Below, one piece after another: positions 1-64,000 of a stretch of DNA of 64,000 bases. The first letter of the stretch is position 1. Each line of letters opens with the position of its first letter. Source of the DNA: Acidobacteriota bacterium (GTDB lineage: Bacteria; Acidobacteriota; Terriglobia; Acidiferrales; UBA7541); NCBI GenBank assembly GCA_013289585.1, contig JABCZR010000011.1:62001-126000 (forward strand), in the 5' to 3' direction. The translations under genes and the position numbers were made by a program. The notes beneath the pieces were generated by a model that did no database searches, was not told the DNA's origin, and was given only the letters and a program-made list of their open reading frames with translations.

Positions 1-1
1 C

Positions 2-532
2 ATCATCGGCAGGGGCGCGCCGGAGCTGGTGCGTTTCTGGAGCGATGCGCCTCTCGTCCGCGAGCCGGATGTCACCCTCTTTGGTCTCGAACGTCTCGAT
101 CCGCCGGAGCAGGAATTTCTCGCCAAATCGCCCATACGGCATATCGACGCAGCGAACGTCCGTTCCAGTGGCGTTGGCAAAGCTGCGCACGACGCTTTGG
201 TCCAGGTGCACGCCGACGCGCGCGAATTTGTTCTGCATCTCGATACCGATGTGATCGCCCTCGAGGATTTTTCCGCCGTCAACGTTCCCGGGAGCGGCGG
301 CATGTCTTTCGACGAAGTTCGCACCGCCTTCGTGGAATTCGCCAAGCACAAGAACCTGCTTGGCCTGGATGTAGCGCAATACAATCCAGACAAGGATGCC
401 GATGGAAGTGGCGCAGCGAAACTCGTCGATTTACTTGTCGAAGCGCTTTCGGCTCGCCTCGAGGCCCTGGCCGCGCCAGCAGCTGAACCCGCTGCGTCGG
501 CCGAATTATCTTCCTCGGAAACCACCGCGTAG
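2..532 (+). CDS. Arginase/agmatinase-family ureohydrolase, C-terminal part
   Basis: The reading frame is already open at the first bases, so the gene starts before the window; 176 residues are visible. The segment HLDTDVI followed by VPGSGGMSFDEV and GLDVAQYNP is the C-terminal metal-site and core of ureohydrolases (arginase, agmatinase, formimidoylglutamase), where Asp residues of the DxD motif bind the Mn pair. The last 25 residues are an Ala/Ser/Glu-rich tail without fold signal. Which guanidino substrate is used cannot be told because the N-terminal ligands are missing. Cytosolic enzyme of amino-acid nitrogen metabolism by family knowledge. Confidence 0.82.
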   Translation: MIGRGAPELVRFWSDAPLVREPDVTLFGLERLDPPEQEFLAKSPIRHIDAANVRSSGVGKAAHDALVQVHADAREFVLHLDTDVIALEDFSAVNVPGSGGMSFDEVRTAFVEFAKHKNLLGLDVAQYNPDKDADGSGAAKLVDLLVEALSARLEALAAPAAEPAASAELSSSETTA

Positions 533-627
533 GATTTTTCTTTGAGCAGCGAAGTTTACGGGGGCAAATTACTCCGCCGCACCCGCTCGAATCGCTCATT
601 CGAATCGCAGAAAAAATCCGCCGCCGT

Positions 628-1539
628 TCAGGAAGCCGCTGCGGCGCGCTTGCGAAGATAGCGTGCGAGTCCAAGGAAAGACAAATTGAGACCCGCGCTG
701 AAGACGTAGTGTTCCACTTCGCCAGGAGGCAAGTGCTGCGCGATTTCCGCATGCGTGACCGACATGAACGCATCCATAGCCGCGGAATCATTCGAAGCGG
801 CACGAACGCTTTTCTCCGCGAGCGCCGCCCATAGATGGAGTCGTTCCCTGAACCGCAATAGATGTTCGGCCGGACTTTCAGAGTAGCCGTAGTGCGTAAG
901 AAAAAGCCGCGACGGCTTGCGCTCAAGGATGGCCGCGAAAGAAGAATCCCAGATTTCGAGGTCAATATCCGGTGGCGGCGTAGCGGGCATTTCGTACGCA
1001 TGGCCTTCGATGCGCACGCCCGCGGTATCACCGACGAAAGCTATTCCTTCCTGATGGTCGAAATAGCTGACGTGATGCGAAGCGTGGCCGGGAGTGTACA
1101 CAACTTCCAGTTTGCGCGAGCCAAGTAAGAGCGTCTCGTTCCCATCGAGGATGCGCAGATTCTCCTCAGGAACGGGAAGCATCTCACCGAAAAGCCGCTG
1201 TAGCTCCTTGGGCCATAGCCGTTGTGCGCTGGCCAGAAGTTTGGAAGGATCGGCCATGTGCGGCGCGCCGATCTTGTGCACATAAACCCGGAGCCCGGGA
1301 TTTTCGCGAACCATTGCGCCGCTGGCTCCGGCGTGATCCATATGAATGTGCGTCAGCAGGATCGCGTCCAGATCGCGCACGGTCAGGCCGTGCGTTTGCA
1401 GTTGCTGCCGAAGAGTCTCTAGTGTCGAACCGGGGCCCGGGTCAACGAGCGCGCGATGGCCCTCCGATTCCAGCAGCGCCGCCGCGATGGTCCGCGGTTG
1501 TCCCATCCACTTGTTGTCGAGTATCGTGAGCTTGTTCAT
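628..1539 (-). CDS. MBL-fold metallo-hydrolase
   Basis: A 303-residue metallo-beta-lactamase-fold hydrolase. The HxHxDH motif is HIHMDH at about residues 64-69, later ligands are in TPGHASHH, FVGDTAG and FLTHYG, giving the full binuclear zinc set. The ATG at 1539 was chosen over an upstream in-frame start because the conserved fold begins at MNKLTILDNKWMG. The C-terminal third (after about residue 225) is helical and resembles the extra domain seen in MBL proteins that hydrolyse thioesters or lactones. Substrate unknown. It is convergent with the arginase-family gene and divergent from the methyltransferase. Confidence 0.88.
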   Translation of the reverse strand: MNKLTILDNKWMGQPRTIAAALLESEGHRALVDPGPGSTLETLRQQLQTHGLTVRDLDAILLTHIHMDHAGASGAMVRENPGLRVYVHKIGAPHMADPSKLLASAQRLWPKELQRLFGEMLPVPEENLRILDGNETLLLGSRKLEVVYTPGHASHHVSYFDHQEGIAFVGDTAGVRIEGHAYEMPATPPPDIDLEIWDSSFAAILERKPSRLFLTHYGYSESPAEHLLRFRERLHLWAALAEKSVRAASNDSAAMDAFMSVTHAEIAQHLPPGEVEHYVFSAGLNLSFLGLARYLRKRAAAAS

Positions 1540-1661
1540 AGAATTGGTGTCCGCCGCTTTGCGGCCGCCTGAAACAAAGGCCGCCAGCGACACAGTGTAA
1601 CGCAAGAGCCTGGACGCCGGACGCTTTCGGCGGATGAGATCAGTGGGCAGGAGGAGCGCAT

Positions 1662-2627
1662 TTGGAGACGGTCCCTTGTAACTTGTGCGGTTCCCGGGAG
1701 TACACCAAGGTCTACGAGATGCCGGACCGCCGTTTTTTCCGCGACGAATTTTTCGCCGTGGTCGAATGTTCGCGCTGCGGACTCGGTTTTCTCAATCCTC
1801 GCCCCTCGATTGCAGAAATCCAGAAATATTACCCGACGGAGTATTACCAGGGTCCGCCGACTTCCAGCCACGACCGCTATTTGACGCGCCGGTACACGCG
1901 GCAAGCGAACTATCTAGCGGGAGTGCAGAACGCCAGCGCGCGCAAAAAATTACTGGACGTGGGTTGCGCGAATGGAGACTTCCCGCGTTTCATGGCCGCG
2001 CGCGGCTGGGAAGTGGAAGGCGTGGAGATTTCAGAATCCACGGAAAAAATAAAAGATTTCCCGATTTACACCCAGGAACTCCAGCACATCCCCGTGAACG
2101 AGCCCACCTACGATGCCGTTACGGCCTGGGCCGTGTTCGAACACGTGCACGACCCCATGGGCTGCTTCCAAAAAGCTTCACGGATTGTAAAGCCCGCTGG
2201 GCTGTTCGTATTTCTGGTTCCGAATTTTGGCAGCATCGCTTCGCGGCATCTTTTCTGCGAGGACATTCCGCGCCACCTCTATTTCTTCACGCGCGAAACC
2301 GTAAACCAGTATTTAAACAAAACGGGATTCTCTCTGGAAAAGGAAGACAACGGCCGAAGCGTCTACAAAATGGCGCCTTACAACTGGCTCGCGTTCATGA
2401 TTCGAACGCGGATCCTCGGCAAGGGCTATAAATTTCGCGACGTGCCGCTCACCAGCAAGGAGTTCCGGAGAATCCGCAATCTGCGCCCCGGCTTGGTCAC
2501 CGCCCTGAAGTACGCGGTGTATTCTCCGGCTTCGGTAATTGACAGGATGCTGTGGCCAGCGATCGAGACCGGGCAGATCCTGCGCAAGACCTACGGCGTC
2601 AGCACCTACGTCGCAAGAAAGCTGTGA
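1662..2627 (+). CDS. Class I SAM-dependent methyltransferase with N-terminal zinc ribbon
   Basis: A 321-residue protein. Two CxxC pairs near the N-terminus (CNLCGS at 6-11, CSRCGLGF at 36-43) form a zinc-ribbon typical of sugar- or polyketide-type C-methyltransferase relatives. The Rossmann motif LLDVGCANG lies near residue 99, followed by VEGVEIS. The start codon is TTG at 1662, supported by a GAGGAG Shine-Dalgarno six bases upstream. The middle segment FEHVHDP and the FLVPNFGS loop fit the Methyltransf_23 group often found in surface-polysaccharide loci, but no such genes flank it here, so the substrate is unknown. Confidence 0.85.
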   Translation: METVPCNLCGSREYTKVYEMPDRRFFRDEFFAVVECSRCGLGFLNPRPSIAEIQKYYPTEYYQGPPTSSHDRYLTRRYTRQANYLAGVQNASARKKLLDVGCANGDFPRFMAARGWEVEGVEISESTEKIKDFPIYTQELQHIPVNEPTYDAVTAWAVFEHVHDPMGCFQKASRIVKPAGLFVFLVPNFGSIASRHLFCEDIPRHLYFFTRETVNQYLNKTGFSLEKEDNGRSVYKMAPYNWLAFMIRTRILGKGYKFRDVPLTSKEFRRIRNLRPGLVTALKYAVYSPASVIDRMLWPAIETGQILRKTYGVSTYVARKL

Positions 2628-2928
2628 GCTGGACGACGGTTGCCCGAGGCCGTCCGACAGTGCCCGGAGGCGAAGTCCCAAAAGGGACAAAGGAAATAGT
2701 TGCAGAGGATAGCCCTTGTGACATAACCTTACGGCACCGCGCTCTGTTGCTTCTGCAAGATTCTCCGGTTTTAGCAATGGTATAAGGAGAGTTATCTTTT
2801 CCAGTTGGGAGCAACGGATTCATGAATGGAGCTGCGAGGCGTCCAACTGTGTTCGCCAACTGCAGCGGTAGTGCATCGGGGCCCGAAGAGCAAGCCAAAC
2901 GGGAGCAGCGAATTTAGGGAGGAATGAG
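2628..2928. other. Intergenic leader of the OmpA-like gene
   Basis: About 300 bases with no supported gene. Its only clear signal is the AGGGAGG ribosome-binding site at 2916-2922, six bases before the ATG of the OmpA-like gene. No confident promoter hexamers or stem-loops were seen. Confidence 0.4.
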
Positions 2929-4872
2929 ATGCGTAAGTGGTTCGTAGTAGTGGCGATGAGTGTGTTTTTGGCAGGGCCGTTGGTTGCACAGGAAAAGAGC
3001 AAGGGAACTACCGACGGAAGCAATGGAACAAGTGCAGCTGCGGATAAGAATGCCGCTGCGGACAAGAGCCCCGCGCCGGGTGACACCCCCGCCAGTAGCG
3101 ACGTCACGCCGCAGAGCGGCGTGTTCGCGCTGCCGGCGACCCCGCGGCCAACCCCGTTTCCGGGGCCGGCCGATGCCACCAAGGATACGCGCTCTCCCGG
3201 GATGCTTACACCCAGGGTCGAACTTGCCTTCACCTATGATTACGTCAATTTTGCCCCTGGCAATCCGTTCGCGAATTTCAACAACAATGGCGGGGCAGTA
3301 GCGTTCACATACAATTTCTCCCGATGGATTGGATTGGTCGCCGAAGTAGGCGGGTACCAATTCACGCGCAACGCTTTCCCCCTTACGGGAAGCAATAACG
3401 GAGTGAGCGGTGGGTTTGAGTCCTATCTGTTCGGTCCGCGGCTGAACTTGCGGAAATTTAACCGCTTCGTTCCTTTCGGCGAATTCCTGATTGGTGGCGC
3501 AAGCGCGGGCTCCGTTCTGGTCGGTGCGCAGAACCAGAGCGCCTTCGCGATTGCGGCCGGCGGCGGCGTAGACATCGTGTTCACCAAGAACATCGCCTGG
3601 CGCTTCGCCCAACTAGATTACCTGATGACCACGTTCTCCGGCTCCGCGCTGGGCTCGAGTTCACGCCAGAACAACTTCCGTGCCGCCACCGGCCTGGTTC
3701 TGCGATTCGGATTCCCGGCTCCGCCGCCTCCGCCGAATCATCCGCCTGTGGCTTCGTGCGCCGTCAACCCGGCATCGGTTTACGCGGGTTCCGGCGACTC
3801 CGTGGCGGTTCATGTCACCGCCAGCGATCCGGACAACGATCCTTTGACGTATAGCTATTCCGCTACGGGTGGGGCCGTCGACGGCACTGGCGCGGACGCG
3901 CGCTGGAATTCCTCGGGTGTGGCCGTTGGTAGCTACACCGTAAGCGTGAAAGTAGACGACGGCAAGGGTGGCACGGCCTCCTGCAGCGCGGACATCAAGG
4001 TGGAAGAGAAGCCCAATCGTCCGCCCGTCGCTTCGTGCTCCACGGACCGCAGCCCCATCACCGTTGGTGAACGCACGGGTATCACCACGACCGCCAGCGA
4101 TCCGGACGGCGATCCGCTCAGCTATAGCTACACCACGAGCGGTGGACAAATTAACGGAAGCGGCCCCAAGGTCGAGTTCGATTCGACTGGTCTGCAGCCG
4201 GGAATGTATACCGTGAAGTGCGCGGTCAGTGACGGCCGCGGCGGTACAGCCGAAGGTTCGACCACAGTTGAAGTGAAGGAATCTGCGCAGATCAAGCAAC
4301 TCGAAACCAAGCTTGCCCTGCACAGCATCTACTTCCCGACCGCTCTACCGTCGGTTTCCAAACCCAACGGCGGGTTGGAGCCGAGTCAGGCTGCCACGCT
4401 GGACACGCTGGCCAGCGACTTCCTGTCTTATCTGAAGTTCAGACCGAACGCCCACTTGATCCTTGAAGGTCACGCGGACATTCGCGGCGCCAAGGATTAC
4501 AACATGAAGCTCTCCGAGCGTCGTGTGGCGCGCGCCAAGAACTACCTGATCGAAAAGGGTGTTCCCGCGGACCATATCGACCTCAAGGCCTTCGGATTTG
4601 AACAAAACATGACCGATGCCCAGGTCAAGGCCCAGATCGAGGCGGATACCGACCTCAATCCCGAGGAAAAGGCCAAGATCCTCAAGAACCTCACGACCGT
4701 TCGCCTGGCCAGTAACCGGCGCGTGGACGTCACCCTGAGCACCACTGGCGAACAGTCCGTTCGCAAGTTCCCATTCAATTCCCGCGACGCTCTGACCCTG
4801 CTCAGCAGGGGTGTTGGCGGGGCCAAGGGAACAACGCCTCCTCCGGCGCCTAAGAAGAAAGCCAACCCGTAG
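2929..4872 (+). CDS. OmpA-family outer-membrane protein with two PKD/Ig-like repeats
   Basis: A 647-residue envelope protein. A signal peptide (about residues 1-20, cleaved after VAQ) precedes an Ala/Asp/Lys-rich linker, a predicted beta-barrel with alternating aromatic strands (about 75-265), a PPPPPNHPP hinge, two homologous PKD/Ig-like repeats each opening with RPPVASC or HPPVASC and containing ASDPDxDPL, and a C-terminal OmpA peptidoglycan-binding domain (about 480-630; LILEGHADIRGAKDYN and LSERRVARAKNYL). Each repeat has a Cys pair. The expected role is anchoring the outer membrane to peptidoglycan while displaying periplasmic repeats. A perfect terminator follows, so it is probably monocistronic. 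Confidence 0.88.
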   Translation: MRKWFVVVAMSVFLAGPLVAQEKSKGTTDGSNGTSAAADKNAAADKSPAPGDTPASSDVTPQSGVFALPATPRPTPFPGPADATKDTRSPGMLTPRVELAFTYDYVNFAPGNPFANFNNNGGAVAFTYNFSRWIGLVAEVGGYQFTRNAFPLTGSNNGVSGGFESYLFGPRLNLRKFNRFVPFGEFLIGGASAGSVLVGAQNQSAFAIAAGGGVDIVFTKNIAWRFAQLDYLMTTFSGSALGSSSRQNNFRAATGLVLRFGFPAPPPPPNHPPVASCAVNPASVYAGSGDSVAVHVTASDPDNDPLTYSYSATGGAVDGTGADARWNSSGVAVGSYTVSVKVDDGKGGTASCSADIKVEEKPNRPPVASCSTDRSPITVGERTGITTTASDPDGDPLSYSYTTSGGQINGSGPKVEFDSTGLQPGMYTVKCAVSDGRGGTAEGSTTVEVKESAQIKQLETKLALHSIYFPTALPSVSKPNGGLEPSQAATLDTLASDFLSYLKFRPNAHLILEGHADIRGAKDYNMKLSERRVARAKNYLIEKGVPADHIDLKAFGFEQNMTDAQVKAQIEADTDLNPEEKAKILKNLTTVRLASNRRVDVTLSTTGEQSVRKFPFNSRDALTLLSRGVGGAKGTTPPPAPKKKANP

Positions 4873-4951
4873 AGGAAGCAGCCCTCGTCCGGAGTGACTC
4901 GTAACTCCGGGCAGGGAAACAAAACTTAAAACCATACGAGAATGAAAGCAC

Positions 4952-4990
4952 CGGGCTCCTCGAGAAAGATTCGGGGAGCCCGCTTTTTTT
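4952..4990 (+). terminator. Rho-independent terminator of the OmpA-like gene
   Basis: An 8-bp perfect stem, CGGGCTCC at 4952-4959 with GGAGCCCG at 4975-4982, is followed by C and a run of seven T. It lies 80 bases after the OmpA-like stop codon. Confidence 0.9.
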
Positions 4991-5028
4991 GCTCCGGCCT
5001 AGGAACAGAATCCTTCTGGCTCAATTCC

Positions 5029-5143
5029 CCAATTGGGCCGGATGGACAGGAAACAGCCTCAGTGCAGGCCCAAATTGGAACTCGCCAGATTGGTACTTCC
5101 ATAGCTAACGTATTGATTTATGAATATGTCCATCCGGTTTCCT
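5029..5143. repeat. Interleaved inverted repeats in intergenic DNA
   Basis: CCGGATGGACA at 5038-5048 has its exact complement TGTCCATCCGG at 5127-5137, and the adjoining AGGAAAC (5048-5054) is complemented by GTTTCCT (5137-5143). The order is A-B-A'-B', so the two stems interleave instead of nesting. A further near-perfect pair, CCAATTGGGCC (from 5029) and GGCCCAAATTGG (to 5078), lies inside. Function unknown; candidates are a structured RNA or a decayed small mobile repeat. Confidence 0.45.
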
Positions 5144-5177
5144 GAAATGGAATCCAAGATGCAAGTAATGCCAGGGA

Positions 5178-5474
5178 TTGATTCAACGGCGATTGCGCCG
5201 TGCGCAGAACGCCGTGGGTGGTACCCTGGAACCTTTCGAGAAGTGGCAGGAAAATTTCGGGGAAGTGCTTCGCCACGAATTGAATAATCCGCTGACGGGA
5301 ATCCTGGGAAACGCGGAACTGCTGCTGGCGGAAATTCACCGCAAGGATGACGGGAAACATCCCTATGGTGGACGGCAGCGGCTGGAACCCATCGCTGCAC
5401 TGGCGGTGCGTTTGCGAGAGACCGTCCGGCGACTGAGCCAGGAATGGGAGTCGCGGCGCGATCCGGTGCAGTGA
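5178..5474 (+). CDS. Isolated HisKA phospho-acceptor domain protein (stub)
   Basis: A 98-residue protein from a TTG start; the frame is closed by a TAA at 5166 just upstream. Residues 30-50 contain LRHELNNPLTGILGNAELLL, a complete histidine-kinase H-box with the phospho-accepting His at 33. The rest is helical and could complete the two-helix dimerisation hairpin. There is no sensor domain, no N/G1/G2 ATP-binding boxes, and no neighbouring kinase or regulator. It could be a phosphotransfer or dimerisation module acting in trans, or a remnant. The start is uncertain; a GTG at 5211 is an alternative. Confidence 0.6.
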   Translation: MIQRRLRRAQNAVGGTLEPFEKWQENFGEVLRHELNNPLTGILGNAELLLAEIHRKDDGKHPYGGRQRLEPIAALAVRLRETVRRLSQEWESRRDPVQ

Positions 5475-5587
5475 AGGTGAACACCGTTCTGAAAAAAATA
5501 AATTACGCTGGCTGTAATCTTCCCGGCTAAGCCATGTGTGGCGATTCAGTGCGACTCATTCCCGGCGCGCAATTCCCCGGAAAAGGT

Positions 5588-7330
5588 CTAGTTCGTTTTC
5601 TTGCTACTGGCCGCGGCGCTGTCCCAGACAACTTTTCCGCCGAACATGGTCCAAAGCACTTTGGTGTCTTTCAGTTCTTCAATCGGAACGGTCGTCACGT
5701 CGCGGTCCACGAGCACCAGGTCGGCCTGCTTGCCGGGCGCAATCGTGCCGATACGGTCCAACTGGTTCAAGGCGCGCGCGGAGTTGCGCGTATAGGCGTA
5801 GAGCATGGCGGCGCGGGGCATACGCTGCTCCGGATCCAACACGCCTTCCGGGCCTTTGCGGGTTTCCGCCTGGTAGATGGCCCAAAAGACGTTGGGACTC
5901 GAAACGGGCCAGTCACTCGCTCCGGAAATGGTTGCGCCGGCGTCGAGCATCGAACGCGCCGGGTATTGCCATTGATACACCGCAGGATCGAGGTATGGCT
6001 TCATCAATTCGATGGTGTCTCCGCTAGCTTCGGCCCACAAAAGCTGCAGCGCCGCAATCACGCCCAGCTGGCGGAAGCGAATGAAGTCTTCCGGATCGGC
6101 AAGCTGAACATGCGTGAGCGTGTGCGGCAGTCCGCTGTTTCCATTTGCCTTGCGCGCGGCCTGAATGGCGTTCAGGGATTCCTTCACCGCCAGATCTCCG
6201 AGCGCGTGGATGTGGACGATCAGTCCCTGCTTGTCCGCGGCGGTGACCAGGACCGCGAACTGCGCGGGATCGAAAAGCAGTTCGCCGGATTTCCCGGTGT
6301 TGCGGTACGGCCTGGTAAGGGCAGCGGTCTGCGAGGGATACTCCACGACGCCATCGGCAAAAACCTTGATTCCGGGCATCGCCAGTTCCGGAACGCCGGC
6401 AAATTTCGCGCGCAGTTTCTGATAGGCCGCCAGCTCCTGCGCGGGATCGTTCCGCGGATTCACGACAGGAAACGCGGCGACGTGCGCGGTCAATTCGCCA
6501 CGTTCCGCGAGGCTCTTGTAGGTGGACAGGACAGGCTCATTGGCGACGGCGTCCAGCCAGGCGGTGATTCCCATGCTGTGAAGATACTGGACGGCAGCGC
6601 GCCCTCCTTCGAGCCATTGCTCCTTGGTGGGCGCCGGCACGACGGTCCGGATCTTGCTCAAGCCGGAATCGACGGCGAATCCATTGGGCTGAAGATCGCG
6701 CCCGACTCCGTAATAGCTGCGTTCCAGGTCCGAAAGTTGGCTGACGAACTCTTTCGTTACGCCGGCCTTGTTGAGCAGAGCACGATTGGCCCAGCCGGTA
6801 TGCCCGTCCATGCCCTCGAGAAAGACGGGCTGCTGCGCATAAACTCCGGAATCAAACCGGGCATTCAGCTCGTCCGTTTTTGACCAGAAGGCCAGCGGCA
6901 AGCCGCTGACGTAAAGAATATCGCCACGCATTCCTTTGCGGTTTTTCTGCGCCGCGGCGACGAATTTGGTGAGCTGGTCCACGGATTGCATCTGATCGCC
7001 GACATCGGCGCCGGTGAGGGAGAGGCCGCCGTCCATGGGATGCGCGTGACTATCGATGAGGCCGGGCAACAAGGTTTTGCCTTGGAGATCAACGGCTTTG
7101 GCATCTTTTCCGACGGCCAGTTTGACGTCGGCGTAACTGCCGACGGCCACGATCTTGTCACCGCGGATGGCGACGGCTTCGGCGTACGGATGTTCGGGTT
7201 CGCCGGTGAAGATTTTAGCGTTGTAAAAGATACTTTCCGCTGCGGAATCGCCGGCGGACCTGGCCGATGATGTAAGAATGAATGCGGCGAGCGCGGCAAG
7301 ACAAAGACATTGAGACAACCAGCTTTTCAT
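5588..7330 (-). CDS. Secreted amidohydrolase (YtcJ-like, amidohydrolase family 3)
   Basis: A 580-residue metal-dependent hydrolase with an N-terminal signal peptide (MKSWLSQ followed by a hydrophobic core and SARSAGDSA). The start at 7330 has a GGAGG site (GGAGGATGGG before ATG); the longer frame upstream lacks one. The N-terminal beta-sandwich contains AVAIRGDKIVAVG, then the metal motif SHAHP after LPGLID, the TIM barrel with IHALGDLAV and HTLTHVQL, and the closing PGKQADLVLVDRD. The family hydrolyses exo-N-acyl or related amide/ester bonds. Substrate unknown; the signal peptide indicates a periplasmic place of action. Confidence 0.88.
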   Translation of the reverse strand: MKSWLSQCLCLAALAAFILTSSARSAGDSAAESIFYNAKIFTGEPEHPYAEAVAIRGDKIVAVGSYADVKLAVGKDAKAVDLQGKTLLPGLIDSHAHPMDGGLSLTGADVGDQMQSVDQLTKFVAAAQKNRKGMRGDILYVSGLPLAFWSKTDELNARFDSGVYAQQPVFLEGMDGHTGWANRALLNKAGVTKEFVSQLSDLERSYYGVGRDLQPNGFAVDSGLSKIRTVVPAPTKEQWLEGGRAAVQYLHSMGITAWLDAVANEPVLSTYKSLAERGELTAHVAAFPVVNPRNDPAQELAAYQKLRAKFAGVPELAMPGIKVFADGVVEYPSQTAALTRPYRNTGKSGELLFDPAQFAVLVTAADKQGLIVHIHALGDLAVKESLNAIQAARKANGNSGLPHTLTHVQLADPEDFIRFRQLGVIAALQLLWAEASGDTIELMKPYLDPAVYQWQYPARSMLDAGATISGASDWPVSSPNVFWAIYQAETRKGPEGVLDPEQRMPRAAMLYAYTRNSARALNQLDRIGTIAPGKQADLVLVDRDVTTVPIEELKDTKVLWTMFGGKVVWDSAAASSKKTN

Positions 7331-7509
7331 CCCATCCTCCGAGTGAAGGAAACGCGCAAGGCGGCAAAACCGGCAGCTTCGCCGCGGGCCAAAAGTAATT
7401 CGCTCGCCTTGCCGTATTTCCTTTGTGGCTGGCAACCTTACTTGAATTTTGGAAGCTTAGACACGGTGGTGAGAATGGTCAAGCGGATTCCAAGCCCCGC
7501 GTATGGAAT

Positions 7510-8499
7510 TCAGTGTGGAAGAGAATCTGGAGTTGCAGCGGCGGCGAAAAAAGCGAGAACGCGCCGGCGGAATTCTTCAGGCTGGAAACCCAAGGCGGCG
7601 GTGTGGAACGCGCGGGGGACAACCCAGAGCTGCCTGGGGCCGCGGGCGGCGGCGTAGATCATTTCCGAATGGCGGCAGGGCAAAGCGACGTCTTCTTCGC
7701 CGCAAATGAGCAGGACCGGAAAAGCTCGCACGGCAACGGATTTTACCGGGGAAACTTTCGCGACGGGAAAGCCGGCGAGTTTTTCGTCGCGGTACAAGAG
7801 TGTCCACGTGCCCGGGGCGAAAAGAGTTTTGCCGAGCCACGGATATTTCCGCAAGCCGGCGTAATCGTACGCGGCTTCGCGGAGATTGGCGAAGGAGGCT
7901 TCGGCGACGACGGCTTCGATGCGCGGATCCACGGCCGCGGACTGCAGAGCGATACCCGCGCCCATGGATTCGCCGAGCGCGAAGATATGTTTCGGCGCCG
8001 GGCAAGGGGAGCCAGGCCCCGACCACTGAATGGAAAGACAGGGCACGCGCTCCGAGTCGAATAGGGCATCGATGATGGCGCGAGTGTCATTGCGCTCGAG
8101 CCAGCCGTAGGTGGCGATAGGGCCGCCGCTGGCGCCGTGGGCGCGAGCGTCCATCATAATGATGCTGTAACCGGCAAGCAGAAGAAATTCGGACTGGCCG
8201 ATAACTCCAATACGATTGTCAGCGACGCCGTGGAAGAGGAGGACCCAGCTGCCGTTGGGATTCTTCGGGCGGACCTTCCAACCCTTGAGGAGCGTTCCAT
8301 CGGGTGCGCGGACATCGAAGTCGGAGCGGGTTCCTCCGGTGACAGTGAAAGAGGCGTCAGCTTCGCGGAGGAGGTCGGGGGTCAGCTCGCGGCGGATGGG
8401 GTGAAGGAAAGCGGGGCCGGCGAGCCACCCTCCGACCGCGGCGAGAAGCGGCGGAAAGAACAATAGGATAAGGGCGATGCGAATGAGGCGGCGGCGCAT
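7510..8499 (-). CDS. Membrane-anchored alpha/beta hydrolase
   Basis: A 329-residue protein starting at 8499 with MRRRLIRIALILLFF, a single N-terminal anchor. The nucleophile elbow is ALGESMGAG (GxSxG), the oxyanion strand region is WVLLFHGVADNR, the acid is in LLICGEEDVALP and the His in RAFHTAAL, so the Ser-Asp-His triad is complete. Family members are esterases, peptidases or acyl hydrolases facing the periplasm. It is the next gene upstream of the amidohydrolase on the same strand, about 180 bases apart, so the two may share a transcript. Confidence 0.85.
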   Translation of the reverse strand: MRRRLIRIALILLFFPPLLAAVGGWLAGPAFLHPIRRELTPDLLREADASFTVTGGTRSDFDVRAPDGTLLKGWKVRPKNPNGSWVLLFHGVADNRIGVIGQSEFLLLAGYSIIMMDARAHGASGGPIATYGWLERNDTRAIIDALFDSERVPCLSIQWSGPGSPCPAPKHIFALGESMGAGIALQSAAVDPRIEAVVAEASFANLREAAYDYAGLRKYPWLGKTLFAPGTWTLLYRDEKLAGFPVAKVSPVKSVAVRAFPVLLICGEEDVALPCRHSEMIYAAARGPRQLWVVPRAFHTAALGFQPEEFRRRVLAFFAAAATPDSLPH

Positions 8500-8809
8500 G
8501 TAGTGTCCCTGCAATAGGATACGAGAATGGGGTAGAGGTAGTTCAAGTAATACCTTAGGAATTGAAGAGGGTGGGGTACCCCCATACCCCGGGTGTTTTT
8601 GAAAAGAGTGCGGAAATTGTTGAAATAAAAAGGCTTATGAAACGCTCTTTGTTAGAAGAGTGAAAAAGAGCGGAAAAGAGTGCGCAAGAGATTCAAAATA
8701 AAGGTAGGAGCTGATTTGCAGCCGTTGACTACCCATCGAGATTGCAAGGTTCTGAAACTTGAAGGGTTAAAAACAAAACCAGCCGGCAGAGCCGAAGGAG
8801 TATACGAAA
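8500..8809. other. A/T-richer intergenic region with a GGGGTACCCC palindrome
   Basis: No supported gene. A perfect 10-bp palindrome GGGGTACCCC at 8573-8582 is followed by CATACCCCGGG. The stretch from about 8590 to 8770 is visibly richer in A and T than its surroundings, as expected for a promoter-bearing region or a foreign scrap. Confidence 0.35.
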
Positions 8810-8911
8810 GTGATCAAAAAAAAACGCTGGGCGGCAGGCTCTGCAGGAAGAAAAGCGGCAGCGTCGCTGCCGCACTCCAAAAAAAGGCAGACTAGTTCCC
8901 AACTCGTATAG
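8810..8911 (+). CDS. Candidate 33-residue Lys/Ala-rich basic peptide
   Basis: A short frame from GTG at 8810 (MIKKKRWAAGSAGRK..., ending SSQLV) is preceded by GAAGGAG nine bases upstream. It has eight Lys/Arg residues and no acidic ones, like short nucleic-acid-binding peptides. Against it: it overlaps the hairpin repeat at 8851-8881, and short basic frames arise by chance. Unrecognised family. Confidence 0.28.
   Translation: MIKKKRWAAGSAGRKAAASLPHSKKRQTSSQLV
8851..8881 (-). repeat. REP-like palindrome GGAGTGCGGC, copy 1
   Basis: On the minus strand it reads TTTGGAGTGCGGCAGC, a 3-base loop, GCTGCCGC and TTTTC; the stem is GCGGCAGC (8855-8862) with GCTGCCGC (8866-8873). A second copy with compensating stem changes lies at 62390-62420. 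On the minus strand it also has the shape of a terminator and may serve the gene ending at 9044. Confidence 0.55.
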
Positions 8912-9043
8912 TAGCAGAAGTGTACCAGTTAGTTTATCTTTATTTTAGAGGGCAGCTTGATTTTTGAGTAGCGGCCGACAGGGCTACGGGAAGATCGGCC
9001 GGACGACTGGGCTTTTGCCCGGCGGGGGCCTCTTGATGCTCGG

Positions 9044-9601
9044 TCAGCTCCAGGAAATGGAGAGTTCGGCGTATCCCCGGCCTTCCTCGATGGGGGTGAG
9101 GAAATAGATGACGACGTCCCTGGCTCCGGAAATCTCCAGGGCTTTCCGGAAGAAACCGACAATGGCAAATCCCATGATGCGGTGCTGCGTTTCAAAGCCG
9201 GTGTATTTGATCAGTGCTTTGCCATTTCCCGGGAGCTGAACGTCGATCGGGACTCCTTGAAAATAAGTGGCGTGAACGGCGGCGATGCGCTTGATCACGA
9301 ATTCGGGCGAACCCAGTTTCACGAATGCCTTGTAAATCCCGTGGAGCTGCCTTTCGATCACCGCTTCCGAACCGCGCGTGACCATCTCTTCTTTTCCGCC
9401 GGCGAGAACACGGATTTCGAGTTCGAGAAAACGGGTGAAGAAATCGAGCGAGTACCAGCTGGAAGAATAGATTTCGCCCTTGAACGCGTTGCGAGTTTCT
9501 TCGTCGAGGAGCGCGAGGATTTTCTGGAAAGCTTCCTCGCCGGCGCGCCGCTTAACCTGGTTGATGGTTTCCAGGATAGCGGAACCCTTGATCTGCACCA
9601 T
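9044..9601 (-). CDS. DUF2378-like (TIGR02265) protein
   Basis: A 185-residue cytoplasmic protein. The ATG at 9601 was chosen because AGGAG lies eight bases upstream and conserved sequence starts at MVQIKGSAILET. Central features are SSSWYSLDFFTRFLEL, a basic helix, LHGIYKAFVKLGSPEFV and a C-terminal beta-strand region ending in LSISWS. This arrangement fits the DUF2378/TIGR02265 group known mainly from Myxococcus and relatives to heme-NO-binding-like folds, function unknown. No binding residue for heme is evident. Assignment is by pattern only. Confidence 0.62.
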   Translation of the reverse strand: MVQIKGSAILETINQVKRRAGEEAFQKILALLDEETRNAFKGEIYSSSWYSLDFFTRFLELEIRVLAGGKEEMVTRGSEAVIERQLHGIYKAFVKLGSPEFVIKRIAAVHATYFQGVPIDVQLPGNGKALIKYTGFETQHRIMGFAIVGFFRKALEISGARDVVIYFLTPIEEGRGYAELSISWS

Positions 9602-9888
9602 CGGAAGGCTCCTCGGAGGGCGGGACGGGGCACAGCCCTGCTCTAACTTACTATGTTCCGCGGCCAAGCGAGGGAGGGGATGCCCTAATCGGAACTAACG
9701 GCCAGTCCTGGAGGAGAGCTGGCCTCAAGCAGGGATAGCAAGTGCGAGTATCCGGGAGTAAATCAGTGCGTTAGTTACCGCTAATACCGGCGTAGCCGAC
9801 AGCGCAGGTATTTGCTAGCTATCCAGCCTCAATTCAGCGACACTCCATGCAACCCCTTCCAGGGCTCCCAGATTTCTCCGTTGAAATA

Positions 9889-10662
9889 ATGAGTAGAAGA
9901 GGAATGATGGCCACAGCCGTAGCCTCCGCAAACAACACCGTTAAGCTCTCCATGGGCTTGCCGGGCTGCCGTTACGACCATCTCTTTTTTTCGGGCATGG
10001 CTTTTGCGATGCTGGCTACCGTCTTTGTAGGTTTTGCGCACACTTACTATCTAGCGGGAGTGTTTCGCGCGCCGCTGCCGAGTTTGACCATTCACCTGCA
10101 TGGGGCGGCTTTTTCCTGCTGGATCCTACTACTCGTAACGCAGACGACTTTGGTTGCCGCGGGCCGGGTGGACATTCACCGGCGGCTTGGTATTGCGGGC
10201 TTTTTGCTGGCGTGCCTGATGGTAGTACTCGGCGTGCTGGCGGCGACGGATTCGCTGGTGCGGGAAGCCGGGCCAGCCGGGCGCGATCCGAAGTTTTTCT
10301 ATATTATTCCGCTGACGGACATGCTGATCTTTGCGACGCTCATTTGCTTTGCATTTCGATCGCGCTCGAACCCCGCGGCGCACAAGCGGCTGATTTTCGT
10401 GGCGACGACGGCGCTGCTGATCGCCGCGATTGCCCGTTGGCCGATTGGCTTCGTGTTCAGAAACGCACCGGCGGCGGCGCTGCTGTCTTACAGCTTCCTG
10501 ATTGTTCTGGTGGCGTATGACCTCTGGTCCACGCGCAAGGTGCATCGCGCGACGATCGGGGCGGCTGCTTTCCTGATCTTTGTGCAGCAGATCCGATTGC
10601 CTATCGGCAAGACCGCGGCGTGGCACGCGTTCGCCAGTTGGGTGCAATCCGTAGCACGTTAA
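9889..10662 (+). CDS. Multi-pass integral membrane protein
   Basis: About 257 residues with seven likely transmembrane segments. Paired His residues sit in or next to the membrane: HTYYLAGVF, TIHLHGAAFSCW, and VDIHRRLGIAGF with HKRLIF, a pattern reminiscent of heme-coordinating four-helix membrane proteins or DUF2306-like proteins. The start is uncertain: ATG at 9847, 9889 and 9904 are in frame and none has a strong ribosome-binding site. No neighbour suggests a pathway. Confidence 0.7.
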   Translation: MSRRGMMATAVASANNTVKLSMGLPGCRYDHLFFSGMAFAMLATVFVGFAHTYYLAGVFRAPLPSLTIHLHGAAFSCWILLLVTQTTLVAAGRVDIHRRLGIAGFLLACLMVVLGVLAATDSLVREAGPAGRDPKFFYIIPLTDMLIFATLICFAFRSRSNPAAHKRLIFVATTALLIAAIARWPIGFVFRNAPAAALLSYSFLIVLVAYDLWSTRKVHRATIGAAAFLIFVQQIRLPIGKTAAWHAFASWVQSVAR

Positions 10663-10761
10663 GCCGAAGTCTGGAGTGCTTTCAACAGCGATTGCGTTCG
10701 AATTGCCGTGCAAGGTTCGTGCAGGCGCAGGGTGGTTCAGTACATCGGAGTTATTCCAGTC

Positions 10762-10989
10762 TTATTTTGGGGTGGTGACGACTTTGTCGGCGGCCGCGGC
10801 GGCGCGCTGCTCGGCGCGTCTTTCCTGTTCGACGTGCTGGGTGCACTCGGCGATATCGTCGTCGATGTCTTTGATTTCGCGGGCGAGATGAAAATTTTGA
10901 GGATCCCGGGAGTAGATTTCGAACAGGGAGTCCCGCCTCTTCTTCAGGTCGTCGCGTTTTCTTTTCCAAGAACTGGCAAGGGCCGCCAT
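10762..10989 (-). CDS. Small coiled-coil protein
   Basis: A 75-residue, highly charged protein (WKRKRDDLKKRRDSLFE, AREIKDIDDDIAEC, HVEQERRAEQRAA) that should be almost entirely helical and probably dimerises as a coiled coil. GAGG lies upstream of the ATG at 10989. No known family recognised. It precedes the ABC-2 operon in the opposite sense of reading order and shows no link to it. Confidence 0.55.
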   Translation of the reverse strand: MAALASSWKRKRDDLKKRRDSLFEIYSRDPQNFHLAREIKDIDDDIAECTQHVEQERRAEQRAAAAADKVVTTPK

Positions 10990-11170
10990 GGGTTTAGCCT
11001 CGGGACCAGTGTGCGCTCTTTTGCGGTTGGCGGATAGAGGGAAGAGGCGCGGTGCGGAGGGTCGTGCACTGGCGATTTTCGGGCCAGTTGGTGCGCGATT
11101 CAGTTGCTATCAGGCTAAGTGCGAGCGGAGGGCGCAGCGATGCTGCGCCCTTACAAGGAAGGGACGAAAA

Positions 11171-12385
11171 TCAGGAGCGGAAGAGGACGGATTCGCGCTG
11201 GAACATTTTGATGGCGATGAAGAGGGCGGCGGCGGCGTAGACGCAGGTGGATGAAAAGATGATGGCGATGTAATTCCAGTGGTAGGTGCCGGCGACGAGT
11301 TCTTTGCAGAGAAGGCTGACGTTGAGAATGGGAATGAGCGCGAGCTTTGGAGTGAGCTCGACGCCGGGAAGCATGGCGGCAATGGCGGGTATGATGACCA
11401 CGAATGTCATAGGGGTGAGATAGCTCTGGGCTTCTTTGTAGGTCTTGGCGAAGAGAGCGATGGTCATCAGGACGGCGGAGAACAGAACAGCGATCGGGAG
11501 AGCCATCAGGAATACGGATAAGACGGTTGCAGGTCCGAGCTTAAGGATCATACCTGCGGCAGCTTCGCGCCCGCCGGCAGATTGCGAAGTATAGTGTCCC
11601 AAGACCGAGAAAGAAACTCCCATCGACAAAACGGAAAGCGCCGCGGTGCCCAGAGCTGCCGTGAGGATCAGAAAAAATTTGCCGAGGACGAGGTGCATGC
11701 GGGAAATGGGACTGGACAGGATGGTTTCCATGGTGCCGCGCTCTTTTTCGCCGGCAGTGAGGTCCATGGCGGGATACATCGCGCCGGTCATGCAGAGAAG
11801 GATGACCATGTAGCCGATAATGCCGCCGAAAGCGGCGCCACTGACTTTTTCGGGCGGGGCGACGTTTTCGCGCTTTACTTCAAAGGGCTTCAGGACGGTG
11901 TCGGGCAGATTCTTTGCAGCGAGACGATCTTTCACTACCCGATCGCGATACTCCTTCATGTACTTTTCGATCTTGTCGGTGGCGAATTCAGATTTCAACT
12001 CGCCTTCGTAATTGTAAATGTTGACGGTGTCCGGTTTCTCCAGGGCGACATCGGCCTGGAAGCCTCTGGGGATTTCCACGGCGGCGCGGATTTCCTTGTT
12101 GATGATCTGGTCCTTCCAGCCAGCCGTCTCGGGAACGATTTCGATTCTGTCGAGCTTCTTAAGACCATCAACAACGACAGGTGAATCTTCGCCGCCGCGA
12201 AGCATGACTTTCGGGACTTCCTCTTTTGCCTTACCGACGAGGACAACGGCGAGCGAGCCGAAGCCAACGCTGAGAACGGGGAAGAGCAAGAGCGGCACGA
12301 GAATTGTGGAGATAACCGTGCGGCGGTCACGGATAGCTTCGGTAAGTTCCTTGCGATAGACGATGCCGACATTGCGTAGGGACAT
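11171..12385 (-). CDS. ABC-2 type permease (NatB-like)
   Basis: A 404-residue permease beginning MSLRNVGIVYRKEL at 12385. One transmembrane helix (TVISTILVPLLLFPVLSVG) is followed by a large extracytoplasmic domain (about 60-200) and five to six further helices, with the family signature AGEKERGTMETILSSPISR near residue 230. This is the NatB/ABC-2 layout of Na+ or drug exporters. Its ATPase is encoded immediately upstream, one base separating that stop codon from this ATG, so the two form one exporter. Confidence 0.88.
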   Translation of the reverse strand: MSLRNVGIVYRKELTEAIRDRRTVISTILVPLLLFPVLSVGFGSLAVVLVGKAKEEVPKVMLRGGEDSPVVVDGLKKLDRIEIVPETAGWKDQIINKEIRAAVEIPRGFQADVALEKPDTVNIYNYEGELKSEFATDKIEKYMKEYRDRVVKDRLAAKNLPDTVLKPFEVKRENVAPPEKVSGAAFGGIIGYMVILLCMTGAMYPAMDLTAGEKERGTMETILSSPISRMHLVLGKFFLILTAALGTAALSVLSMGVSFSVLGHYTSQSAGGREAAAGMILKLGPATVLSVFLMALPIAVLFSAVLMTIALFAKTYKEAQSYLTPMTFVVIIPAIAAMLPGVELTPKLALIPILNVSLLCKELVAGTYHWNYIAIIFSSTCVYAAAALFIAIKMFQRESVLFRS

Positions 12386-12386
12386 G

Positions 12387-13142
12387 TCAGTTGTTCTCCT
12401 CGGCGACGAAGTGGGGGGTGACGACTTTGACGAAAATTTCCTCGAGATCTTGCTCGCCGTATTTATCACGAAGCTGGGGGAGAGATCCTTCGACCAGGAG
12501 TTTTCCCGATTGGATGATGCCGATGGTGTCGCAGAGCTTTTCGACTTCGCTCATGATGTGGGTGGAAAAGATGACGGTCTTGCCGTTGTTGCGACATTCG
12601 CGGATGAAGCCGGTGATGGTGCGGGCGGTCATGATGTCGAGGCCGTTGGTGGGCTCGTCGAAGATCATGACGGGCGGGTCGTGAACCAGAGTCCGGGCGA
12701 TGGAGGTCTTCTGCATCATGCCGGTGGAGAGCTTGTCGCAGCGGCGGTCGCGAAAGCCGTTCATGTCGAGGCGGTTGAAAATATCGTCGACGCGTTTTTT
12801 CAAGGTGGCTTCGTCGAGGCCGTTGAGGCGGCCGAAGTATTCGACAAATTCCTGGGAAGTGAGCCTGCGATAGAGGGCGGTGGCGGTGGAGAGGAAACCG
12901 ACGTTAGCGCGGACTTTTTCGGGATCATCGACGACGTCATGGCCGCAGATGATGGCGGTGCCGTCGGTGGGTTCGAGGATGGTGGCAAGCATTCGAAGCG
13001 TGGTGGTTTTGCCGGCGCCGTTAGCGCCAAGGAGGCCATAAATCTTGCCAGGCTGGCAGGTGAAGCCGACGTTATCAACGGCGCGGATTTCGCCACGCTT
13101 TTTGTCCTGGAAGCGTTTGGACAGGCCACGAGCTTCGATCAT
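12387..13142 (-). CDS. ABC transporter ATP-binding protein (NatA-like)
   Basis: A 251-residue ATPase with Walker A GANGAGKTT near residue 36, Q-loop region, signature KLSTGMMQKTSIAR, Walker B PPVMIFDEPTNGLD and the switch His in IFSTHIM. It belongs to the drug/Na+ exporter (CcmA/NatA) group and is the first gene of a two-gene operon with the ABC-2 permease. It is transcribed away from the adaptor/TolC cluster that begins 700 bases further on and lacks its own ATPase. Confidence 0.92.
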   Translation of the reverse strand: MIEARGLSKRFQDKKRGEIRAVDNVGFTCQPGKIYGLLGANGAGKTTTLRMLATILEPTDGTAIICGHDVVDDPEKVRANVGFLSTATALYRRLTSQEFVEYFGRLNGLDEATLKKRVDDIFNRLDMNGFRDRRCDKLSTGMMQKTSIARTLVHDPPVMIFDEPTNGLDIMTARTITGFIRECRNNGKTVIFSTHIMSEVEKLCDTIGIIQSGKLLVEGSLPQLRDKYGEQDLEEIFVKVVTPHFVAEENN

Positions 13143-13250
13143 CGAAAGACCCCTCGCTGGGTGTTCGTAAGTTGGGACACAACCCGTTCAAAGTGTACTA
13201 CGCGTGGGGAGGGATAATGTTACGGGGTGGGTGGGGCGGGTGCGGGGAGT

Positions 13251-13286
13251 GGAGATTAGAGATTAGAGATTAGAGAACAGAGAACG
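13251..13286. repeat. Purine-rich tandem repeat (AGAGATT), copy 1
   Basis: Tandem GAGATTA units grade into GAGAACAGAGAAC. A related purine-rich stretch with AGAGATCAGA units is at 18755-18792. The two copies flank the adaptor/TPR/permease/TolC gene block. Function unknown. Confidence 0.5.
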
Positions 13287-13361
13287 GAAAACCGGCAAAA
13301 CTCCAAGAATGGGGTTAGGCCAGTGCCATCCTCACTTCAGGGGATGCGGATTATTAGGGAA

Positions 13362-13547
13362 TCAGCCTTTGTGGCAGTTGGGGCACTGTTTGGCATCAAA
13401 CCGATCGGGAGTGACACGAAACATGTTGTTGCACTGGATGCAGACGCGATGAATGACGGAACTGATGACCGCGCCGGCTTGTGGGGGGCGGTTCACGGCG
13501 GAGGGATTCGAATCGGCGCTCTTTTCGGGAGTGATTTCAGTGGACAT
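13362..13547 (-). CDS. Small zinc-ribbon protein
   Basis: A 61-residue protein with an unstructured N-terminal half and a C-terminal zinc ribbon: CIQCNNMF, a 10-residue spacer, then CPNCHKG (two CxxC pairs). The pattern is that of MJ0042/zinc-ribbon type small proteins used as nucleic-acid or protein adaptors. Only a weak ribosome-binding site is visible before the ATG at 13547. Confidence 0.65.
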   Translation of the reverse strand: MSTEITPEKSADSNPSAVNRPPQAGAVISSVIHRVCIQCNNMFRVTPDRFDAKQCPNCHKG

Positions 13548-13835
13548 AGGCGGATTCTAGCATGCGGAGGAGCTACTCCCAAAGAAACTCGGCGGCATCT
13601 CCCTGGCGGGCGAAACGCATCCTTCAGAGTAGGAAATCCGGCGCGCGGGGACGTGAATCGAAAGCGAACAGAACCGGCAACGAATATAGAGAAAGCCGCG
13701 CGGCTCTTGCTAGAATGAATGGTTCGGCGCCTACGCAGGGGGCTCAGCAAGCCAGGGACAGGGAAGAGAAACGCTTCGCCGGAGGGATGGGCCCTCGCGA
13801 AGTGCGAAGCGCGAGACCGCGTAAGATAGGAATAA

Positions 13836-15122
13836 ATGGATCGCAGACTGCGAAACCGCATCTTGCTCTACCTGCTGCTGGCGGGGGCGCTGGCGTACGT
13901 GGGGATCGCGCTGAGTGGGCGGAAGCCCGTAGCGAAGATTTCGGCGGTGACGCCGGTGCGGGAAAACCTGGTGCAATCCATCCGCAGCAACGGGAAAGTG
14001 GAGCCGATTGAGCCGTTCGTGATGCGAGCGCAACTGGATACATTTGTAGAGAAGGTGCACGTCAAGGAAGGGCAGCCGGTAAAGAAAGGGCAACTGCTGC
14101 TGGAGTTGAACGTAAAGGATGCGCTGGCGCAGCTGTCGGAGGCGCAGGCGAAACTGCTGCGCGCGCAGGACGATCTGCGTGCCGCAAAAGCGGGCGGACG
14201 GACGGATGATGCGGCGCGGGTCGCTGGCGACCTGGCAAAGATGCAGGCAGAGCGCGACCGATTGCAGAAGAACCACGACGCGCTATTACGGCTGATCGCT
14301 CAGCAAGCCGCGAGCCAGGATGAGCTGGCGGCAAACGACCTGGCACTGATGAAGGCGCAGGCGGAAGTGACGCGGCTGGCGGCGACGAAGCAGGAGTTTG
14401 ACCGCGGCGTGAAACTGGACGCCGGGCGCGCGGCGCTGCAAGTGCAACAAGCGCAGCATGAAGTGGCGGCGCTGGAGGACAAAACGCGCAATGGGCGGAT
14501 TGTGGCGCCGGCGGATGGAACGCTGTACTCACTCCCGGTGAAGGCAGGGGATTACGTGAAGCTGGGAGATTTGCTGGCGGAGATGGCGGACTTGCACAAG
14601 ATTCGTGTGCGAGCATTCATTGATGAGCCGGAGCTGGGCGCACTGGAGCCCAACGAGCCGGTGATCATTACCTGGGATGCGCTGCCGAACCGAAGCTGGG
14701 CGGGTAAGACGGAGATCATCCCGAAGCAAGTGGTGGCGCGGCAGGCGCGGAGCGTGGGTGAGCTGCTCTGTTCAGTGAACAACGACAAGCTGGAACTGCT
14801 GCCCAATATAAATGTGAATGTACGGATTAATTCGCGCGAGCGGCTGGGTGTGCTTGCGGTGCCGCGCGGGGCGGTGCAGGCACAGGGCGGGCGGCGGTAT
14901 GTCTTTGTGGTGAAAGAGAAGCAGCTGGGAGTGGGCAAATCGAGGCTGGAGAAGCGTGAGATTCACGTGGGAATCGCGGACGCGACGAGTTATGAAGTGG
15001 TGAGCGGGCTGCAGGAAGGCGAAATGGTGGCGCTGCCGGGAGACGTGGACCTGCGCGACGGAATGGATGTGATCGTCGTCAATACAGAGGTTGCGAATTT
15101 TGAAGGACGCGCGGATGGGTAG
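13836..15122 (+). CDS. HlyD/MacA-family periplasmic adaptor subunit
   Basis: A 428-residue membrane-fusion protein. One N-terminal anchor (residues 8-26) is followed by a lipoyl half-motif (VEKVHVKEGQPVKKGQLL), a long coiled-coil hairpin (about 85-200), the second lipoyl half (GRIVAPADGTLYSLPVKAGDYV) and the beta-barrel and membrane-proximal domains. It bridges an inner-membrane transporter to TolC. First gene of an operon with a TPR protein, MacB-like permease and TolC protein. Its stop codon overlaps the next start by eight bases. Confidence 0.9.
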   Translation: MDRRLRNRILLYLLLAGALAYVGIALSGRKPVAKISAVTPVRENLVQSIRSNGKVEPIEPFVMRAQLDTFVEKVHVKEGQPVKKGQLLLELNVKDALAQLSEAQAKLLRAQDDLRAAKAGGRTDDAARVAGDLAKMQAERDRLQKNHDALLRLIAQQAASQDELAANDLALMKAQAEVTRLAATKQEFDRGVKLDAGRAALQVQQAQHEVAALEDKTRNGRIVAPADGTLYSLPVKAGDYVKLGDLLAEMADLHKIRVRAFIDEPELGALEPNEPVIITWDALPNRSWAGKTEIIPKQVVARQARSVGELLCSVNNDKLELLPNINVNVRINSRERLGVLAVPRGAVQAQGGRRYVFVVKEKQLGVGKSRLEKREIHVGIADATSYEVVSGLQEGEMVALPGDVDLRDGMDVIVVNTEVANFEGRADG

Positions 15123-16107
15123 CAGGAACACATGGGCGGTGCTGGTGCTGCTCGGCGCGGGAACCGCAGTTGCGGCGGCAACGATGAAGCAGGATGCGAG
15201 CCTTGATGCCGGGCGGCACGCTTATGAAGCCAGTGACTACGCGAAGGCCATACAGGTGCTCCAGGCGGCCGCAGCGCAGGATCCGCAAAACGGCGAAGTC
15301 CAACTGCTGCTGGTGAAAAGTTACCTGGAGTTGCAAGAACATGACGCGGCAATCAAGAGCGCGGAGAAAGCGGTGTCGCTAGATTCCAAGAATTCCGTGT
15401 ATCACGAATGGCTGGGGAGAGCGTACGGAGGCAAGGCCGAACATGCGAGCTGGTTCGCGGCAGTGTCCCTGGCGAAGAAGACGAGGAAAGAATTCGAAAC
15501 GGCGGTGCAGCTTGATGGGAAAAATTTTTCGGCGCGGCAGGTGCTGATCGAATTTGATTGCAGCGCTCCGGGACTGGTGGGCGGGGGCGAAGAGAAGGCG
15601 CTGCCGCAGATCAAACAATTAATGGAAATGGACGCGTCCGAGGGTCACTATGCCGCGGGGAATTGCCGGCGGCAGAAGAAGGATTTCGCCGCGGCGGATC
15701 TGGAATTTACCAAGGCGTTGGAGAGCCATCCCAATTCGGTGGAGCTGATCTATGACATCGGCGATTACGCCGTGAGACACAGCCAGCCGGAGAGGCTGCT
15801 GGCGGCGGCGAAAGCGGGCGAGCGCGTGGCTCCGGGCGATCCACGGGGAAATTTCTACCGGGGCGTGGCGCTGGTATTCAAAAAAGAAAATCCGGACGAG
15901 GCCGCGCGGTTGCTGCAGGAGTATGCGAAGGAAGCCCCAACGCGCTCGGGATATCCGCGGCCGGCCGCGGCGCACGCCTGGTTGGGGTACCTGTATGAGA
16001 ATGAGAACAAGGCAGGGGACGCGACAAAAGAATTTGAGACTGCGCTGAAACTCGACCCCAAAAACAAAATGGCGCAGGAAGCGCTGAAGCGGCTGAAGAA
16101 AAACTGA
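15115..16107 (+). CDS. Exported TPR-repeat protein
   Basis: A 330-residue protein. The ATG at 15115 overlaps the adaptor stop codon and has GAAGGA seven bases upstream. A hydrophobic leader (WAVLVLLGAGTAVAAAT) is followed by TPR helices (HAYEASDYAKAIQVLQAAAAQDPQ, LELQEHDAAIKSAEKAV, and a C-terminal LGYLYENENKAGDATKEF unit). It sits where the ABC ATPase of a MacAB-TolC operon would be expected. A scaffold or assembly role for the exporter is inference from position only. Confidence 0.85.
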   Translation: MGSRNTWAVLVLLGAGTAVAAATMKQDASLDAGRHAYEASDYAKAIQVLQAAAAQDPQNGEVQLLLVKSYLELQEHDAAIKSAEKAVSLDSKNSVYHEWLGRAYGGKAEHASWFAAVSLAKKTRKEFETAVQLDGKNFSARQVLIEFDCSAPGLVGGGEEKALPQIKQLMEMDASEGHYAAGNCRRQKKDFAAADLEFTKALESHPNSVELIYDIGDYAVRHSQPERLLAAAKAGERVAPGDPRGNFYRGVALVFKKENPDEAARLLQEYAKEAPTRSGYPRPAAAHAWLGYLYENENKAGDATKEFETALKLDPKNKMAQEALKRLKKN

Positions 16108-16164
16108 GAATTCAGTTATGGCTGCCACCCTTCTATTTTTCCAAGACAAACGCGGTGAATCGCG

Positions 16165-17364
16165 ATGATGGCCTGGCGGGAAACGATCTCCGTGGCGATC
16201 GACGCGTTGCGGGCGAATAAAGTACGCGCGATGCTGACGTCGCTGGGAGTAATTATCGGCAGCGCTTCGATCGTGCTGGTGGTTACTGTGGCGCTGACCA
16301 GCAAACGATTCGTTATTTCGCAGATCGAAAGTGTCGGCTCGAACCTGGTCTGGGTGGAGGTGGTGCAAAGCCCGGGCAAAGCGGCGCCGCTCAGTTATGA
16401 AATGACGCTGGAGGATCTGGAGGCGGTCAAGGCCATACCACGGGTGGTTGAGGCGGCCGGAACGCGCGAACTGGAGACCTCGGTGGTGGTGGACGGCGTG
16501 GAACGTCCCGTGCACATGATTGGAGTCACGGAGGGATATGAGGCGATTCGGCGGCTGCTCGTTATTCGCGGAAGATATTTCGACAGCGGAGACATGGAGA
16601 TGCGCAGCAAAGTCTGCCTGATCGCCACGCAGCTCGCGGAGCGCATGTTCGGGCAGGAAAATCCCATCGGGCGGTTGATGCACATGGGAGAGATGAACTT
16701 TACGGTGATCGGCGTGTTCCGCGAGCGCGTGGAGACTTTCGGTCTTTCCGAAATTCAGGAAAATTCCGTCATTATTCCTTTTTCGCTGATGAAGTATTAC
16801 ACCGGCACGGAACTGGTGCGCTTGCTGGACGTGCAGGCGGAGCGGGCGGAAGACGTGCCATCCGTCGAGCGGCAAGTGGGCCAGGTGCTACGGAGCCGGC
16901 ATCCGGCGGAGGCGGAGTACAAAGTACAAACACTCACGGCGATTCTGGGAGCGGCGAGAAATATTTCACTGGCGCTGACGATCCTGCTGATCCTGATTGC
17001 GTTGATCGCGCTGTTGATCAGCGGAGTGGGGATCATGAACATCATGCTGGTGACCGTGCAGGAACGCACGCGAGAGATCGGCATTCGAAAGGCGATTGGG
17101 GCAGCGCGGCGCGAGATCATGTACCAGTTTCTGTTCGAATCGATTGTGATCAGCGGGGGCGGGGCGGTGATTGGAATCCTGATCGGAATCGCCATCCCGG
17201 TGACGGCGCAGTTTTTCCTGCCTGGGAACCTGCGCGTTCCGGTCTCTCCGCTGAGTGTGATTGTCGCGTTCGTGGTTTCGTGTTCCACGGGACTTTTCTT
17301 CGGATACCTGCCGGCGAATCAGGCGGCGAGCCTGGAGCCGGTGGAGTCGCTGCGCTACGAGTGA
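16165..17364 (+). CDS. MacB-like ABC transporter permease (FtsX domain)
   Basis: A 399-residue permease: first helix (RAMLTSLGVIIGSASIVLVV), a MacB periplasmic core domain (about 55-240), then three helices with VQERTREIGIRKAIGAARREI, the FtsX-family coupling segment, and a C-terminal LEPVESLRYE. It acts by mechanotransmission, pulling substrate into the TolC conduit. No ATP-binding domain is fused, and none is encoded in this operon; the nearest ATPase (12387-13142) belongs to another exporter. The ATPase must come from elsewhere in the genome. Confidence 0.9.
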   Translation: MMAWRETISVAIDALRANKVRAMLTSLGVIIGSASIVLVVTVALTSKRFVISQIESVGSNLVWVEVVQSPGKAAPLSYEMTLEDLEAVKAIPRVVEAAGTRELETSVVVDGVERPVHMIGVTEGYEAIRRLLVIRGRYFDSGDMEMRSKVCLIATQLAERMFGQENPIGRLMHMGEMNFTVIGVFRERVETFGLSEIQENSVIIPFSLMKYYTGTELVRLLDVQAERAEDVPSVERQVGQVLRSRHPAEAEYKVQTLTAILGAARNISLALTILLILIALIALLISGVGIMNIMLVTVQERTREIGIRKAIGAARREIMYQFLFESIVISGGGAVIGILIGIAIPVTAQFFLPGNLRVPVSPLSVIVAFVVSCSTGLFFGYLPANQAASLEPVESLRYE

Positions 17365-17424
17365 CGAAGTTTTTCGCGAAAGAAAACGGGAATCAAGGAA
17401 ATCGCGCAAGTGGGAGGCAAAACC

Positions 17425-18753
17425 ATGGTCAGAGGATTTCGCTTTGCGGGGATCGGCGGCTTGATGCTGGCGCTTTTTGCCGTGCCGCTGCGCGCGCAGG
17501 AAGTCGCCGCGCAAGCTCCCAATAGCGCGTCGCCGGTAGCGTTGACGCTGAAGCGCGCGATCGAGCTGGCGCTGCAAAACAGTAGAGACATCCAAGTGGC
17601 GAAAATCGGGGCCAGAGTCGCGGACCACGCGGCGCAAACCACCAAGGCGCAATTCATGCCCAACTTGTATGCGGGTTCCGGCGCGGGGTACACCTATGGA
17701 ATTCCGGAAACGCCGGGCGGGCGCGCGCCAGCCGTGTTCAGCGTGACGTATACCGAACAGGTTTTTAACGAGCCGCTGCGCGGCCGTGCGAAAGAGCTGG
17801 AAGAGCAATCCAATGCGCAGAAGATCGTGCTGGAAGATGTGCGCAACAGCGTGATCACACGAACGGCGATGGCCTATCTCGAACTCGGGAAAGTGCGGCA
17901 TTCGCTCGAGCTGCTGCGCACGGAACGCGAGAGCGCGGAGAAAATTCTTCAAGTGACGCAGGAGCGGCAGGGAGAAGGATTCGAATTGCCGATGGAAGTG
18001 ACCAAGGCGCAACTGACAAAAGCACAGGTGGTGCAGAGAATCTTGCAGCTGGAAGCCCGCGAAGACGAGCTGGAAGTTTTTCTGCGCTACCAGCTGGGAT
18101 TCTCAGACACGCAAGCCCTGGAGGTCACGCCCGAGGAATTGCCGGGAGAAGCGGAGCAGGAAGGAGACAATCTGGTGGCTCTGGCCCTGACGAACAACAC
18201 CGGCTTACAACTTGCGCAATCTGACGTTCGAGGGAAAGAGTTCCGCCTGAAAGGGGAGAAACGAGGCAATCTTCCTACGCTGGAACTGGTCAGCATCTAC
18301 AGCTTGCTGGCGAAGTTCAACAACTACTCGGAGTTCTTCAATCATTTTCAGCGGAATAATTTCAATGCCGGCATTCAGATGCAGGTGCCTATCTTCAGTG
18401 CGCCGATTCGAGCGAATATCGGATTGGCGCAGATCAATCTGGACGCGGCGAAGGCCAGCTTCCTGAACAAGAAAGCCGAGGTGAGCGCGGAAGTCCGGCA
18501 GAAGACGCGGAAAGTCCGGGAGATGGAGGCGGCGAAAGAGGTGGCGCGGCTCGAATTGCAGCTGGCACAGCAAAGTGTCGCCGTGCTGCAAGCGCAATTC
18601 GCCGAGGGGAAGTTGAACCTTCGCGAAGTGGAAAAGGCGCATCTGGACGAGAATGAAAAGTGGATGGCGTATCTGGATGCGAATTTCCAGAAGCAGCAGG
18701 CGCAGCTGGAATTGCTGAGGACGGCGGGGCAACTGGATAAGGTTTGGCATTGA
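17425..18753 (+). CDS. TolC-family outer-membrane efflux protein
   Basis: A 442-residue protein with a signal peptide (MVRGFRFAGIGG... cleaved near RAQE). The ATG at 17425 has GGGAGG seven bases upstream. The two OEP repeats are visible: TLKRAIELALQNSRDIQVAK opening the first and FRLKGEKRGNLPTLELVSIY the second, each with long helices. It forms the outer-membrane channel of the tripartite exporter whose adaptor and permease precede it. Confidence 0.9.
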   Translation: MVRGFRFAGIGGLMLALFAVPLRAQEVAAQAPNSASPVALTLKRAIELALQNSRDIQVAKIGARVADHAAQTTKAQFMPNLYAGSGAGYTYGIPETPGGRAPAVFSVTYTEQVFNEPLRGRAKELEEQSNAQKIVLEDVRNSVITRTAMAYLELGKVRHSLELLRTERESAEKILQVTQERQGEGFELPMEVTKAQLTKAQVVQRILQLEAREDELEVFLRYQLGFSDTQALEVTPEELPGEAEQEGDNLVALALTNNTGLQLAQSDVRGKEFRLKGEKRGNLPTLELVSIYSLLAKFNNYSEFFNHFQRNNFNAGIQMQVPIFSAPIRANIGLAQINLDAAKASFLNKKAEVSAEVRQKTRKVREMEAAKEVARLELQLAQQSVAVLQAQFAEGKLNLREVEKAHLDENEKWMAYLDANFQKQQAQLELLRTAGQLDKVWH

Positions 18754-18754
18754 G

Positions 18755-18792
18755 AAGCGGAGAGCAGAGATCAGAAAACAGAGATCAGAGAA
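18755..18792. repeat. Purine-rich repeat (AGAGATCAGA), copy 2
   Basis: Units of AGAGATCAGA repeat with small changes right after the TolC stop codon, related to the AGAGATT repeat at 13251-13286. Confidence 0.45.
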
Positions 18793-18825
18793 TGGGTCTC
18801 AGCAAATTGCCACCGAGGACACTGG

Positions 18826-20181
18826 ATGCTTGACCAGCAGAGCTTGAGTGCCCTTCTGGAGGCGGTGAAGAGGCTTGAAGGTGGATTTGCGAAGCTGCCG
18901 GCGCCGGAGGGAGAGGCGCCTGGAATGGCGCGGCTTGCGGAAGTGCTGAACGCGACCGCGGAACGTCTGCGAGACAACTATCCTTATTTTCATCCGTTGT
19001 ATGCGGGACAAATGTTGAAGCCGCCGCATCCGATAGCGCGGCTGGCGTACGCGCTGGCGATGTGGATCAATCCGAATAACCATGCGCTGGATGGCGGGCG
19101 GGCAACCTCAGCGATGGAGAAAGAAGCGGTGGCGGAGATCGCCGCGATGTTTGGATGGAAGAATTTTCTGGGGCATCTTTGCGGCGGCGGGACGATGGCG
19201 AATCTCGAGGCCCTGTGGGTGGCGGGACAATTGCATTCAGGAAAGAAAATTCTCGCTAGCGAGCAGGCGCACTACACGCACAAGCGCATCAGCGGCGCGC
19301 TGCATCTGGAATTTGAAACGATGCCCTGCGATGAGCGCGGGCGGATGGATACGGATGTGCTGGCGAAGCGTGTGGCGCGAGGCGATGTCGGGACCGTGGT
19401 AGCTACGATGGGAACCACGGCGACTGGATCCGTGGATCCGCTTCCGGAAATTCTCACGCTACGAGAAAGATATGGATTCCGCATTCACGCGGATGCCGCC
19501 TACGGTGGCTATTTCGTGCTGGCGGAAAATCTCGGAGCTGACTCCGCGGCAGCGTTTCTGCGAATCGGGGAAGCGGACTCCATCGTGATTGATCCGCACA
19601 AGCACGGTTTGCAGCCTTATGGATGTGGTTGTGTGCTCTTTCGTGACCCTGGCGTGGGCAGATTGTACAAACATGATTCGCCTTACACGTACTTCAGCTC
19701 TGCGGAATTGCATCTTGGAGAGATCAGCCTGGAATGCTCGCGGCCGGGAGCGGCAGCGGCGGCGTTGTGGGCGACGCAGAGATTATTGCCGTTGGAAAAG
19801 GGCGGGGCGTTCGCGCGCGGGCTGGAACGAGGGAGAAAGGCAGCGCAGGCGTTGTTTGAAAAAGTGCGTGCGGATTCGCGGTTCGTCGTGGCATTTGCAC
19901 CCGAGCTGGACATCGTGATCTTTGTGCCTACGGCCGCAAGTGCGAGCGAGGCATCGGTGCTGAGCCGGCGCATCTTCGAAGCGGCCGCGCAGCGCGATCT
20001 GCATCTCGCGGTGGCGGAATTGCCGATTCGTTTTTGGGGAGAGAACCTGGGATCGATGAAGCGTGACCGCGAGACGCTCACGTGCCTGCGTTCCGTGCTG
20101 ATGAAACCGGAGCATCTCGACTGGATCGACAGAATCTGGGAAAAATTATCTCTTTCGACGCAAGCCGTATTGCAAAGCTAA
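18826..20181 (+). CDS. PLP-dependent group II amino-acid decarboxylase
   Basis: A 451-residue enzyme. The cofactor-binding residues are clear: HADAAYGG (Asp about 223) and DPHK with the Schiff-base Lys at about 259. The segment GGTMANLEALW is the phosphate-binding region of glutamate, aromatic and histidine decarboxylases. Length matches the family. Substrate is not decidable from motifs. It follows the exporter operon by 70 bases including a purine-rich repeat, so co-transcription is possible but unproven. Confidence 0.88.
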   Translation: MLDQQSLSALLEAVKRLEGGFAKLPAPEGEAPGMARLAEVLNATAERLRDNYPYFHPLYAGQMLKPPHPIARLAYALAMWINPNNHALDGGRATSAMEKEAVAEIAAMFGWKNFLGHLCGGGTMANLEALWVAGQLHSGKKILASEQAHYTHKRISGALHLEFETMPCDERGRMDTDVLAKRVARGDVGTVVATMGTTATGSVDPLPEILTLRERYGFRIHADAAYGGYFVLAENLGADSAAAFLRIGEADSIVIDPHKHGLQPYGCGCVLFRDPGVGRLYKHDSPYTYFSSAELHLGEISLECSRPGAAAAALWATQRLLPLEKGGAFARGLERGRKAAQALFEKVRADSRFVVAFAPELDIVIFVPTAASASEASVLSRRIFEAAAQRDLHLAVAELPIRFWGENLGSMKRDRETLTCLRSVLMKPEHLDWIDRIWEKLSLSTQAVLQS

Positions 20182-20277
20182 TACCGCCGACGAGTCAGAC
20201 CCAAACTAATGGGCCGTCACATCTTGAGCATTCGGCTTCCGAGTTTCCGTAATCTGAACCTTCAACGCTAACATTCT

Positions 20278-20680
20278 TCAAGCGTGGGCAGAGAGGAGGA
20301 CGCTCACCCTGCGCAGCAAGATTTCGCGGCTGAAGGGTTGCGGGAGCAGGGAAGCGATAAACTCTTTCGCGTCGGGCATTTCCATCATTTCAGGCAAGAT
20401 TCTTCGACATGTATAACGCGGCCATGTGAGGCCGGCGGGCGCGGAGAAGAAACGCCAAGACCGGCCCCGACAAGCCGCTCAGCCGCATGCTGGTCAGCAG
20501 CAAGTCGATCGAACCCGCTCGTGCCGCGGAGATTCGAAGCGCTTCTTTGTAATCCGTCGCCTGGAGAACGAGAAGGCCGGCACTTTCCAGGGTGAACTTC
20601 AGCCTGGTGCAAAGAGGTTCAAGCTCCTCGACCAGGAGGATCATGGGCGCTTCAGGGGACGACGCGCGAGAAGCCGACAT
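20278..20680 (-). pseudogene. Decayed response-regulator receiver domain (frameshifted)
   Basis: Frame 1 runs 20680-20390 and encodes MILLVEELEPLCTRLKFTL..., a receiver fold ending abruptly at LYMSKNLA. Moving one base at about 20400 resumes a frame to 20278 with PEMMEMPDAKEFI, LLPQPFSREILLRRV, exactly the missing fifth strand and last helix. The phospho-acceptor Asp is Ser (LLLTSMRL where DLLLTD is usual), one N-terminal acidic residue is kept, and the conserved Lys before Pro-Phe is Gln. Frameshift plus loss of two catalytic residues indicate a dead or pseudo-receiver. A sequencing error could cause the shift but not the substitutions. Confidence 0.6.
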
Positions 20681-21063
20681 CTGTTAATCCAACAACTAAA
20701 GTATGAAAGAGATATAGATAATCAAACTGAAATATCAATTCTGTTCAATAGTGTACACCCGCCTGTTTTGCCGTTGGGCGGGAATCCATGACGGAGGCTG
20801 GGGGTAATCATTTGCGGCGTTTGGCCGTGCGGCCCCTCAGGGCGGAGGACTCTGTCGCCGCTTAAAGTGCTGTGTAACCTTTCGATGCAGGATAAGACCC
20901 ATTTACAGAAAGGTTTGAGGGGATACAGGGAAGTCAGGTAGACTATTGTTGGTAGTGTATGAACTCTGGCGCGCACAGGCGCAGCCACGAACGGCGACAG
21001 GCGAGTGGGGGGATCTGGAAACTCGTGCCGCGATGATTCTATTGTGAAGGCTGAGGGTGAAGA
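20681..21063. other. Leader region of the hopanoid cluster
   Basis: No supported gene in about 380 bases. The first 80 bases are A/T-rich and could hold a promoter. A hairpin, CCCGCC and GGGCGGG separated by 12 bases, lies near 20759-20783. The hpnJ start has AGGGTGAAG just upstream. Confidence 0.35.
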
Positions 21064-22569
21064 ATGCCGGATGTAATGAAGACTTTGCTGTTGAACCCGC
21101 CAAGTTTTGAGAATTTCGACGGCGGAGCAAGTTCGCGGTGGCCCGCGACGCGCGAGATTGAATCCTACTGGTATCCCGTATGGCTGACGTATCCGGCGGG
21201 GATGATCCCCGGCAGCCGGCTGCTCGATGCTTCTCCGCACAAGGTAAACTGGCAGCAAACCGTTCAAATCTGCAAAGACTATGAGTTTCTGGTTCTGTTC
21301 ACTTCGACCGTTGGTTTCGAGAGCGACATCAAGCTGATTCGCAAAATCAAGGAAGCGAATCCGGGCATGAAGATCGCTTTCGTGGGGCCGCACGGGCACA
21401 TCAAACCGAACGAAACGCTGGCGGCCAGCGAAGACATCGATTTTGTGACGCGCGGAGAGTTCGATCATTCCGTGGTGGAATACGCGCATGGGAAGCCGCT
21501 CAGCGAGATTCAGGGAGTGAGCTATCGCAAGGACGGCAAGATCGTCCACAACGCGGAGCGTCCCCAGTTGCACACGGAAGAGCTGGACGCGCTGCCTTTC
21601 GCTACTGATATTTACAAGCGCGACCTGGAGATTGAGCGCTACAACGTTCCATTCCTGCTGCACCCCTATGTTTCGTTCTACACCACGCGTGGCTGCCCGG
21701 CGCTCTGTACTTTCTGCATGTGGCCCCAGACGATTTCCGGACATGCCTGGCGGACGCGTTCGACGGAAAACGTGGCGCGCGAAGTGAAGCAGGCGCTGGG
21801 ACATTTCCCGCAAATGAAGGAAATTTTCTTCGACGACGATACCTTCAACATCCGCAAGGATCGCGTGATCGACCTTTGCAGCAAGTTCAAGCCGCTGAAG
21901 TTCCAATGGTCGTCCACGGCGCGCGTACATAGCGACTACGAAACGGTCAAAGCCATGGCTGACGGCGGCGCGCGGCTCTTCATCGTGGGCTTCGAATCCG
22001 GCGATCAGCAAATTCTGAAAAACATCAAGAAGGGCGCGACGGTCGAGATGGCGCGCAACTTCATGAAGAACTGCCGCAAAGTCGGAATCCGCGTGCACGG
22101 CGACTTCATCATCGGACTGCCGGGAGAGACGCGCGAGACGATTCAGAAGACCATTGATTTCGCGAAGGAATTGGACTGCGAGACGATCCAGGTTTCATTG
22201 GCGCATGCGATGCCCGGCACGGAACTGCACGACACCATGTCGGCGCAAGGTTTCCTGAAGGTGGAAGCGCTGGCGGATTCCGGTGGCCACCAATTGCCGC
22301 ACATCGAGTATCCGCATCTTTCGAAGGCCGAAATGATGTCCGGCGTCAATCGTTTTTACGACGAGTATTACTTCCGCCCCAAAGTTGTCTGGCGCATCGT
22401 CAAGGAAGCGCTGTGGGATAGCCACGAGCGGAAGCGCCTGTACCACGAAGCGCGGGAATTCCTGAGCCTGCGCGCGGAACGTCTGAAGTGGGCGCGGCAG
22501 GGCGGCGATGATTTCAAAAAGCCGATGATTTCCGTGCCGGAAACGCCTTCGGCATCCGGGCACGACTAA
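21064..22569 (+). CDS. hpnJ: Hopanoid biosynthesis radical SAM protein HpnJ
   Basis: A 501-residue B12-binding-type radical SAM enzyme. Residues 1-180 form a cobalamin-binding-like Rossmann domain; the [4Fe-4S] motif is CPALCTFC with Cys 211, 215 and 218 (CxxxCxxC). FFDDDTF, FIVGFESGD and GDFIIGLPGET follow the radical SAM barrel. Length, the TRGCPALCTFCMWPQ segment and the neighbouring HpnI-like transferase identify HpnJ, which contracts the sugar ring on bacteriohopanetetrol glucosamine to the cyclitol ether. Followed closely by two small EamA proteins and hpnI. Confidence 0.88.
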   Translation: MPDVMKTLLLNPPSFENFDGGASSRWPATREIESYWYPVWLTYPAGMIPGSRLLDASPHKVNWQQTVQICKDYEFLVLFTSTVGFESDIKLIRKIKEANPGMKIAFVGPHGHIKPNETLAASEDIDFVTRGEFDHSVVEYAHGKPLSEIQGVSYRKDGKIVHNAERPQLHTEELDALPFATDIYKRDLEIERYNVPFLLHPYVSFYTTRGCPALCTFCMWPQTISGHAWRTRSTENVAREVKQALGHFPQMKEIFFDDDTFNIRKDRVIDLCSKFKPLKFQWSSTARVHSDYETVKAMADGGARLFIVGFESGDQQILKNIKKGATVEMARNFMKNCRKVGIRVHGDFIIGLPGETRETIQKTIDFAKELDCETIQVSLAHAMPGTELHDTMSAQGFLKVEALADSGGHQLPHIEYPHLSKAEMMSGVNRFYDEYYFRPKVVWRIVKEALWDSHERKRLYHEAREFLSLRAERLKWARQGGDDFKKPMISVPETPSASGHD

Positions 22570-22579
22570 CCCCAAAAAA

Positions 22580-23008
22580 ATGCCAAGCGAGAGAAGACTG
22601 AGAATCAAGACGCTGGTCATGGTCTTGGCGATGGTTGTGTGCGCCAACGCCGGGGACTTGACGCTCAAGCGCGGGATGTCGCAAAACGGGGCCGTGGTTT
22701 TAACTGCCGCTGGACTCGCGCACGCTTTCCGGTTGACGGTCACAAACGGGACGATCTGGATGGGAATATTCTTTCTCACGGGCTTCATGGTCAGTTACAT
22801 GACGGTGCTGAGCTGGGCGGACTACAGCTACGTGATGCCGGCGGGGGCGTTTGGCTACGCGCTGCTCACGCTACTGGCGGTCATTTTTTTGCATGAATCC
22901 GTTTCGCCGCGGCGCTGGGTTGGCGTTATTCTGATCTGTATCGGCGTTATGCTCGTCGGGCAAACGAAGCCGCGTACCACGGAATTGGCAAGCGAGGCTG
23001 TGGCATGA
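22580..23008 (+). CDS. Small EamA/SMR-type transporter subunit A
   Basis: A 142-residue four-helix protein of the EamA/small-multidrug-resistance superfamily: TLVMVLAMVVCANAGDLTLKR, GFMVSYMTVLSWADYSYVMPA and RRWVGVILICIGVML. It starts 10 bases after hpnJ and overlaps the next gene by four bases (ATGA), so the two probably form a heterodimer like ArnE/ArnF. In a hopanoid cluster the likely job is flipping a lipid-linked head-group precursor, which is inference from context. Confidence 0.82.
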   Translation: MPSERRLRIKTLVMVLAMVVCANAGDLTLKRGMSQNGAVVLTAAGLAHAFRLTVTNGTIWMGIFFLTGFMVSYMTVLSWADYSYVMPAGAFGYALLTLLAVIFLHESVSPRRWVGVILICIGVMLVGQTKPRTTELASEAVA

Positions 23009-23376
23009 CGCGCGTCATCTTCGCGTTGTGTGTACTTATTTTTGGAAGCACCGGAGGCGAGATCGCCATCACCTACGGGATGAAGGCGACGGGCGAACCG
23101 GCGCAGCTGCGGCCGCGAGCGTTGCTTCGGTTTCTGGGACGCGCGCTCTGCAATGGCTGGTTCTGGGCGGGAGTGCCGCTGATGGCGCTTTCGTTTTATG
23201 CGCTGCTCGTTTTGCTCTCGTGGGAGCCGATCAGCCTTGTGATTCCGGCGTCTGCGCTCAGCTATGTGGTTGGAACGCTCGGCGCGAAGTACATCTTGCG
23301 CGAGCAGATCAGCCTGGCGCGATGGGCCGGTGTACTGCTTGTTTGCGCGGGCGTGGCGCTCGTCGCGGCGGGCTAA
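23005..23376 (+). CDS. Small EamA/SMR-type transporter subunit B
   Basis: A 123-residue four-helix partner of the preceding gene. The ATG shares the ATGA overlap with the upstream stop codon. Helices include VIFALCVLIFGSTGGEIAIT, MALSFYALLVLLSWEPISLV and WAGVLLVCAGVALVA; the Pro in VIPASAL and the Glu in the first helix are usual for this fold. Overlapping start and stop suggest 1:1 production of two halves of one transporter. Confidence 0.82.
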   Translation: MTRVIFALCVLIFGSTGGEIAITYGMKATGEPAQLRPRALLRFLGRALCNGWFWAGVPLMALSFYALLVLLSWEPISLVIPASALSYVVGTLGAKYILREQISLARWAGVLLVCAGVALVAAG

Positions 23377-23490
23377 AGTGTTCAATTCCGTTTCGAACCT
23401 GCGAACAATTTCCCATTCCACAGCATCCTGCTAGAGTAGCGAGGATGCCGAATTTAGAGCAAGAAATACCCCAATGACGAGCGAACCTGC

Positions 23491-24654
23491 ATGACGGTGC
23501 ACTTCGCGATCTGGCGTGGAGTCGTGTTGCTGTTGGCTGTGGCTCCCCTCGTTTATTACGCACTGGCAACATTGGCGGCGTTGCGATTTTTCCGCCGCGA
23601 GCACGCACGAAAACTCCTGGACTACACTCCCGCTGTGAGCTTGCTCAAACCGGTGCGGGGTCTCGATTTTGCGTCCTACGAAAATTTCGCCAGCTTCTGC
23701 CGGCTGGATTATCCGGCATATGAAATTCTTTTTGCCGTGAATGAGGAGAGTGATCCGGCCGTGCCCGTGATTCAACGGATCATCGCGGAGTTCCCCGAGC
23801 GGCGAATCCGTTTGTTGGCAGGCGCTGAGCAATTGGGAACAAACCGCAAAGTGAACAAGCTGGCGCGGCTCGCCGGAGAAGCGCAGCACGACGTGCTGGT
23901 TTTGACCGACGGAGATGTACGCGTGAGTCCAGGCTATTTGTGGGAAGTCGTGGCGCCGCTCGCAGAGCCAAATACCGGCGCAGTGACTTCTTTTTACCGG
24001 GCGATCGCTCAGGAGAATTTGTGGGCGGAACTGGAGGCCGTTGGAGCCGCGAGCGATTTTTTTGCGGGAGTTCTCATGGCCGGCTGGACGGAAGGCATCA
24101 GCTTCGGGCTGGGAGCTTCCATCGCAACGACAAAGGACTGGCTGCACAAAATGGGAGGATTCGAAGCGATTGCAAATACGCTGGCCGATGATTACGAACT
24201 CGGTCACCGGATCAAGGAGGCGGGGGGAGAAGTACGGCTGTCGCGCGAAGCGGTGTGGACCATGTATCCGGCCCAGACGTTTCGAGGGTTTTGGAATCAT
24301 CAAGTGCGGTGGACGCGCACGATCCGGCTGTGCCGGCCATGGTCTTTTGTTGGGCTCGTGTTCACGCAAGGGTTTCCTTGGGTTTTACTCGCCGCTTTGA
24401 TTTCTCCAGTCAGCTGGATCGCGGCCTTCTACATTTCGGCGTACCTTGTGCTGCGATTTGTGATGGCCTGGACAGTCGGAGTGTGGGGAGTCCGAGATGA
24501 TGTTCTTCGTAAGAAGCTTTGGCTTGTGCCATTGCGCGACGCCTTGTATTTCGTTATTTGGCTGGCAAGCTTCGCTTCAAATCATGTCACGTGGGGGAAT
24601 ACGGAATACCTGATCCGCAAAGGGCAGATGGTGCGCGTGGCCGGAGGGAAGTAG
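23491..24654 (+). CDS. hpnI: Hopanoid biosynthesis glycosyltransferase HpnI
   Basis: A 387-residue membrane glycosyltransferase of the ceramide-glucosyltransferase (GT21) type. N-terminal helix, catalytic domain with SLLKPVRG, VLTDGDVRVSPG (the D1,D2 region), FGLGASIATTK, LADDYELGHRI (D3) and HQVRWTR as the (Q/R)xxRW motif, then three C-terminal helices. In hopanoid producers HpnI adds N-acetylglucosamine to bacteriohopanetetrol; HpnJ acts later. The HpnK deacetylase expected between them is not in the window. Confidence 0.88.
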   Translation: MTVHFAIWRGVVLLLAVAPLVYYALATLAALRFFRREHARKLLDYTPAVSLLKPVRGLDFASYENFASFCRLDYPAYEILFAVNEESDPAVPVIQRIIAEFPERRIRLLAGAEQLGTNRKVNKLARLAGEAQHDVLVLTDGDVRVSPGYLWEVVAPLAEPNTGAVTSFYRAIAQENLWAELEAVGAASDFFAGVLMAGWTEGISFGLGASIATTKDWLHKMGGFEAIANTLADDYELGHRIKEAGGEVRLSREAVWTMYPAQTFRGFWNHQVRWTRTIRLCRPWSFVGLVFTQGFPWVLLAALISPVSWIAAFYISAYLVLRFVMAWTVGVWGVRDDVLRKKLWLVPLRDALYFVIWLASFASNHVTWGNTEYLIRKGQMVRVAGGK

Positions 24655-24838
24655 GACGAATCGCGGGCCACCATGCAAGTCCCCGAAAAAACATCAGAGA
24701 GAATTTCGGCGGGCACTCGGTTGACGGTTTTGGGAATCCCGATTAAATTAGAAGGATGGATTCCCGGTGGCTCCCAAACCCCGAGAATGTGCTGTTCTGA
24801 TTTAGCTCTATGTGACCGCCATGGGTCACGGCAACTGC

Positions 24839-24912
24839 TGGGAGATCGTCCAACGGTAGGACTCCAGATTCTGGATCTGGCTATCCTGGTTCGAATCCAG
24901 GTCTCCCAGCCA
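24839..24912 (+). tRNA. tRNA-Gln (anticodon CTG), CCA encoded
   Basis: The cloverleaf folds fully: acceptor TGGGAGA (24839-24845) with TCTCCCA, D-stem GTCC/GGAC, anticodon stem CCAGA/TCTGG enclosing loop TTCTGGA with CTG at 24871-24873, T-arm CCTGG-TTCGAAT-CCAGG, discriminator G and encoded CCA at 24910-24912. Confidence 0.97.
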
Positions 24913-25064
24913 AATTTCCAGCCATCCCTGAGATCTACGACTTCCGTCCCTATGGAACGATTCGGCGTTCTCATTGAACGAGTTTCTGGGTTCCGAAACT
25001 GTGTTAGCCACCACGCTGACGCGGCCCGATCACTGCAGTAAAACCCATCAAAGGTAGGGCGCGG

Positions 25065-25085
25065 TTTGTAACTTTTCGTTACAAA
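25065..25085. promoter_or_regulatory. Perfect inverted repeat upstream of the pilin operon
   Basis: TTTGTAAC, five bases (TTTTC), GTTACAAA: an 8-bp perfect inverted repeat about 140 bases before the first pseudopilin gene. It could be an operator or an mRNA hairpin; it lacks a downstream T run. The surrounding stretch between the tRNA and the operon (24913-25224) otherwise holds nothing recognisable. Confidence 0.4.
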
Positions 25086-25224
25086 GGCGAGTGCACATGT
25101 CAAGCCGATCTCCCACCTTAACTATTGTTTTATCAATGCGTTACGCATGAAAAGGGGTTGGGTGCGAACGTGCTGTTCTTAGGCTAGCCGGTGCAGGATT
25201 CCGGCTGGAAGCTCTATGGAGTGG

Positions 25225-25803
25225 ATGATGAGAAAGCGCCTCAGCAACCAGCAGCAAGGTTTCTCCCTCTTGGAGGGGCTCGTAGCCGTTGCCATCATCA
25301 TGATCGTGATGGGAATGGCGATGCTCAATTTTGGCACCGTGCTGCCGAATTACAAGGCGAACTCCGCGATGGATCAACTGCTCTATCAGATGCGCTCCGC
25401 GCGCGAGCGGGCCATCGCGCATCGCATCGAGGTTCAGGTGCAGTTTGTGGGCACCAACCAAATCAAGATGACCGAAATCTGGACGGTGGGCACTCCGCCT
25501 GCGCCTGTTACTGTGACCTTTGAAGGCGGCGCACAATTCATGACGTTCGCCTCGGTGCCGGATACGCCGATGGCGTTTGGAAACGCGGGGCCCATTTGTT
25601 TCGCCGGCGGCACAACTCCTCCCCCGATCATGAAATTCACCACCAACGGTTCATTCATTGACGGCGGAAACACGCTGGTAAACGGAACGGTGTTTCTTGG
25701 AATTCCTGGTGGAAGGCCATCGACGGCTCGCGCAATCACGATTCTGGGGGCCACCGGCCGCGTGCGGCCGTATCACTATGACGGCACGGCGTGGCAGGAA
25801 TAA
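25225..25803 (+). CDS. FimT/GspH-type minor pseudopilin
   Basis: About 192 residues with a class III leader: basic MMRKRLSNQQQG, then cleavage before FSLLEGLVAVAIIMIVMGMAM with Glu at +5 replaced in register by LLEG. The C-terminal domain is beta-rich, as in FimT/GspH. Starts at 25216, 25225 and 25228 are all possible; GGAG at 25218-25221 favours the later ones. First gene of the FimT-PilV-PilW-PilX minor-pilin operon that primes type IV pilus assembly. Confidence 0.87.
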   Translation: MMRKRLSNQQQGFSLLEGLVAVAIIMIVMGMAMLNFGTVLPNYKANSAMDQLLYQMRSARERAIAHRIEVQVQFVGTNQIKMTEIWTVGTPPAPVTVTFEGGAQFMTFASVPDTPMAFGNAGPICFAGGTTPPPIMKFTTNGSFIDGGNTLVNGTVFLGIPGGRPSTARAITILGATGRVRPYHYDGTAWQE

Positions 25804-25814
25804 GGAGGATGGCC

Positions 25815-26378
25815 ATGACACAAAGTTCTCGACGCAACAAGCAGCAAGCGGGATTCACGCTTCTCGAAGCGATGATCGCCATCGTCATCCTGTCCTTCGG
25901 CATTTTGTCCCTCGCAGCGGTCTACGCGCAGGGCATTCAAGTGGCGAGTATGACGCAGCTCGATTACATCGCGGAAAAAAAGTCGGAAGAAGCGGTGGAA
26001 ACAATTTTTGCGGCGCGCGACTCCAAGCTGCTGGCCTGGACGAATATTCGCAACGTAACCGGGGGCGGGGGCGCGAACGACGGTGTCTTTCTTGTCGGAC
26101 CGCAACCTCTGCTGGCCGCCGGCCCTGACGGGCTCTATGGGACGGCCGACGATGACGCAGCTAACCCGGACGTTGTGATTACCGGCCCCGGTCCCGACAA
26201 GATTCTTGGGACCGCGGATGACGTGGTGATGTCTCTTACCAACATGAAACGCACGATCACCATTATCGACGTTCCGGGCGAGACGGGACTCCGTCAAGTC
26301 ACCATCACCATGACTTACACGGTGGGATCTCTGACGCGCAATTACACGCTGGTGAGCTTTATCTCGCAATTCTCGTGA
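25815..26378 (+). CDS. PilV-type minor pseudopilin
   Basis: A 187-residue pseudopilin. AAGGAGG at 25802-25808 places the start at 25815. Leader MTQSSRRNKQQAG is followed by FTLLEAMIAIVILSFGILSLA with the conserved Glu at +5. The middle carries two DG/DK-x-x-GTADD units (DGLYGTADDD and DKILGTADDV), acidic loops resembling calcium-binding repeats in surface proteins. Second gene of the minor-pilin operon. Confidence 0.85.
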   Translation: MTQSSRRNKQQAGFTLLEAMIAIVILSFGILSLAAVYAQGIQVASMTQLDYIAEKKSEEAVETIFAARDSKLLAWTNIRNVTGGGGANDGVFLVGPQPLLAAGPDGLYGTADDDAANPDVVITGPGPDKILGTADDVVMSLTNMKRTITIIDVPGETGLRQVTITMTYTVGSLTRNYTLVSFISQFS

Positions 26379-26399
26379 GACTGGATTGAGGAGCACGTG

Positions 26400-27527
26400 A
26401 TGAAGAAAAAGTCAGGTTTCACGCTGGTGGAAATGATCATAGCGATGGCGGTCACGATGATCGCGCTCGCGGCGGCCGTGCTGGCGTTCAAGGATTCCAC
26501 CAAGGCCAACACCAATGTCACGCAGTCCTCGGACATGAGCGACAACCTGCGCGCAGGCCTCAACCTGGTTGTACAGGATTTGATCCAGACGGGAACCGGC
26601 ATACCAACAGGCGGGATCTCGATCCCCAACACCATCAATGCAGCCGGCTGCAACATCGGTCTGCCGGTAAATCGGCCCCCCGCGGTCCTGGGCAAGACTT
26701 TCCAGGGTCCAAATTCCACGACTCCCGGGTGCAATGTCATCCTGCCGGCCATTGAGCCCGGCAACGGCCTGGGTCCGACCGTTACGAGTCCTGACGGAAC
26801 TTCGAGTCCAGCCACCGACATCATCACGGTCATGTATGCGGACAATACCCTGGCGATGGTCCAGAAGCCGATCAATGGCGCGGCCTGTCCAGCCGGAAGC
26901 ATCTCGGCAACTGGATTGACGATCACCTTTGATTCAAGCCCAGGTTGCGTGACCCTGGGTGCGGCCGGTATCCCGGTCAACCCCGGCGACCTGCTCATGA
27001 TCTACAACAGCAACAACCCCAACGGGATTCTGCAGACTGTTACTGCCGTCAGTGGACAGACTTTGACTTTTTCCCCTGGCGACGCTTTCAATCTTAACGG
27101 GCGCACCACCACCGAAGCCAATGGGACGATCCTCTCGCTGCAGAACCTCACGGCTGGCAAACCGAACGGTACTTATCCGGGAACATCGTGCACGCGCATC
27201 TGGATGATCACCTATTATCTGGACAACACTACCGATCCCAAGCATCCGCGGCTGATGCGCGCCGTGAATTTCAACACCCCGCAACCAGTGGCAGAGACCC
27301 TGGAGAATCTGCAGTTTGCTTACAATTTTGCGGATGGATCGTCGCCGGCCCCCGTAAACCAGTTCAGCGTCCCCGCGGGCGATACCGAAAACCAGATCCG
27401 CTCGGTCAACATTTATATGGGCGCGCGGTCCACGACGACTGCGGCTATGTCCAATCAATACGTTCGCACCAATCTGGCCACGCAAGTCGCCCTCCGCAGC
27501 ATGGCCTATTTCAATAATTACAAGTAA
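26400..27527 (+). CDS. PilW-type minor pseudopilin
   Basis: A 375-residue pseudopilin starting at the ATG at 26400 behind GAGGAG. Leader MKKKSG, then FTLVEMIIAMAVTMIALAAAV with Glu at +5. The body is a Gly/Asn/Thr-rich beta domain, with VRTNLATQVALRSMAYFNN at the C-terminus as is usual for PilW. Third gene of the operon; 13 bases separate it from PilX. Confidence 0.85.
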   Translation: MKKKSGFTLVEMIIAMAVTMIALAAAVLAFKDSTKANTNVTQSSDMSDNLRAGLNLVVQDLIQTGTGIPTGGISIPNTINAAGCNIGLPVNRPPAVLGKTFQGPNSTTPGCNVILPAIEPGNGLGPTVTSPDGTSSPATDIITVMYADNTLAMVQKPINGAACPAGSISATGLTITFDSSPGCVTLGAAGIPVNPGDLLMIYNSNNPNGILQTVTAVSGQTLTFSPGDAFNLNGRTTTEANGTILSLQNLTAGKPNGTYPGTSCTRIWMITYYLDNTTDPKHPRLMRAVNFNTPQPVAETLENLQFAYNFADGSSPAPVNQFSVPAGDTENQIRSVNIYMGARSTTTAAMSNQYVRTNLATQVALRSMAYFNNYK

Positions 27528-27540
27528 GAGGAGCTCCAAG

Positions 27541-30500
27541 ATGAGATCAACGAAAACATTCATGAGAAAACAAGCGGGCATTGCGCTCATCACTACGCTC
27601 CTCCTGCTCTTGTTGATGTCCGCCATGGTAGTGGGCTTCATGCTCCTGGTGACGGAAGGGCAGCGGCTCTCCGGCATGAACAACGACCAGAGCAGAGCTT
27701 TCTATGGCGCGGAATCCGGCATGGAGAAACTCACTGCCGACCTCGGCAATCTCTTCGGCGCAACTTATGCCCCGACCGGCCCGCAGGTCGACGCACTCGC
27801 AACGACTCCTCCCAGTCTGCCTTCCACGAGTGGAATCACTTATAAAGACGTTCTGGGCAACAGCACTTATGCGATTACTTATCCGAAGGACGGCAAGGGC
27901 AATCCTCTGGCTGCCTTCGCCCAGATCACTTCTGGCTCCAGCCCCTATCAGGGCATGACCGCCTTGGAGACCACCTATACACTGACAGTCGCGGCACTGA
28001 GCACCTCCGGTGGCGAAGTAAAGCTCCAAAGGACAACCCAAACCGTTGGCATCCCTCTCTTTCAATTTGGTATCTTCTCGCAAACCGACCTGAGCTTCTT
28101 TCCCGGTCCAAATTTCAGCTTTGGTGGCCGCGTGCACTCGAACGGGAATATTTTCCTGGATAGCGGCGGACCGGCGGGCGCGACACCAACACAAACGACG
28201 GTAAACCAGCTCTGGTTGTCGAATCCTGTCACGGCGGTCGGCGACATCCTGCGCGACTGCCTCTCTAACACCAATCCGGAGTCCACGACCGGGAAGCATC
28301 CTGGCAGCGTGGAAATCACCACCGGAGGCGGTTCGTTCCTGGCCCTGGGGTTTGGACAGGGAAGTCAAAAGGCCTGCCTCGGCTCGGGGACAAACCCGGC
28401 TTGGGCCAAGACGATCACGCCAGCATTTAACGGCAATCTTCGCAGCGGCGTGAAGCCGCTCAATTTGACCATCTCGGTCCTCGGCAGCTTGCAGCCGATC
28501 GATATCATTCGCCGCCCCGTGCAAAACGAAAAAGCGACGAATCCGGGCATTCTTGGCGAGCGCTATTTTGCCGAGGCTAGCTTGAGAGTTTTGCTCTCCG
28601 ATAATGCCGCAGACATTACCAGTCTGGATTGCGTCAGCGCCGGCGCTCCCTTTAACTTGGCCGACCTTGCCATGCCCGTCGCTGCTTGGAGCTCCGCGAA
28701 CGCGACGGCTCTGAAGACGGCCATGGGCACCGCAGGCACCACGCCATTGCCGCTTGCTGCTTCCGGAGCCGCCACGGGAGCATATGTCCCTGGCGTTAAC
28801 GGGGGCGACGGCTATTGGCAGCCGGCCGGTAAACCTATCATCACCGGTTTCATCAAAATTGACGCGCAGACTGCTTACGGCAGCCCTTGCGGGACATGGA
28901 AAGACGTGACCCAGGAGATTCTCAGCCTCGGGTACGTGGGCAGAAACATTAACCCGGTGCCGCAATCCTTCGATGGCAGCAACCTGGGTCCGAATTGGAC
29001 AGGTACGACCGCGAAAATGGACGGCGGCGCTTCCCCGGCACTACCGTCCCTACCATCCCTGGATCCCAATACTGGCGGAACGGTCCAGCTCGGCTATCAA
29101 AATGGAACTCCATTCGCTTCTTCCGCCACCACATTTACGGCCGCCTTGTTCAACAAAGGCACCTGTTTGGATCCGCATCCCAACGCGGTGATTCGTCTCG
29201 AGCGCATTCGAGACAATCCTTCTTCGGTAAACGTCCAGCCTGGCATCCTGAAGTCGACCGCGCCGAAGAATCTGCCAGTTCAGTCCACCGTCGCCGAAGT
29301 CTGCGGCGTGGATCCATCCACCGGCAAGGTGCTGGCGAATCTGCGGACCACCCCGTCTTCAGGTCCAGGGACCGGCGCCGCTTGGGTACCTCAGCCTTCG
29401 GACTTCTGGCCCAACGAGCTTTTTGATACGCGTGAAGGCTATAACCGGGAAAGCGCGCCTACAGCCCCTTTCAACACGCGGATTACGCTTGGTGGCACCA
29501 TGAATTACATCGAGCTGGACGTCAAGAACCTGGCGGCGTGGTTCTCAGGCACACTCGGTAGCTCCGGCCTAAGCACCAAGGATCCCAACGTCGCGCCGAA
29601 TAACTTCGTCGTCTACGTCTCCGATCGCCGCAGCAACTATGTGCCGACAGGTACTGCCCTCGGCACCTGGCCACCTCTCTCGCCTTCCGGACACGAGACG
29701 GGAGAATATGGCTATGGTGACTTCGTCAATCCGTCTGACGTCAAGGGCTGCCCCAATAGCACGCTCGATACGGGGGAAGACCTGGATGGCACCGGTGTTC
29801 TCTACACCTATGGAGAAGTTACGTTTCAACCTGCCATGGTCGACAGTACGGGGAACATCACCGCCAACACTCTTTTTTCGAATGCGCTCAGCGCGACGGT
29901 GGCCGATCCGCTCTGCACCGGTCCAAACGCCGGGTTCCCATGGCCCAGAACGTTCCTGAACAATGCCAATGAGGGACGCGAAAATCCCTCGTCACTTTTC
30001 CGCCGGTCTTTGAAGATCGTAAATGGTGGACTCATCAACTTGCCACTGTGCCCGGGCTCCATCTCTTGCGGGTTGACTATCGCAACAGAAAATCCGGCTT
30101 ACCTCCAGGGCGATTTCAACGCCAATTCCGCGGGCAACGGCTTCTCCGATCCCAGCGTCGCGGCCTCCGTGGCTGCCGACGCCTTCACGCTTCTGTCGGA
30201 CCAGTGGAACGATGTCACCACTTTTAACTCCCCGTTTAACACAGGGGCCCGCCAGGCGAATACGGCCTGGTACCGCCTGGGAGTTGTGGCCGGCAAGAGC
30301 GTGTCTTTCCCCATCCCTTCCTGGGACACGACCGCCCTCGACGGAAGCCAGGACTTTGGAACCGACGGCGGCGTACACAACTTCATGCGCTACCTGGAAA
30401 GCTGGGGTGGGACCTTGAACTACACGGGATCCATCGTGAGCCTGTACTACAACCGCCAGGCTATCGGGCTATTCAATTCCGGCGGCAACAACTACAGCCC

Positions 30501-30624
30501 GCCAAACCGCGGCTACTCCTTTGATACCAACTTCCTGAATCCTTTGCTCCTGCCGCCGCGCACGCCGATGTTCCGCGACGTCAATACCACAGGGTTCACG
30601 CAGCTCCTTCTGCCGAACCAGTAG
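27541..30624 (+). CDS. Giant PilX-type pilus assembly protein
   Basis: A 1027-residue protein. The N-terminus (KQAGIALITTLLLLLLMSAM, then AFYGAESGMEKL) is the PilX N-terminal domain, normally found in proteins of 150-500 residues. The remaining 900 residues are Pro/Gly/Ser/Asn-rich beta-type sequence with short motifs such as FGGRVHSNGNIFLDSG, recurrent in long acidobacterial PilX proteins. GAGGAG precedes the ATG. Likely a tip or adhesin-type minor component exported with the pilus. Last gene of the operon. Confidence 0.85.
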   Translation: MRSTKTFMRKQAGIALITTLLLLLLMSAMVVGFMLLVTEGQRLSGMNNDQSRAFYGAESGMEKLTADLGNLFGATYAPTGPQVDALATTPPSLPSTSGITYKDVLGNSTYAITYPKDGKGNPLAAFAQITSGSSPYQGMTALETTYTLTVAALSTSGGEVKLQRTTQTVGIPLFQFGIFSQTDLSFFPGPNFSFGGRVHSNGNIFLDSGGPAGATPTQTTVNQLWLSNPVTAVGDILRDCLSNTNPESTTGKHPGSVEITTGGGSFLALGFGQGSQKACLGSGTNPAWAKTITPAFNGNLRSGVKPLNLTISVLGSLQPIDIIRRPVQNEKATNPGILGERYFAEASLRVLLSDNAADITSLDCVSAGAPFNLADLAMPVAAWSSANATALKTAMGTAGTTPLPLAASGAATGAYVPGVNGGDGYWQPAGKPIITGFIKIDAQTAYGSPCGTWKDVTQEILSLGYVGRNINPVPQSFDGSNLGPNWTGTTAKMDGGASPALPSLPSLDPNTGGTVQLGYQNGTPFASSATTFTAALFNKGTCLDPHPNAVIRLERIRDNPSSVNVQPGILKSTAPKNLPVQSTVAEVCGVDPSTGKVLANLRTTPSSGPGTGAAWVPQPSDFWPNELFDTREGYNRESAPTAPFNTRITLGGTMNYIELDVKNLAAWFSGTLGSSGLSTKDPNVAPNNFVVYVSDRRSNYVPTGTALGTWPPLSPSGHETGEYGYGDFVNPSDVKGCPNSTLDTGEDLDGTGVLYTYGEVTFQPAMVDSTGNITANTLFSNALSATVADPLCTGPNAGFPWPRTFLNNANEGRENPSSLFRRSLKIVNGGLINLPLCPGSISCGLTIATENPAYLQGDFNANSAGNGFSDPSVAASVAADAFTLLSDQWNDVTTFNSPFNTGARQANTAWYRLGVVAGKSVSFPIPSWDTTALDGSQDFGTDGGVHNFMRYLESWGGTLNYTGSIVSLYYNRQAIGLFNSGGNNYSPPNRGYSFDTNFLNPLLLPPRTPMFRDVNTTGFTQLLLPNQ

Positions 30625-30648
30625 ACCGCAGCGCCGTGCTGCATGCTG

Positions 30649-30679
30649 CGCGGCCCCGAGTCCCCGGGGCCGCGTTTTT
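30649..30679 (+). terminator. Rho-independent terminator of the minor-pilin operon
   Basis: A 10-bp perfect G/C stem, CGCGGCCCCG (30649-30658) with CGGGGCCGCG (30665-30674), and a 6-base loop, then TTTTT. It lies 25 bases after the PilX stop codon. Confidence 0.92.
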
Positions 30680-30861
30680 CAGGCCGAAGGATTCAGCCGG
30701 AGTGGGTCAAGCAGACCGGCTCGCGAGATTCGTACAGGGCTCGCAATGTTGGGGCCCGCAGCGCGCGAGGAGTCATTTCGCGCTTTGGAACTGTAGAGAG
30801 AATAGTTGGCCTCGGTCCAACGAGGCTCACGGTGTCGGGCAGGCAGTTGGGAGAAGGGGTT

Positions 30862-31473
30862 ATGGGCAAGAGTTCATCATCGGGGGAGTCTTCTTCCTCT
30901 AAATCACTGCTGTTCATGATGGCCGCCATGTTCTGCGGCTTTGGCGTACTCCTTGGCGGAGGACTGCTGATGGCTTCGCGCGTGATTCATGCTCTGCAAC
31001 TCCGCTCCGAGGGTGACAGGACCACGGTGCGCACTCCCATTGGCGACTATCGCTTTGAGAAAGCCCAGCAAATCGGCCCTGGCTTGCCTGTTTATCCGCA
31101 GTCTGCGCTTGTCCTTCCCGGAGGACCGGCGTCGCATCCCCTCGGCGATGAGAGCCAGCCTCAAGTGGTATCGAGCACCTACCATTCGAATTCTTCCCGC
31201 GAGTACGTAAACAACTGGTACCTCGAACATTTGAGCCCGGAATTCGTTCGCCAGGATCCCGGCCACAAGAACTTGCCGGAATTTTTCCAACAGTCGCATA
31301 TCTCCGACGACGACATCACTTTCGTCGGCGAACGCGGCGACCAGGTTCGCGTCGTCGCTCTCGAAAATGAAGACTCAGGCACTAAGATAATTCTTCTGCG
31401 TTCCGTCAAACCGTCCTCCCAGACTCCCGCGCAGCCGCAAACCCAATCCTCCAGCCAGTCATCCACTCCTTAA
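30862..31473 (+). CDS. Membrane-anchored protein of unknown function
   Basis: A 203-residue protein starting at 30862 behind AGAAGGGG; an upstream in-frame extension lacks coding character. A Ser-rich cytoplasmic head (MGKSSSSGESSSSKS) precedes one transmembrane helix (LLFMMAAMFCGFGVLLGGGLL) and an exported domain of about 130 residues with GLPVYPQSALVLPGG and YVNNWYLEHLSPEF, then a Gln/Ser/Pro tail. The exported part resembles small folds found beside pilus or secretion genes. No family assigned. Confidence 0.72.
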   Translation: MGKSSSSGESSSSKSLLFMMAAMFCGFGVLLGGGLLMASRVIHALQLRSEGDRTTVRTPIGDYRFEKAQQIGPGLPVYPQSALVLPGGPASHPLGDESQPQVVSSTYHSNSSREYVNNWYLEHLSPEFVRQDPGHKNLPEFFQQSHISDDDITFVGERGDQVRVVALENEDSGTKIILLRSVKPSSQTPAQPQTQSSSQSSTP

Positions 31474-31600
31474 ACCAGCGGCGCATCTTCGCTTCCGGCC
31501 GTGCCCGGAAGTTATGATTGCGCGCCCCCGAAGCTTGTAACCCCTCTACTGCAGAAAAGTACGCCGATAGGCTAAACTCCCTCCGGGGGATTGGCCGACC

Positions 31601-34336
31601 ATGCCACGAATCCAGACCACGGAAGACCGCCGGCTCGAAGAGGGGCGCACGCGGAAAAAATATTGGAAGCGCTGGGGGCCCTATCTATCCGAACGGCAAT
31701 GGGGAACGGTCCGCGAAGACTACAGCCCCGGCGGCACCGCCTGGGAATATTTTCCGCACGATCATGCGCGCTCGCGGGCGTATCGCTGGGGAGAAGACGG
31801 CATCGGCGGCATCTGCGATCGCCATCAGATAATGTGCTTTTCGCTGGCGCTCTGGAACGGGCGCGACCCGATTCTCAAGGAACGTATCTTTGGCCTGACG
31901 GGGAATCAGGGGAACCACGGCGAGGATCCCAAGGAGTATTACTTCTATCTGGACTCCACTCCCACTCACAGTTACATGCGCATGCTCTACAAGTATCCGC
32001 ATGCCGAATTCCCTTACCAGTATTTGGTCGAAGAGAACCGGCGCCGCACCCGCAATGACCCGGAGTTCGAATTGCTCGATACTGGAGTTTTCGCCGAGAA
32101 CCGCTACTTCGATGTGTTCGTGGAATATGCCAAGGCCGATGTGGAAGACATTCTCATCAAAATCACCGCCGTGAACCGCGGGCCCGAAGCCGCCACATTG
32201 CACGTGCTGCCGCAATTCTGGTTTCGCAATACATGGTCCTGGGGCAAGGATTTGCGCCGCCCGCTCGCGCGCAAAGGGACCAGTGTGCCCGGCAGTGTCT
32301 GCGTTGAGACGCAACACTGGCAATATGGCAAGCGCTGGCTGCTGTGCGCTGGTCACCCCACATTGCTGTTCACAGAAAACGAGACCAATAACGCGCGGCT
32401 GTTTGGCGGCAAGAACCGTTCACCCTATGTGAAGGATGCGTTCAACGAGTTCTTGATCCACGGCAACAAAGCAGCAGTCAATCCCGAGCAGATGGGAACG
32501 AAGGTGGCGGCATATTACCCGCTGGAGCTTGCTCCCGGCGAGCCCGTTACGCTGAAATTGCGGCTTACCGACACGGAGCCTCTCGGCGGGATGGATATTG
32601 GTGCAGGCAGAGTTGGAGGAGAAGTCTCACCGGGCGCATCGGAGCGCACCGAGGGCGTTCCCGGCACTAACGATTTTGTGACTGGATTCGAAGGCGTGTT
32701 CGCCACACGGCAGAAAGAAGCCGAGGAGTTTTACGCTTCCCGCATTCCCAAAGATCTTTCCGACGAGGCCAAGGCCGTCATGCGCCAATCGCTTTCCGGG
32801 ATGCTCTGGTCCAAGCAGTTCTATCACTACGATGTCCACACCTGGCTCGAGGGCGATCCCGCCGGGCCCAAGCCTCCCGAAGAGCGCTGGCACGGACGCA
32901 ACAAGGATTGGACGCATCTTTACAACGACGACATCATCTCCATGCCCGATAAGTGGGAGTATCCGTGGTACGCAGCGTGGGACCTGGCGTTTCACTGTAT
33001 CCCACTGGCCCTTGTCGATCCGGATTTCGCGAAGGAGCAGCTTATCCTGCTACTTCGCGAGTGGTATATGCACCCCAACGGTCAGTTGCCGGCCTATGAA
33101 TGGGCTTTCGGCGATGTGAACCCGCCGGTGCACGCCTGGGCGGCTTTTCGTGTTTACAAAATCGAGCGGCGCATGCGCGGGGTAGCCGATCGCGGCTTCC
33201 TGGAAAAGGTCTTTCACAAGCTTCTGCTGAATTTCACGTGGTGGGTCAACCGCAAGGATCCGGACGGCGCGAACATTTTTCAGGGCGGATTTCTCGGTCT
33301 CGACAACATCGGAGTTTTCGACCGTTCGGCGCCGCTCCCTACCGGCGGCCATCTCGAGCAATCCGACGGCACCAGCTGGATGGGTATGTATTGTCTGAAC
33401 ATGCTGGCGATTGCTCTCGAGCTTGCGAAGGAAGATCCTGCCTACGAGGATGTCGCCAGCAAGTTCTTCGAGCACTTTGTCTACATCGCGCGCGCCATGA
33501 ACGATTTCGGCAGCGGCGGGCGCTCCCTGTGGGACGACGAAGATGGGTTTTACTACGACGTGCTGAAGCTCCCAAACGGCGAAGAACACTTCATGAAGAT
33601 CCGTTCCATGGTGGGATTGATCCCCCTCTTTGCCGTGGAAACGCTGGAGCCGGACATTGTAGATCGCCTGCCGGGCTTCAAACGACGCATGCAATGGTTC
33701 ATCGATAATCATCCGGACGTGCCTGAGCATATTGAAATGACACAGCGTTCGGCTCGCGGTGTGCGACGGCTGCTTTCGCTCGTAAATCGCAAACAGCTCA
33801 AGCGCGTGCTCACGCGCATGCTGGACGAGACGGAGTTTCTGTCGCCTTACGGTATTCGCGCGCTGTCGCGCTACCACAAGGATCACCCTTACGAAGTGCA
33901 TGTGAACGGAAATGCGAACCGCGTGGACTATGAGCCCGCAGAATCGTCCACCGGAACTTTTGGCGGCAATTCGAATTGGCGCGGCCCCATCTGGTTCCCG
34001 GTGAATTTCCTTCTGGTCGAATCACTGCAGAAATATCATCACTACTATGGAGAAGACTTCAAAATGGAATGCCCCACACATTCCGATGAGGAATTCGACC
34101 TCTGGCAAGTCGCCGGGGAAATTTCCCGGCGGCTCGTTCATATCTTTATACGGGGGCAGGACGGCCGGCGTCCTGTCGCGGGCGGATTGGAGATCTTCCA
34201 GAGCGATCCGCATTGGAAAGATTTGATGCTCTTTTACGAATATTTTCATGGCGACAACGGCGCTGGCCTTGGCGCAAATCATCAAACGGGATGGACCGGC
34301 CTGGTCGCAAAGCTCATCGAACAAAGCGGGGAGTAA
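31601..34336 (+). CDS. GH63-like glucosidase (MGH1-type glycoside hydrolase)
   Basis: A 911-residue enzyme. The N-terminal 330 residues form a beta-sandwich ([37 protein letters not shown]); the (alpha/alpha)6 barrel follows with [39 protein letters not shown] and [18 protein letters not shown]. This is the layout of GH63 and bacterial MGH1-type glucosidases that cleave alpha-glucosidic bonds. No signal peptide, so cytosolic. Four genes downstream is a glycogen debranching enzyme, which suggests a glycogen or trehalose-related locus. Confidence 0.85.
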
Positions 34337-34337
34337 G

Positions 34338-34799
34338 GTGTCCCGAGTGGCGATCCGGGAAGCAACTCTGCAGGACGAAGCGGAGCTTCTGCGCATGATG
34401 CGCCTGCTCGCCGAGCATCCGCCCGGAGCCATCAAGTTTGATGAGAGTAAGGCGCGTGCGGCGCTCCGGAAATTCTTGTTGTTCCCAGCGTTCGGTGGAG
34501 TCTGGCTTCTCTGCGAGGGGAGCTCCGTGGTCGGCTATATCGGGTTGACCTTGGGATTCAGCTTCGAGTTTCATGGCCACGACGCGTTCATCGACGAACT
34601 CTACATCGACGCGGCGCACCGCCGGCGCGGTTTTGGCCGGCAGGCTCTCGAATTTGTGGAGAAAAAAGCGCAAGAGAGGGGAGTGAATGCCATCCATTTG
34701 GAAGTCGATCGCGGAAACGATGCAGCATTCGAGCTCTATCGCCGCGCAGGATATGAAGATCAACAAAGATTCCTTATGACCAAGTGGCTGAATCCATGA
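34338..34799 (+). CDS. GNAT-family N-acetyltransferase
   Basis: A 153-residue acetyltransferase. The GTG at 34338, one base after the glucosidase stop codon, has GGAG six bases upstream and starts the fold at VSRVAIREATLQDEAELL. Motif A is IDELYIDAAHRRRGFGRQAL (the acetyl-CoA loop RRRGFG), with DRGNDAAFELYRRAGYE as motif B. Substrate unknown; translational linkage to the glucosidase is likely. Confidence 0.85.
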   Translation: MSRVAIREATLQDEAELLRMMRLLAEHPPGAIKFDESKARAALRKFLLFPAFGGVWLLCEGSSVVGYIGLTLGFSFEFHGHDAFIDELYIDAAHRRRGFGRQALEFVEKKAQERGVNAIHLEVDRGNDAAFELYRRAGYEDQQRFLMTKWLNP

Positions 34800-34824
34800 G
34801 AAGAAGCTATCTCGAGGGGCGCCA

Positions 34825-35544
34825 ATGAGTGGGAGATTCGAAGCGCAAGTGGTTCTCGTAGCGGGAGGCACGGGAGGATTGGGCCGCGCGGTGAGTTTCG
34901 CGTTCCTTGAGGAAGGCGCCAAGGTTGTGGTCACCTTTCGAGTCCAGGAAGAGTTCGACGCTTTAAAGAGGGCCGCTGGAACCACTGGAGAGAGGCTCGA
35001 AGGGCAATTGGTTGACGTCACGGACGAAGCCGCCGTGCGCCAGTTGATTGAAAATATTGTGCGCAAGCATAGCCGTTTGGATGTTCTGGTAAACACCGTG
35101 GGAGGTTACGCGGGCGGCACCAAGTTGTGGGAACTGGAGACGAAAGTTTTCGATCAGATGATTGCGCTGAACCTGCGTTCGGGATATGCATTGACTCGTG
35201 CCGCGGTGAGAGCCATGTTGAAGCTAGGCCGCGGAGCTATCGTAAACGTAGCCGCAAAAGCCGCCTTTGACCACGCCGCCGGTGCCGCTGCGTATGCCGC
35301 CTCAAAATCGGCCGCCATGGCGCTGCTGGATTCTCTAGCGGCGGATCTGAAGGGCACCGGCGTTCGCGCAAATACCATTCTCCCGAGCATCATCGATACG
35401 GAAACCAATCGCAAAGCCATGCCGAATGCGGATTTTGCCAAGTGGCCGAAACCCGAGGATATCGCGCGCGTGATTCTTTTTCTGTGCAGCGACGATGCCA
35501 GAGTAATCCAGGGCGCAGCCATCCCAGTTTATGGTGATAGCTAG
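34825..35544 (+). CDS. Short-chain dehydrogenase/reductase without the usual catalytic Ser
   Basis: A 239-residue classical-length SDR. The nucleotide-binding loop is GGTGGLGRA, NTVGGYAGG replaces NNAG, and the active-site YAASK (YxxxK) is present, but the residue 13 before that Tyr is Ala (segment VNVAAKAAF) where the catalytic Ser normally sits. It may be an atypical reductase or a non-catalytic NAD(P)-binding protein. It follows the GNAT gene by 25 bases. Confidence 0.82.
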   Translation: MSGRFEAQVVLVAGGTGGLGRAVSFAFLEEGAKVVVTFRVQEEFDALKRAAGTTGERLEGQLVDVTDEAAVRQLIENIVRKHSRLDVLVNTVGGYAGGTKLWELETKVFDQMIALNLRSGYALTRAAVRAMLKLGRGAIVNVAAKAAFDHAAGAAAYAASKSAAMALLDSLAADLKGTGVRANTILPSIIDTETNRKAMPNADFAKWPKPEDIARVILFLCSDDARVIQGAAIPVYGDS

Positions 35545-35626
35545 GCTCTGTAACTTTAGACAGTGGTGAAGGCGGGCCGCTTAGACAGAAGATTCAGTCC
35601 CGGCGATTCGAATTGGAGGGCGGCCC

Positions 35627-37630
35627 GTGTCGGAACAAGCGGAAGTTCAGTTTGGCCGTGAAATCTGCGGAGACTTCGCCGCCGCGGAATCGCGTGAGTG
35701 GCTCGTCACCAACGGCATCGGCGGATACGCTTCCGGAACAGTTTCGGGGAGCCTCACGCGCCGCTACCACGGTTTGCTGGTCGCTGCTCTGCAACCGCCG
35801 GTGGGCCGCACGCAGCTTGTCTCCCACTTCGATGAACTTGTCCGCTACGCCGGAGCGGATTTTTCTCTCGCTACGCATCGCTGGGCCAGTGGTGCGATCG
35901 ATCCGAAAGGCTACCTCCTCATCGAGCAATTTCACGTGGAAGGCGCAAAGCCTGTCTGGACATACGCCCTTGCCGACGCGCTACTGGAAAAACGTGTCTG
36001 GATGCCGCAGGGAGAGAACACCACCTTTATCCAATACACGCTCGTGCGCGGAAGCGGCCCGATTGAAATGGAATTGAAGGCGTTCGTGAACTACCGTGAC
36101 TTCCACTCTTTGACGCATGCGGGTGATTGGCGGATGGAGATCGACCCTGTCGAATGCGGCGTGAGAGTGCTGGCCTCAGAGGGCGCCACGCCCTTCTATC
36201 TCTTGAGTGCGGAAGCCTCTTGTGAGCAGCATCACGATTGGTATCGAGACTGTTATTTCGCGGCAGAAACCGCGCGCGGCCTTGATGACCGAGAGGACTA
36301 TCTTTTCGCTGCGCTGTTCCGCGCCAAGCTCGAAGTCGGTTCCAGCGTCATTTTCGCCGCCACCACGGAGGCCAAGACCTCGCTCGACAGTGAGGCCGCC
36401 CGGGCGGAACGCGCGAATTACGAAGTGAAGTTGTTCCAGGACTGGCAGGCGAAACACGAAAACAATGCGGAGGAAGCCCCTTCCTGGCTTTGGCAACTCA
36501 TTCTTGCCGCCGATCAATTCATCGTCAAGCGCAGCCTCCCGGAAGAGCCGGACGGCCGCAGCATCATCGCCGGCTATCACTGGTTCGGCGATTGGGGCCG
36601 CGACACCATGATCGCGCTGCCGGGTTTGACGCTTGCGACCGGGCGCGCTGAAGTTGCCAAGCGCATTCTTCTGGCCTTCTCGCGCTACGTCGATGGCGGA
36701 ATGCTTCCCAACAATTTCCCCGACGCTGGCGGCCAGCCGGAATACAACACCGTGGATGCCGCTCTCTGGTATTTCGAAGCCGTCCGCCAATATTTTGCCG
36801 CCACAAAGGACATGGCAACGCTGCAGCAACTTTTTCCGGTTCTCGCCGGAATCGTGGACGCGCACGTAAAAGGCACGCGCTACAACATTCATGCCGACGC
36901 TGCCGACGGCCTGATCTATGCCGGCGGTCCCGGCGTGCAGTTGACTTGGATGGACGCGAAAATCGGCGACTGGGTCGTTACCCCGCGCACTGGCAAGCCC
37001 GTGGAGATCAACGCTCTTTGGATCAATGCGCTCGCAACGATGGCGGAATTAGCGCGGCTCCTTGCACAACCCCGGGATGGGTACGAAAAACTCGCCGCCA
37101 AGGCTCAAAGAAGTTTTCAGAAATACTGGAACTCGCAAAGAGGTTGCTGTTACGACGTAATCGATACGCCCGGAATCGGGAACGACGCTTCCCTTCGTCC
37201 CAACCAGATTCTTGCCGTTTCGTTGCCGGTCAGCCCGCTATCTCCCGAACAGCAAAAGTCGGTCGTCGATGTTTGCGCGCGGAATCTGCTGACCTCCTAC
37301 GGATTGCGCAGCCTTGCTCCCGGCGAGACTGGCTACACGGGCCATTACGGCGGCGGTCCGCGCGACCGCGATGCCGCTTATCATCAGGGCACGGTGTGGG
37401 GCTGGCTGATGGGCCCCTTCGCCCTCGCGCACTATCGCGTGGATCGCGATCGCCAAGCCGCGTTGCGTTTTCTCGAACCGCTCGGCCGGCAAATCTACTC
37501 AAGCGGACTGGGCACTCTCAGCGAGATTTTCGATGGTGACGCCCCCTTTACGCCCCGTGGCTGCATCGCCCAGGCCTGGACCGTCGGGGAAGTCCTGCGC
37601 GCATGGCAGGAAATTGCGTACGCCAAATGA
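35627..37630 (+). CDS. Amylo-alpha-1,6-glucosidase / glycogen debranching enzyme
   Basis: A 667-residue protein from a GTG start with GGAGG seven bases upstream. The N-terminal domain (WLVTNGIGGYASGTVSG, RRYHGLLVAAL) and C-terminal GDE_C (alpha/alpha)6 barrel (WFGDWGRDTMIALPGL, YNTVDAALWYFEAV, YHQGTVWGWLMGPF) match bacterial and archaeal debranching enzymes; the Asp in GRDTM and the Glu of the last strand region are candidate catalytic acids. It removes 1,6-linked glucose from glycogen. Fits the GH63-like gene in the same cluster. Confidence 0.9.
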   Translation: MSEQAEVQFGREICGDFAAAESREWLVTNGIGGYASGTVSGSLTRRYHGLLVAALQPPVGRTQLVSHFDELVRYAGADFSLATHRWASGAIDPKGYLLIEQFHVEGAKPVWTYALADALLEKRVWMPQGENTTFIQYTLVRGSGPIEMELKAFVNYRDFHSLTHAGDWRMEIDPVECGVRVLASEGATPFYLLSAEASCEQHHDWYRDCYFAAETARGLDDREDYLFAALFRAKLEVGSSVIFAATTEAKTSLDSEAARAERANYEVKLFQDWQAKHENNAEEAPSWLWQLILAADQFIVKRSLPEEPDGRSIIAGYHWFGDWGRDTMIALPGLTLATGRAEVAKRILLAFSRYVDGGMLPNNFPDAGGQPEYNTVDAALWYFEAVRQYFAATKDMATLQQLFPVLAGIVDAHVKGTRYNIHADAADGLIYAGGPGVQLTWMDAKIGDWVVTPRTGKPVEINALWINALATMAELARLLAQPRDGYEKLAAKAQRSFQKYWNSQRGCCYDVIDTPGIGNDASLRPNQILAVSLPVSPLSPEQQKSVVDVCARNLLTSYGLRSLAPGETGYTGHYGGGPRDRDAAYHQGTVWGWLMGPFALAHYRVDRDRQAALRFLEPLGRQIYSSGLGTLSEIFDGDAPFTPRGCIAQAWTVGEVLRAWQEIAYAK

Positions 37631-39130
37631 TTACTGCTGAACTTTTCTTGCGGAGTCCGGTGGCTTCGGCAACTCGTATAGCTCAATCAAAACTTTTCCA
37701 CCGTTTGGCGTCGTAACCAGAAAAAAATTTACGCGTGTGCCATCCGCCCCCGGCCGGGTCGCCGGATAGATGAAAGCGACACCGAATTTGTCCTTCAAGA
37801 TTTGCGTTGCGCGGTCCACATTCGTGCAGCGGAACTCCACCTGCTGCACGCCCCCACCAAATTTCGCCAGGTATCGCGCAATGGCTCCGGAGCCACCCGG
37901 CTCGCGGGTTGTCAGGATGTCCAGCATCACGCCGTGCGGAAAATGCAGCTCGAACTCTTCCGCATCCTGGTCAGGAGGGACTTCGGACATCCGCGGCGAT
38001 CCGTTCGCTGCATGAATTAGTTCGAAGCTTTCGCGTGGAACCGCGAGGCCCACCGTCACGACTGGATTTGGCCCGAGCAGTAGCGCCGAAAGTTCGTTGT
38101 CTTCCCACCAGGCGGAGACAATGCCGTCCGCCGGCGCGCGCCCCACGCGATAAATTTCTTCCGCCCCCGCGCGCCTTTCAGCCGGATTGGAAGACGCCAG
38201 GGCTTCAATCGCCGAGATTTTATTCCTCGCCGGGATCAGCAGCGACGCAAGCAGCGCGATCAGCAGCACGCCTCCAACAACTCCCAGAGAAATACTCACG
38301 GGAATATGGATCCACGGTTCGCCAATCATTTTTCCGCCAATGAATACCAGCACGAAAGCCAGCCCCTCGTCGAGATACTGCAAGCGGTCGATGACTCCCG
38401 CCAGCAGGAAATAGAGCGCGCGTAGCCCGAGAATGGCTAAAACGTTCGAGGTATACACGATAAAAGGATCGCGCGTAATGCCGAACACCGCCGGAATGGA
38501 ATCCACCGCCAGCGTCACATCGGTGATTTCCACGACCAGCAGCACCAGAAACAAGGGCGTGGCGCACAGCTTGCCCGCATGGCGCACAAAAAATTTCTCG
38601 CCCTGGTAATCCTGCGTCACCCGAAGATGCTTGCGCGCAAAGCGGAAGAGTTTGTTCTGGTCCGGGTGTACTTCCAGCTTCCTGGCGAACAACATGCGCA
38701 GCCCGGCATAGATCAGAAACGCTCCCAGGAGATACAAAACCCAGGAAAAGTGTTCGATCAGCTCCGCACCCAGGGCAATCATCACGCCCCGCATGATCAG
38801 CGCCCCGAGTATGCCCCACTCCAGCAAGCGATGCTGCACGCGATCGTCCACCGCAAACGCGCGAAAGATCACCAGGAAGAGAAACAGGTTGTCGACGCTC
38901 AGCGCTTTTTCGATCAGATAGCCGGTGAAGTATTCGAGCGCGGGTTGCTGGCCGTAGAAACGCAGGACTCCTAATCCGAACAGCACGGAGACGCCGATCC
39001 ACCCGGCGCTGGCAAGCGCGGCTTCGCGCACGCTGATCCGGTGAGCGCGCCGGTGAAACACGCGTAGGTCGAGCACTATCGCGGCGAGAATGAAGAGATT
39101 AAAGACGATCCAGAGAAACGGCGTGCCCAT
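37631..39130 (-). CDS. TerC-family membrane protein fused to a VOC-like domain
   Basis: A 499-residue fusion. Residues 1-310 are a complete TerC protein with seven or more helices and the acidic signatures EKALSVDNLF and EITDVTLAVDSIPAVFGI, implicated in Mn or metal-ion export and tellurite resistance. After a linker, residues about 345-495 form two beta-alpha-beta-beta-beta modules of the VOC superfamily (VTVGLAVPRESFELIHAANG; QQVEFRCTNVDRATQIL; GKVLIELYELP). The first metal His of epimerase-type VOC domains is Gln here (VQQVEF), while the final Glu is kept. Same strand as the secreted protein just upstream. Confidence 0.82.
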   Translation of the reverse strand: MGTPFLWIVFNLFILAAIVLDLRVFHRRAHRISVREAALASAGWIGVSVLFGLGVLRFYGQQPALEYFTGYLIEKALSVDNLFLFLVIFRAFAVDDRVQHRLLEWGILGALIMRGVMIALGAELIEHFSWVLYLLGAFLIYAGLRMLFARKLEVHPDQNKLFRFARKHLRVTQDYQGEKFFVRHAGKLCATPLFLVLLVVEITDVTLAVDSIPAVFGITRDPFIVYTSNVLAILGLRALYFLLAGVIDRLQYLDEGLAFVLVFIGGKMIGEPWIHIPVSISLGVVGGVLLIALLASLLIPARNKISAIEALASSNPAERRAGAEEIYRVGRAPADGIVSAWWEDNELSALLLGPNPVVTVGLAVPRESFELIHAANGSPRMSEVPPDQDAEEFELHFPHGVMLDILTTREPGGSGAIARYLAKFGGGVQQVEFRCTNVDRATQILKDKFGVAFIYPATRPGADGTRVNFFLVTTPNGGKVLIELYELPKPPDSARKVQQ

Positions 39131-39148
39131 GGCGAAAGCGCGGGAGCG

Positions 39149-40003
39149 CTAGGGCTTTTCCCCGTGCGCGTCGATGGCGTTGAGATTCGTCAATTCCACG
39201 CGTACCGACTGCCCCGCCTGAATCAGGATCGGAACGTCCCAGCGCAGACGCATGTCGCCCGAGGCGGCATTCAAATTGAGTGTGCTGATCCAGTAGCTGC
39301 CCGGCACGAGTCCGGAGATCGACGCATGGCCCTCCAGGTCGGTGTCCGCCTTGGCGACCATGAATTTGATTTGCGCCGTGTCCGGCGCGGTGCGTTGAAT
39401 GCGCTTGTGCTGCTGGCTTTCCAGCGCGGCCCACTTTTTCTGTGGATTCACGGCGTCCAGCTCCAATTCCATGCCTGCAATGGTTTGCGGGTGCGTCTGA
39501 ACGAATTTTTTCAGCGCAGCTATGTATTCCTCTTTGTGCTTTTCGTACTTATCGGGATGCTCGGCCTTTTCCGCATCATTGTACTTCGGCTTCGGAAACC
39601 CATCGGTAACGCCGCCGCTGTTGGATCGCTCGTAAGCTGCCTTGAATTCCGGAACGTGCATCACGTCGTCCGGAGTGATCGCTTTATCGACATCCGGCAT
39701 CGTCAGGTCCAGGATCTCGTGTTCCTTCAGCCAGGCCTTCAGCTCGGGAGATACCTTCAGCGTGTCAATGAACTCATCGCGCGGAGGAATCGGATCTTTG
39801 TCTTCCATTTCCTTGACGATTTCCGTGTAGCTCTTGGTCAGGATATAAAACGTGAACTCGCGCACGGGCTCCGACCGCGCCCCCGTCGGCGTAACCCGCG
39901 CCAGGAAATCGAGCCTGCCGGTCGTCGATTGCGCCCGCGAACCGCTTGCAAAACAAAACGCGCACAGCGCCAGGGAAAGGGCGAAAAGAGCTGTTTTTCT
40001 CAT
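39149..40003 (-). CDS. Exported protein with C-terminal carboxypeptidase-regulatory-like fold
   Basis: A 284-residue protein with a signal peptide ending SRAQ. The middle is charged and helical (KTYTE-like, EHPDKYEKHKEEYIAALKKF); the last 90 residues are beta-rich (ADTDLEGHASISGLVPGSYW) resembling transthyretin/carboxypeptidase-regulatory domains, which bear GxYxV-type strands in periplasmic or surface proteins. It is 19 bases upstream of the TerC-VOC start and probably co-transcribed. Function unknown. Confidence 0.7.
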   Translation of the reverse strand: MRKTALFALSLALCAFCFASGSRAQSTTGRLDFLARVTPTGARSEPVREFTFYILTKSYTEIVKEMEDKDPIPPRDEFIDTLKVSPELKAWLKEHEILDLTMPDVDKAITPDDVMHVPEFKAAYERSNSGGVTDGFPKPKYNDAEKAEHPDKYEKHKEEYIAALKKFVQTHPQTIAGMELELDAVNPQKKWAALESQQHKRIQRTAPDTAQIKFMVAKADTDLEGHASISGLVPGSYWISTLNLNAASGDMRLRWDVPILIQAGQSVRVELTNLNAIDAHGEKP

Positions 40004-40363
40004 GAAGGAATCCTAGCAGATTGCAGCGCAGCCCCGCGAACCCAGCCGAAGCATGGTGCGCAAAACGTTCCGCGATAGCTAAGCCGCATGCATCCAGGAC
40101 GTGTAAGGAAAAGGATACGCGTCAGCCTTGATTGCGCCGTCGCGGCCAGCCGAGATTGCAGTGCAGACCCCTTGGATTTATACTTGGCTCCTTCCGAAGC
40201 GGGATTCCCCTCTCCTGGCTTCGGACGGGTCCAGAAGAGGGACTCTTTCGCCGGCAAAATCACCTCGGCAGGAAACTCGGAAGATTCGCGCCAATCGGTT
40301 CTTTGGAGCCGCATCGCTCAGAACATCCCGAGGACCTGCGAAGAAAGCTTAAGGAGATTCACA
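40004..40363. other. Leader region of dps
   Basis: About 360 bases without a supported gene. An 8-bp inverted repeat, TCCGAAGC at 40193-40200 and GCTTCGGA at 40218-40225 with a 17-base loop, lies 140 bases before dps and could be an operator or leader hairpin. TAAGGAG sits at its end as the dps ribosome-binding site. Confidence 0.35.
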
Positions 40364-40882
40364 ATGCCAAAGAATGGTGCAGCTCAAGCAAAAGCAAAAG
40401 AAGCTCCAGCAGCGGCGGCAGGTCTCGGCAGCAAGGCTGTCGCAGAGATCGCCAGTGCGCTGCGTCCTTTGCTCGCGGACGTCTTCGCGCTCTATCTGAA
40501 GACCAAGAATTTCCACTGGCACATGAGCGGACCCAACTTTCGCGACTACCACCTGCTCCTGGACGAGCACGCCGACCAAATCTTCGCCATGACCGATGAT
40601 ATCGCGGAACGCGCGCTCAAGATCGGCGCAACCACGCTGCATTCCATCAGCGACATTTCGAAATACCAGACGCTGAAGGACAACAATTCGGAGTTCGTCG
40701 CGCCGAAAGACATGCTGGCGGAGCTTTGCGCCGACAACCAGCAACTGACGGCTTCGTTGCGCGCCACGCACGAACTCTGCGCGCAGCACAACGATGCCGC
40801 CACCACCAGCTTGATCGAAGTCTGGATTGATCAGACCGAGCGCCGCACCTGGTTCCTCGCGGAGATCACCCGCGAGCGGTAG
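40364..40882 (+). CDS. dps: DNA-binding ferritin-like protein Dps
   Basis: A 172-residue miniferritin. The ATG at 40364 has TAAGGAG nine bases upstream. A Lys/Ala-rich N-terminal tail (MPKNGAAQAKAKEAP), suited to DNA binding, precedes the four-helix bundle. The intersubunit ferroxidase ligands are all present: His51, His63, Asp67, Asp78 and Glu82 (HWHMSGPNFRDYHLLLDEHA and DDIAERA). It stores iron, protects DNA from peroxide and forms a dodecamer by family knowledge. Confidence 0.93.
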   Translation: MPKNGAAQAKAKEAPAAAAGLGSKAVAEIASALRPLLADVFALYLKTKNFHWHMSGPNFRDYHLLLDEHADQIFAMTDDIAERALKIGATTLHSISDISKYQTLKDNNSEFVAPKDMLAELCADNQQLTASLRATHELCAQHNDAATTSLIEVWIDQTERRTWFLAEITRER

Positions 40883-40892
40883 TTTCTGGCGA

Positions 40893-41132
40893 TCAAGGCC
40901 GGGCGAAAAGCAGAAAGAGAGTCATCGCGGCGATGCCCGCAAGGAGTAGGGCCGCAGCGATGCGCCAGAAAAGACTTGTCGGCGCGGAAGGGATAGGTCC
41001 CAACGGCCGTTTTGGCGGGCCTGGCGGGTCGAGCACGCCGATACCGGTGAGTTTGCGAGGCGGACCGCCGGAGCGCGCGGAGGACGCTGACGCCTCCGGT
41101 TCGTGATCATATTCAGCAAATTCGTGCGGCAT
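40893..41132 (-). CDS. Small tail-anchored membrane protein
   Basis: A 79-residue protein starting MPHEFAEYDHEPEAS, with a Pro-rich middle (PPGPPKRPLGPIP) and one C-terminal transmembrane helix (IAAALLLAGIAAMTLFLLFA). It lies 35 bases downstream of a TonB-family gene on the same strand and may be its partner. No clear ribosome-binding site. Family unknown. Confidence 0.55.
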   Translation of the reverse strand: MPHEFAEYDHEPEASASSARSGGPPRKLTGIGVLDPPGPPKRPLGPIPSAPTSLFWRIAAALLLAGIAAMTLFLLFARP

Positions 41133-41166
41133 AAAGCTGAATGCTACCCTCGCGCCTAGCGCGTGT

Positions 41167-42111
41167 CTAGAAGAGCCGGAAAATCGCCTCGATGGTAACC
41201 CACGTGGGGACGGCGTGCCGGGCGGCGTCGTATGCCGGCACAAACTTCCACGTTCGAATGGTCTGCGCCGCGCGTTCATCCAGCCCCAATCCAATCCCTT
41301 TCACGATGCGAACTTGCTCCGCCCGGCCATCTGCGCCCACCAGCACCAGCAGTGTCACAGCTCCCTGTAACTTGGCCTCGCGCGCCTCGTCCGTATACTG
41401 TGGATCGGGGCAGTATGCGCACTTCGCTTCAGTGCCTCCCGGATGATAAGGCCCTCGGGGTCCGCCCACCCCGACGCCGTCGCCCGGTGTGTTGCCCATC
41501 GAATCTCCGGTTCCATCACCAATCGTGTTTCCTTTTCCGCGGCCGGAGGAACCATTCGGATCGGGCATCCATGGTAAGCCAATGTTGTCCACCGGAGTAA
41601 GCACACGCGCCGCGGATGGGTCAAGAATTGTCGGGGGAATGGGGAGCTCCGGGTGCGGATTCTGCGGAAGCGTAGGTTTCACGAGTTGGATCCGAGAGCG
41701 CGGGGGAAGATTGCCTTGGTTGGGAGGGAGAAGATCGTGGCCCGATCCGCTACCGGTTCCTCCGCTCAGATGATTACCCCGAAGGCTTTCTAACAGACGC
41801 GTGGGCAGAGGCAGTAAACTCGGAGCCCTTTTACCGGATGGAGGCGGATCGAGTGGCGGACCGGGTGGGTGAATGGCGACGAACACCAGTGCGCACAGGA
41901 TCGCCGCGTGAGTGATTACTGATGCGCTCTGCGCGCGTCCATGGCCTTCGGACTTATCCCATTTTGGCAAATGGATTGGCGCGCCATTTGCCGAAGAAGG
42001 AAGAAACGGGCGGCGAGTAAGGAACTGACCGAGATTCTCTCGAACGCGCAAAAACCACGAATCACCGGAGAAGTGGAGAGACGCAAAAGAACGCGAAAGT
42101 GGATCGCGCAT
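41167..42111 (-). CDS. TonB-family energy-transducing protein (copy A)
   Basis: A 314-residue protein: cytoplasmic N-terminus, one transmembrane helix (SVITHAAILCALVFVAIHP), a Pro/Gly-rich periplasmic spacer with GSGSGH and DGTGDSMGN, and a C-terminal TonB domain (YTDEAREAKLQGAVTLLVLV, VRIVKGIGLGLDERAAQTI, WKF). It couples the proton gradient to TonB-dependent receptors. A Cys pair (KCAYCPDP) opens the TonB domain. Tandem with a longer homolog at 42299. Confidence 0.87.
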   Translation of the reverse strand: MRDPLSRSFASLHFSGDSWFLRVRENLGQFLTRRPFLPSSANGAPIHLPKWDKSEGHGRAQSASVITHAAILCALVFVAIHPPGPPLDPPPSGKRAPSLLPLPTRLLESLRGNHLSGGTGSGSGHDLLPPNQGNLPPRSRIQLVKPTLPQNPHPELPIPPTILDPSAARVLTPVDNIGLPWMPDPNGSSGRGKGNTIGDGTGDSMGNTPGDGVGVGGPRGPYHPGGTEAKCAYCPDPQYTDEAREAKLQGAVTLLVLVGADGRAEQVRIVKGIGLGLDERAAQTIRTWKFVPAYDAARHAVPTWVTIEAIFRLF

Positions 42112-42298
42112 GGGCAGGCCTCCGCGCCCGCCTCAGATTTGGCCTGGTTCCTCGACGAGGCGTGCAGCGAACGGGAAATGAGAGGCGCAGCGAATTCGAA
42201 TGGTTGCCCGGAAATTTGAATTAGCGCGGATGCAAGGAAAAAGCCGAGCGTCAGCGAGCATACGAATATCGATCGAGTTCGAATGGAGCGAGGTTTAC

Positions 42299-43546
42299 TT
42301 AGAAAAGACGGAATGTAACTTCAATGGGAACCAGCGTTGGCACTGGCTTTCCGTTCGGTCCGAGAGCCGGTTTGCAGCGCCAGGTCTTCACCGCAGCAAC
42401 GGCATTCTCATCGAGGCCCATCCCAACGCCCTTGATAATCCTGATGTTGGTGACCTTGCCTTCGATGCCGATGACGCCTTCCACGACAACCGCGCCCTGG
42501 TATTTCACCTTGCGCGCTTCATCGGAATACTCCGGAGGAGGCTGATAGAAACAGACCGGAACTCCGACTCCATTGACGCCCGCGCGGAACACTCCGCCGC
42601 CGGTCCCGCCGCCCTCGCCGGGGCCCAGACCACCGCCGGAGCCGCTGCCAATACCGCCAGACTCGCCGGTGCCGATACCGCCGCCACCACCGGGGCCACC
42701 CGAATAATTTACAGAAGCCGCCAGCGGGTCTCCCATGTTCGTCAGCGGCGGGTTAGCCACCTTCAAATCGGGCGGACCGAGCAGCGAAGGATCCATCGGC
42801 AGCTTGGGACTCGGATTCTTGAGCGTTGCTTCCGGCGGCGTGAACTGCGTCCACTTGAATTTTGGCGCTCGCCCCTTCGTCGGAGGCAGCACCGACCGAT
42901 CCCCGCCGCCGCCACCGCCGCCGGCTTTATCCGCGCCTGCAGGCAGCTTCGAAACATAGGGCGAAATATCCAGTGGCGTGACGTCAATCCCTTTATTCTT
43001 CGCCTGCGTGGAAACCGGCAGCACATTCCAGAAAACCGGAATCAGCAGCAACAGGATAATCCCGCCATGGAGGCCGATTGCAATCGCCTGGCTCCAGCCG
43101 AAGTTTTCATCCTTCGACCAGATGTCTTTTACCTTCACCGGCTTTACTTCGAACGGCAGCGGCGCCACTTTGGGAGGCGAGAAAAATTCCCTGACGCGCT
43201 GCCCGAATCCGCCGAAATTCGCTCCCCAGGCGACCGCGAGCTTGCTGTTGACCGGTCCTTTGGGCACTGGTGCCGAGCTGAAAAAGTCCTTGAGGTTATC
43301 GCCCATCCCGGTGCCAAAAGAAGTTTTTGTGAACGGGGCATCGGCGCGCTCGCGCACCTTGATCGGACGCTCGACGAAGAACTGCTTCAGGTTGGACCAG
43401 AAATTATCGGGTATGAGGATCGCCGGAGCGTCGAATTTCGGCACCGCCGAATCAGGCACAGGAATCGCCGGCTCGGAGCCGTTCGCAGACACGTTCCGCT
43501 TTGTGATTCCTGGAGGCAGAAGACTGATGAGTTTGCCCGGCACCAT
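42299..43546 (-). CDS. TonB-family energy-transducing protein (copy B)
   Basis: A 415-residue homolog of the adjacent gene with a long cytoplasmic N-terminal region (about 145 residues, NLKQFFVERPIKVRERA), one helix (AIAIGLHGGIILLLLIPVFW), a Gly-rich spacer and a C-terminal TonB domain (YSDEARKVKYQGAVVVEGVI, IRIIKGVGMGLDENAVAAV, WRCKP). Same strand as copy A, 188 bases upstream, so the pair probably arose by duplication. It is the last chromosomal gene before the integrated element. Confidence 0.87.
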   Translation of the reverse strand: MVPGKLISLLPPGITKRNVSANGSEPAIPVPDSAVPKFDAPAILIPDNFWSNLKQFFVERPIKVRERADAPFTKTSFGTGMGDNLKDFFSSAPVPKGPVNSKLAVAWGANFGGFGQRVREFFSPPKVAPLPFEVKPVKVKDIWSKDENFGWSQAIAIGLHGGIILLLLIPVFWNVLPVSTQAKNKGIDVTPLDISPYVSKLPAGADKAGGGGGGGDRSVLPPTKGRAPKFKWTQFTPPEATLKNPSPKLPMDPSLLGPPDLKVANPPLTNMGDPLAASVNYSGGPGGGGGIGTGESGGIGSGSGGGLGPGEGGGTGGGVFRAGVNGVGVPVCFYQPPPEYSDEARKVKYQGAVVVEGVIGIEGKVTNIRIIKGVGMGLDENAVAAVKTWRCKPALGPNGKPVPTLVPIEVTFRLF

Positions 43547-43659
43547 TTACCTCTAGTTTAGACGCAGAACCCCTGCGTTCGGTGTACCTAGCCGATAAGA
43601 TTCGCACCGGGCGGGAAAGGTTGCGCGGCCCCCACGGCTGACACCGGCTCCCATTCATT

Positions 43660-43671
43660 GTAACATACGTG
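43660..43671. repeat. Left attachment-site repeat (attL core)
   Basis: GTAACATACGTG occurs here and again at 59400-59411, bounding the 15.7-kb element. Flanking bases differ. It lies 114 bases upstream of the second TonB-family gene. Confidence 0.65.
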
Positions 43672-43750
43672 AGTCCGATGCTCGTTCAAAAGCCCCGTGT
43701 TTACACGGCGTTGCAAACACCGCGCCTCTGCCAATCAGTACGTTTTAGTA
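43664..43750. repeat. 87-bp direct repeat, left copy
   Basis: Nearly identical (one indel, few mismatches) to 44425-44511. It contains the att core CATACGTG, a hairpin CCGTGTTTACACGG and CCAATCAGTACGTT. Together with its second copy it brackets the Rap1a-like gene and a 57-residue gene. Confidence 0.75.
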
Positions 43751-43773
43751 CGTTAGATTGAACAGTGAAAATT

Positions 43774-43947
43774 TCAGCGACTGCCCTTGCGACGCCCTTT
43801 GCGAGGCCCTTTGCGTCTGCCAGTCTTGGCTGTTTCAGACCGTGAATTTATTCGCGCGCGCCCGGAAGAGCGCATCACACTTTCCGGCGTGATCTTCTGG
43901 TCCAACTTCGTCTTGTTCTTAATTTCCTCAAGAGGCTGTTCGTTCAT
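43774..43947 (-). CDS. 57-residue protein with Arg/Lys/Gly tail
   Basis: A short gene beginning ATG at 43947 behind AGGAGG seven bases upstream (GGTTAGGAGGAGACGAG). Residues 1-25 are mixed charged (MNEQPLEEIKNKTKLDQKI); residues 43-57 repeat RRKG/PRKG (GRRKGPRKGRRKGSR). The tail suggests nucleic-acid or phosphate binding. No family recognised. Reads out of the 87-bp repeat region in the same direction as the Rap1a-like gene, whose stop is 48 bases upstream. Confidence 0.65.
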   Translation of the reverse strand: MNEQPLEEIKNKTKLDQKITPESVMRSSGRARINSRSETAKTGRRKGPRKGRRKGSR

Positions 43948-43995
43948 CTCGTCTCCTCCTAACCACTGCGTATACGCGCGTCGCCTGTGTTTGAG

Positions 43996-44349
43996 TCATT
44001 GCGCCTTGCACGGAAACGCTTGTCCCATAGCCTTCACAACGAGAATTGCCGCCTGGAGGTGTCTTTCCTCGGGGTGGTCTTTCAAATACTTTACAACGAC
44101 GTCCCTGACTTGACCGTTGCTTACATTTTCTGCGACGCACGACCTTCGACGCTCTGGAAACACAGCGCTGTCCATTCCTTCAACGTCAGTTACTCCGATG
44201 ATGTAGCCGAGGCAAAACGCGTGCTCCAAATTACCCTTTGACTCGCACGACTCCAAAAGGTCGTTGCCGGTTGTCGTGGATACCCGCTGACCATGAGCGG
44301 AGGCACTGACCAGCAAAAGAAGGAGCGCTGACAAGAGAAATTTCGTCAT
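43996..44349 (-). CDS. Rap1a/Tai-type immunity protein
   Basis: A 117-residue exported protein starting MTKFLLSALLLLLVSASAHGQ with GAGG seven bases upstream. The mature part has GNDLLESCESKGNLEHAFC, LGYIIGVTDVEG, CVAENVSNGQVRDVVVKYL and AFPC, the four-Cys helical fold of Rap1a/Tai immunity proteins that neutralise type VI amidase effectors. No effector or secretion gene lies near it, so it is an orphan immunity or a domesticated fold. Flanked by 87-bp repeats inside the element. Confidence 0.75.
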   Translation of the reverse strand: MTKFLLSALLLLLVSASAHGQRVSTTTGNDLLESCESKGNLEHAFCLGYIIGVTDVEGMDSAVFPERRRSCVAENVSNGQVRDVVVKYLKDHPEERHLQAAILVVKAMGQAFPCKAQ

Positions 44350-44424
44350 GGGGTAACCTCGCGCGAAGGTTATCACGCGCTTAGGCTGTCGGGCTAGCTC
44401 GCCTCTTCAACCATTCCCAATCGC

Positions 44425-44511
44425 ATACGTGAAGTCCGATGTTCGTTCAAAAGCCCCGTGTTTACACGGCGTTGCAAACACCATGCCTCTGCCAATCAGT
44501 ACGTTTCAGTG
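44425..44511. repeat. 87-bp direct repeat, right copy
   Basis: Second copy of 43664-43750, again with CATACGTG, the CCGTGT/ACACGG hairpin and CCAATCAGTACGTT (44492-44505). The 761-bp spacing brackets two genes. Confidence 0.75.
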
Positions 44512-44675
44512 CGGTCAACCGGCTCGGTGGTTTGTTGCCGATGGAACGCGCGATCTGACGCTGTATAGGCAAGCCGTTCGACGGTGTAGTGATTGGATCT
44601 CCCGGGTGGAACGTACGTGTGCAGCAAAGATTGTGCAGTGAAGCTCGGTGTGATTTGGTAGTCGGCAGTGAAAGG

Positions 44676-44927
44676 TTACGGCAAAACAGCGGCCAGCAAG
44701 CTGACCATGCGCCGCTTCAATCTTTCCATTTCAGCTTCCCGCGCCTTTTGCTCTTTCAGGTCGGGCAGCGGCGGTGTTGTGGCGTGAATCAGCAGGGTCC
44801 ATTCCTGTTTCATGCTCCTGGCTTGGTCGGCTGCCTCTCCGCTAGCCGTAGGAGATTCGGCAACCTTTTGGCACAGCACGGCCAGTTGCGTAAGGTCCAT
44901 GCGTTCCAGTTCTTCTTTCGTGGGCAT
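44676..44927 (-). CDS. Small helical protein, unknown
   Basis: An 83-residue protein (MPTKEELERMDLTQLAVLCQ ... EMERLKRRMVSLL) predicted to be almost all helix, with an amphipathic end. No ribosome-binding site stands out before 44927. Unrecognised. It continues the minus-strand row of small genes at the left of the element. Confidence 0.5.
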   Translation of the reverse strand: MPTKEELERMDLTQLAVLCQKVAESPTASGEAADQARSMKQEWTLLIHATTPPLPDLKEQKAREAEMERLKRRMVSLLAAVLP

Positions 44928-44975
44928 AGCTAGCGCCGTCCGCTGCGACGAGTCGGTTGTTCGTCCATCGCATTC

Positions 44976-45164
44976 CTACGATTTCGGTAGAGCAGAGAAG
45001 ACGACAACAAAGTGATTCGGTGCTGTCGGTATTGGGGCGTGGATAACAGCCTTCACTCGGTGCGCAGCCGACAGGTCGCCGACATTCGGTAGCAAACCCC
45101 AACTTGGCGGCAATCGTTCGCCATTTTCCAGTTCGTAAGTCAGGAACTTTATCTCTTTTGTCAT
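44976..45164 (-). CDS. Small element-encoded protein, unknown (62 aa)
   Basis: A 62-residue protein (MTKEIKFLTYELENGERLPP ... HFVVVFSALPKS) with alternating hydrophobic strands at its C-terminus. GGAGG lies seven to eight bases before the ATG at 45164, within a hairpin (45174-45199) shared with the neighbouring small gene. No family recognised. Confidence 0.65.
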   Translation of the reverse strand: MTKEIKFLTYELENGERLPPSWGLLPNVGDLSAAHRVKAVIHAPIPTAPNHFVVVFSALPKS

Positions 45165-45173
45165 CGCGCTCCT

Positions 45174-45199
45174 CCTGAGCGCCCATTATTACGCTCAGG
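45174..45199 (-). promoter_or_regulatory. Operator-like hairpin with AGGAGG, copy 1
   Basis: On the minus strand CCTGAGCG, then TAATAATGGG, then CGCTCAGG leads directly into AGGAGG of the 62-residue gene. The stem is an 8-bp perfect inverted repeat; the loop carries a TAATAAT that could serve as a -10 box. The same module recurs at 45456-45480. Confidence 0.6.
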
Positions 45200-45446
45200 A
45201 ACGTGCCGCTGTTTTGGTCGATTCCGAGGCTTTCTTCGCATCGTTGAATTGCTGTTCGAAGTCGGCAGTTCTCGTTCCCCTGTTCGCTGGCCGGTTCTCG
45301 TCCTCAACATGATTTAGAGCTTTGCCCACGGCCATCTTCCAGCGTTCGTCCATCGACCCCGCCTTGGTGTCCTTGAAAACCCCACCAGCGACAAAAGCGA
45401 TGTACAAATCTTTCGCCGTGTACTTCACATCGTTTGCTTCCGCCAT
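45195..45446 (-). CDS. Small element-encoded protein, unknown (83 aa)
   Basis: An 83-residue protein (MAEANDVKYTAKDLYIAFVA ... KKASESTKTAARS) with an ordered first half and a charged, Ala/Ser-rich tail. The ATG at 45446 sits six bases after AGGAGG, which overlaps the second hairpin. Its stop codon lies inside the first hairpin of the next gene. Unrecognised family. Confidence 0.65.
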   Translation of the reverse strand: MAEANDVKYTAKDLYIAFVAGGVFKDTKAGSMDERWKMAVGKALNHVEDENRPANRGTRTADFEQQFNDAKKASESTKTAARS

Positions 45447-45455
45447 CACGTTCCT

Positions 45456-45480
45456 CCTGAGCGCCCATTATACGCTCAGG
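45456..45480 (-). promoter_or_regulatory. Operator-like hairpin with AGGAGG, copy 2
   Basis: On the minus strand CCTGAGCG, then TATAATGGG, then CGCTCAGG and AGGAGG before the 83-residue gene. Here the loop contains a perfect TATAAT. Arms are identical to copy 1; only the loop length differs by one base. Confidence 0.6.
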
Positions 45481-45593
45481 CGTCTACTGATGTGCCGGTC
45501 CGCACGGCCCAGTACGCCCCGGCCACCGTCAGTACGACAAACCTCTTGTCCGACCGATGAGAACTTGAAGAAGGTTCCCGGCAGGAGGAAGTC

Positions 45594-45794
45594 ATGGCTC
45601 ACAAGCACACGCAAAAGCAGATCGACGAAGTCATCAATAAGTGGCGCGGGAAGCACGCGGTCGAGAAGATGATTGCTGAGTACGACGGTGCAAAGTGGCC
45701 TCGCTACCAGCGGTACAGACTTGAGGGAGGCACCATTTTCCACATCAATTCCGATAATCTGAAGCTGACGATCACGCCGCCGAAACTGCGCTGA
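45594..45794 (+). CDS. Small protein, unknown (66 aa)
   Basis: A 66-residue protein (MAHKHTQKQIDEVINKWRGK ... LKLTITPPKLR) with an N-terminal amphipathic helix and a beta-rich rest (RYRLEGGTIFHINSDNLKL). AGGAGG is positioned six to seven bases before the ATG. It is plus-strand, converging on the SIR2 gene, which ends five bases later. Unrecognised; its place next to a defence operon makes a regulatory or antitoxin-like role possible but unproven. Confidence 0.6.
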   Translation: MAHKHTQKQIDEVINKWRGKHAVEKMIAEYDGAKWPRYQRYRLEGGTIFHINSDNLKLTITPPKLR

Positions 45795-45799
45795 CAACA

Positions 45800-47539
45800 T
45801 CACTCACGTGGTAAGAAGCCCGCACAGTCGGCGTCAGGCCTCAGGTGATCCAGCATCGCCTGATTCTTGTATCCTGTTCCATACTTGCGAATCTCCGTTT
45901 GGAGCAGAGGCCATGCGACCGCATTAAATTGTGGCCAAATTTGGTAAACGCGGTTGGTCGTATACCAGCTATCCCCAATATTTCTGCCACACATTGAAAG
46001 CTGCCTATATAAACCTTCAATTACCCGCCTTTGTGTGGGTTTTGACATATGCACAAATAACCGCGTTGCCCCGACATAGTGCTCCAGGCAGAAGGAATAG
46101 TCACCCCAATCGTTGTACGCTACATCGTATTTCTGAACGAGTGTGCAGTACCTCTGCACAAATCTGTCGATGTCTGGAAGTTGGGGAAAGCTCTGAAGCC
46201 ACCTAGCGATAGTATTTAAGAGCGAATGAAGTACATTGGACTTTCGGACTCGTTGCTTGAACTGTAGGAAGCTTAGCAACATTTCGAGCAGGTCTGTTCT
46301 TCCCCGACGAAGGAAGTCATCGCACCAATGCTCTGCAACTCTTAATATTCCCCGGACTACAAGGTTCAGCTTACCAGGTTCAAACTCCTCCATCGTAGCG
46401 GCCGAACCACTGGCCTGGTAGACGGCCTCGTGAAGCTCGACCAGGTCGAGCATCTGAGCCAGTGAATCGACCTTCTGTTCGTCTTCCATGGAGAGCGCAG
46501 CCGGGTCAATATCCCACGTGATTGAGTCATACCAGATACGATAAGTTCCAATGTCGGCCCTGATCCGGGCTGTGATGTCTACGCGTCCTTGTTCAAAGGT
46601 CTTAAATGTCGACCCTAGTTCCTCGAAGTACTTTTCAATAGAGAAGTTCTCAATGTAGTGGATGCGTTTATGCTTGTAATATGCTTTTTGCTCCGGAGGA
46701 ATGGCGCCGCGAGTCACAAAAAATGAGGGGCGTATCTGCGAAAAGGAATGAGAATCTCCGGGTGATCCCCCAGCCTTCTGATCAAAAAGCACTTCGTGAT
46801 AGATGAACTGAATATTTGGGTCGCTGAGGCTGTAGCCTAGGAACACGACTGTTCGCTCACAAAACAGTGTATACAGCTTGTTGATGATGTAGCGGTCGCT
46901 GCGTAGAAACCTGTGGTAGTCCTCTTCAGTTATGACGATGCTCTGCTCAGGTTCTGGATTGGATACACTACCGTGAATCTTAAGGAGTGTTCGCCCTCCA
47001 CCAGAGGCTGCGGCAAAATCGACATTTCTTATCGGTCGAGATAGAACGATATCAGTTCCAGTATTGATGCCTTCTTCGAAAAAGGTGTCCTCAAGAAAAG
47101 TATCGAAATTAGTTGTGACCCAGATCGGCAGGGGCAATCTCTTGGCAGCCATTAGATGCGATCCCTTTACCAGATGCTTAGCGATTTCGGGATTATAGGT
47201 CTCCATCAAAGCCCTCTGGATAAGTTCGTGGATGCTCGGGACACGCTCTTGATCGCCCGCATGCGTGTCTCTGTTGGCGCGCTCCCGCGCAAGCTCAAAT
47301 TGTTGCGCCAACCGCAGGTATTCGGCGGGATGTACTATTCGATTCTGGCTTTGGTCGTAAACAGCATCGCAATACTTGAAGATTTCGTTGGTGTCACCAC
47401 TCAGCGCAGAGAATACCTGCCGAAGAAGGTCCTGCCAGAGCGGCATACCCGACAAATAGTTCTTCACAAAGCCGGCCCCTACAAAAAGGACGACGTTGCC
47501 TTTAAGGAATTCCTGTCGGAGTTCATAGGGAAGGGCCAT
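45800..47539 (-). CDS. SIR2-domain (NADase-type) protein
   Basis: A 579-residue protein. Residues 15-240 are a SIR2_2 Rossmann fold: GNVVLFVGAGF (NAD loop), WVTTNFDTFLE with Asn144 and Asp146, LLKIHGSV with the catalytic His189, and VVFLGYSLSDPNI. All residues needed for NAD hydrolysis are present. Residues about 300-579 are a large helical domain, probably for sensing or oligomerisation. SIR2 proteins of this size in mobile elements deplete NAD in abortive infection (Thoeris, DSR types). Two bases downstream of the AIPR gene, so translationally coupled to it. Confidence 0.85.
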   Translation of the reverse strand: MALPYELRQEFLKGNVVLFVGAGFVKNYLSGMPLWQDLLRQVFSALSGDTNEIFKYCDAVYDQSQNRIVHPAEYLRLAQQFELARERANRDTHAGDQERVPSIHELIQRALMETYNPEIAKHLVKGSHLMAAKRLPLPIWVTTNFDTFLEDTFFEEGINTGTDIVLSRPIRNVDFAAASGGGRTLLKIHGSVSNPEPEQSIVITEEDYHRFLRSDRYIINKLYTLFCERTVVFLGYSLSDPNIQFIYHEVLFDQKAGGSPGDSHSFSQIRPSFFVTRGAIPPEQKAYYKHKRIHYIENFSIEKYFEELGSTFKTFEQGRVDITARIRADIGTYRIWYDSITWDIDPAALSMEDEQKVDSLAQMLDLVELHEAVYQASGSAATMEEFEPGKLNLVVRGILRVAEHWCDDFLRRGRTDLLEMLLSFLQFKQRVRKSNVLHSLLNTIARWLQSFPQLPDIDRFVQRYCTLVQKYDVAYNDWGDYSFCLEHYVGATRLFVHMSKPTQRRVIEGLYRQLSMCGRNIGDSWYTTNRVYQIWPQFNAVAWPLLQTEIRKYGTGYKNQAMLDHLRPDADCAGFLPRE

Positions 47540-47541
47540 GT

Positions 47542-48765
47542 CTATGCCTTCTTCCCTCGCTGCGCTATAAGTTGAGCGCGCAGCAAACGAAGCTGGATCT
47601 TCATGTGCAGGTTATCCCAGTGTTTGCGGTTCTTCCCTAACTGGTCAGGCATTCGACCAATTTCTTTCGTCGCGTTGTATGTTTCCAAGACGAGTTCCGA
47701 TGCTGCTTCGCTCCACAAACGAAGGACTGACCTAAATCCGCCTTGCCAGGCCGCGTTTCCAGAGGAATCTTGTACAACCATGTTTCGGAATGCCGCCAGA
47801 ATTGGATAGGACGCTCCTTTGGTCAGCCGATAGTCGGTCGAGGGCAAGTTAGCAAATGGGAATTCGAGTTTACGTCCCTTAGATGCTTCCTCGACGATAT
47901 TCATTTTCCCGGCGCTGCCACCAGCCTCGTTATGGATGTCGCGGAAATCGTGGCGAATGTGATCGTAAAGAGTGAGTGCGTCGTTCAGGATTGGTCGCAA
48001 CCTGTAGTATTTGCTGCTTTTTAGCTTCTTGTTGTTCTCTTCATAGTCATTGGCGAACTTCTCGAGGGGGATACTCCATTTTTCGTATGCAGATATCGGA
48101 TGCTTCCCACCGTCATTGGGGAAATCAAATATGTTGAACATCTCCAACACGCTGATGAGATCGCGAACGTCATAATTGGCGTTGTCTGACTCCCGCCACG
48201 AAATCATGTCTTTGTAAGGCTTGCTGGCTACTTCTGCCTTGAGCCAGTCAAAGACACCGTCGATGTTGTAAATGGACTTAGGAGCGACCTGCATGCCAGT
48301 ATTAAGCCCGCGAGCAATGTCTGTAATTAGCTCGTTTTCCACGCCCGTGCGGATAAAAACCTCAACGTACTGTTCAGGATGGGTTGTCCCGTCAATATTG
48401 CACTTCTCGATGATTTTCGCCGTGTGCGCCCCATCGACGATACCGCCATCCTGGTCGTCAACGACTACTTCGAAGACCTGCTTATCCTTGTCGATCAGAC
48501 GAACGCTCAAAGCAAGGATGGTGATTCCCTTGTTCATCAAATCGAAGCTGCCAGGAATTGCTTCCTTGCCTTCGAGACTGGCGCGAACATCGCGATAGAC
48601 CATTCGGTTGAGACCTACCGGCTCACGAGCATTTGCGGCAGAACTAATCCCTGGAGGGAAATCAGTCGCTTTCACTGTCAACCAGTATTTGTTGATTGTT
48701 CCGAAGACGGGATGTGAAACTCTGCGAGATTCGAAAGCAGGAATGCGATGGACCTGTTTGCCCAT
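47542..48765 (-). CDS. AIPR-family (abortive phage resistance) protein
   Basis: A 407-residue protein with MNKGITILALSVRLID near 77-91 and IVDGAHTAKII near 109-119, the NNGIT and DGxHT signatures of the AIPR/DGQHR-related family linked to abortive phage resistance. The rest is mixed alpha/beta with a helical C-terminus. GGGAG lies eight bases before the ATG at 48765, and TATAAG upstream could be a -10 box. First gene of a two-gene operon with SIR2. Mechanism of AIPR proteins is not established. Confidence 0.78.
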   Translation of the reverse strand: MGKQVHRIPAFESRRVSHPVFGTINKYWLTVKATDFPPGISSAANAREPVGLNRMVYRDVRASLEGKEAIPGSFDLMNKGITILALSVRLIDKDKQVFEVVVDDQDGGIVDGAHTAKIIEKCNIDGTTHPEQYVEVFIRTGVENELITDIARGLNTGMQVAPKSIYNIDGVFDWLKAEVASKPYKDMISWRESDNANYDVRDLISVLEMFNIFDFPNDGGKHPISAYEKWSIPLEKFANDYEENNKKLKSSKYYRLRPILNDALTLYDHIRHDFRDIHNEAGGSAGKMNIVEEASKGRKLEFPFANLPSTDYRLTKGASYPILAAFRNMVVQDSSGNAAWQGGFRSVLRLWSEAASELVLETYNATKEIGRMPDQLGKNRKHWDNLHMKIQLRLLRAQLIAQRGKKA

Positions 48766-49012
48766 TACAGTACTCCCTTATATTTGAGCGGACGGTGCCG
48801 CCGATTCGTCGAGTGCACGAGGGCACCGACGAACACAGAATATCACAATTCGCATTTCGCGCAATCGAAATGGCCGGGCCTAAGGGTTCACGGCCCTTCC
48901 TTTACCGGCAGTTCTTCGTCGGCCTTTCTTGGTGGGCGCAATGAGAGGCGCGGTGGCATTACGGCGGGGGGTGCTACCGGCGTCTCCTGCCGTTGAACCT
49001 TCGCTATGCGTA

Positions 49013-49603
49013 TCAGTAAGGCGCTTCCTCCAGCTCCCATTCTGAAACTCGCGCTTCCATCGAACGTACTCCCTCCAGCTTGGGCACGTTGCCATCCGGA
49101 TAGAGAAAGCATCGACGGTTACGATACTGAGTCTCGGCGTCTGCCCATCGGCAGTTGGTCGGCGCATAGTGCGCCTGCACGTCAATTCGGTCCAGCGTCT
49201 TGCCGCTTGGGCGCGGACCCAAATCGTCAATGAAGTTTTTGAAGCCTTGACAGCGAGGAAGGAGCCATCGCTCGCAGATTCGGATGCCACGACCGCCGTA
49301 GCTGGCGTACTCATTATTATTCCTGTTCAGGCACCTAGTCTTCATTGACGAATACGAATTGTACTCTGCCGAGTACCGCCGTAGGCTTCGGCCATCTTTC
49401 GTATAGGAACACCGCATGTGACCAAAGAAAGAGTTGACGACCGGAAGGCAACCACAATGGCGTTGAACGTTGTTTGAGAGCAAGCTTCGCCAGACCGTGA
49501 GTTCATTTCCACAGTCACAGACACAGAGGAAAATATCAGGCGCGATTTCTTTGCGAATTGTAAGCAAACCGAACTTGCCTGAGAGGAAGCTCAAGAGCAC
49601 CAC
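49013..49603 (-). CDS. Phage-type zinc/HNH-like protein (CRWA family)
   Basis: A 196-residue protein with an N-terminal CVCDCGNEL...HCGCL zinc-ribbon and a central region YNSYSSMKTRCLNRNN, YGGRGIRICERW, TLDRIDVQAHYAPTNCRWAD, ETQYRNRR. This layout (YGGRGI, LDRxD, NCRWA, QxxNxR) is common in uncharacterised phage proteins related to HNH/AP2 DNA-binding modules. The start is a GTG at 49603 and may lie further upstream. The 247 bases between it and the AIPR gene hold nothing recognisable. Confidence 0.65.
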   Translation of the reverse strand: MVLLSFLSGKFGLLTIRKEIAPDIFLCVCDCGNELTVWRSLLSNNVQRHCGCLPVVNSFFGHMRCSYTKDGRSLRRYSAEYNSYSSMKTRCLNRNNNEYASYGGRGIRICERWLLPRCQGFKNFIDDLGPRPSGKTLDRIDVQAHYAPTNCRWADAETQYRNRRCFLYPDGNVPKLEGVRSMEARVSEWELEEAPY

Positions 49604-49651
49604 CCTAGTTGGCCCATTGCCTGTTACCAGTTTTGGAGTGAGCTTGGAAGC

Positions 49652-49720
49652 ATGGGCGGCAAACTAACAACGGAAGAGTTCGTGAGCAGGGCGCTCAAAC
49701 TCCACGGCAGGTACACCTAA
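49652..49720 (+). pseudogene. 22-residue remnant of a DUF723-like N-terminus
   Basis: A short frame with a good ribosome-binding site (TTGGAAG) encodes MGGKLTTEEFVSRALKLHG before stopping. KLTTEEFxxxAxxxHG is the usual opening of DUF723-type phage and satellite proteins of several hundred residues. The rest is absent, so this looks like a truncated copy. Confidence 0.4.
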
Positions 49721-49804
49721 CGAAATACTTAGGGGTGTCTCACGACTAAGCTACTGAAGTTTCCCTCGTCCAGCGATGTTCATTTCCGGGTCTCGTTTTT
49801 CCTC

Positions 49805-49852
49805 TTGACAGATAAAGATGCCTGTAGTAGGTTTACAAACGTGTGTAGTAGG
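49805..49852 (+). promoter_or_regulatory. Promoter and probable BlaI operator
   Basis: TTGACA at 49805-49810 is a consensus -35 box. TGTAGTAGG occurs twice as a direct repeat (49823-49831 and 49844-49852), 21 bp apart, i.e. two helical turns, around TTTACAAAC. GTAGTA/TTTACA elements resemble BlaI/MecI half-sites. It ends 10 bases before the blaI-like ATG, consistent with autorepression. Confidence 0.6.
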
Positions 49853-49861
49853 AACGTCGCG

Positions 49862-50248
49862 ATGACTTTGCCAAAACTGACGAGATTGGAACTGCAAATC
49901 ATGGACGCCCTCTGGACCCGCGGCGCATCCTCCATCCGCGAAATCCAAGAAGCTTTCCCCGAGCGCGTTCGGCCTGCCTACACGACCGTGCAGACCACCG
50001 TTTATCGCATGGAGCGCAAAAAGGTCCTCCGCCGGGTCAGAAAGATCAGCAACGCCCATATCTTCGAAGCAGTCATCTCGCGCCACGCCGCGCAGGGCCG
50101 ACTGATTGACGAACTGTTGAGCTTGTTCGGGGGCCGGACACAGCCAGTCATGGCGCACCTGGTCGAGTCCGGCAGGCTAACCCTTGAAGACGTGAAAGAA
50201 GCGGAAAAGAGCCTGCGAAGACTATCGAGGGAAGGCAAGTCCAAATGA
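49862..50248 (+). CDS. BlaI/MecI/CopY-family transcriptional repressor
   Basis: A 128-residue winged-helix repressor. The ATG at 49862 starts the conserved MTLPKLTRLELQIMDALWTRG; the recognition helix region is AYTTVQTTVYRMERKKVL, and the C-terminal helices mediate dimerisation. In this family a partner BlaR1-type sensor peptidase cleaves the repressor. Its stop codon overlaps the M56 gene start (ATGA), so the pair is one operon autoregulated at the operator just upstream. Confidence 0.92.
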   Translation: MTLPKLTRLELQIMDALWTRGASSIREIQEAFPERVRPAYTTVQTTVYRMERKKVLRRVRKISNAHIFEAVISRHAAQGRLIDELLSLFGGRTQPVMAHLVESGRLTLEDVKEAEKSLRRLSREGKSK

Positions 50249-52071
50249 GCTCTCTTCCACTTGTGATAGTTTTCTCTCCTTGGTGGGCCGCGATCGGCGC
50301 ACCATTAGCCAACCACTTGTGGCAATCCACCCTTTTTGCCGCGGCGGCAGGGTTACTGACGCTCCTTCTCCGAAGAAACCACGCGAAAGCGCGTTACTGG
50401 CTATGGTTCACCGCATCCGCAAAATTTCTAATTCCGTTTTCCCTACTCGTCAGCATGGGAAGCCATCTCGGCTGGTCAAAAGTTCCTGGAACCACACCGC
50501 CAGGACTCTTCTTGATGCTGCAAGGAATCGGCCAGCCTTTTGCGCCGGCAAGCCAAAGTTACCCTACTGTGCCCGCCCCCACAAACGGCCTCGCTCTGAT
50601 AACTCGTGCTCTGCCAACTCTTCTTCTCGTTGCGTGGCTCTCCGGCTTCGCAGCCGTCCTCTTTTTCTGGTTGTCCCGCGTGCGACGCATGGCCGCTGCC
50701 ACACGTGGAGCTGTACCAATGCAGTCCGGACGTGAATTCGACACGTTGCGCTGTCTGGAAAGACAGGCAGGACTCGCCAATCCCGTCGGCCTCATCATCT
50801 CCAAATCCGCTCTCGAACCCGGCATTCTGGGCATCTTTCGCCAGATCCTGGTTGTTCCCTCAGGCATTTCCGACCGCCTGACACTGGCGCAGTTGGAAGC
50901 AATCCTCGCCCACGAACTGTGTCATGTTCTACGCCGAGACAATCTCGCCGCCGCGCTTCACATGCTGGTCGAAGCCCTCTTCTGGTTTCATCCTCTCGTC
51001 TGGTGGCTCGGCGCGCGCTTGGTTGACGAGCGCGAGCGCGCCTGCGATGAAGATGTACTCCGCCGTGGAAGCGACCCGCAAGTCTATGCCGAAAGCATTC
51101 TGAAAGTTTGTGAGTTCTACCTGGAGTCGCCGCTGTTCTGCGCAGCGGGGGTAACTGGCTCAAATCTCAAGAAAAGAATCGAGGTCATCATGCTTCACCG
51201 CACACCGGTCAACCTTAGCTTCGGTCGCAAGCTTGTGCTCAGTTCAGTTGGGTTCATCGCCGTTGCCGTCCCGTTCGTATTCGGCCTGCTCCACGCCACC
51301 CAAACCCGCGCCCAGTCGCAGCCCCTAGATAAGGGCGAGACCGCAGCCGTGTTCGAGTCCGTATCGATCCATGAAGACAAAACCGCCAGCGGCATGTTCG
51401 GCTTTGGGTGGTTTTCATCCGAAACGTTCACCGCCAACGGCGCCACACTGCAGCAGCTCATTCGTGAGGCCTACGGAGTTGAAGACGACCAGATCCTGGG
51501 AGGGCCAGACTGGGTAAGGACCGGACGATACGATATCAAAGCGAAAATGGCCGGCGGTGTAGCAGACGAGCTGCGGAAGCTCAACACAGATGAGGGCGAA
51601 TTTGCGTACCTGCATACGCTTCAGCCGCTATTGGCGGACCGCTTCAAACTGGCGCTCCACCACGAAACCAGACAAGTTCCCGCATACGTGCTGGTCGTCG
51701 CGGAAAACGGCCCGAAACTTCAGGAGGCGAAACCTGGCGACACTTATCCCAATGGAATGAAAGACCTTGATGGCCACGGCCATGGGGACATCATGCGCTT
51801 TGGAAGGGGCCTGTTAACAGGTCAAGGAATTTCTATCCGACAGCTAGTAAAGGGGCTGTCAAAACAGCATTTGGATCGTTTAGTTGTGGATAATACTGGG
51901 CTCAAGGGCAAATATGATTTCACTCTTCAGTGGACACCCGATGTCTCCGGATCGGCCGGTCCTTCCCTGTTCCAGGCACTAGAAGAGCAACTCGGCCTGA
52001 AACTCGAACCACGCGAAAGCCCCGTCGAGGTCCTCGTCATAGACAATATTGAGAAGCCTTCGGAGAACTAG
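50245..52071 (+). CDS. M56/BlaR1-type metallopeptidase fused to a TIGR03435 domain
   Basis: A 608-residue sensor-like protein. Four N-terminal helices surround the zinc peptidase site HELCH (His223, Glu224, His227), with ERERACDEDVL as the third ligand region. A further helix near 330-350 leads to an extracytoplasmic TIGR03435 domain (about 370-605; FTANGATLQQLIREAYGV, LLADRFKLALHHETRQVPAY, LKGKYDFTLQW). This fusion is typical of soil Acidobacteria. It should sense an external signal and inactivate the BlaI partner. Its presence inside the element suggests carried cargo. Confidence 0.9.
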   Translation: MSSLPLVIVFSPWWAAIGAPLANHLWQSTLFAAAAGLLTLLLRRNHAKARYWLWFTASAKFLIPFSLLVSMGSHLGWSKVPGTTPPGLFLMLQGIGQPFAPASQSYPTVPAPTNGLALITRALPTLLLVAWLSGFAAVLFFWLSRVRRMAAATRGAVPMQSGREFDTLRCLERQAGLANPVGLIISKSALEPGILGIFRQILVVPSGISDRLTLAQLEAILAHELCHVLRRDNLAAALHMLVEALFWFHPLVWWLGARLVDERERACDEDVLRRGSDPQVYAESILKVCEFYLESPLFCAAGVTGSNLKKRIEVIMLHRTPVNLSFGRKLVLSSVGFIAVAVPFVFGLLHATQTRAQSQPLDKGETAAVFESVSIHEDKTASGMFGFGWFSSETFTANGATLQQLIREAYGVEDDQILGGPDWVRTGRYDIKAKMAGGVADELRKLNTDEGEFAYLHTLQPLLADRFKLALHHETRQVPAYVLVVAENGPKLQEAKPGDTYPNGMKDLDGHGHGDIMRFGRGLLTGQGISIRQLVKGLSKQHLDRLVVDNTGLKGKYDFTLQWTPDVSGSAGPSLFQALEEQLGLKLEPRESPVEVLVIDNIEKPSEN

Positions 52072-52140
52072 AATAGACGGAGTGCTCGATGGCTCCAACC
52101 TTTGGCTAAGTCCTGGTAAAGCGCTTACCGGACAAGTCAG

Positions 52141-52497
52141 CTACACGCGTGATTTAGAACTCCTGAACGGCAGGACGCCAGTAACGCGCTCGCATAGACC
52201 GGCGAGTTCCTTCGGCGACATTTTCTCCAATGCTCTCAGGTGCGCGTATCCCGGAAGCACAGCTCCAATTCGAAACTCCTGCGCCTTCTTTTCCAGCACT
52301 GGGTCTTTAAAAAGCTTGCCGTGAAGCTCAAAACACTCCATCTCCGCCTCGTTCCCTTTTAGGAAGCCGTGCTTTCTGGCGAAGGTTAGAAACGCAGGGT
52401 CGTTGAAGTCGAAGCGGACGGACCTCATCGCTCCGGAATCGAGAAGCTTCTGGGCAAAAGCGATGCGGTCTAAATCGGCTTGGGAAATCTTGTTCAT
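52141..52497 (-). CDS. Element protein, unknown (118 aa)
   Basis: A 118-residue mostly helical protein (MNKISQADLDRIAFAQKLL ... LAGLCERVTGVLPF). AAAGGA lies about ten bases before the ATG at 52497. It is immediately downstream of the small terminase gene on the same strand, so a packaging-related role is possible. No family recognised. Confidence 0.6.
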   Translation of the reverse strand: MNKISQADLDRIAFAQKLLDSGAMRSVRFDFNDPAFLTFARKHGFLKGNEAEMECFELHGKLFKDPVLEKKAQEFRIGAVLPGYAHLRALEKMSPKELAGLCERVTGVLPFRSSKSRV

Positions 52498-52509
52498 TTT
52501 GAGCGTCCT

Positions 52510-53040
52510 TTAAGCAGGCATGCCATCATTGTTTTGGGCTATTTTCTTGGCGTGTTCTTGGAGTATGAAATCCACCGTGCCCGGAAGTGGGCCGTCGGCT
52601 GCTTCGTGCGGCTGCGTTGGTTTGGCCTTCTCGCGGTCAACTGGAGTTAAGCCGAGTGATTTTGCCAACGAAATCATTTTTGACTCACACGTCTCCACAG
52701 TTTTCAAAAGTGGATTAAGTCGCCGCACAATTCTCGCAACTCCGTGAGAGTCAAGCAGGGTTGTCTCCAGCATTAAGGAATCGCCTATCTCGCGCTTCGC
52801 CTGCTGCCAGCGCGCGTAGACCTCCGAATAAACAGCCAGAATTACTGTGTCGGCTGGCGTGACTGTTCCGCGCACTTCGAGAAGCTGGACGCAACGCTTG
52901 AATTCCTGCTTTGCGACCTTGGACAAGTGTTTCGGGAAGACGGGCCGCCCGCCTTGAAAATGGCTCGGCGAAGAGGGCTTTGCTTGGCTTACAGTTCCCT
53001 TCAACCAGTTCTCGTGTTGGGTTTTCGGTTGTCGCGGCAT
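52510..53040 (-). CDS. Phage terminase small subunit, P27 family
   Basis: A 176-residue protein. ATG 53040 has AAAGGA eight bases upstream. The fold starts at RPVFPKHLSKVAKQEFKRCVQLLE, followed by TPADTVILAVYSEVYARWQQAK and ETCESKMISLAKSLGLTP, the P27-type small terminase pattern. Small terminases choose the DNA to be packaged and recruit the large ATPase/nuclease subunit. No large terminase is encoded in the element, the arrangement of phage satellites that hijack a helper phage packaging motor. Confidence 0.8.
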   Translation of the reverse strand: MPRQPKTQHENWLKGTVSQAKPSSPSHFQGGRPVFPKHLSKVAKQEFKRCVQLLEVRGTVTPADTVILAVYSEVYARWQQAKREIGDSLMLETTLLDSHGVARIVRRLNPLLKTVETCESKMISLAKSLGLTPVDREKAKPTQPHEAADGPLPGTVDFILQEHAKKIAQNNDGMPA

Positions 53041-53515
53041 CACAATTCCTTTTAGGGTTGCGCCGGCGCTGCTTTGGGACAGCGCCGACGCGGTATTCCT
53101 CCGACGGCGAGTTCGGAAGAAATTCTTAAAGCAAAATTGTTTTGGAAATCTCGCCAGTACATCTGCCGCGTGTTACGGGCGTTTGGCCGCCGTCTGTATC
53201 ACATTCCCGACCTTCCAACTTTGCCAAATCCTGTTCCCACTCTGTTGAGAAAGCCGGTCAGAAGGAGACCTCAAAGACACGCGAAGGATAAGGAATGGGG
53301 CCTCAACGAATCAGGAAATCGTGCGAATGGTAAGAACATGAACGCGTCTCAATCACAGAAATGTGTAAAAAGCCAAGCGGCGGTTGCAGGGCGATTAACT
53401 TCAGCGAAAATGGACGGGCTATGGTCTGTTTTTCAGCCAGGTAGGAATGTCTCTAGCAACACAGGAGTTAGCAGACATCCTCGGCTCGCGCTCCACTTGA
53501 TCCCGCATTCTCAGC
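53041..53515. other. Non-coding region upstream of the small terminase
   Basis: About 475 bases between the 53-residue gene and the terminase without a supported frame. A hairpin, CGGCGCTG at 53064-53071 with CAGCGCCG at 53080-53087, lies just before the terminase ribosome-binding site on the minus strand. It may hold a late promoter, a packaging site or the scar of deleted genes. Confidence 0.4.
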
Positions 53516-53677
53516 TCAGCCTGCCTTACTTGCTGCCCTGCTTTTGCCAGCCTGTTCAAGCCTGCTTGCTAGTCCTCGGTTTGTACCACGTAGTCCGGCT
53601 AAATGCCGGGCTTTCTGCTTTGCTTTGAGCTTTGCCGCGTGCCTGGAGTTTGAGGGCTTGAGGAAGCCCCTGTTCAT
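53516..53677 (-). CDS. 53-residue basic protein coupled to HNH
   Basis: Its ATG (53677-53675) overlaps the HNH stop codon as ATGA. The product (MNRGFLKPSNSRHAAKLKAK ... RAASKAG) is strongly basic and Ala-rich. No separate ribosome-binding site, as expected for translational coupling. No family recognised; possibly a DNA-binding accessory of the HNH/terminase unit. Confidence 0.45.
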   Translation of the reverse strand: MNRGFLKPSNSRHAAKLKAKQKARHLAGLRGTNRGLASRLEQAGKSRAASKAG

Positions 53678-54111
53678 GGCTTGGAGGAGTAGTCGCGTAT
53701 CTTGCCTTCGACGAGGGCGGGCTTTGGGGCCACGTAGCCTTTGCCGCCGTGCTCGCTTCCGGTTTTCTCGTCGTGGCATCCCTTACACAGGCCTTGCAGA
53801 TTCTCGAAGTCGTAAAACAGGATTGGATTCCCTCGGTGGTCAATTTTGTGGTCGGCAACGACGGAAGGATTTCGGTTGCACTTTACACAGATGGGATATT
53901 TCCGCAGGCAGGCTGCTCTTAGGCCGGATGCCGGATGTCTCCAACGCGAACTATCGTAAAGGGATTTCCACTCGCGCTGTCTGTCGTACATCCTTCTCGT
54001 CTGACCGGGAGCGGGCTGTAGTTTGGATTGGCAAGCTTCGCAGTAGCCTCGTTCGGAGGCGTGACCGGGGCAGCCGGGCGTCCTGCACGCTGTTGGTGGT
54101 CTCTCGCCCAT
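53674..54111 (-). CDS. HNH endonuclease
   Basis: A 145-residue nuclease. An N-terminal Cys-rich segment (CRTPGCPG, CEACQSK) resembles the zinc finger of phage HNH proteins, and the HNH core is CVKCNRNPSVVADHKIDHRG, FENLQGLCKGCHDEKT. GGAG precedes the ATG at 54111. Phage HNH proteins of this type sit beside terminase genes and assist cos-site cleavage with the large subunit. Here it lies in a leftward operon with the small terminase. Confidence 0.85.
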   Translation of the reverse strand: MGERPPTACRTPGCPGHASERGYCEACQSKLQPAPGQTRRMYDRQREWKSLYDSSRWRHPASGLRAACLRKYPICVKCNRNPSVVADHKIDHRGNPILFYDFENLQGLCKGCHDEKTGSEHGGKGYVAPKPALVEGKIRDYSSKP

Positions 54112-54113
54112 TA

Positions 54114-54440
54114 CTACTCCAACCCGGCGACCATTACGACCAACTTCTCAGACGTGCTCGGCTTCGTTGCTGCGATCACACGCGATGCCCACTTTTCACC
54201 CTCTCCATCGCCGCGAACCTCGTCCACAACCTCAATGGCCTTCGCCTTCCAAGCCGTGGTGCGGCGTTCGGTCAGTTTGATCTCAGCCGAGAAAAGTCCG
54301 GGTGCAACAGGAGAACCGGCTTTCAGTGCCGAAAGCACGATTGCCTCATCGGCCTCAAGCTTCCTTGCAAGCTTTTCCAACGTCGCACGGTTCAGTGCAA
54401 TTCTCTTCAACACGCTCTGCGGGATTGTCTGCGTAGCCAT
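54114..54440 (-). CDS. Element protein, unknown (108 aa)
   Basis: A 108-residue protein (MATQTIPQSVLKRIALNRA, VLSALKAGSPVAPGLFSAEI, AATKPSTSEKLVVMV) with a helical N-terminal half. First gene of the leftward HNH/terminase operon, two bases upstream of HNH. AGAGGCAG precedes the ATG. Unrecognised. Confidence 0.6.
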   Translation of the reverse strand: MATQTIPQSVLKRIALNRATLEKLARKLEADEAIVLSALKAGSPVAPGLFSAEIKLTERRTTAWKAKAIEVVDEVRGDGEGEKWASRVIAATKPSTSEKLVVMVAGLE

Positions 54441-54695
54441 TTTCAGTCTGCCTCTGAAATGGCCTGCGGATGTTAGGACCTGCGTAGCCGCACCGCACCT
54501 GACCTACAGTACAGGTAGAATCTCCAAAAACCTGTACCATTGGCCAGTAGACGATGGATTCGGCGGCTGGCATAATTTTAGTTACGTTCTACTCGTTGTT
54601 TGCAATACGTTTGCGCGCACTGCGTAACGTTCTCCAAAAACAGCTAACGTAATTTGAAAAGCAGTACAAATCTAACGCTACAGGTGTGCCCAAAC
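54441..54695. promoter_or_regulatory. Divergent control region of the element
   Basis: Lies between the leftward HNH/terminase genes and rightward replication genes. TCTCCAAAAAC occurs as an 11-bp direct repeat at 54521-54531 and 54631-54641, and ACCTACAGTACAGGT is an imperfect palindrome just before the first copy. Likely holds both promoters and a switch operator. Confidence 0.45.
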
Positions 54696-55013
54696 ATGAG
54701 TTTTTCTACGTTGTTGGACTGTCAGCACTGCAAACAGCCCTTTCAGCCCACCAACAAACGCCAACGCTTTTGCTTGGCCAAGTGCCGAGCGGCAGCCCAC
54801 TACGCGGCTCTTCCGACCACAGTGTTCAAGTTAGAGCTAATGAACGCTAAGCAAGATCTGGAGAACGCTAAGTTTGCTGCCCGTAATCGAGATCGAGCAC
54901 TTGGGTTTGATGGCCGTTATGGCGGGTCCAGCAATTTGGGTTCGAATGGGAACAAGATTGCCGCAAGACTGTGCTATGACGAGAAAAAATCAGCAGAGTG
55001 GGTGCGTCTGTAG
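54696..55013 (+). CDS. Zinc-finger-like small protein
   Basis: A 105-residue protein beginning MSFSTLLDCQHCKQPF; CQHC and CLAKC with following His make a CxxC...CxxxC zinc-finger pattern, then a charged coiled-coil segment (LELMNAKQDLENAKFAARNRD). Only a weak ribosome-binding site is seen. First gene of the rightward replication arm; a regulator role is plausible but unproven. Confidence 0.55.
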   Translation: MSFSTLLDCQHCKQPFQPTNKRQRFCLAKCRAAAHYAALPTTVFKLELMNAKQDLENAKFAARNRDRALGFDGRYGGSSNLGSNGNKIAARLCYDEKKSAEWVRL

Positions 55014-55039
55014 CTGCGACAAATCAAGGAGAAACAGTG

Positions 55040-55714
55040 ATGGCGAAGATAACGATGGTCACGGTTCCGAGCGACAAGAGGAAAGCAGATATGCGTCTCG
55101 GCTACATCCAAGGGTTCACGGAAGCAGTACGCCTCAGTCACGGCATGCCTGAGGGAATCACTTTCCGCAGGACGTGGAAACATCGAAAGAAGTTGGCAGG
55201 TAAGGTCTTTGAGAAACATTGGCAGAAGTCAGTCAATGGCAGACGTCCCGGCACGAAGTTTGGAATCGCGGAATCTTCAGCTTCTGGAAGAAAGGATGGC
55301 GTAGTCCCAGACTACAAATTTCTCATGAAAATAGTCCCTGGATTTGTCGCTCCTCAGTTCGAAGACAGGGGATGGGGAAAGAGGCTAGTGGTGCCTTACA
55401 CGGACCAGCAGTTGAAGAGAGCGTTTGAGTGTGGGGCCTCAGTAGCACTTGGCATGGCGATGGAGAAAATAAGTGGTGAGGCGTCTTTGAGAGAGTTGGT
55501 CGACACACCGGTAGACGTCCACGAGACGAATGCATCGCTGTTCCTATGGCAAGACATTGACTGGAGAGAAGCCTTGAAGTGGATTCTGAATCCAGCTCCA
55601 CCAGCGATGAGGAAAGAGAAGTTGGCTGCAAAGCAACTTACGTGGCAAGGTTCGGCAGTTGTTCCGAAATCCTCTCCCAACATTTCGGTTGCCGTTCCGC
55701 CGCCAGTTAGTTGA
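55040..55714 (+). CDS. Element protein, unknown (224 aa)
   Basis: A 224-residue protein starting MAKITMVTVPSDKRKADM behind AAGGAG. Contains a basic region (FRRTWKHRKKLAGK) and a helical segment (QLKRAFECGASVALGMAMEK). No motif of a known family. It is followed by a structured 220-base gap and the 61-residue and replication genes. Confidence 0.6.
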   Translation: MAKITMVTVPSDKRKADMRLGYIQGFTEAVRLSHGMPEGITFRRTWKHRKKLAGKVFEKHWQKSVNGRRPGTKFGIAESSASGRKDGVVPDYKFLMKIVPGFVAPQFEDRGWGKRLVVPYTDQQLKRAFECGASVALGMAMEKISGEASLRELVDTPVDVHETNASLFLWQDIDWREALKWILNPAPPAMRKEKLAAKQLTWQGSAVVPKSSPNISVAVPPPVS

Positions 55715-55844
55715 TGGTTTCTACTGCAACTTAGTTCATACCGGATGCAGGGAACGCGCCGGGCTTGGCCAGTCCTTTAGGCAAGCAAACACAATCCCAA
55801 AGACAAGTTGAGTTTGCTCTACGTGCGCGTCGGGTTGCACGAAG

Positions 55845-55912
55845 GGTGTGTCCAAATCCGCATGGAGTCGAGCCCACAGGGGCGATGACACTTCGTTCCC
55901 CGTGGACACACC
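55845..55912. repeat. Structured element with long inverted repeat
   Basis: GGTGTGTCCA (55845-55854) pairs with TGGACACACC (55903-55912), a 10-bp perfect stem. CACAGGGG and CCCCGTG form an inner stem flush with the right arm, leaving a 20-base left bulge. The small gene upstream of the replication gene starts 25 bases later. Confidence 0.45.
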
Positions 55913-55936
55913 AAATTTCTAGGTTGGAGGTGAAAG

Positions 55937-56122
55937 TTGAACCGAACAGAAGTACTTAGGAAATTGGACGGCATCCTTGCCCAAGCCGAACTGGAAAAGA
56001 CATTCGGCTGCATCGAAATGGACCTCCGCGCCGGCCGAGTGGTCATACTTCGCAAGACTGAGACTGAAAGATTTGAAGATCAAACAATGAGGGAAACAAC
56101 CCATGCTAAGAATTTCAGATAG
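55937..56122 (+). CDS. Small protein upstream of the replication gene (61 aa)
   Basis: A 61-residue protein from a TTG start with GGAGG nine bases upstream (GGAGGTGAAAG). Sequence MNRTEVLRKLDGILAQAELE then a short beta segment (GCIEMDLRAGRVVILRKTE). Its end overlaps the replication gene start by 20 bases, so the two are translationally coupled. Unrecognised; could be a replication accessory or copy-control protein. Confidence 0.6.
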   Translation: MNRTEVLRKLDGILAQAELEKTFGCIEMDLRAGRVVILRKTETERFEDQTMRETTHAKNFR

Positions 56123-57731
56123 CCAACTCAAGCTCCTAGAAAACATCCCCCAAGAATTGAGTCTCCCGAAGCTCTGGTTGGGATACTACCTCGCGCCAAA
56201 TTCAAATAAACCAGATAAGAAGCCGAACAAGCGTCCTTGCGTTAAGTGGGGAACGCCTGAACTTCGGGTTGCAAACCTTCGTTCGCTGGATTACCTCTTA
56301 ACCGAGCGCGAACTGCAAGCCGGATACCAGCGATGGATAGATAAAGACGAGGGCCTCGTTTACGTAGATCTTGACCACGCCAGAAATGCGGCAACTGGCG
56401 AAGTCGAGCCGTGGGCGAAGGCAATCATTGACACGCTGGACACTTACTGCGAGGTCTCAGCAAGCGGGACTGGCTTTCATTTGGTCTGCCGCGGAAAGCT
56501 CGATGAGGACTTCTACTGGCCTGGTCAGCCCGTCGAAATCTACGCAGGCAACATAAACAAGCTGATGGCGATGACGGGCGACATTTATGAGTTCAACCCG
56601 ACCATAAACGACCGCCAGTCTGAAGTCGAAGCCCTTCTGAAAGAATGGCAGGCCAAAGTCGGCCCCGATCCTGAGAAGGCCGTGAGCAAAGAACCGACCA
56701 AGCCGGACAAGGAAGTGCGTCCTTGGCGAGAAGTTTTTCATACTGGAAGCGAATTAGGCGGAAGGCCGTCGAGGGTTTTCATCAAAGGAATTTTGGAAGA
56801 AGGAATAACATACTTCGGCGCTCTTAGCGACACAGGCAAAACGTGGATTGGACTTTCCATTGCACATGCGCTGATAACCAAAGAAAAGCTTTTTGGTCTC
56901 TATCCCGTCCTGAACAAATGCAATGTGCTTTACCTCGTTCCCGAAATGGGCGGAAGCAAATTCAAAGCTCGACTCGAAAAGATGCGGCTCCCGATGGACG
57001 GAAGCTTTTTCTGCCAGACCGTTCAGGATGGCGCAATTGACCTGAACGATGCCTCTCTCCTCCAAGCAATTCGTGAGATGCGGCCGGCCGTCATTTTGGA
57101 CACCGCCATCCGATTCCAAACTGGTGACGAGCAATCCTCAACCGAACAGGCGCAAGGGCTTGGCGCGAAGTTTTTCCGACTGATACGCGAAGGCGCTCAA
57201 CTCGTAATTTGTATGCACCACCGAAAGAAGGACGCCGGAGACGTAGAGCCCACGCTGGAAAACACGCTTCGCGGAACTGGCGACTTCGGTGCGATGGCCG
57301 ACTGCGTCTGGTGCGTGGAGACCGCCAAGCAGCGGAAGGGCAAAACGTGGGACGAGGAATACACGAAGGATTCCAAGGCACTCACTCGGCTGGCGCTAAC
57401 CAACGTCAAGAGCCGGGACATGATTGACCTCGCGGACCCGTTCGTTATCCAGGGACGGCCCCACATCGATCAGAAGGGCGACTTTGTTGTGCTGGCCGAT
57501 GTGCCGAATCTAGGATGCTCCCAGATGAATGATGACGCCGCCGCTATAAAGGCTGTTCTCGGCATTGCCACTGTCGGTTCCACGATTGGATTGCTGGCCA
57601 TCAGAAAACATACGGGATACAGCACTGACCGCGTTAAGAGAATTTTAGACGAGGCTGGCCGGAAGAAGGAAGACGGTGTGTGGGTTCAGGGAACGGTTGA
57701 AGTTTCAGACTTGGGCAGCGGTCGGTTTTGA
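56103..57731 (+). CDS. Satellite/plasmid replication protein: PrimPol-like plus RecA-like ATPase
   Basis: A 542-residue replication protein. The N-terminal half is a primase-polymerase-like module with YVDLDHAR (Asp89, Asp91) and SASGTGFHLVCRG (His126). The C-terminal half is a RepA-type RecA-fold ATPase with Walker A LSDTGKTW (Lys246), Walker B region RPAVILDTAI and LVICMHHRKKD. A winged-helix-like tail (IRKHTGYSTDRVKRILDEAG) may bind the iterons that begin seven bases after its stop codon. Together these make a self-sufficient initiator. Confidence 0.82.
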   Translation: MLRISDSQLKLLENIPQELSLPKLWLGYYLAPNSNKPDKKPNKRPCVKWGTPELRVANLRSLDYLLTERELQAGYQRWIDKDEGLVYVDLDHARNAATGEVEPWAKAIIDTLDTYCEVSASGTGFHLVCRGKLDEDFYWPGQPVEIYAGNINKLMAMTGDIYEFNPTINDRQSEVEALLKEWQAKVGPDPEKAVSKEPTKPDKEVRPWREVFHTGSELGGRPSRVFIKGILEEGITYFGALSDTGKTWIGLSIAHALITKEKLFGLYPVLNKCNVLYLVPEMGGSKFKARLEKMRLPMDGSFFCQTVQDGAIDLNDASLLQAIREMRPAVILDTAIRFQTGDEQSSTEQAQGLGAKFFRLIREGAQLVICMHHRKKDAGDVEPTLENTLRGTGDFGAMADCVWCVETAKQRKGKTWDEEYTKDSKALTRLALTNVKSRDMIDLADPFVIQGRPHIDQKGDFVVLADVPNLGCSQMNDDAAAIKAVLGIATVGSTIGLLAIRKHTGYSTDRVKRILDEAGRKKEDGVWVQGTVEVSDLGSGRF

Positions 57732-57737
57732 TGCTTG

Positions 57738-57922
57738 CTATACGGCAGGGCGCTCCTCCTAGGAGGAGTGAGCGCCCGTATGGGCTATACGAAAACCCCT
57801 ATACGGTCCGTATAGGCAAGCAAAATGACTTGTTCTCAGATGGTTAGCCTATACGGATGCTACGCAGACTCGCTATACGGAGCGCATTTTTTGAAACCGT
57901 CCGTATAGCACTCGTCGTATAG
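57738..57922. repeat. Iteron array, probable replication origin of the element
   Basis: Eight copies of CTATACGG or its complement lie in 185 bp: plus at 57738, 57785 (CTATACGA), 57799, 57849 and 57873; minus at 57808, 57901 and 57915 (TCGTATAG). Two of them form the 19-bp palindrome CCTATACGGTCCGTATAGG. A long hairpin GGGCGCTC/GAGCGCCC with palindromic CTCCTCCTAGGAGGAG core lies within the first cluster. Clusters (57738-57815 and 57849-57922) flank a 33-base A/T-richer spacer, as in SaPI-type origins located 3' of rep. Confidence 0.75.
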
Positions 57923-58195
57923 CATTTTTGAGGCAGCGAAGTTAGTTCACGGTGCTCTCAGCCCCACTGAGAGCGCCAACCCGCAGGGATGCAGGTGGAC
58001 GGCCCGGCGGGGCGGCGGCTTGGCGTCAATTCCTTCCAAGCAATCAACCACGACTTCGGATCAGGGTCGTGTTAAGTGGAAAACAATCGATTGATCGTGG
58101 AAAGGGCGCCGCTATTGCCAACGCCCTTGTTTTCCACAACCGAGTCGTTAGAGCCTACCAACGCAACGCCGTCGAGTACGGGCAGAAGAGGGCCT
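57923..58195. other. Non-coding region between origin and integrase
   Basis: Contains a perfect hairpin GCTCTCAG/CTGAGAGC (57954-57974) and a second structure, GTGGAAAACAA (58076-58086) paired with TTGTTTTCCAC (58127-58137) with an inner GGGCG/CGCCC stem. No gene supported; the integrase promoter should be here. Confidence 0.4.
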
Positions 58196-59371
58196 GTGGC
58201 AAGACGACGCTTTCAGAAAGGCTGTTTCGTTAAGGAAGGCAACGGGGGAATGTACAGCCAGCACTACGTCGACGCGGTGAGACCGGACGGGTCCGCTGTG
58301 ACGAAACAGGTGAAGAAGTTCATCGGCAATCTCCAAACAATGTCCGAGCGGGCTGCCCGTCGCGAGCACGACCGGATTATGCAGGACGTGAATCTCAAAC
58401 GTGGAAGCCTTGCGCCTGTTCCGAAAGGGCAGACTTTCGCCGACGCGGTCACTAACTGGCGGAAGGCTATTGCCCCTAACCTTTCACCCGCTACCGTCCG
58501 CACACGTGAGTCCCACTTCCGGACGCACATCATCCCTCGATTCGAGCGGATGGGCCTGAACGAAATAGGCGTCCACCAGATGCAGCAATTCGCTACTGAC
58601 TTGAGACAGTCCGTCTCGCGGTCCACAACGACTGGAGTTATCTGCACGACGTTCTGTGTGCTGGAATACGCAGCCAAGTGTGGCATGCGCGTTTCCGGCG
58701 TGAAGCCCGACGACATAGAATTCGGCGGATGCACCGAGAGGACCGTAGTTCCCTTCTTCACGCGTGAGCAGGCCACGCATATCGTTGATGAAGCGTGTGA
58801 GCCGTTCAAGACGCTGTTTTCCCTGGCATGGTTCACCGGCATGCGAGCTGGCGAAATCTTGGCTCTCACGCTGAATGACCTGGACTTTGCGAATAAGACG
58901 ATTTCAGTCAGCAAAGCAGCCGACGATGCCACACGCATTGTTCGGCAGCCCAAGACGAAGTTCTCCAACACAGTGCTTCCGATGCCGTCCGCTTTGGAAT
59001 TCGTGTTGCGGAACTACCTTATGCACTGGAAGCCGAATCCTGCCGGCATCCTTTTTGCTAACAGGAAAGGCACGCGCTCGATGTCACGAGACAGTGTCGT
59101 GAAGACTGGCCTTCATCCGGTCCTGCGAAAGCTAGGCATTCCGACACGCGACACTGGTCTTCATGCGTTTCGGCATGGACTCGCGACGCAGTTGCTTGAA
59201 GCGAGCGTCCCGCTTACCGTGCTGCAAAAGCAGCTCCGACACGCAGACATAGCGACTACGCTGCGCCTGTATACTCACGCAATTCCACAGTCGCAACGCG
59301 ACGCGATGGAATGCGTTAGCCTCCAATCAGTACGTTCAATCAATACAGTACTGAAATTCGGGAGTAAGTGA
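58196..59371 (+). CDS. int: Tyrosine recombinase/integrase
   Basis: A 391-residue integrase starting at a GTG (58196); an upstream in-frame ATG gives a non-conserved extension. The N-terminal VARRRFQKGCF opening is a common acidobacterial integrase start, followed by an arm/core-binding domain (about 85-170). The catalytic residues are all present: Arg217 (GMRAGEIL), His323 and Arg326 (HAFRHG), His349 (LRHADI) and Tyr359 (LRLYTH). Its 3' end carries CCAATCAGTACGTT, repeated at the left end. It integrates and excises the element. Confidence 0.93.
   Translation: MARRRFQKGCFVKEGNGGMYSQHYVDAVRPDGSAVTKQVKKFIGNLQTMSERAARREHDRIMQDVNLKRGSLAPVPKGQTFADAVTNWRKAIAPNLSPATVRTRESHFRTHIIPRFERMGLNEIGVHQMQQFATDLRQSVSRSTTTGVICTTFCVLEYAAKCGMRVSGVKPDDIEFGGCTERTVVPFFTREQATHIVDEACEPFKTLFSLAWFTGMRAGEILALTLNDLDFANKTISVSKAADDATRIVRQPKTKFSNTVLPMPSALEFVLRNYLMHWKPNPAGILFANRKGTRSMSRDSVVKTGLHPVLRKLGIPTRDTGLHAFRHGLATQLLEASVPLTVLQKQLRHADIATTLRLYTHAIPQSQRDAMECVSLQSVRSINTVLKFGSK
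59323..59336. repeat. Arm-type repeat CCAATCAGTACGTT in the integrase 3' end
   Basis: The 14-mer CCAATCAGTACGTT also occurs at 43731-43744 and 44492-44505 near the left end. In the excised circle the copies would stand at about 64 and 60 bases on either side of the att core, as arm-type sites should. Confidence 0.6.
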
Positions 59372-59399
59372 TTCAGAACAAAGGGTTAGCAGAGGCGTG

Positions 59400-59411
59400 G
59401 TAACATACGTG
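59400..59411. repeat. Right attachment-site repeat (attR core)
   Basis: Second copy of GTAACATACGTG, 29 bases after the integrase stop codon. Defines the right end of the element. Confidence 0.65.
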
Positions 59412-59452
59412 CTTACACTGCTTTCCGATGTTTCCCGCCGTACACCCGAGCC

Positions 59453-59470
59453 ACCGTACGGTACGTACCG
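59453..59470. promoter_or_regulatory. Overlapping palindromes in the ileS leader
   Basis: ACCGTACGGT (59453-59462) and CGGTACGTACCG (59459-59470) are two perfect palindromes sharing four bases, 55 bases before the ileS start. They could bind a dimeric regulator or remain from the insertion. Confidence 0.3.
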
Positions 59471-59525
59471 GTAATAAAAAGGACGGCATGCAGGCAAAGA
59501 AGGAGATCTTCGAGCGCTTATCCCT

Positions 59526-62360
59526 ATGGCCGAACCACTGGAACTGAAGAAAACACTGAACCTGCCGAAAACCGATTTTGCCATGAAGGCCAGTCTGCCG
59601 CAGAACGAGCCCAAACAGCTCGAAGCCTGGTACGCCGGCAACATCTACGAGCGCATTCTGGAGACGCGCAAAGGCAATCCGCTGTTCGTCTTGCATGATG
59701 GCCCGCCGTATCCCACGGGAGAAATTCACCTCGGCACGGGCCTGAACAAAATCCTGAAGGATCTGGTCGTCAAGACCAAGAGCATGGCGGGTCACTACGC
59801 CCCGTACGTGCCGGGATGGGATTGCCACGGCTTGCCAATCGAAACGCAGGTGGAAAAGGAGTTGGGCGGAAAAGGAAAAGTGCCCCCGGCGGAGTTTCGA
59901 AAGATGTGCCGGCAATTCGCGTTGCGCTTCGTCGAGCAGCACAAAAAAGATTTCAAGCGCCTCGGCATTTTCGGCCGGTGGAACGATCCCTATCTGACCA
60001 TGAGCCATGAGTATGAAGCCACCATCGCCGGCGCGTTTCTCGATTTCATGGAAAAGGGCTATGTTTACCGCGGACGCAAGCCGGTGTATTGGTGTCTCTA
60101 CGACAGCACGGCGCTGGCGGAAGCCGAAGTCGAGTACGAAGACCACACCAGCCCCTCGATCTGGGTGAAGTTTGGAGTGGTGGGCGGCGGAAAAGGCGAT
60201 GTGGCGAAAATCGCGAGCGATGTGAGTGCGGTCATTTGGACCACTACGCCGTGGACGCTGCCTCACAATCGCGCGCTGGCATTTCATCCCGATTTCGATT
60301 ACGTCGTCGTTGACACCGAAAAGGGCGCGCTGCTCCTCGCCGCCGACCGCGTTACGGCGTTGCAGGCCGAGTGCGATATCAATGAAGTCAAAGTCCGCGC
60401 CACGTTCAAAGGCCGCGATTTCGAAGGCATGAAGTTTCAGCATCCCTTCTTGCCGATCCAGGTGCCGGGAATTTTGGCGGATTATGTGACCCTGGATCAG
60501 GGCAGCGGCATCGTCCACACCGCTCCCGGCCATGGCGCCGACGATTTTATTTCCGGCCAGAAATATGGACTGGAAGTTTACGCGCCGCTCGACGACAAGG
60601 GCGTTTATCTCGAAGGTTTGCCGGAATACAAAGGCAAAGATGTTTTCACGGCGAATCCCATCATCGTGAAATTGCTGGCCGATCGTGGCGCGCTACTCGG
60701 CCATCACGAATATAAGCATAGTTATCCGCACTGCTGGCGTTGCCACAATCCCGTGATTTTTCGCGCCACCGAGCAGTGGTTCATCAAGATGGACCAGGCC
60801 GCGCACGGAAAAGAGAAAACGCTGCGTGCGGAAGCGCTTGAAGAAATTCACGGAGTGAAGTGGTTCCCCGCCTGGGGCGAAGACCGCATGTACGAAATGA
60901 TCGAGAAGCGCCCGGACTGGTGTGTCTCCCGCCAGCGCTTCTGGGGCGTGCCCATCATTGTTTTTTATTGCGATGCCTGCGGCACGCGACTCGAGGATTT
61001 CAACGCCCTTCGCAACGTCGTGAAATGGTTTGCCAAAGAAGGCGCGGACGCCTGGTACCAGCACACGCCGGAAGAATTGCTCCCGGCGGGAACGAAATGC
61101 CCTTGTGGTGCTTCGAAGTGGCGCAAGGAAAACGACATCCTCGACGTCTGGTTTGATTCCGGCTCTTCGAATCTCTCCGTCCTGAAAGGCGCGGAGTGGC
61201 CCGCCGACGTTTATCTCGAAGGCCCCGATCAATATCGCGGCTGGTTCCATAGCTCGCTTCTGGTGGCCACGGGAATTCGTGACGCGGCGCCGTATCGCGG
61301 CGTCGTCACGCACGGCTGGACGCTCGACGAGCAGGGCCGCCCCATGTCGAAATCCTTGGGCAACACGCTCTATCCCATCGAGATTTGCGAAAAGTGGGGC
61401 GCCGATTTGTTGCGGCTGTGGGTCGGCTCGGTCGAATACCAGGCCGACGTGAAAATGAGCGAACGCGTACTGTCCCAGCTCAGCGAAGCCTATCGCAAGA
61501 TTCGAAATACCTTCCGCTTCGCGCTCGGCAACCTGAACGATTTCGTTCCCTCGCGCGACGCTCTTTCGAACGATCAGCTCGAGGAATTTGACCGCTGGAT
61601 GCTTGATCGTACCTCCGAACTCGTCCGGAAATGCCGCGAATGGTACGCCAGTTACGAATTTCACCGCGTGTATCACGCCATCCACGATTATTGCGTCGTG
61701 GATCTCAGCTCGTTTTATTTCGACGTGCTGAAGGATCGCCTGTATACAAAAGCGCCCAAGAGCAAATCGCGCCGCTCCGCGCAAACCGCCGTCTGGAAAA
61801 TCAGCAGCGCGCTGGTGCGCCTCGCCGCCCCCATCCTCGTTTTTACCACCGAGGAAATCTGGAAATTTTTGCCGAAAGCGCAAAACGGACCGGACAGCGT
61901 CCACATGTCGTTGTTTCCAGAGGCAGAAGCTCTTGCCTCTGGTATTGATAAGTCTGCCGCGGAAAAATGGGAGCGGCTCGCCCAAGTTCGTGCCGCCGTC
62001 CTCGTCACGCTGGAACAAGCCCGCGCCGCCAAAACCATCGGCGGCGGCCTCGAAGCAAAAGTTCGACTGCGGTCGAAAGGACCACTTCTCGAATTGTTGA
62101 AGAAGCATGCCAGCGATCTCCCACAGCTTTTCATCGTTTCGCAAGTGGAAGCCCTACCGTTTGACGGCCCCGTGCAGAGCGAACATCCCGAGCCGTTTCA
62201 CGTGGAGGTAGTTCGGGCCGACGGGAAAAAATGCGAGCGCTGCTGGAACTACTCAATTCACGTCGGCGAAAACGCGCGCTACCCGACCATCTGCGAACGT
62301 TGCACCGCAGCCCTCGCCGAGATCGAAAGCGACGACTCCGCGAAAGTTGCAGTGAGCTGA
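59526..62360 (+). CDS. ileS: Isoleucyl-tRNA synthetase
   Basis: A 944-residue class I synthetase of full length. The HIGH element appears as HLGT in PPYPTGEIHLGTGLNKIL, the KMSKS loop is GRPMSKSLGNT, the editing domain is at about 190-390, and the C-terminal zinc ribbon is CERCWN and CERC. It charges tRNA-Ile with isoleucine. It is the first chromosomal gene right of the integrated element and is followed by lspA, a common order. Confidence 0.96.
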   Translation: MAEPLELKKTLNLPKTDFAMKASLPQNEPKQLEAWYAGNIYERILETRKGNPLFVLHDGPPYPTGEIHLGTGLNKILKDLVVKTKSMAGHYAPYVPGWDCHGLPIETQVEKELGGKGKVPPAEFRKMCRQFALRFVEQHKKDFKRLGIFGRWNDPYLTMSHEYEATIAGAFLDFMEKGYVYRGRKPVYWCLYDSTALAEAEVEYEDHTSPSIWVKFGVVGGGKGDVAKIASDVSAVIWTTTPWTLPHNRALAFHPDFDYVVVDTEKGALLLAADRVTALQAECDINEVKVRATFKGRDFEGMKFQHPFLPIQVPGILADYVTLDQGSGIVHTAPGHGADDFISGQKYGLEVYAPLDDKGVYLEGLPEYKGKDVFTANPIIVKLLADRGALLGHHEYKHSYPHCWRCHNPVIFRATEQWFIKMDQAAHGKEKTLRAEALEEIHGVKWFPAWGEDRMYEMIEKRPDWCVSRQRFWGVPIIVFYCDACGTRLEDFNALRNVVKWFAKEGADAWYQHTPEELLPAGTKCPCGASKWRKENDILDVWFDSGSSNLSVLKGAEWPADVYLEGPDQYRGWFHSSLLVATGIRDAAPYRGVVTHGWTLDEQGRPMSKSLGNTLYPIEICEKWGADLLRLWVGSVEYQADVKMSERVLSQLSEAYRKIRNTFRFALGNLNDFVPSRDALSNDQLEEFDRWMLDRTSELVRKCREWYASYEFHRVYHAIHDYCVVDLSSFYFDVLKDRLYTKAPKSKSRRSAQTAVWKISSALVRLAAPILVFTTEEIWKFLPKAQNGPDSVHMSLFPEAEALASGIDKSAAEKWERLAQVRAAVLVTLEQARAAKTIGGGLEAKVRLRSKGPLLELLKKHASDLPQLFIVSQVEALPFDGPVQSEHPEPFHVEVVRADGKKCERCWNYSIHVGENARYPTICERCTAALAEIESDDSAKVAVS

Positions 62361-62389
62361 CATGCAACTTTGTCCGGCTACGCGCCACC

Positions 62390-62420
62390 TTTGGAGTGCG
62401 GCGGCTCGCCGCCGCTTTTC
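62390..62420 (+). repeat. REP-like palindrome GGAGTGCGGC, copy 2
   Basis: TTTGGAGTGCGGCGGC, a short loop, GCCGCCGC and TTTTC match copy 1 at 8851-8881, with compensating changes that keep the stem. It lies in the ileS-lspA gap. Confidence 0.6.
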
Positions 62421-62504
62421 CCCCAACCACAATCGCCACCAAGTACCCAACTCGGCCTTCTTAGCCTGCTTTCTTTCTCATATCTCCCTGGCCTCAATTA
62501 CTTC

Positions 62505-63020
62505 ATGAATCTTTCCACAAGACTCCGCTGGCTCTGGCTCACGCTCGCCGTGGTTCTGCTCGACCGCGCCACAAAAGCCTGGTTCGAATCGCAAACGCCC
62601 GAAGGCTGGCGCCACGAAGTAATCCACCACTTCATCTATCTCGTCCACGCCAGCAATCCCGGCATCGCTTTCAGTTTCTTTGCCGATTCCGCGTCGCACT
62701 GGACGCGCATCATTCTGATCGCCGGTTCAGTCCTGGTGATCTGTGTCCTAGCCTGGTTTCTTGTAGCCAGCGCCAGCGGTGGCGCGATGACCGCCGCTGG
62801 CCTCGCGCTCCTCCTCGGCGGCGCCACTGGCAACGTCACCGATCGCATTCTCCATGGAGCCGTCACCGATTTTTTCGAAGTCTGGCTGGGCGCCTACCAC
62901 TATCCCGCCTTCAACGTCGCCGATTCCGCCATCACCATCGGCGCAGTCTTGCTCATCGTCGACGTCCTCTTCGGCCCCAAGCACGCCGCTAGTGAAGTTT
63001 CGAAGCGAAGCGCCCGATAG
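62505..63020 (+). CDS. lspA: Lipoprotein signal peptidase (signal peptidase II)
   Basis: A 171-residue four-helix membrane peptidase. The start at 62505 (MNLSTRLRWLW) fits the first helix. Conserved elements are LLDRATKAW, NPGIAFSFF, GGATGNVTDRI (first catalytic Asp) and FNVADSAI (second catalytic Asp). It cleaves lipoprotein signal peptides after lipidation of the +1 Cys. Follows ileS, as in many bacteria. Confidence 0.94.
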   Translation: MNLSTRLRWLWLTLAVVLLDRATKAWFESQTPEGWRHEVIHHFIYLVHASNPGIAFSFFADSASHWTRIILIAGSVLVICVLAWFLVASASGGAMTAAGLALLLGGATGNVTDRILHGAVTDFFEVWLGAYHYPAFNVADSAITIGAVLLIVDVLFGPKHAASEVSKRSAR

Positions 63021-63119
63021 CAGCAAGACGATCTTTTCTTCCAGCCTCTAACGTTCCACCCCCCATGGCAGAGGAAATTGCTCTGGAACGAGATTTCCGG
63101 ATGCGATACGCTCCGCCGC

Positions 63120-63473
63120 ATGTACAAGCGGCTCCTGATCTTCGGGATCACCGGGCTGTTCTTTGTTCTCGGACTGAACTATCTGGTGATCTATCCCTTG
63201 CAGCAGACCGTGACGCGCGAACTGGAGCGCCAGGACAAGGTCTACTGGAGCACCTTCAACGCTGTCGAGCAATTCGGCGCGCAGCCCGACAACGCTTCCG
63301 AGCAAAAAGCCAAGGCCGCGCTGGACGAAGCCCGCGCGAAAGGCTTGAGCAAGACCCGCCAGCTAATCCTTCAGAATTATTTTCAGGACCTCGAACACTG
63401 TTACCAGGGCGACCGCGACGCCTGTAAAAAAGCCAACTCCGACATGAACGACGCCATCCGTGCGCCCCGCTGA
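63120..63473 (+). CDS. Single-helix membrane protein, unknown (117 aa)
   Basis: A 117-residue protein starting MYKRLLIFGITGLFFVLGLN, one anchor helix, then a soluble helical domain (LERQDKVYWSTFNAVEQFG, LSKTRQLILQNYFQDLEHC) with two Cys. It has the look of a periplasmic domain of unknown function. No clear partner nearby. Confidence 0.6.
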   Translation: MYKRLLIFGITGLFFVLGLNYLVIYPLQQTVTRELERQDKVYWSTFNAVEQFGAQPDNASEQKAKAALDEARAKGLSKTRQLILQNYFQDLEHCYQGDRDACKKANSDMNDAIRAPR

Positions 63474-63497
63474 GCCTTTTATTGCAGATCGATACGA

Positions 63498-64000
63498 TTA
63501 GTGACCGGGCTGCGCGAGCGGCCCCGGGATAACGATGATGTAGGCGTCGGGTTGGCCGGGGCGTATCACACGTGGCATGTTCGCGGCCCCGGGCGGTGAC
63601 CCGATGTCTTTATCGGTTGCATAGGGCGCGTAAAACATCAGGTGCGGTGGAATATGCACCAGCTTGTTAGACCCGGGGACCAACAGGTAGCCGCGGTCGG
63701 ACATCATGTACACGATTCCGGGTTTGCTCGGCGCTTTATATTTTCCAGTTTTGTAGCCCTCGTCGATTTCTGTCTTGATCCGCTCTTCGGTCTTGCCCTT
63801 GGCGCGCTGCTCCTCTACGTACAATCGGGTTGACAGTGTGGTCGCGCTTCCTTCGGCATCGAAACAGGTCGGTTCCAGGTTCAGCGGAGTCTGCCGGTCC
63901 ACCAAGCAGGAGAAACCGTTTGTGCCTTCACGAATTTTTACGTAGCCCGTTTGCTCCAGCAGATAGACCGTGGCGTGGCCTGAGATTTCCGGCGGTGCCG
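63498..64000 (-). CDS. Conserved hypothetical protein, C-terminal part
   Basis: The frame is open through the end of the window, so the N-terminus lies beyond it; 167 residues are visible. Segments ATVYLLEQTGYVKIREGTN, LNLEPTCFDAEGS, YMMSDRGYLLVP and APYATDKDIG are beta-rich, and the last 30 residues are Pro/Gly-rich (VIRPGQPDAY, IIVIPGPLAQPGH). Unrecognised family; a periplasmic or surface location is a guess. Confidence 0.65.
   Translation of the reverse strand, partial: APPEISGHATVYLLEQTGYVKIREGTNGFSCLVDRQTPLNLEPTCFDAEGSATTLSTRLYVEEQRAKGKTEERIKTEIDEGYKTGKYKAPSKPGIVYMMSDRGYLLVPGSNKLVHIPPHLMFYAPYATDKDIGSPPGAANMPRVIRPGQPDAYIIVIPGPLAQPGH

What the first reader, a model, noticed from the sequence alone, without database searches (positions are those of the whole stretch)
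45800..48765. Two-gene AIPR-SIR2 operon, candidate anti-phage defence system
AIPR (DGAHT near 111) and SIR2 (Asn144, Asp146, His189 intact) are separated by two bases and lie in a mobile element. SIR2 NADases execute abortive infection in Thoeris and DSR systems; AIPR is linked to phage resistance but has no defined mechanism. I do not recognise this exact pairing as a named system. Model: AIPR senses or gates, SIR2 depletes NAD.
Basis: partly seen in the sequence, partly recalled or inferred. Interest (0 to 1): 0.85.

Follow-up and report, generated by a model that had tools for sequence, protein, structure and literature searches.

The report
Two unlinked defence genes, side by side
Two genes of the kinds bacteria use against viruses sit back to back in a mobile DNA element, but their relatives elsewhere live apart, so this looks like two separate defences that landed together rather than a new two-part system.

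Summary
AIPR (47542-48765, minus; PF10592) and SIR2 (45800-47539, minus; PF13289) are intact, two bases apart, with D111-G-A-H-T and N144/D146/H189 as stated. They lie in a 15.74-kb integrated element, 43660-59411, whose 12-bp att repeat and empty site I located.

The proposed two-gene system is not supported. A same-genus draft genome carries the SIR2 (84% identical) with no AIPR found; a same-family genome carries the AIPR (89%) followed by a different gene. Of 41 AIPR-bearing genomes (396 of the phylum searched), only the window's has SIR2 beside it. In 59 further AIPR-bearing genomes/records no SIR2 was found on the AIPR contig; 50 virus records with SIR2 relatives have no AIPR. AIPR's commonest neighbour is a divergent HTH gene (29 of 57 loci).

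Each gene files alone: the SIR2 near PADLOC's single-gene candidate PDC-S25; AIPR in an AbiU-related family, its first ~160 residues resembling the ParB fold. Both are under purifying selection. Most likely: two independent defence genes (NADase; ParB-fold nucleotide-binding protein) stacked as cargo, perhaps co-transcribed. Ordinary, apart from a tentative hint that AIPR swaps downstream partners.

The parts
47542..48765 (-). AIPR gene, 407 aa; residues about 19-159 resemble the ParB/sulfiredoxin-like fold with DGAHT at 111-115; helical C-terminal domain
   Evidence: PF10592 3.1e-17; AlphaFold2 mean pLDDT 93.5; six best structural rows are ParB, SspE and KorB chains at Z 4.4-6.1 against 3.1 or less for the rest
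45800..47539 (-). SIR2 gene, 579 aa; SIR2-type NADase domain at N-terminus, helical C-terminal half
   Evidence: PF13289 1.1e-24; PADLOC PDC-S25 1.5e-33 over residues 16-249; PDB relatives KomC, ThsA, DSR2
47540..47553 (-). two-base gap, AIPR stop codon and the Shine-Dalgarno-like AAGAAGG in the last codons of AIPR, upstream of the SIR2 ATG
   Evidence: read directly from the sequence; function inferred
43660..43671 (+). att repeat, left end of the integrated element (GTAACATACGTG)
   Evidence: 12-bp direct repeat; empty site in five of six same-genus genomes examined
59400..59411 (+). att repeat, right end of the integrated element
58076..59371 (+). tyrosine integrase of the element
   Evidence: PF00589 3.1e-25; phrog_1 integrase 6e-53
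56103..57731 (+). primase/helicase-like AAA protein of the element
   Evidence: PF13481 5.8e-14; phrog_13901 1.2e-16
52510..53043 (-). phage terminase small subunit
   Evidence: PF05119 6.9e-17; phrog_83 4e-23
53674..54111 (-). HNH endonuclease of a phage type
   Evidence: phrog_144 7.8e-24
49013..49603 (-). HNH endonuclease, the gene upstream of AIPR on the same strand
   Evidence: phrog_374 2.5e-41; no Pfam match at E up to 1

Best explanation
Two separately mobile single-gene defence modules are stacked as cargo in a 15.74-kb integrative, phage-satellite-like element of an Acidobacteriota genome. Shown: both genes are intact and under purifying selection, both lie inside the element, and their close relatives occur apart. 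Inferred: they are co-transcribed, with SIR2 translation helped by a ribosome-binding site in the end of AIPR. Inferred: the SIR2 protein acts alone, its C-terminal helical half responding to a phage cue and its N-terminal SIR2 domain hydrolysing NAD+ to stop infection. Inferred: AIPR is an AbiU-related abortive-infection protein whose ParB/sulfiredoxin-like domain binds or hydrolyses a nucleotide (DGxHT standing where DndI has DGQQR) and whose helical domain carries the output. Neither needs the other.
For: SIR2 84% identical in same-genus G021, which has no PF10592 match. AIPR 89% identical in G064, followed 12 bp downstream by a 216-aa gene with weak winged-helix matches and not by SIR2. 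Adjacent in 1 of 43 AIPR-bearing genomes examined (41 plus G064 and G094), the window's own; next closest on one contig is 23 kb apart, in G156. SIR2_2 in 6 of 59 further genomes/records behind AIPR relatives, each time on a contig of another length than the AIPR contig. PF10592 in 0 of 50 virus records behind SIR2 relatives, and in 2 of 11 other genomes/records with SIR2 relatives, not adjacent (127 kb apart in G033, other contig in G010). All 53 members of the SIR2 alignment match the single-gene PADLOC candidate PDC-S25; 9 of 53 AIPR members match PADLOC AbiU at E 0.01. Divergent small HTH gene beside AIPR: HTH_3 in 29 of 39 candidate ORFs, from 57 loci. dN/dS about 0.02 (AIPR against G064) and 0.04 (SIR2 against G021), synonymous sites near saturation. 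AIPR model resembles ParB/SspE/KorB and viral DndB- and GmrSD-like proteins.
Against: The 2-bp spacing is tight and a Shine-Dalgarno-like stretch lies in the end of AIPR, so the genes may be coupled in this genome. The two closest AIPR relatives (89% and 75%) also have a gene 12 and 6 bp downstream, so AIPR may work with exchangeable partners. No defence assay exists for either protein. The window AIPR has no PADLOC match even at E=1, and the PDC-S25 match covers only the SIR2 domain. Val25 in the GxGxS loop could lower NADase activity. Most relatives come from draft assemblies or fragments, and no metagenome scan was available.
Confidence: 0.72

Rival explanations
1. AIPR and SIR2 form a real but recently assembled two-gene system: AIPR senses or gates, SIR2 depletes NAD+.
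For: Same strand, 2-bp gap, overlapping ribosome-binding site; both intact and under purifying selection in comparison with their separate relatives; some SIR2 defence proteins need a second protein such as HerA or pAgo (PMC11514479, passages).
Against: No second instance of the pair in 42 other AIPR-bearing genomes of the phylum, 59 further genomes/records, 50 virus records and 11 others with SIR2 relatives; each protein is kept alone elsewhere at 84-89% identity.
Confidence: 0.13
2. AIPR is a partner-swapping module: it heads small operons and drives or restrains whatever second gene (SIR2, winged-helix protein, kinase operon, large unannotated proteins) recombination places behind it.
For: Window and the two closest relatives carry different genes 2, 12 and 6 bp downstream; other loci have 639-735 aa genes 10-22 bp downstream without Pfam match in the three scanned and a Z1-domain gene 117 bp downstream; AIPR in restriction-modification and MORC neighbourhoods is in print (PMC2292703 and PMC3506569, passages).
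Against: Three other close relatives (63, 66 and 55% identical; L011, L012, L013) have no same-strand ORF within 200 bp downstream. Only 10 of 59 loci with an intact AIPR frame in my script, rows L020, L027 and L060 being doubtful ORFs or overlaps, have a same-strand ORF of 80 aa or more within 25 bp. Operon partners in mobile DNA can be random.
Confidence: 0.1
3. The SIR2 is impaired as an NADase, and the locus has no present defence role through SIR2.
For: Val25 replaces the common Ser/Thr of GxGxS, 1 of 53.
Against: N144, D146 and H189 kept; the G021 relative keeps the same Val and dN/dS is about 0.04, so the change is old and tolerated.
Confidence: 0.05

Closest known systems
PDC-S25 (PADLOC-DB single-gene candidate defence system)
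   Same: SIR2 domain at N-terminus, relatives are prophage and plasmid cargo without AIPR; best PADLOC match, 1.5e-33
   Different: Match stops at residue 249; the C-terminal half of the window protein is not covered by the model
AIPR family (PF10592) / AbiU
   Same: Pfam AIPR match; 9 of 53 relatives match PADLOC AbiU; mobile elements; HTH neighbour common
   Different: Window protein itself has no PADLOC match and I recognised no HTH gene beside it
ParB/sulfiredoxin-like proteins in defence (DndB, SspE, DndI, GmrS)
   Same: Modelled fold of residues about 19-159, motif DGxHT at a strand-to-helix junction, as DGQQR lies in DndI
   Different: The Arg of DGQQR, needed for ATP hydrolysis in DndI (PMC11662687, passages), is Thr; no sequence match to a solved member
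KomC, ThsA, DSR2 (SIR2 NADases of other systems)
   Same: SIR2 domain and catalytic His; window H189 aligns with KomC H146
   Different: Partner genes of those systems not seen among the neighbours scanned

Membership tests
PDC-S25 | match to the PADLOC models PDLC04967/04968 in the SIR2 domain | tested here: met
   1.6e-21 and 1.5e-33
PDC-S25 | match along the whole 517-528 aa model | tested here: not met
   only model positions 25-240 of 517 and 15-247 of 528; so filed as PDC-S25-like, not as a member
AbiU | match to PADLOC AbiU | tested here: not met
   no PADLOC match at E up to 1 for the window protein; 9 of 53 relatives match at E 0.01
AIPR (PF10592) | Pfam match above curated cut-off | tested here: met
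   63.7 bits against 25
ParB/sulfiredoxin-like superfamily | fold | tested here: inconclusive
   the top six rows are all of this superfamily (Z 6.1 to 4.4, rmsd 3.4-4.7 A, 97-116 aligned residues) but Z is under 8, and Foldseek against PDB gave nothing at E 0.001
ParB/sulfiredoxin-like superfamily | nucleotide binding or hydrolysis | not testable with these tools
   needs a biochemical assay
DSR1/DSR2 | NCBIfam equivalog cut-off (1400 bits; models of 1263 and 1215 positions) | tested here: not met
   25.3 and 23 bits; 579 aa
Thoeris | TIR-domain ThsB partner beside ThsA | tested here: not met
   no TIR match among the AIPR gene and seven other nearby ORFs scanned
SIR2-HerA, SPARSA | HerA or pAgo partner | tested here: not met
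   the adjoining gene is AIPR; no such match among the neighbours scanned
conserved AIPR-SIR2 system | recurrence of the pair in the same order | tested here: not met
   1 of 43 (the window's own), 0 of 59, 0 of 50, 0 of 11

The most novel reading that the evidence does not exclude
AIPR is a ParB-fold nucleotide switch at the head of small operons that takes exchangeable second genes (here a SIR2 NADase; in the two closest relatives a winged-helix-like protein, and a DUF3010-like protein with a kinase), so that one gate is recombined with many effectors.
Probability: 0.1. Interest if true: 0.65.

Novelty: new member of a known kind. Interest (0 to 1): 0.27.

Why it matters
It removes a false lead: one adjacent pair in one genome is not a new defence system. 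It leaves three useful facts: the exact borders of a small integrative element that carries defence cargo in an understudied phylum; support for placing AIPR proteins, whose mechanism is undefined, near the ParB/sulfiredoxin-like fold with a variant DGxHT motif; and a SIR2 branch with a changed GxGxS loop whose activity can be tested.

Tried and rejected
Named-system match: PADLOC, NCBIfam and PHROGs gave no AIPR-SIR2 system; PADLOC-DB here dates from 2023 and DefenseFinder was not available. Papers, by listing unless a passage call is named: AIPR with SIR2, 2 papers (passages 51, 52); AIPR with phage, 13; PF10592, 2 (passage 53); AbiU1, 2 (passage 110); AbiU, 6 (passage 109); PDC-S25, none; SIR2 defence terms, 27 of which 20 listed (passages 73, 74); Kongming/KomC, 4; ParB/DndB, 1,366 of which 15 listed (passages 88, 89, 90). 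The claim that the pair is unnamed rests on these.

Close SIR2 relatives in virus contigs from the single protein: none. AIPR against the PDB by sequence: one match at E 0.93. Foldseek against PDB: nothing at E 0.001, SspE at E 3.5. The SIR2 model is only fair (mean pLDDT 70.1, pTM 0.57), so I read no function from its C-terminal half. Promoter scan of 45000-50000: 0 found against 3.6 expected from shuffles, uninformative. The phmmer and home-made SIR2 profile searches of AIPR flanks and the home-made AIPR profile on SIR2 flanks (0 of 80) are weak tests: the AIPR profile reaches only 16 of 30 broader AIPR loci at E 10 and 12 of 30 at E 0.001. So I rely on PF13289 and PF10592. The conservation of DGxHT among the genome-contig loci is circular, because that motif was the scan pattern. 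Sibling copies of the element: the primase has relatives in 10 of the other 94 genomes of the order, the best 41% identical over about half its length; I did not compare whole elements. A 14-bp repeat at 43731, 44492 and 59323 was considered as att and rejected because the empty-site comparison places the junction at the 12-bp repeat.

Rows dropped: L003 = L009 = L078 and L004 = L018 are the same contigs by length and match; L063 nearly repeats L062 but was counted; L054, L055 and L057 have interrupted AIPR frames and were left out of the alignment; L058 is cut by a contig end and left out too. Of the 80 SIR2 loci, 66 were distinct by their last 150 residues and 52 entered the alignment (intact ORF of 300-700 aa, not near-identical). 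For one search I gave 50 of the 80, leaving out near-duplicates first.
Full report
What is there. The two ORFs are real and intact on the minus strand: AIPR 47542-48765 (407 aa) and then SIR2 45800-47539 (579 aa), with two bases between. Pfam gives AIPR PF10592 at 3.1e-17 and SIR2_2 PF13289 at 1.1e-24. The quoted residues are correct. The SIR2 ATG is preceded by AAGAAGG, which lies in the last codons of AIPR, so coupling of translation is plausible.

Which organism. 

Where it lies. A 12-bp direct repeat, GTAACATACGTG, stands at 43660-43671 and 59400-59411 and nowhere else in the window. I fetched the region around ileS from six same-genus genomes (of the 12 others with an ileS match). In five of the six, window positions 43670-43678 and 59400 are contiguous, with one copy of the repeat (one end base changed in two of the five) in place of the 15.74-kb insert; in the sixth, G033, the alignment stops short on both sides (43229 and 59523) and tells nothing. 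The insert carries a tyrosine integrase at its right end, a primase/helicase-like protein, a small terminase subunit, two HNH endonucleases, a BlaI/M56 pair and a Rap1a-family gene. Its G+C is 0.49-0.57 per kilobase, against 0.56-0.62 in the 8 kb to the left and 0.57-0.60 in the 4 kb to the right. I recognised no large terminase, portal or capsid gene among the ORFs scanned, but did not scan every ORF. 'Phage-satellite-like' is inference.

Does the pair recur? SIR2: of 95 genomes of the order, 10 (the window's own included) match the window SIR2, only G021 closely (84% over the full length). G021, a draft 95% complete, has no PF10592 match, and on its 6.1-kb SIR2 contig the DNA similarity to the window region is confined to the SIR2 gene. 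AIPR: of the same 95 genomes, 3 match: the window's own, G064 (89%, plus a second weak match of 26% over 125 residues on another contig) and G094 (32%). In G064 the next gene, 12 bp downstream, encodes 216 aa with weak winged-helix matches below cut-off. A scan of genome contigs with an AIPR alignment gave 50 loci and of virus contigs 8. The second closest, L010 (75%), is followed 6 bp on by an ORF with a DUF3010 match below cut-off and then a protein kinase; L011, L012 and L013 (63, 66, 55%) have no same-strand ORF within 200 bp downstream, though L013 has a same-strand 591-aa ORF just upstream without Pfam or PHROG match.

Broader counts. 41 of 396 genomes of the phylum have AIPR. SIR2_2 was then sought in these 41 plus G064 and G094: 19 of 43 have a match (17 over the cut-off), only G000 next to AIPR; G156 has both on one contig 23 kb apart, and the others are further apart or on other contigs. 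SIR2_2 was sought in 59 genomes or records behind the other AIPR loci (26, 33): 6 have one (4 over the cut-off), and in all 6 its contig differs in length from the AIPR contig. From the SIR2 side: PF10592 in 0 of 50 virus records (50 of the 80 loci kept of 105), and in 2 of 11 other records or genomes with SIR2 relatives, 127 kb away in G033 and on another contig in G010. My own AIPR profile also found nothing in the stored flanks of the 80 loci, but it is a narrow profile. Draft assemblies and fragments can break a pair, so absence is not proof, but every test points one way.

What each gene is. SIR2: the best PADLOC matches are the two PDC-S25 models, over the SIR2 domain only. All 53 members of the alignment (window plus 52 virus-contig relatives) match PDC-S25; an integrase was found by two query proteins in 15 of the 80 stored loci. 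Solved relatives by sequence are KomC, ThsA and DSR2 among others; window His189 aligns with KomC His146, the residue changed in KomC(H146N). The fold search agrees, but the model is only fair. A departure is Val25 in GxGxS, shared by the G021 protein. AIPR: the model is good (mean pLDDT 93.5). Foldseek finds no confident PDB match, but in the second look the six best rows are ParB, SspE or KorB chains (Z 6.1 to 4.4), above 3.1 for the next; since Z is under 8 I hold the fold as likely, not shown. In the viral library three matches reach E 0.001: an uncharacterised phage protein, an AIPR protein (TM 0.53) and a DNA-sulfur-modification protein; GmrSD N-terminal and ParB proteins follow with weaker E-values. 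[quoted passage not shown] PMC3506569 also assigns AIPR an N-terminal HEPN domain, which Pfam did not show here. DndI's DGQQR Arg is needed for ATP hydrolysis (PMC11662687, passages); AIPR has Thr there, so binding without the same hydrolysis is possible.

How it most likely works. Both genes are maintained (dN/dS about 0.02 and 0.04, rough because synonymous sites are near saturation). The simplest account is two independent defence genes stacked as cargo: an NADase that depletes NAD+ on infection, and an AbiU-related, nucleotide-binding AIPR protein. In the wider AIPR family the commonest companion is a divergent small HTH gene: 39 of 57 loci have a small divergent ORF upstream and 29 of those 39 match HTH_3; in all three annotated plasmid loci that I opened it is named a helix-turn-helix regulator. 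I recognised none beside the window's AIPR. All mechanistic steps are inference; what is shown is sequence, distribution, element borders and models.

Verdict. Observation confirmed, system claim not. I score it low, with one open thread: AIPR's tight but varying downstream genes in its closest relatives.

Noticed in passing
window 43660-59411: Exact borders of a 15.74-kb integrated element next to ileS: 12-bp att repeat, empty site in five of six same-genus genomes examined.
   Followed up: yes
window 43731, 44492, 59323: A 14-bp exact repeat CCAATCAGTACGTT, two copies near the left end and one in the 3' end of the integrase gene; possibly integrase arm-binding sites.
   Followed up: partly
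window 49805-52071: BlaI-type repressor plus an M56 peptidase fused to DUF3738 on the opposite strand inside the element, between the small terminase and AIPR genes; unusual cargo.
   Followed up: no
L009:3278-3928 (G064): 216-aa gene 12 bp behind the 89% identical AIPR; weak winged-helix matches and a GDGNVV stretch; no clear family.
   Followed up: partly
L054, L055, L057: AIPR relatives with interrupted reading frames (uncultured Clostridiales, Blautia caecimuris, Listeria aquatica).
   Followed up: no
L060, L065, L066: In virus contigs AIPR sits beside packaging genes: large terminase upstream (L060), small and large terminase downstream (L065), HNH downstream (L066); a possible cargo slot shared with the window element.
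   Followed up: partly
window 45800-47539, residue 25: GxGxS loop of the SIR2 domain reads GAGFV; Val is the only one among 53 aligned sequences but is shared by the G021 relative.
   Followed up: yes
L145 (Bacillus phage vB_BmeM-Goe8, MN043729.1 119384-120412): A 161-kb phage carries an AIPR gene of its own, between a tRNA-His guanylyltransferase gene and a sigma-factor gene.
   Followed up: no
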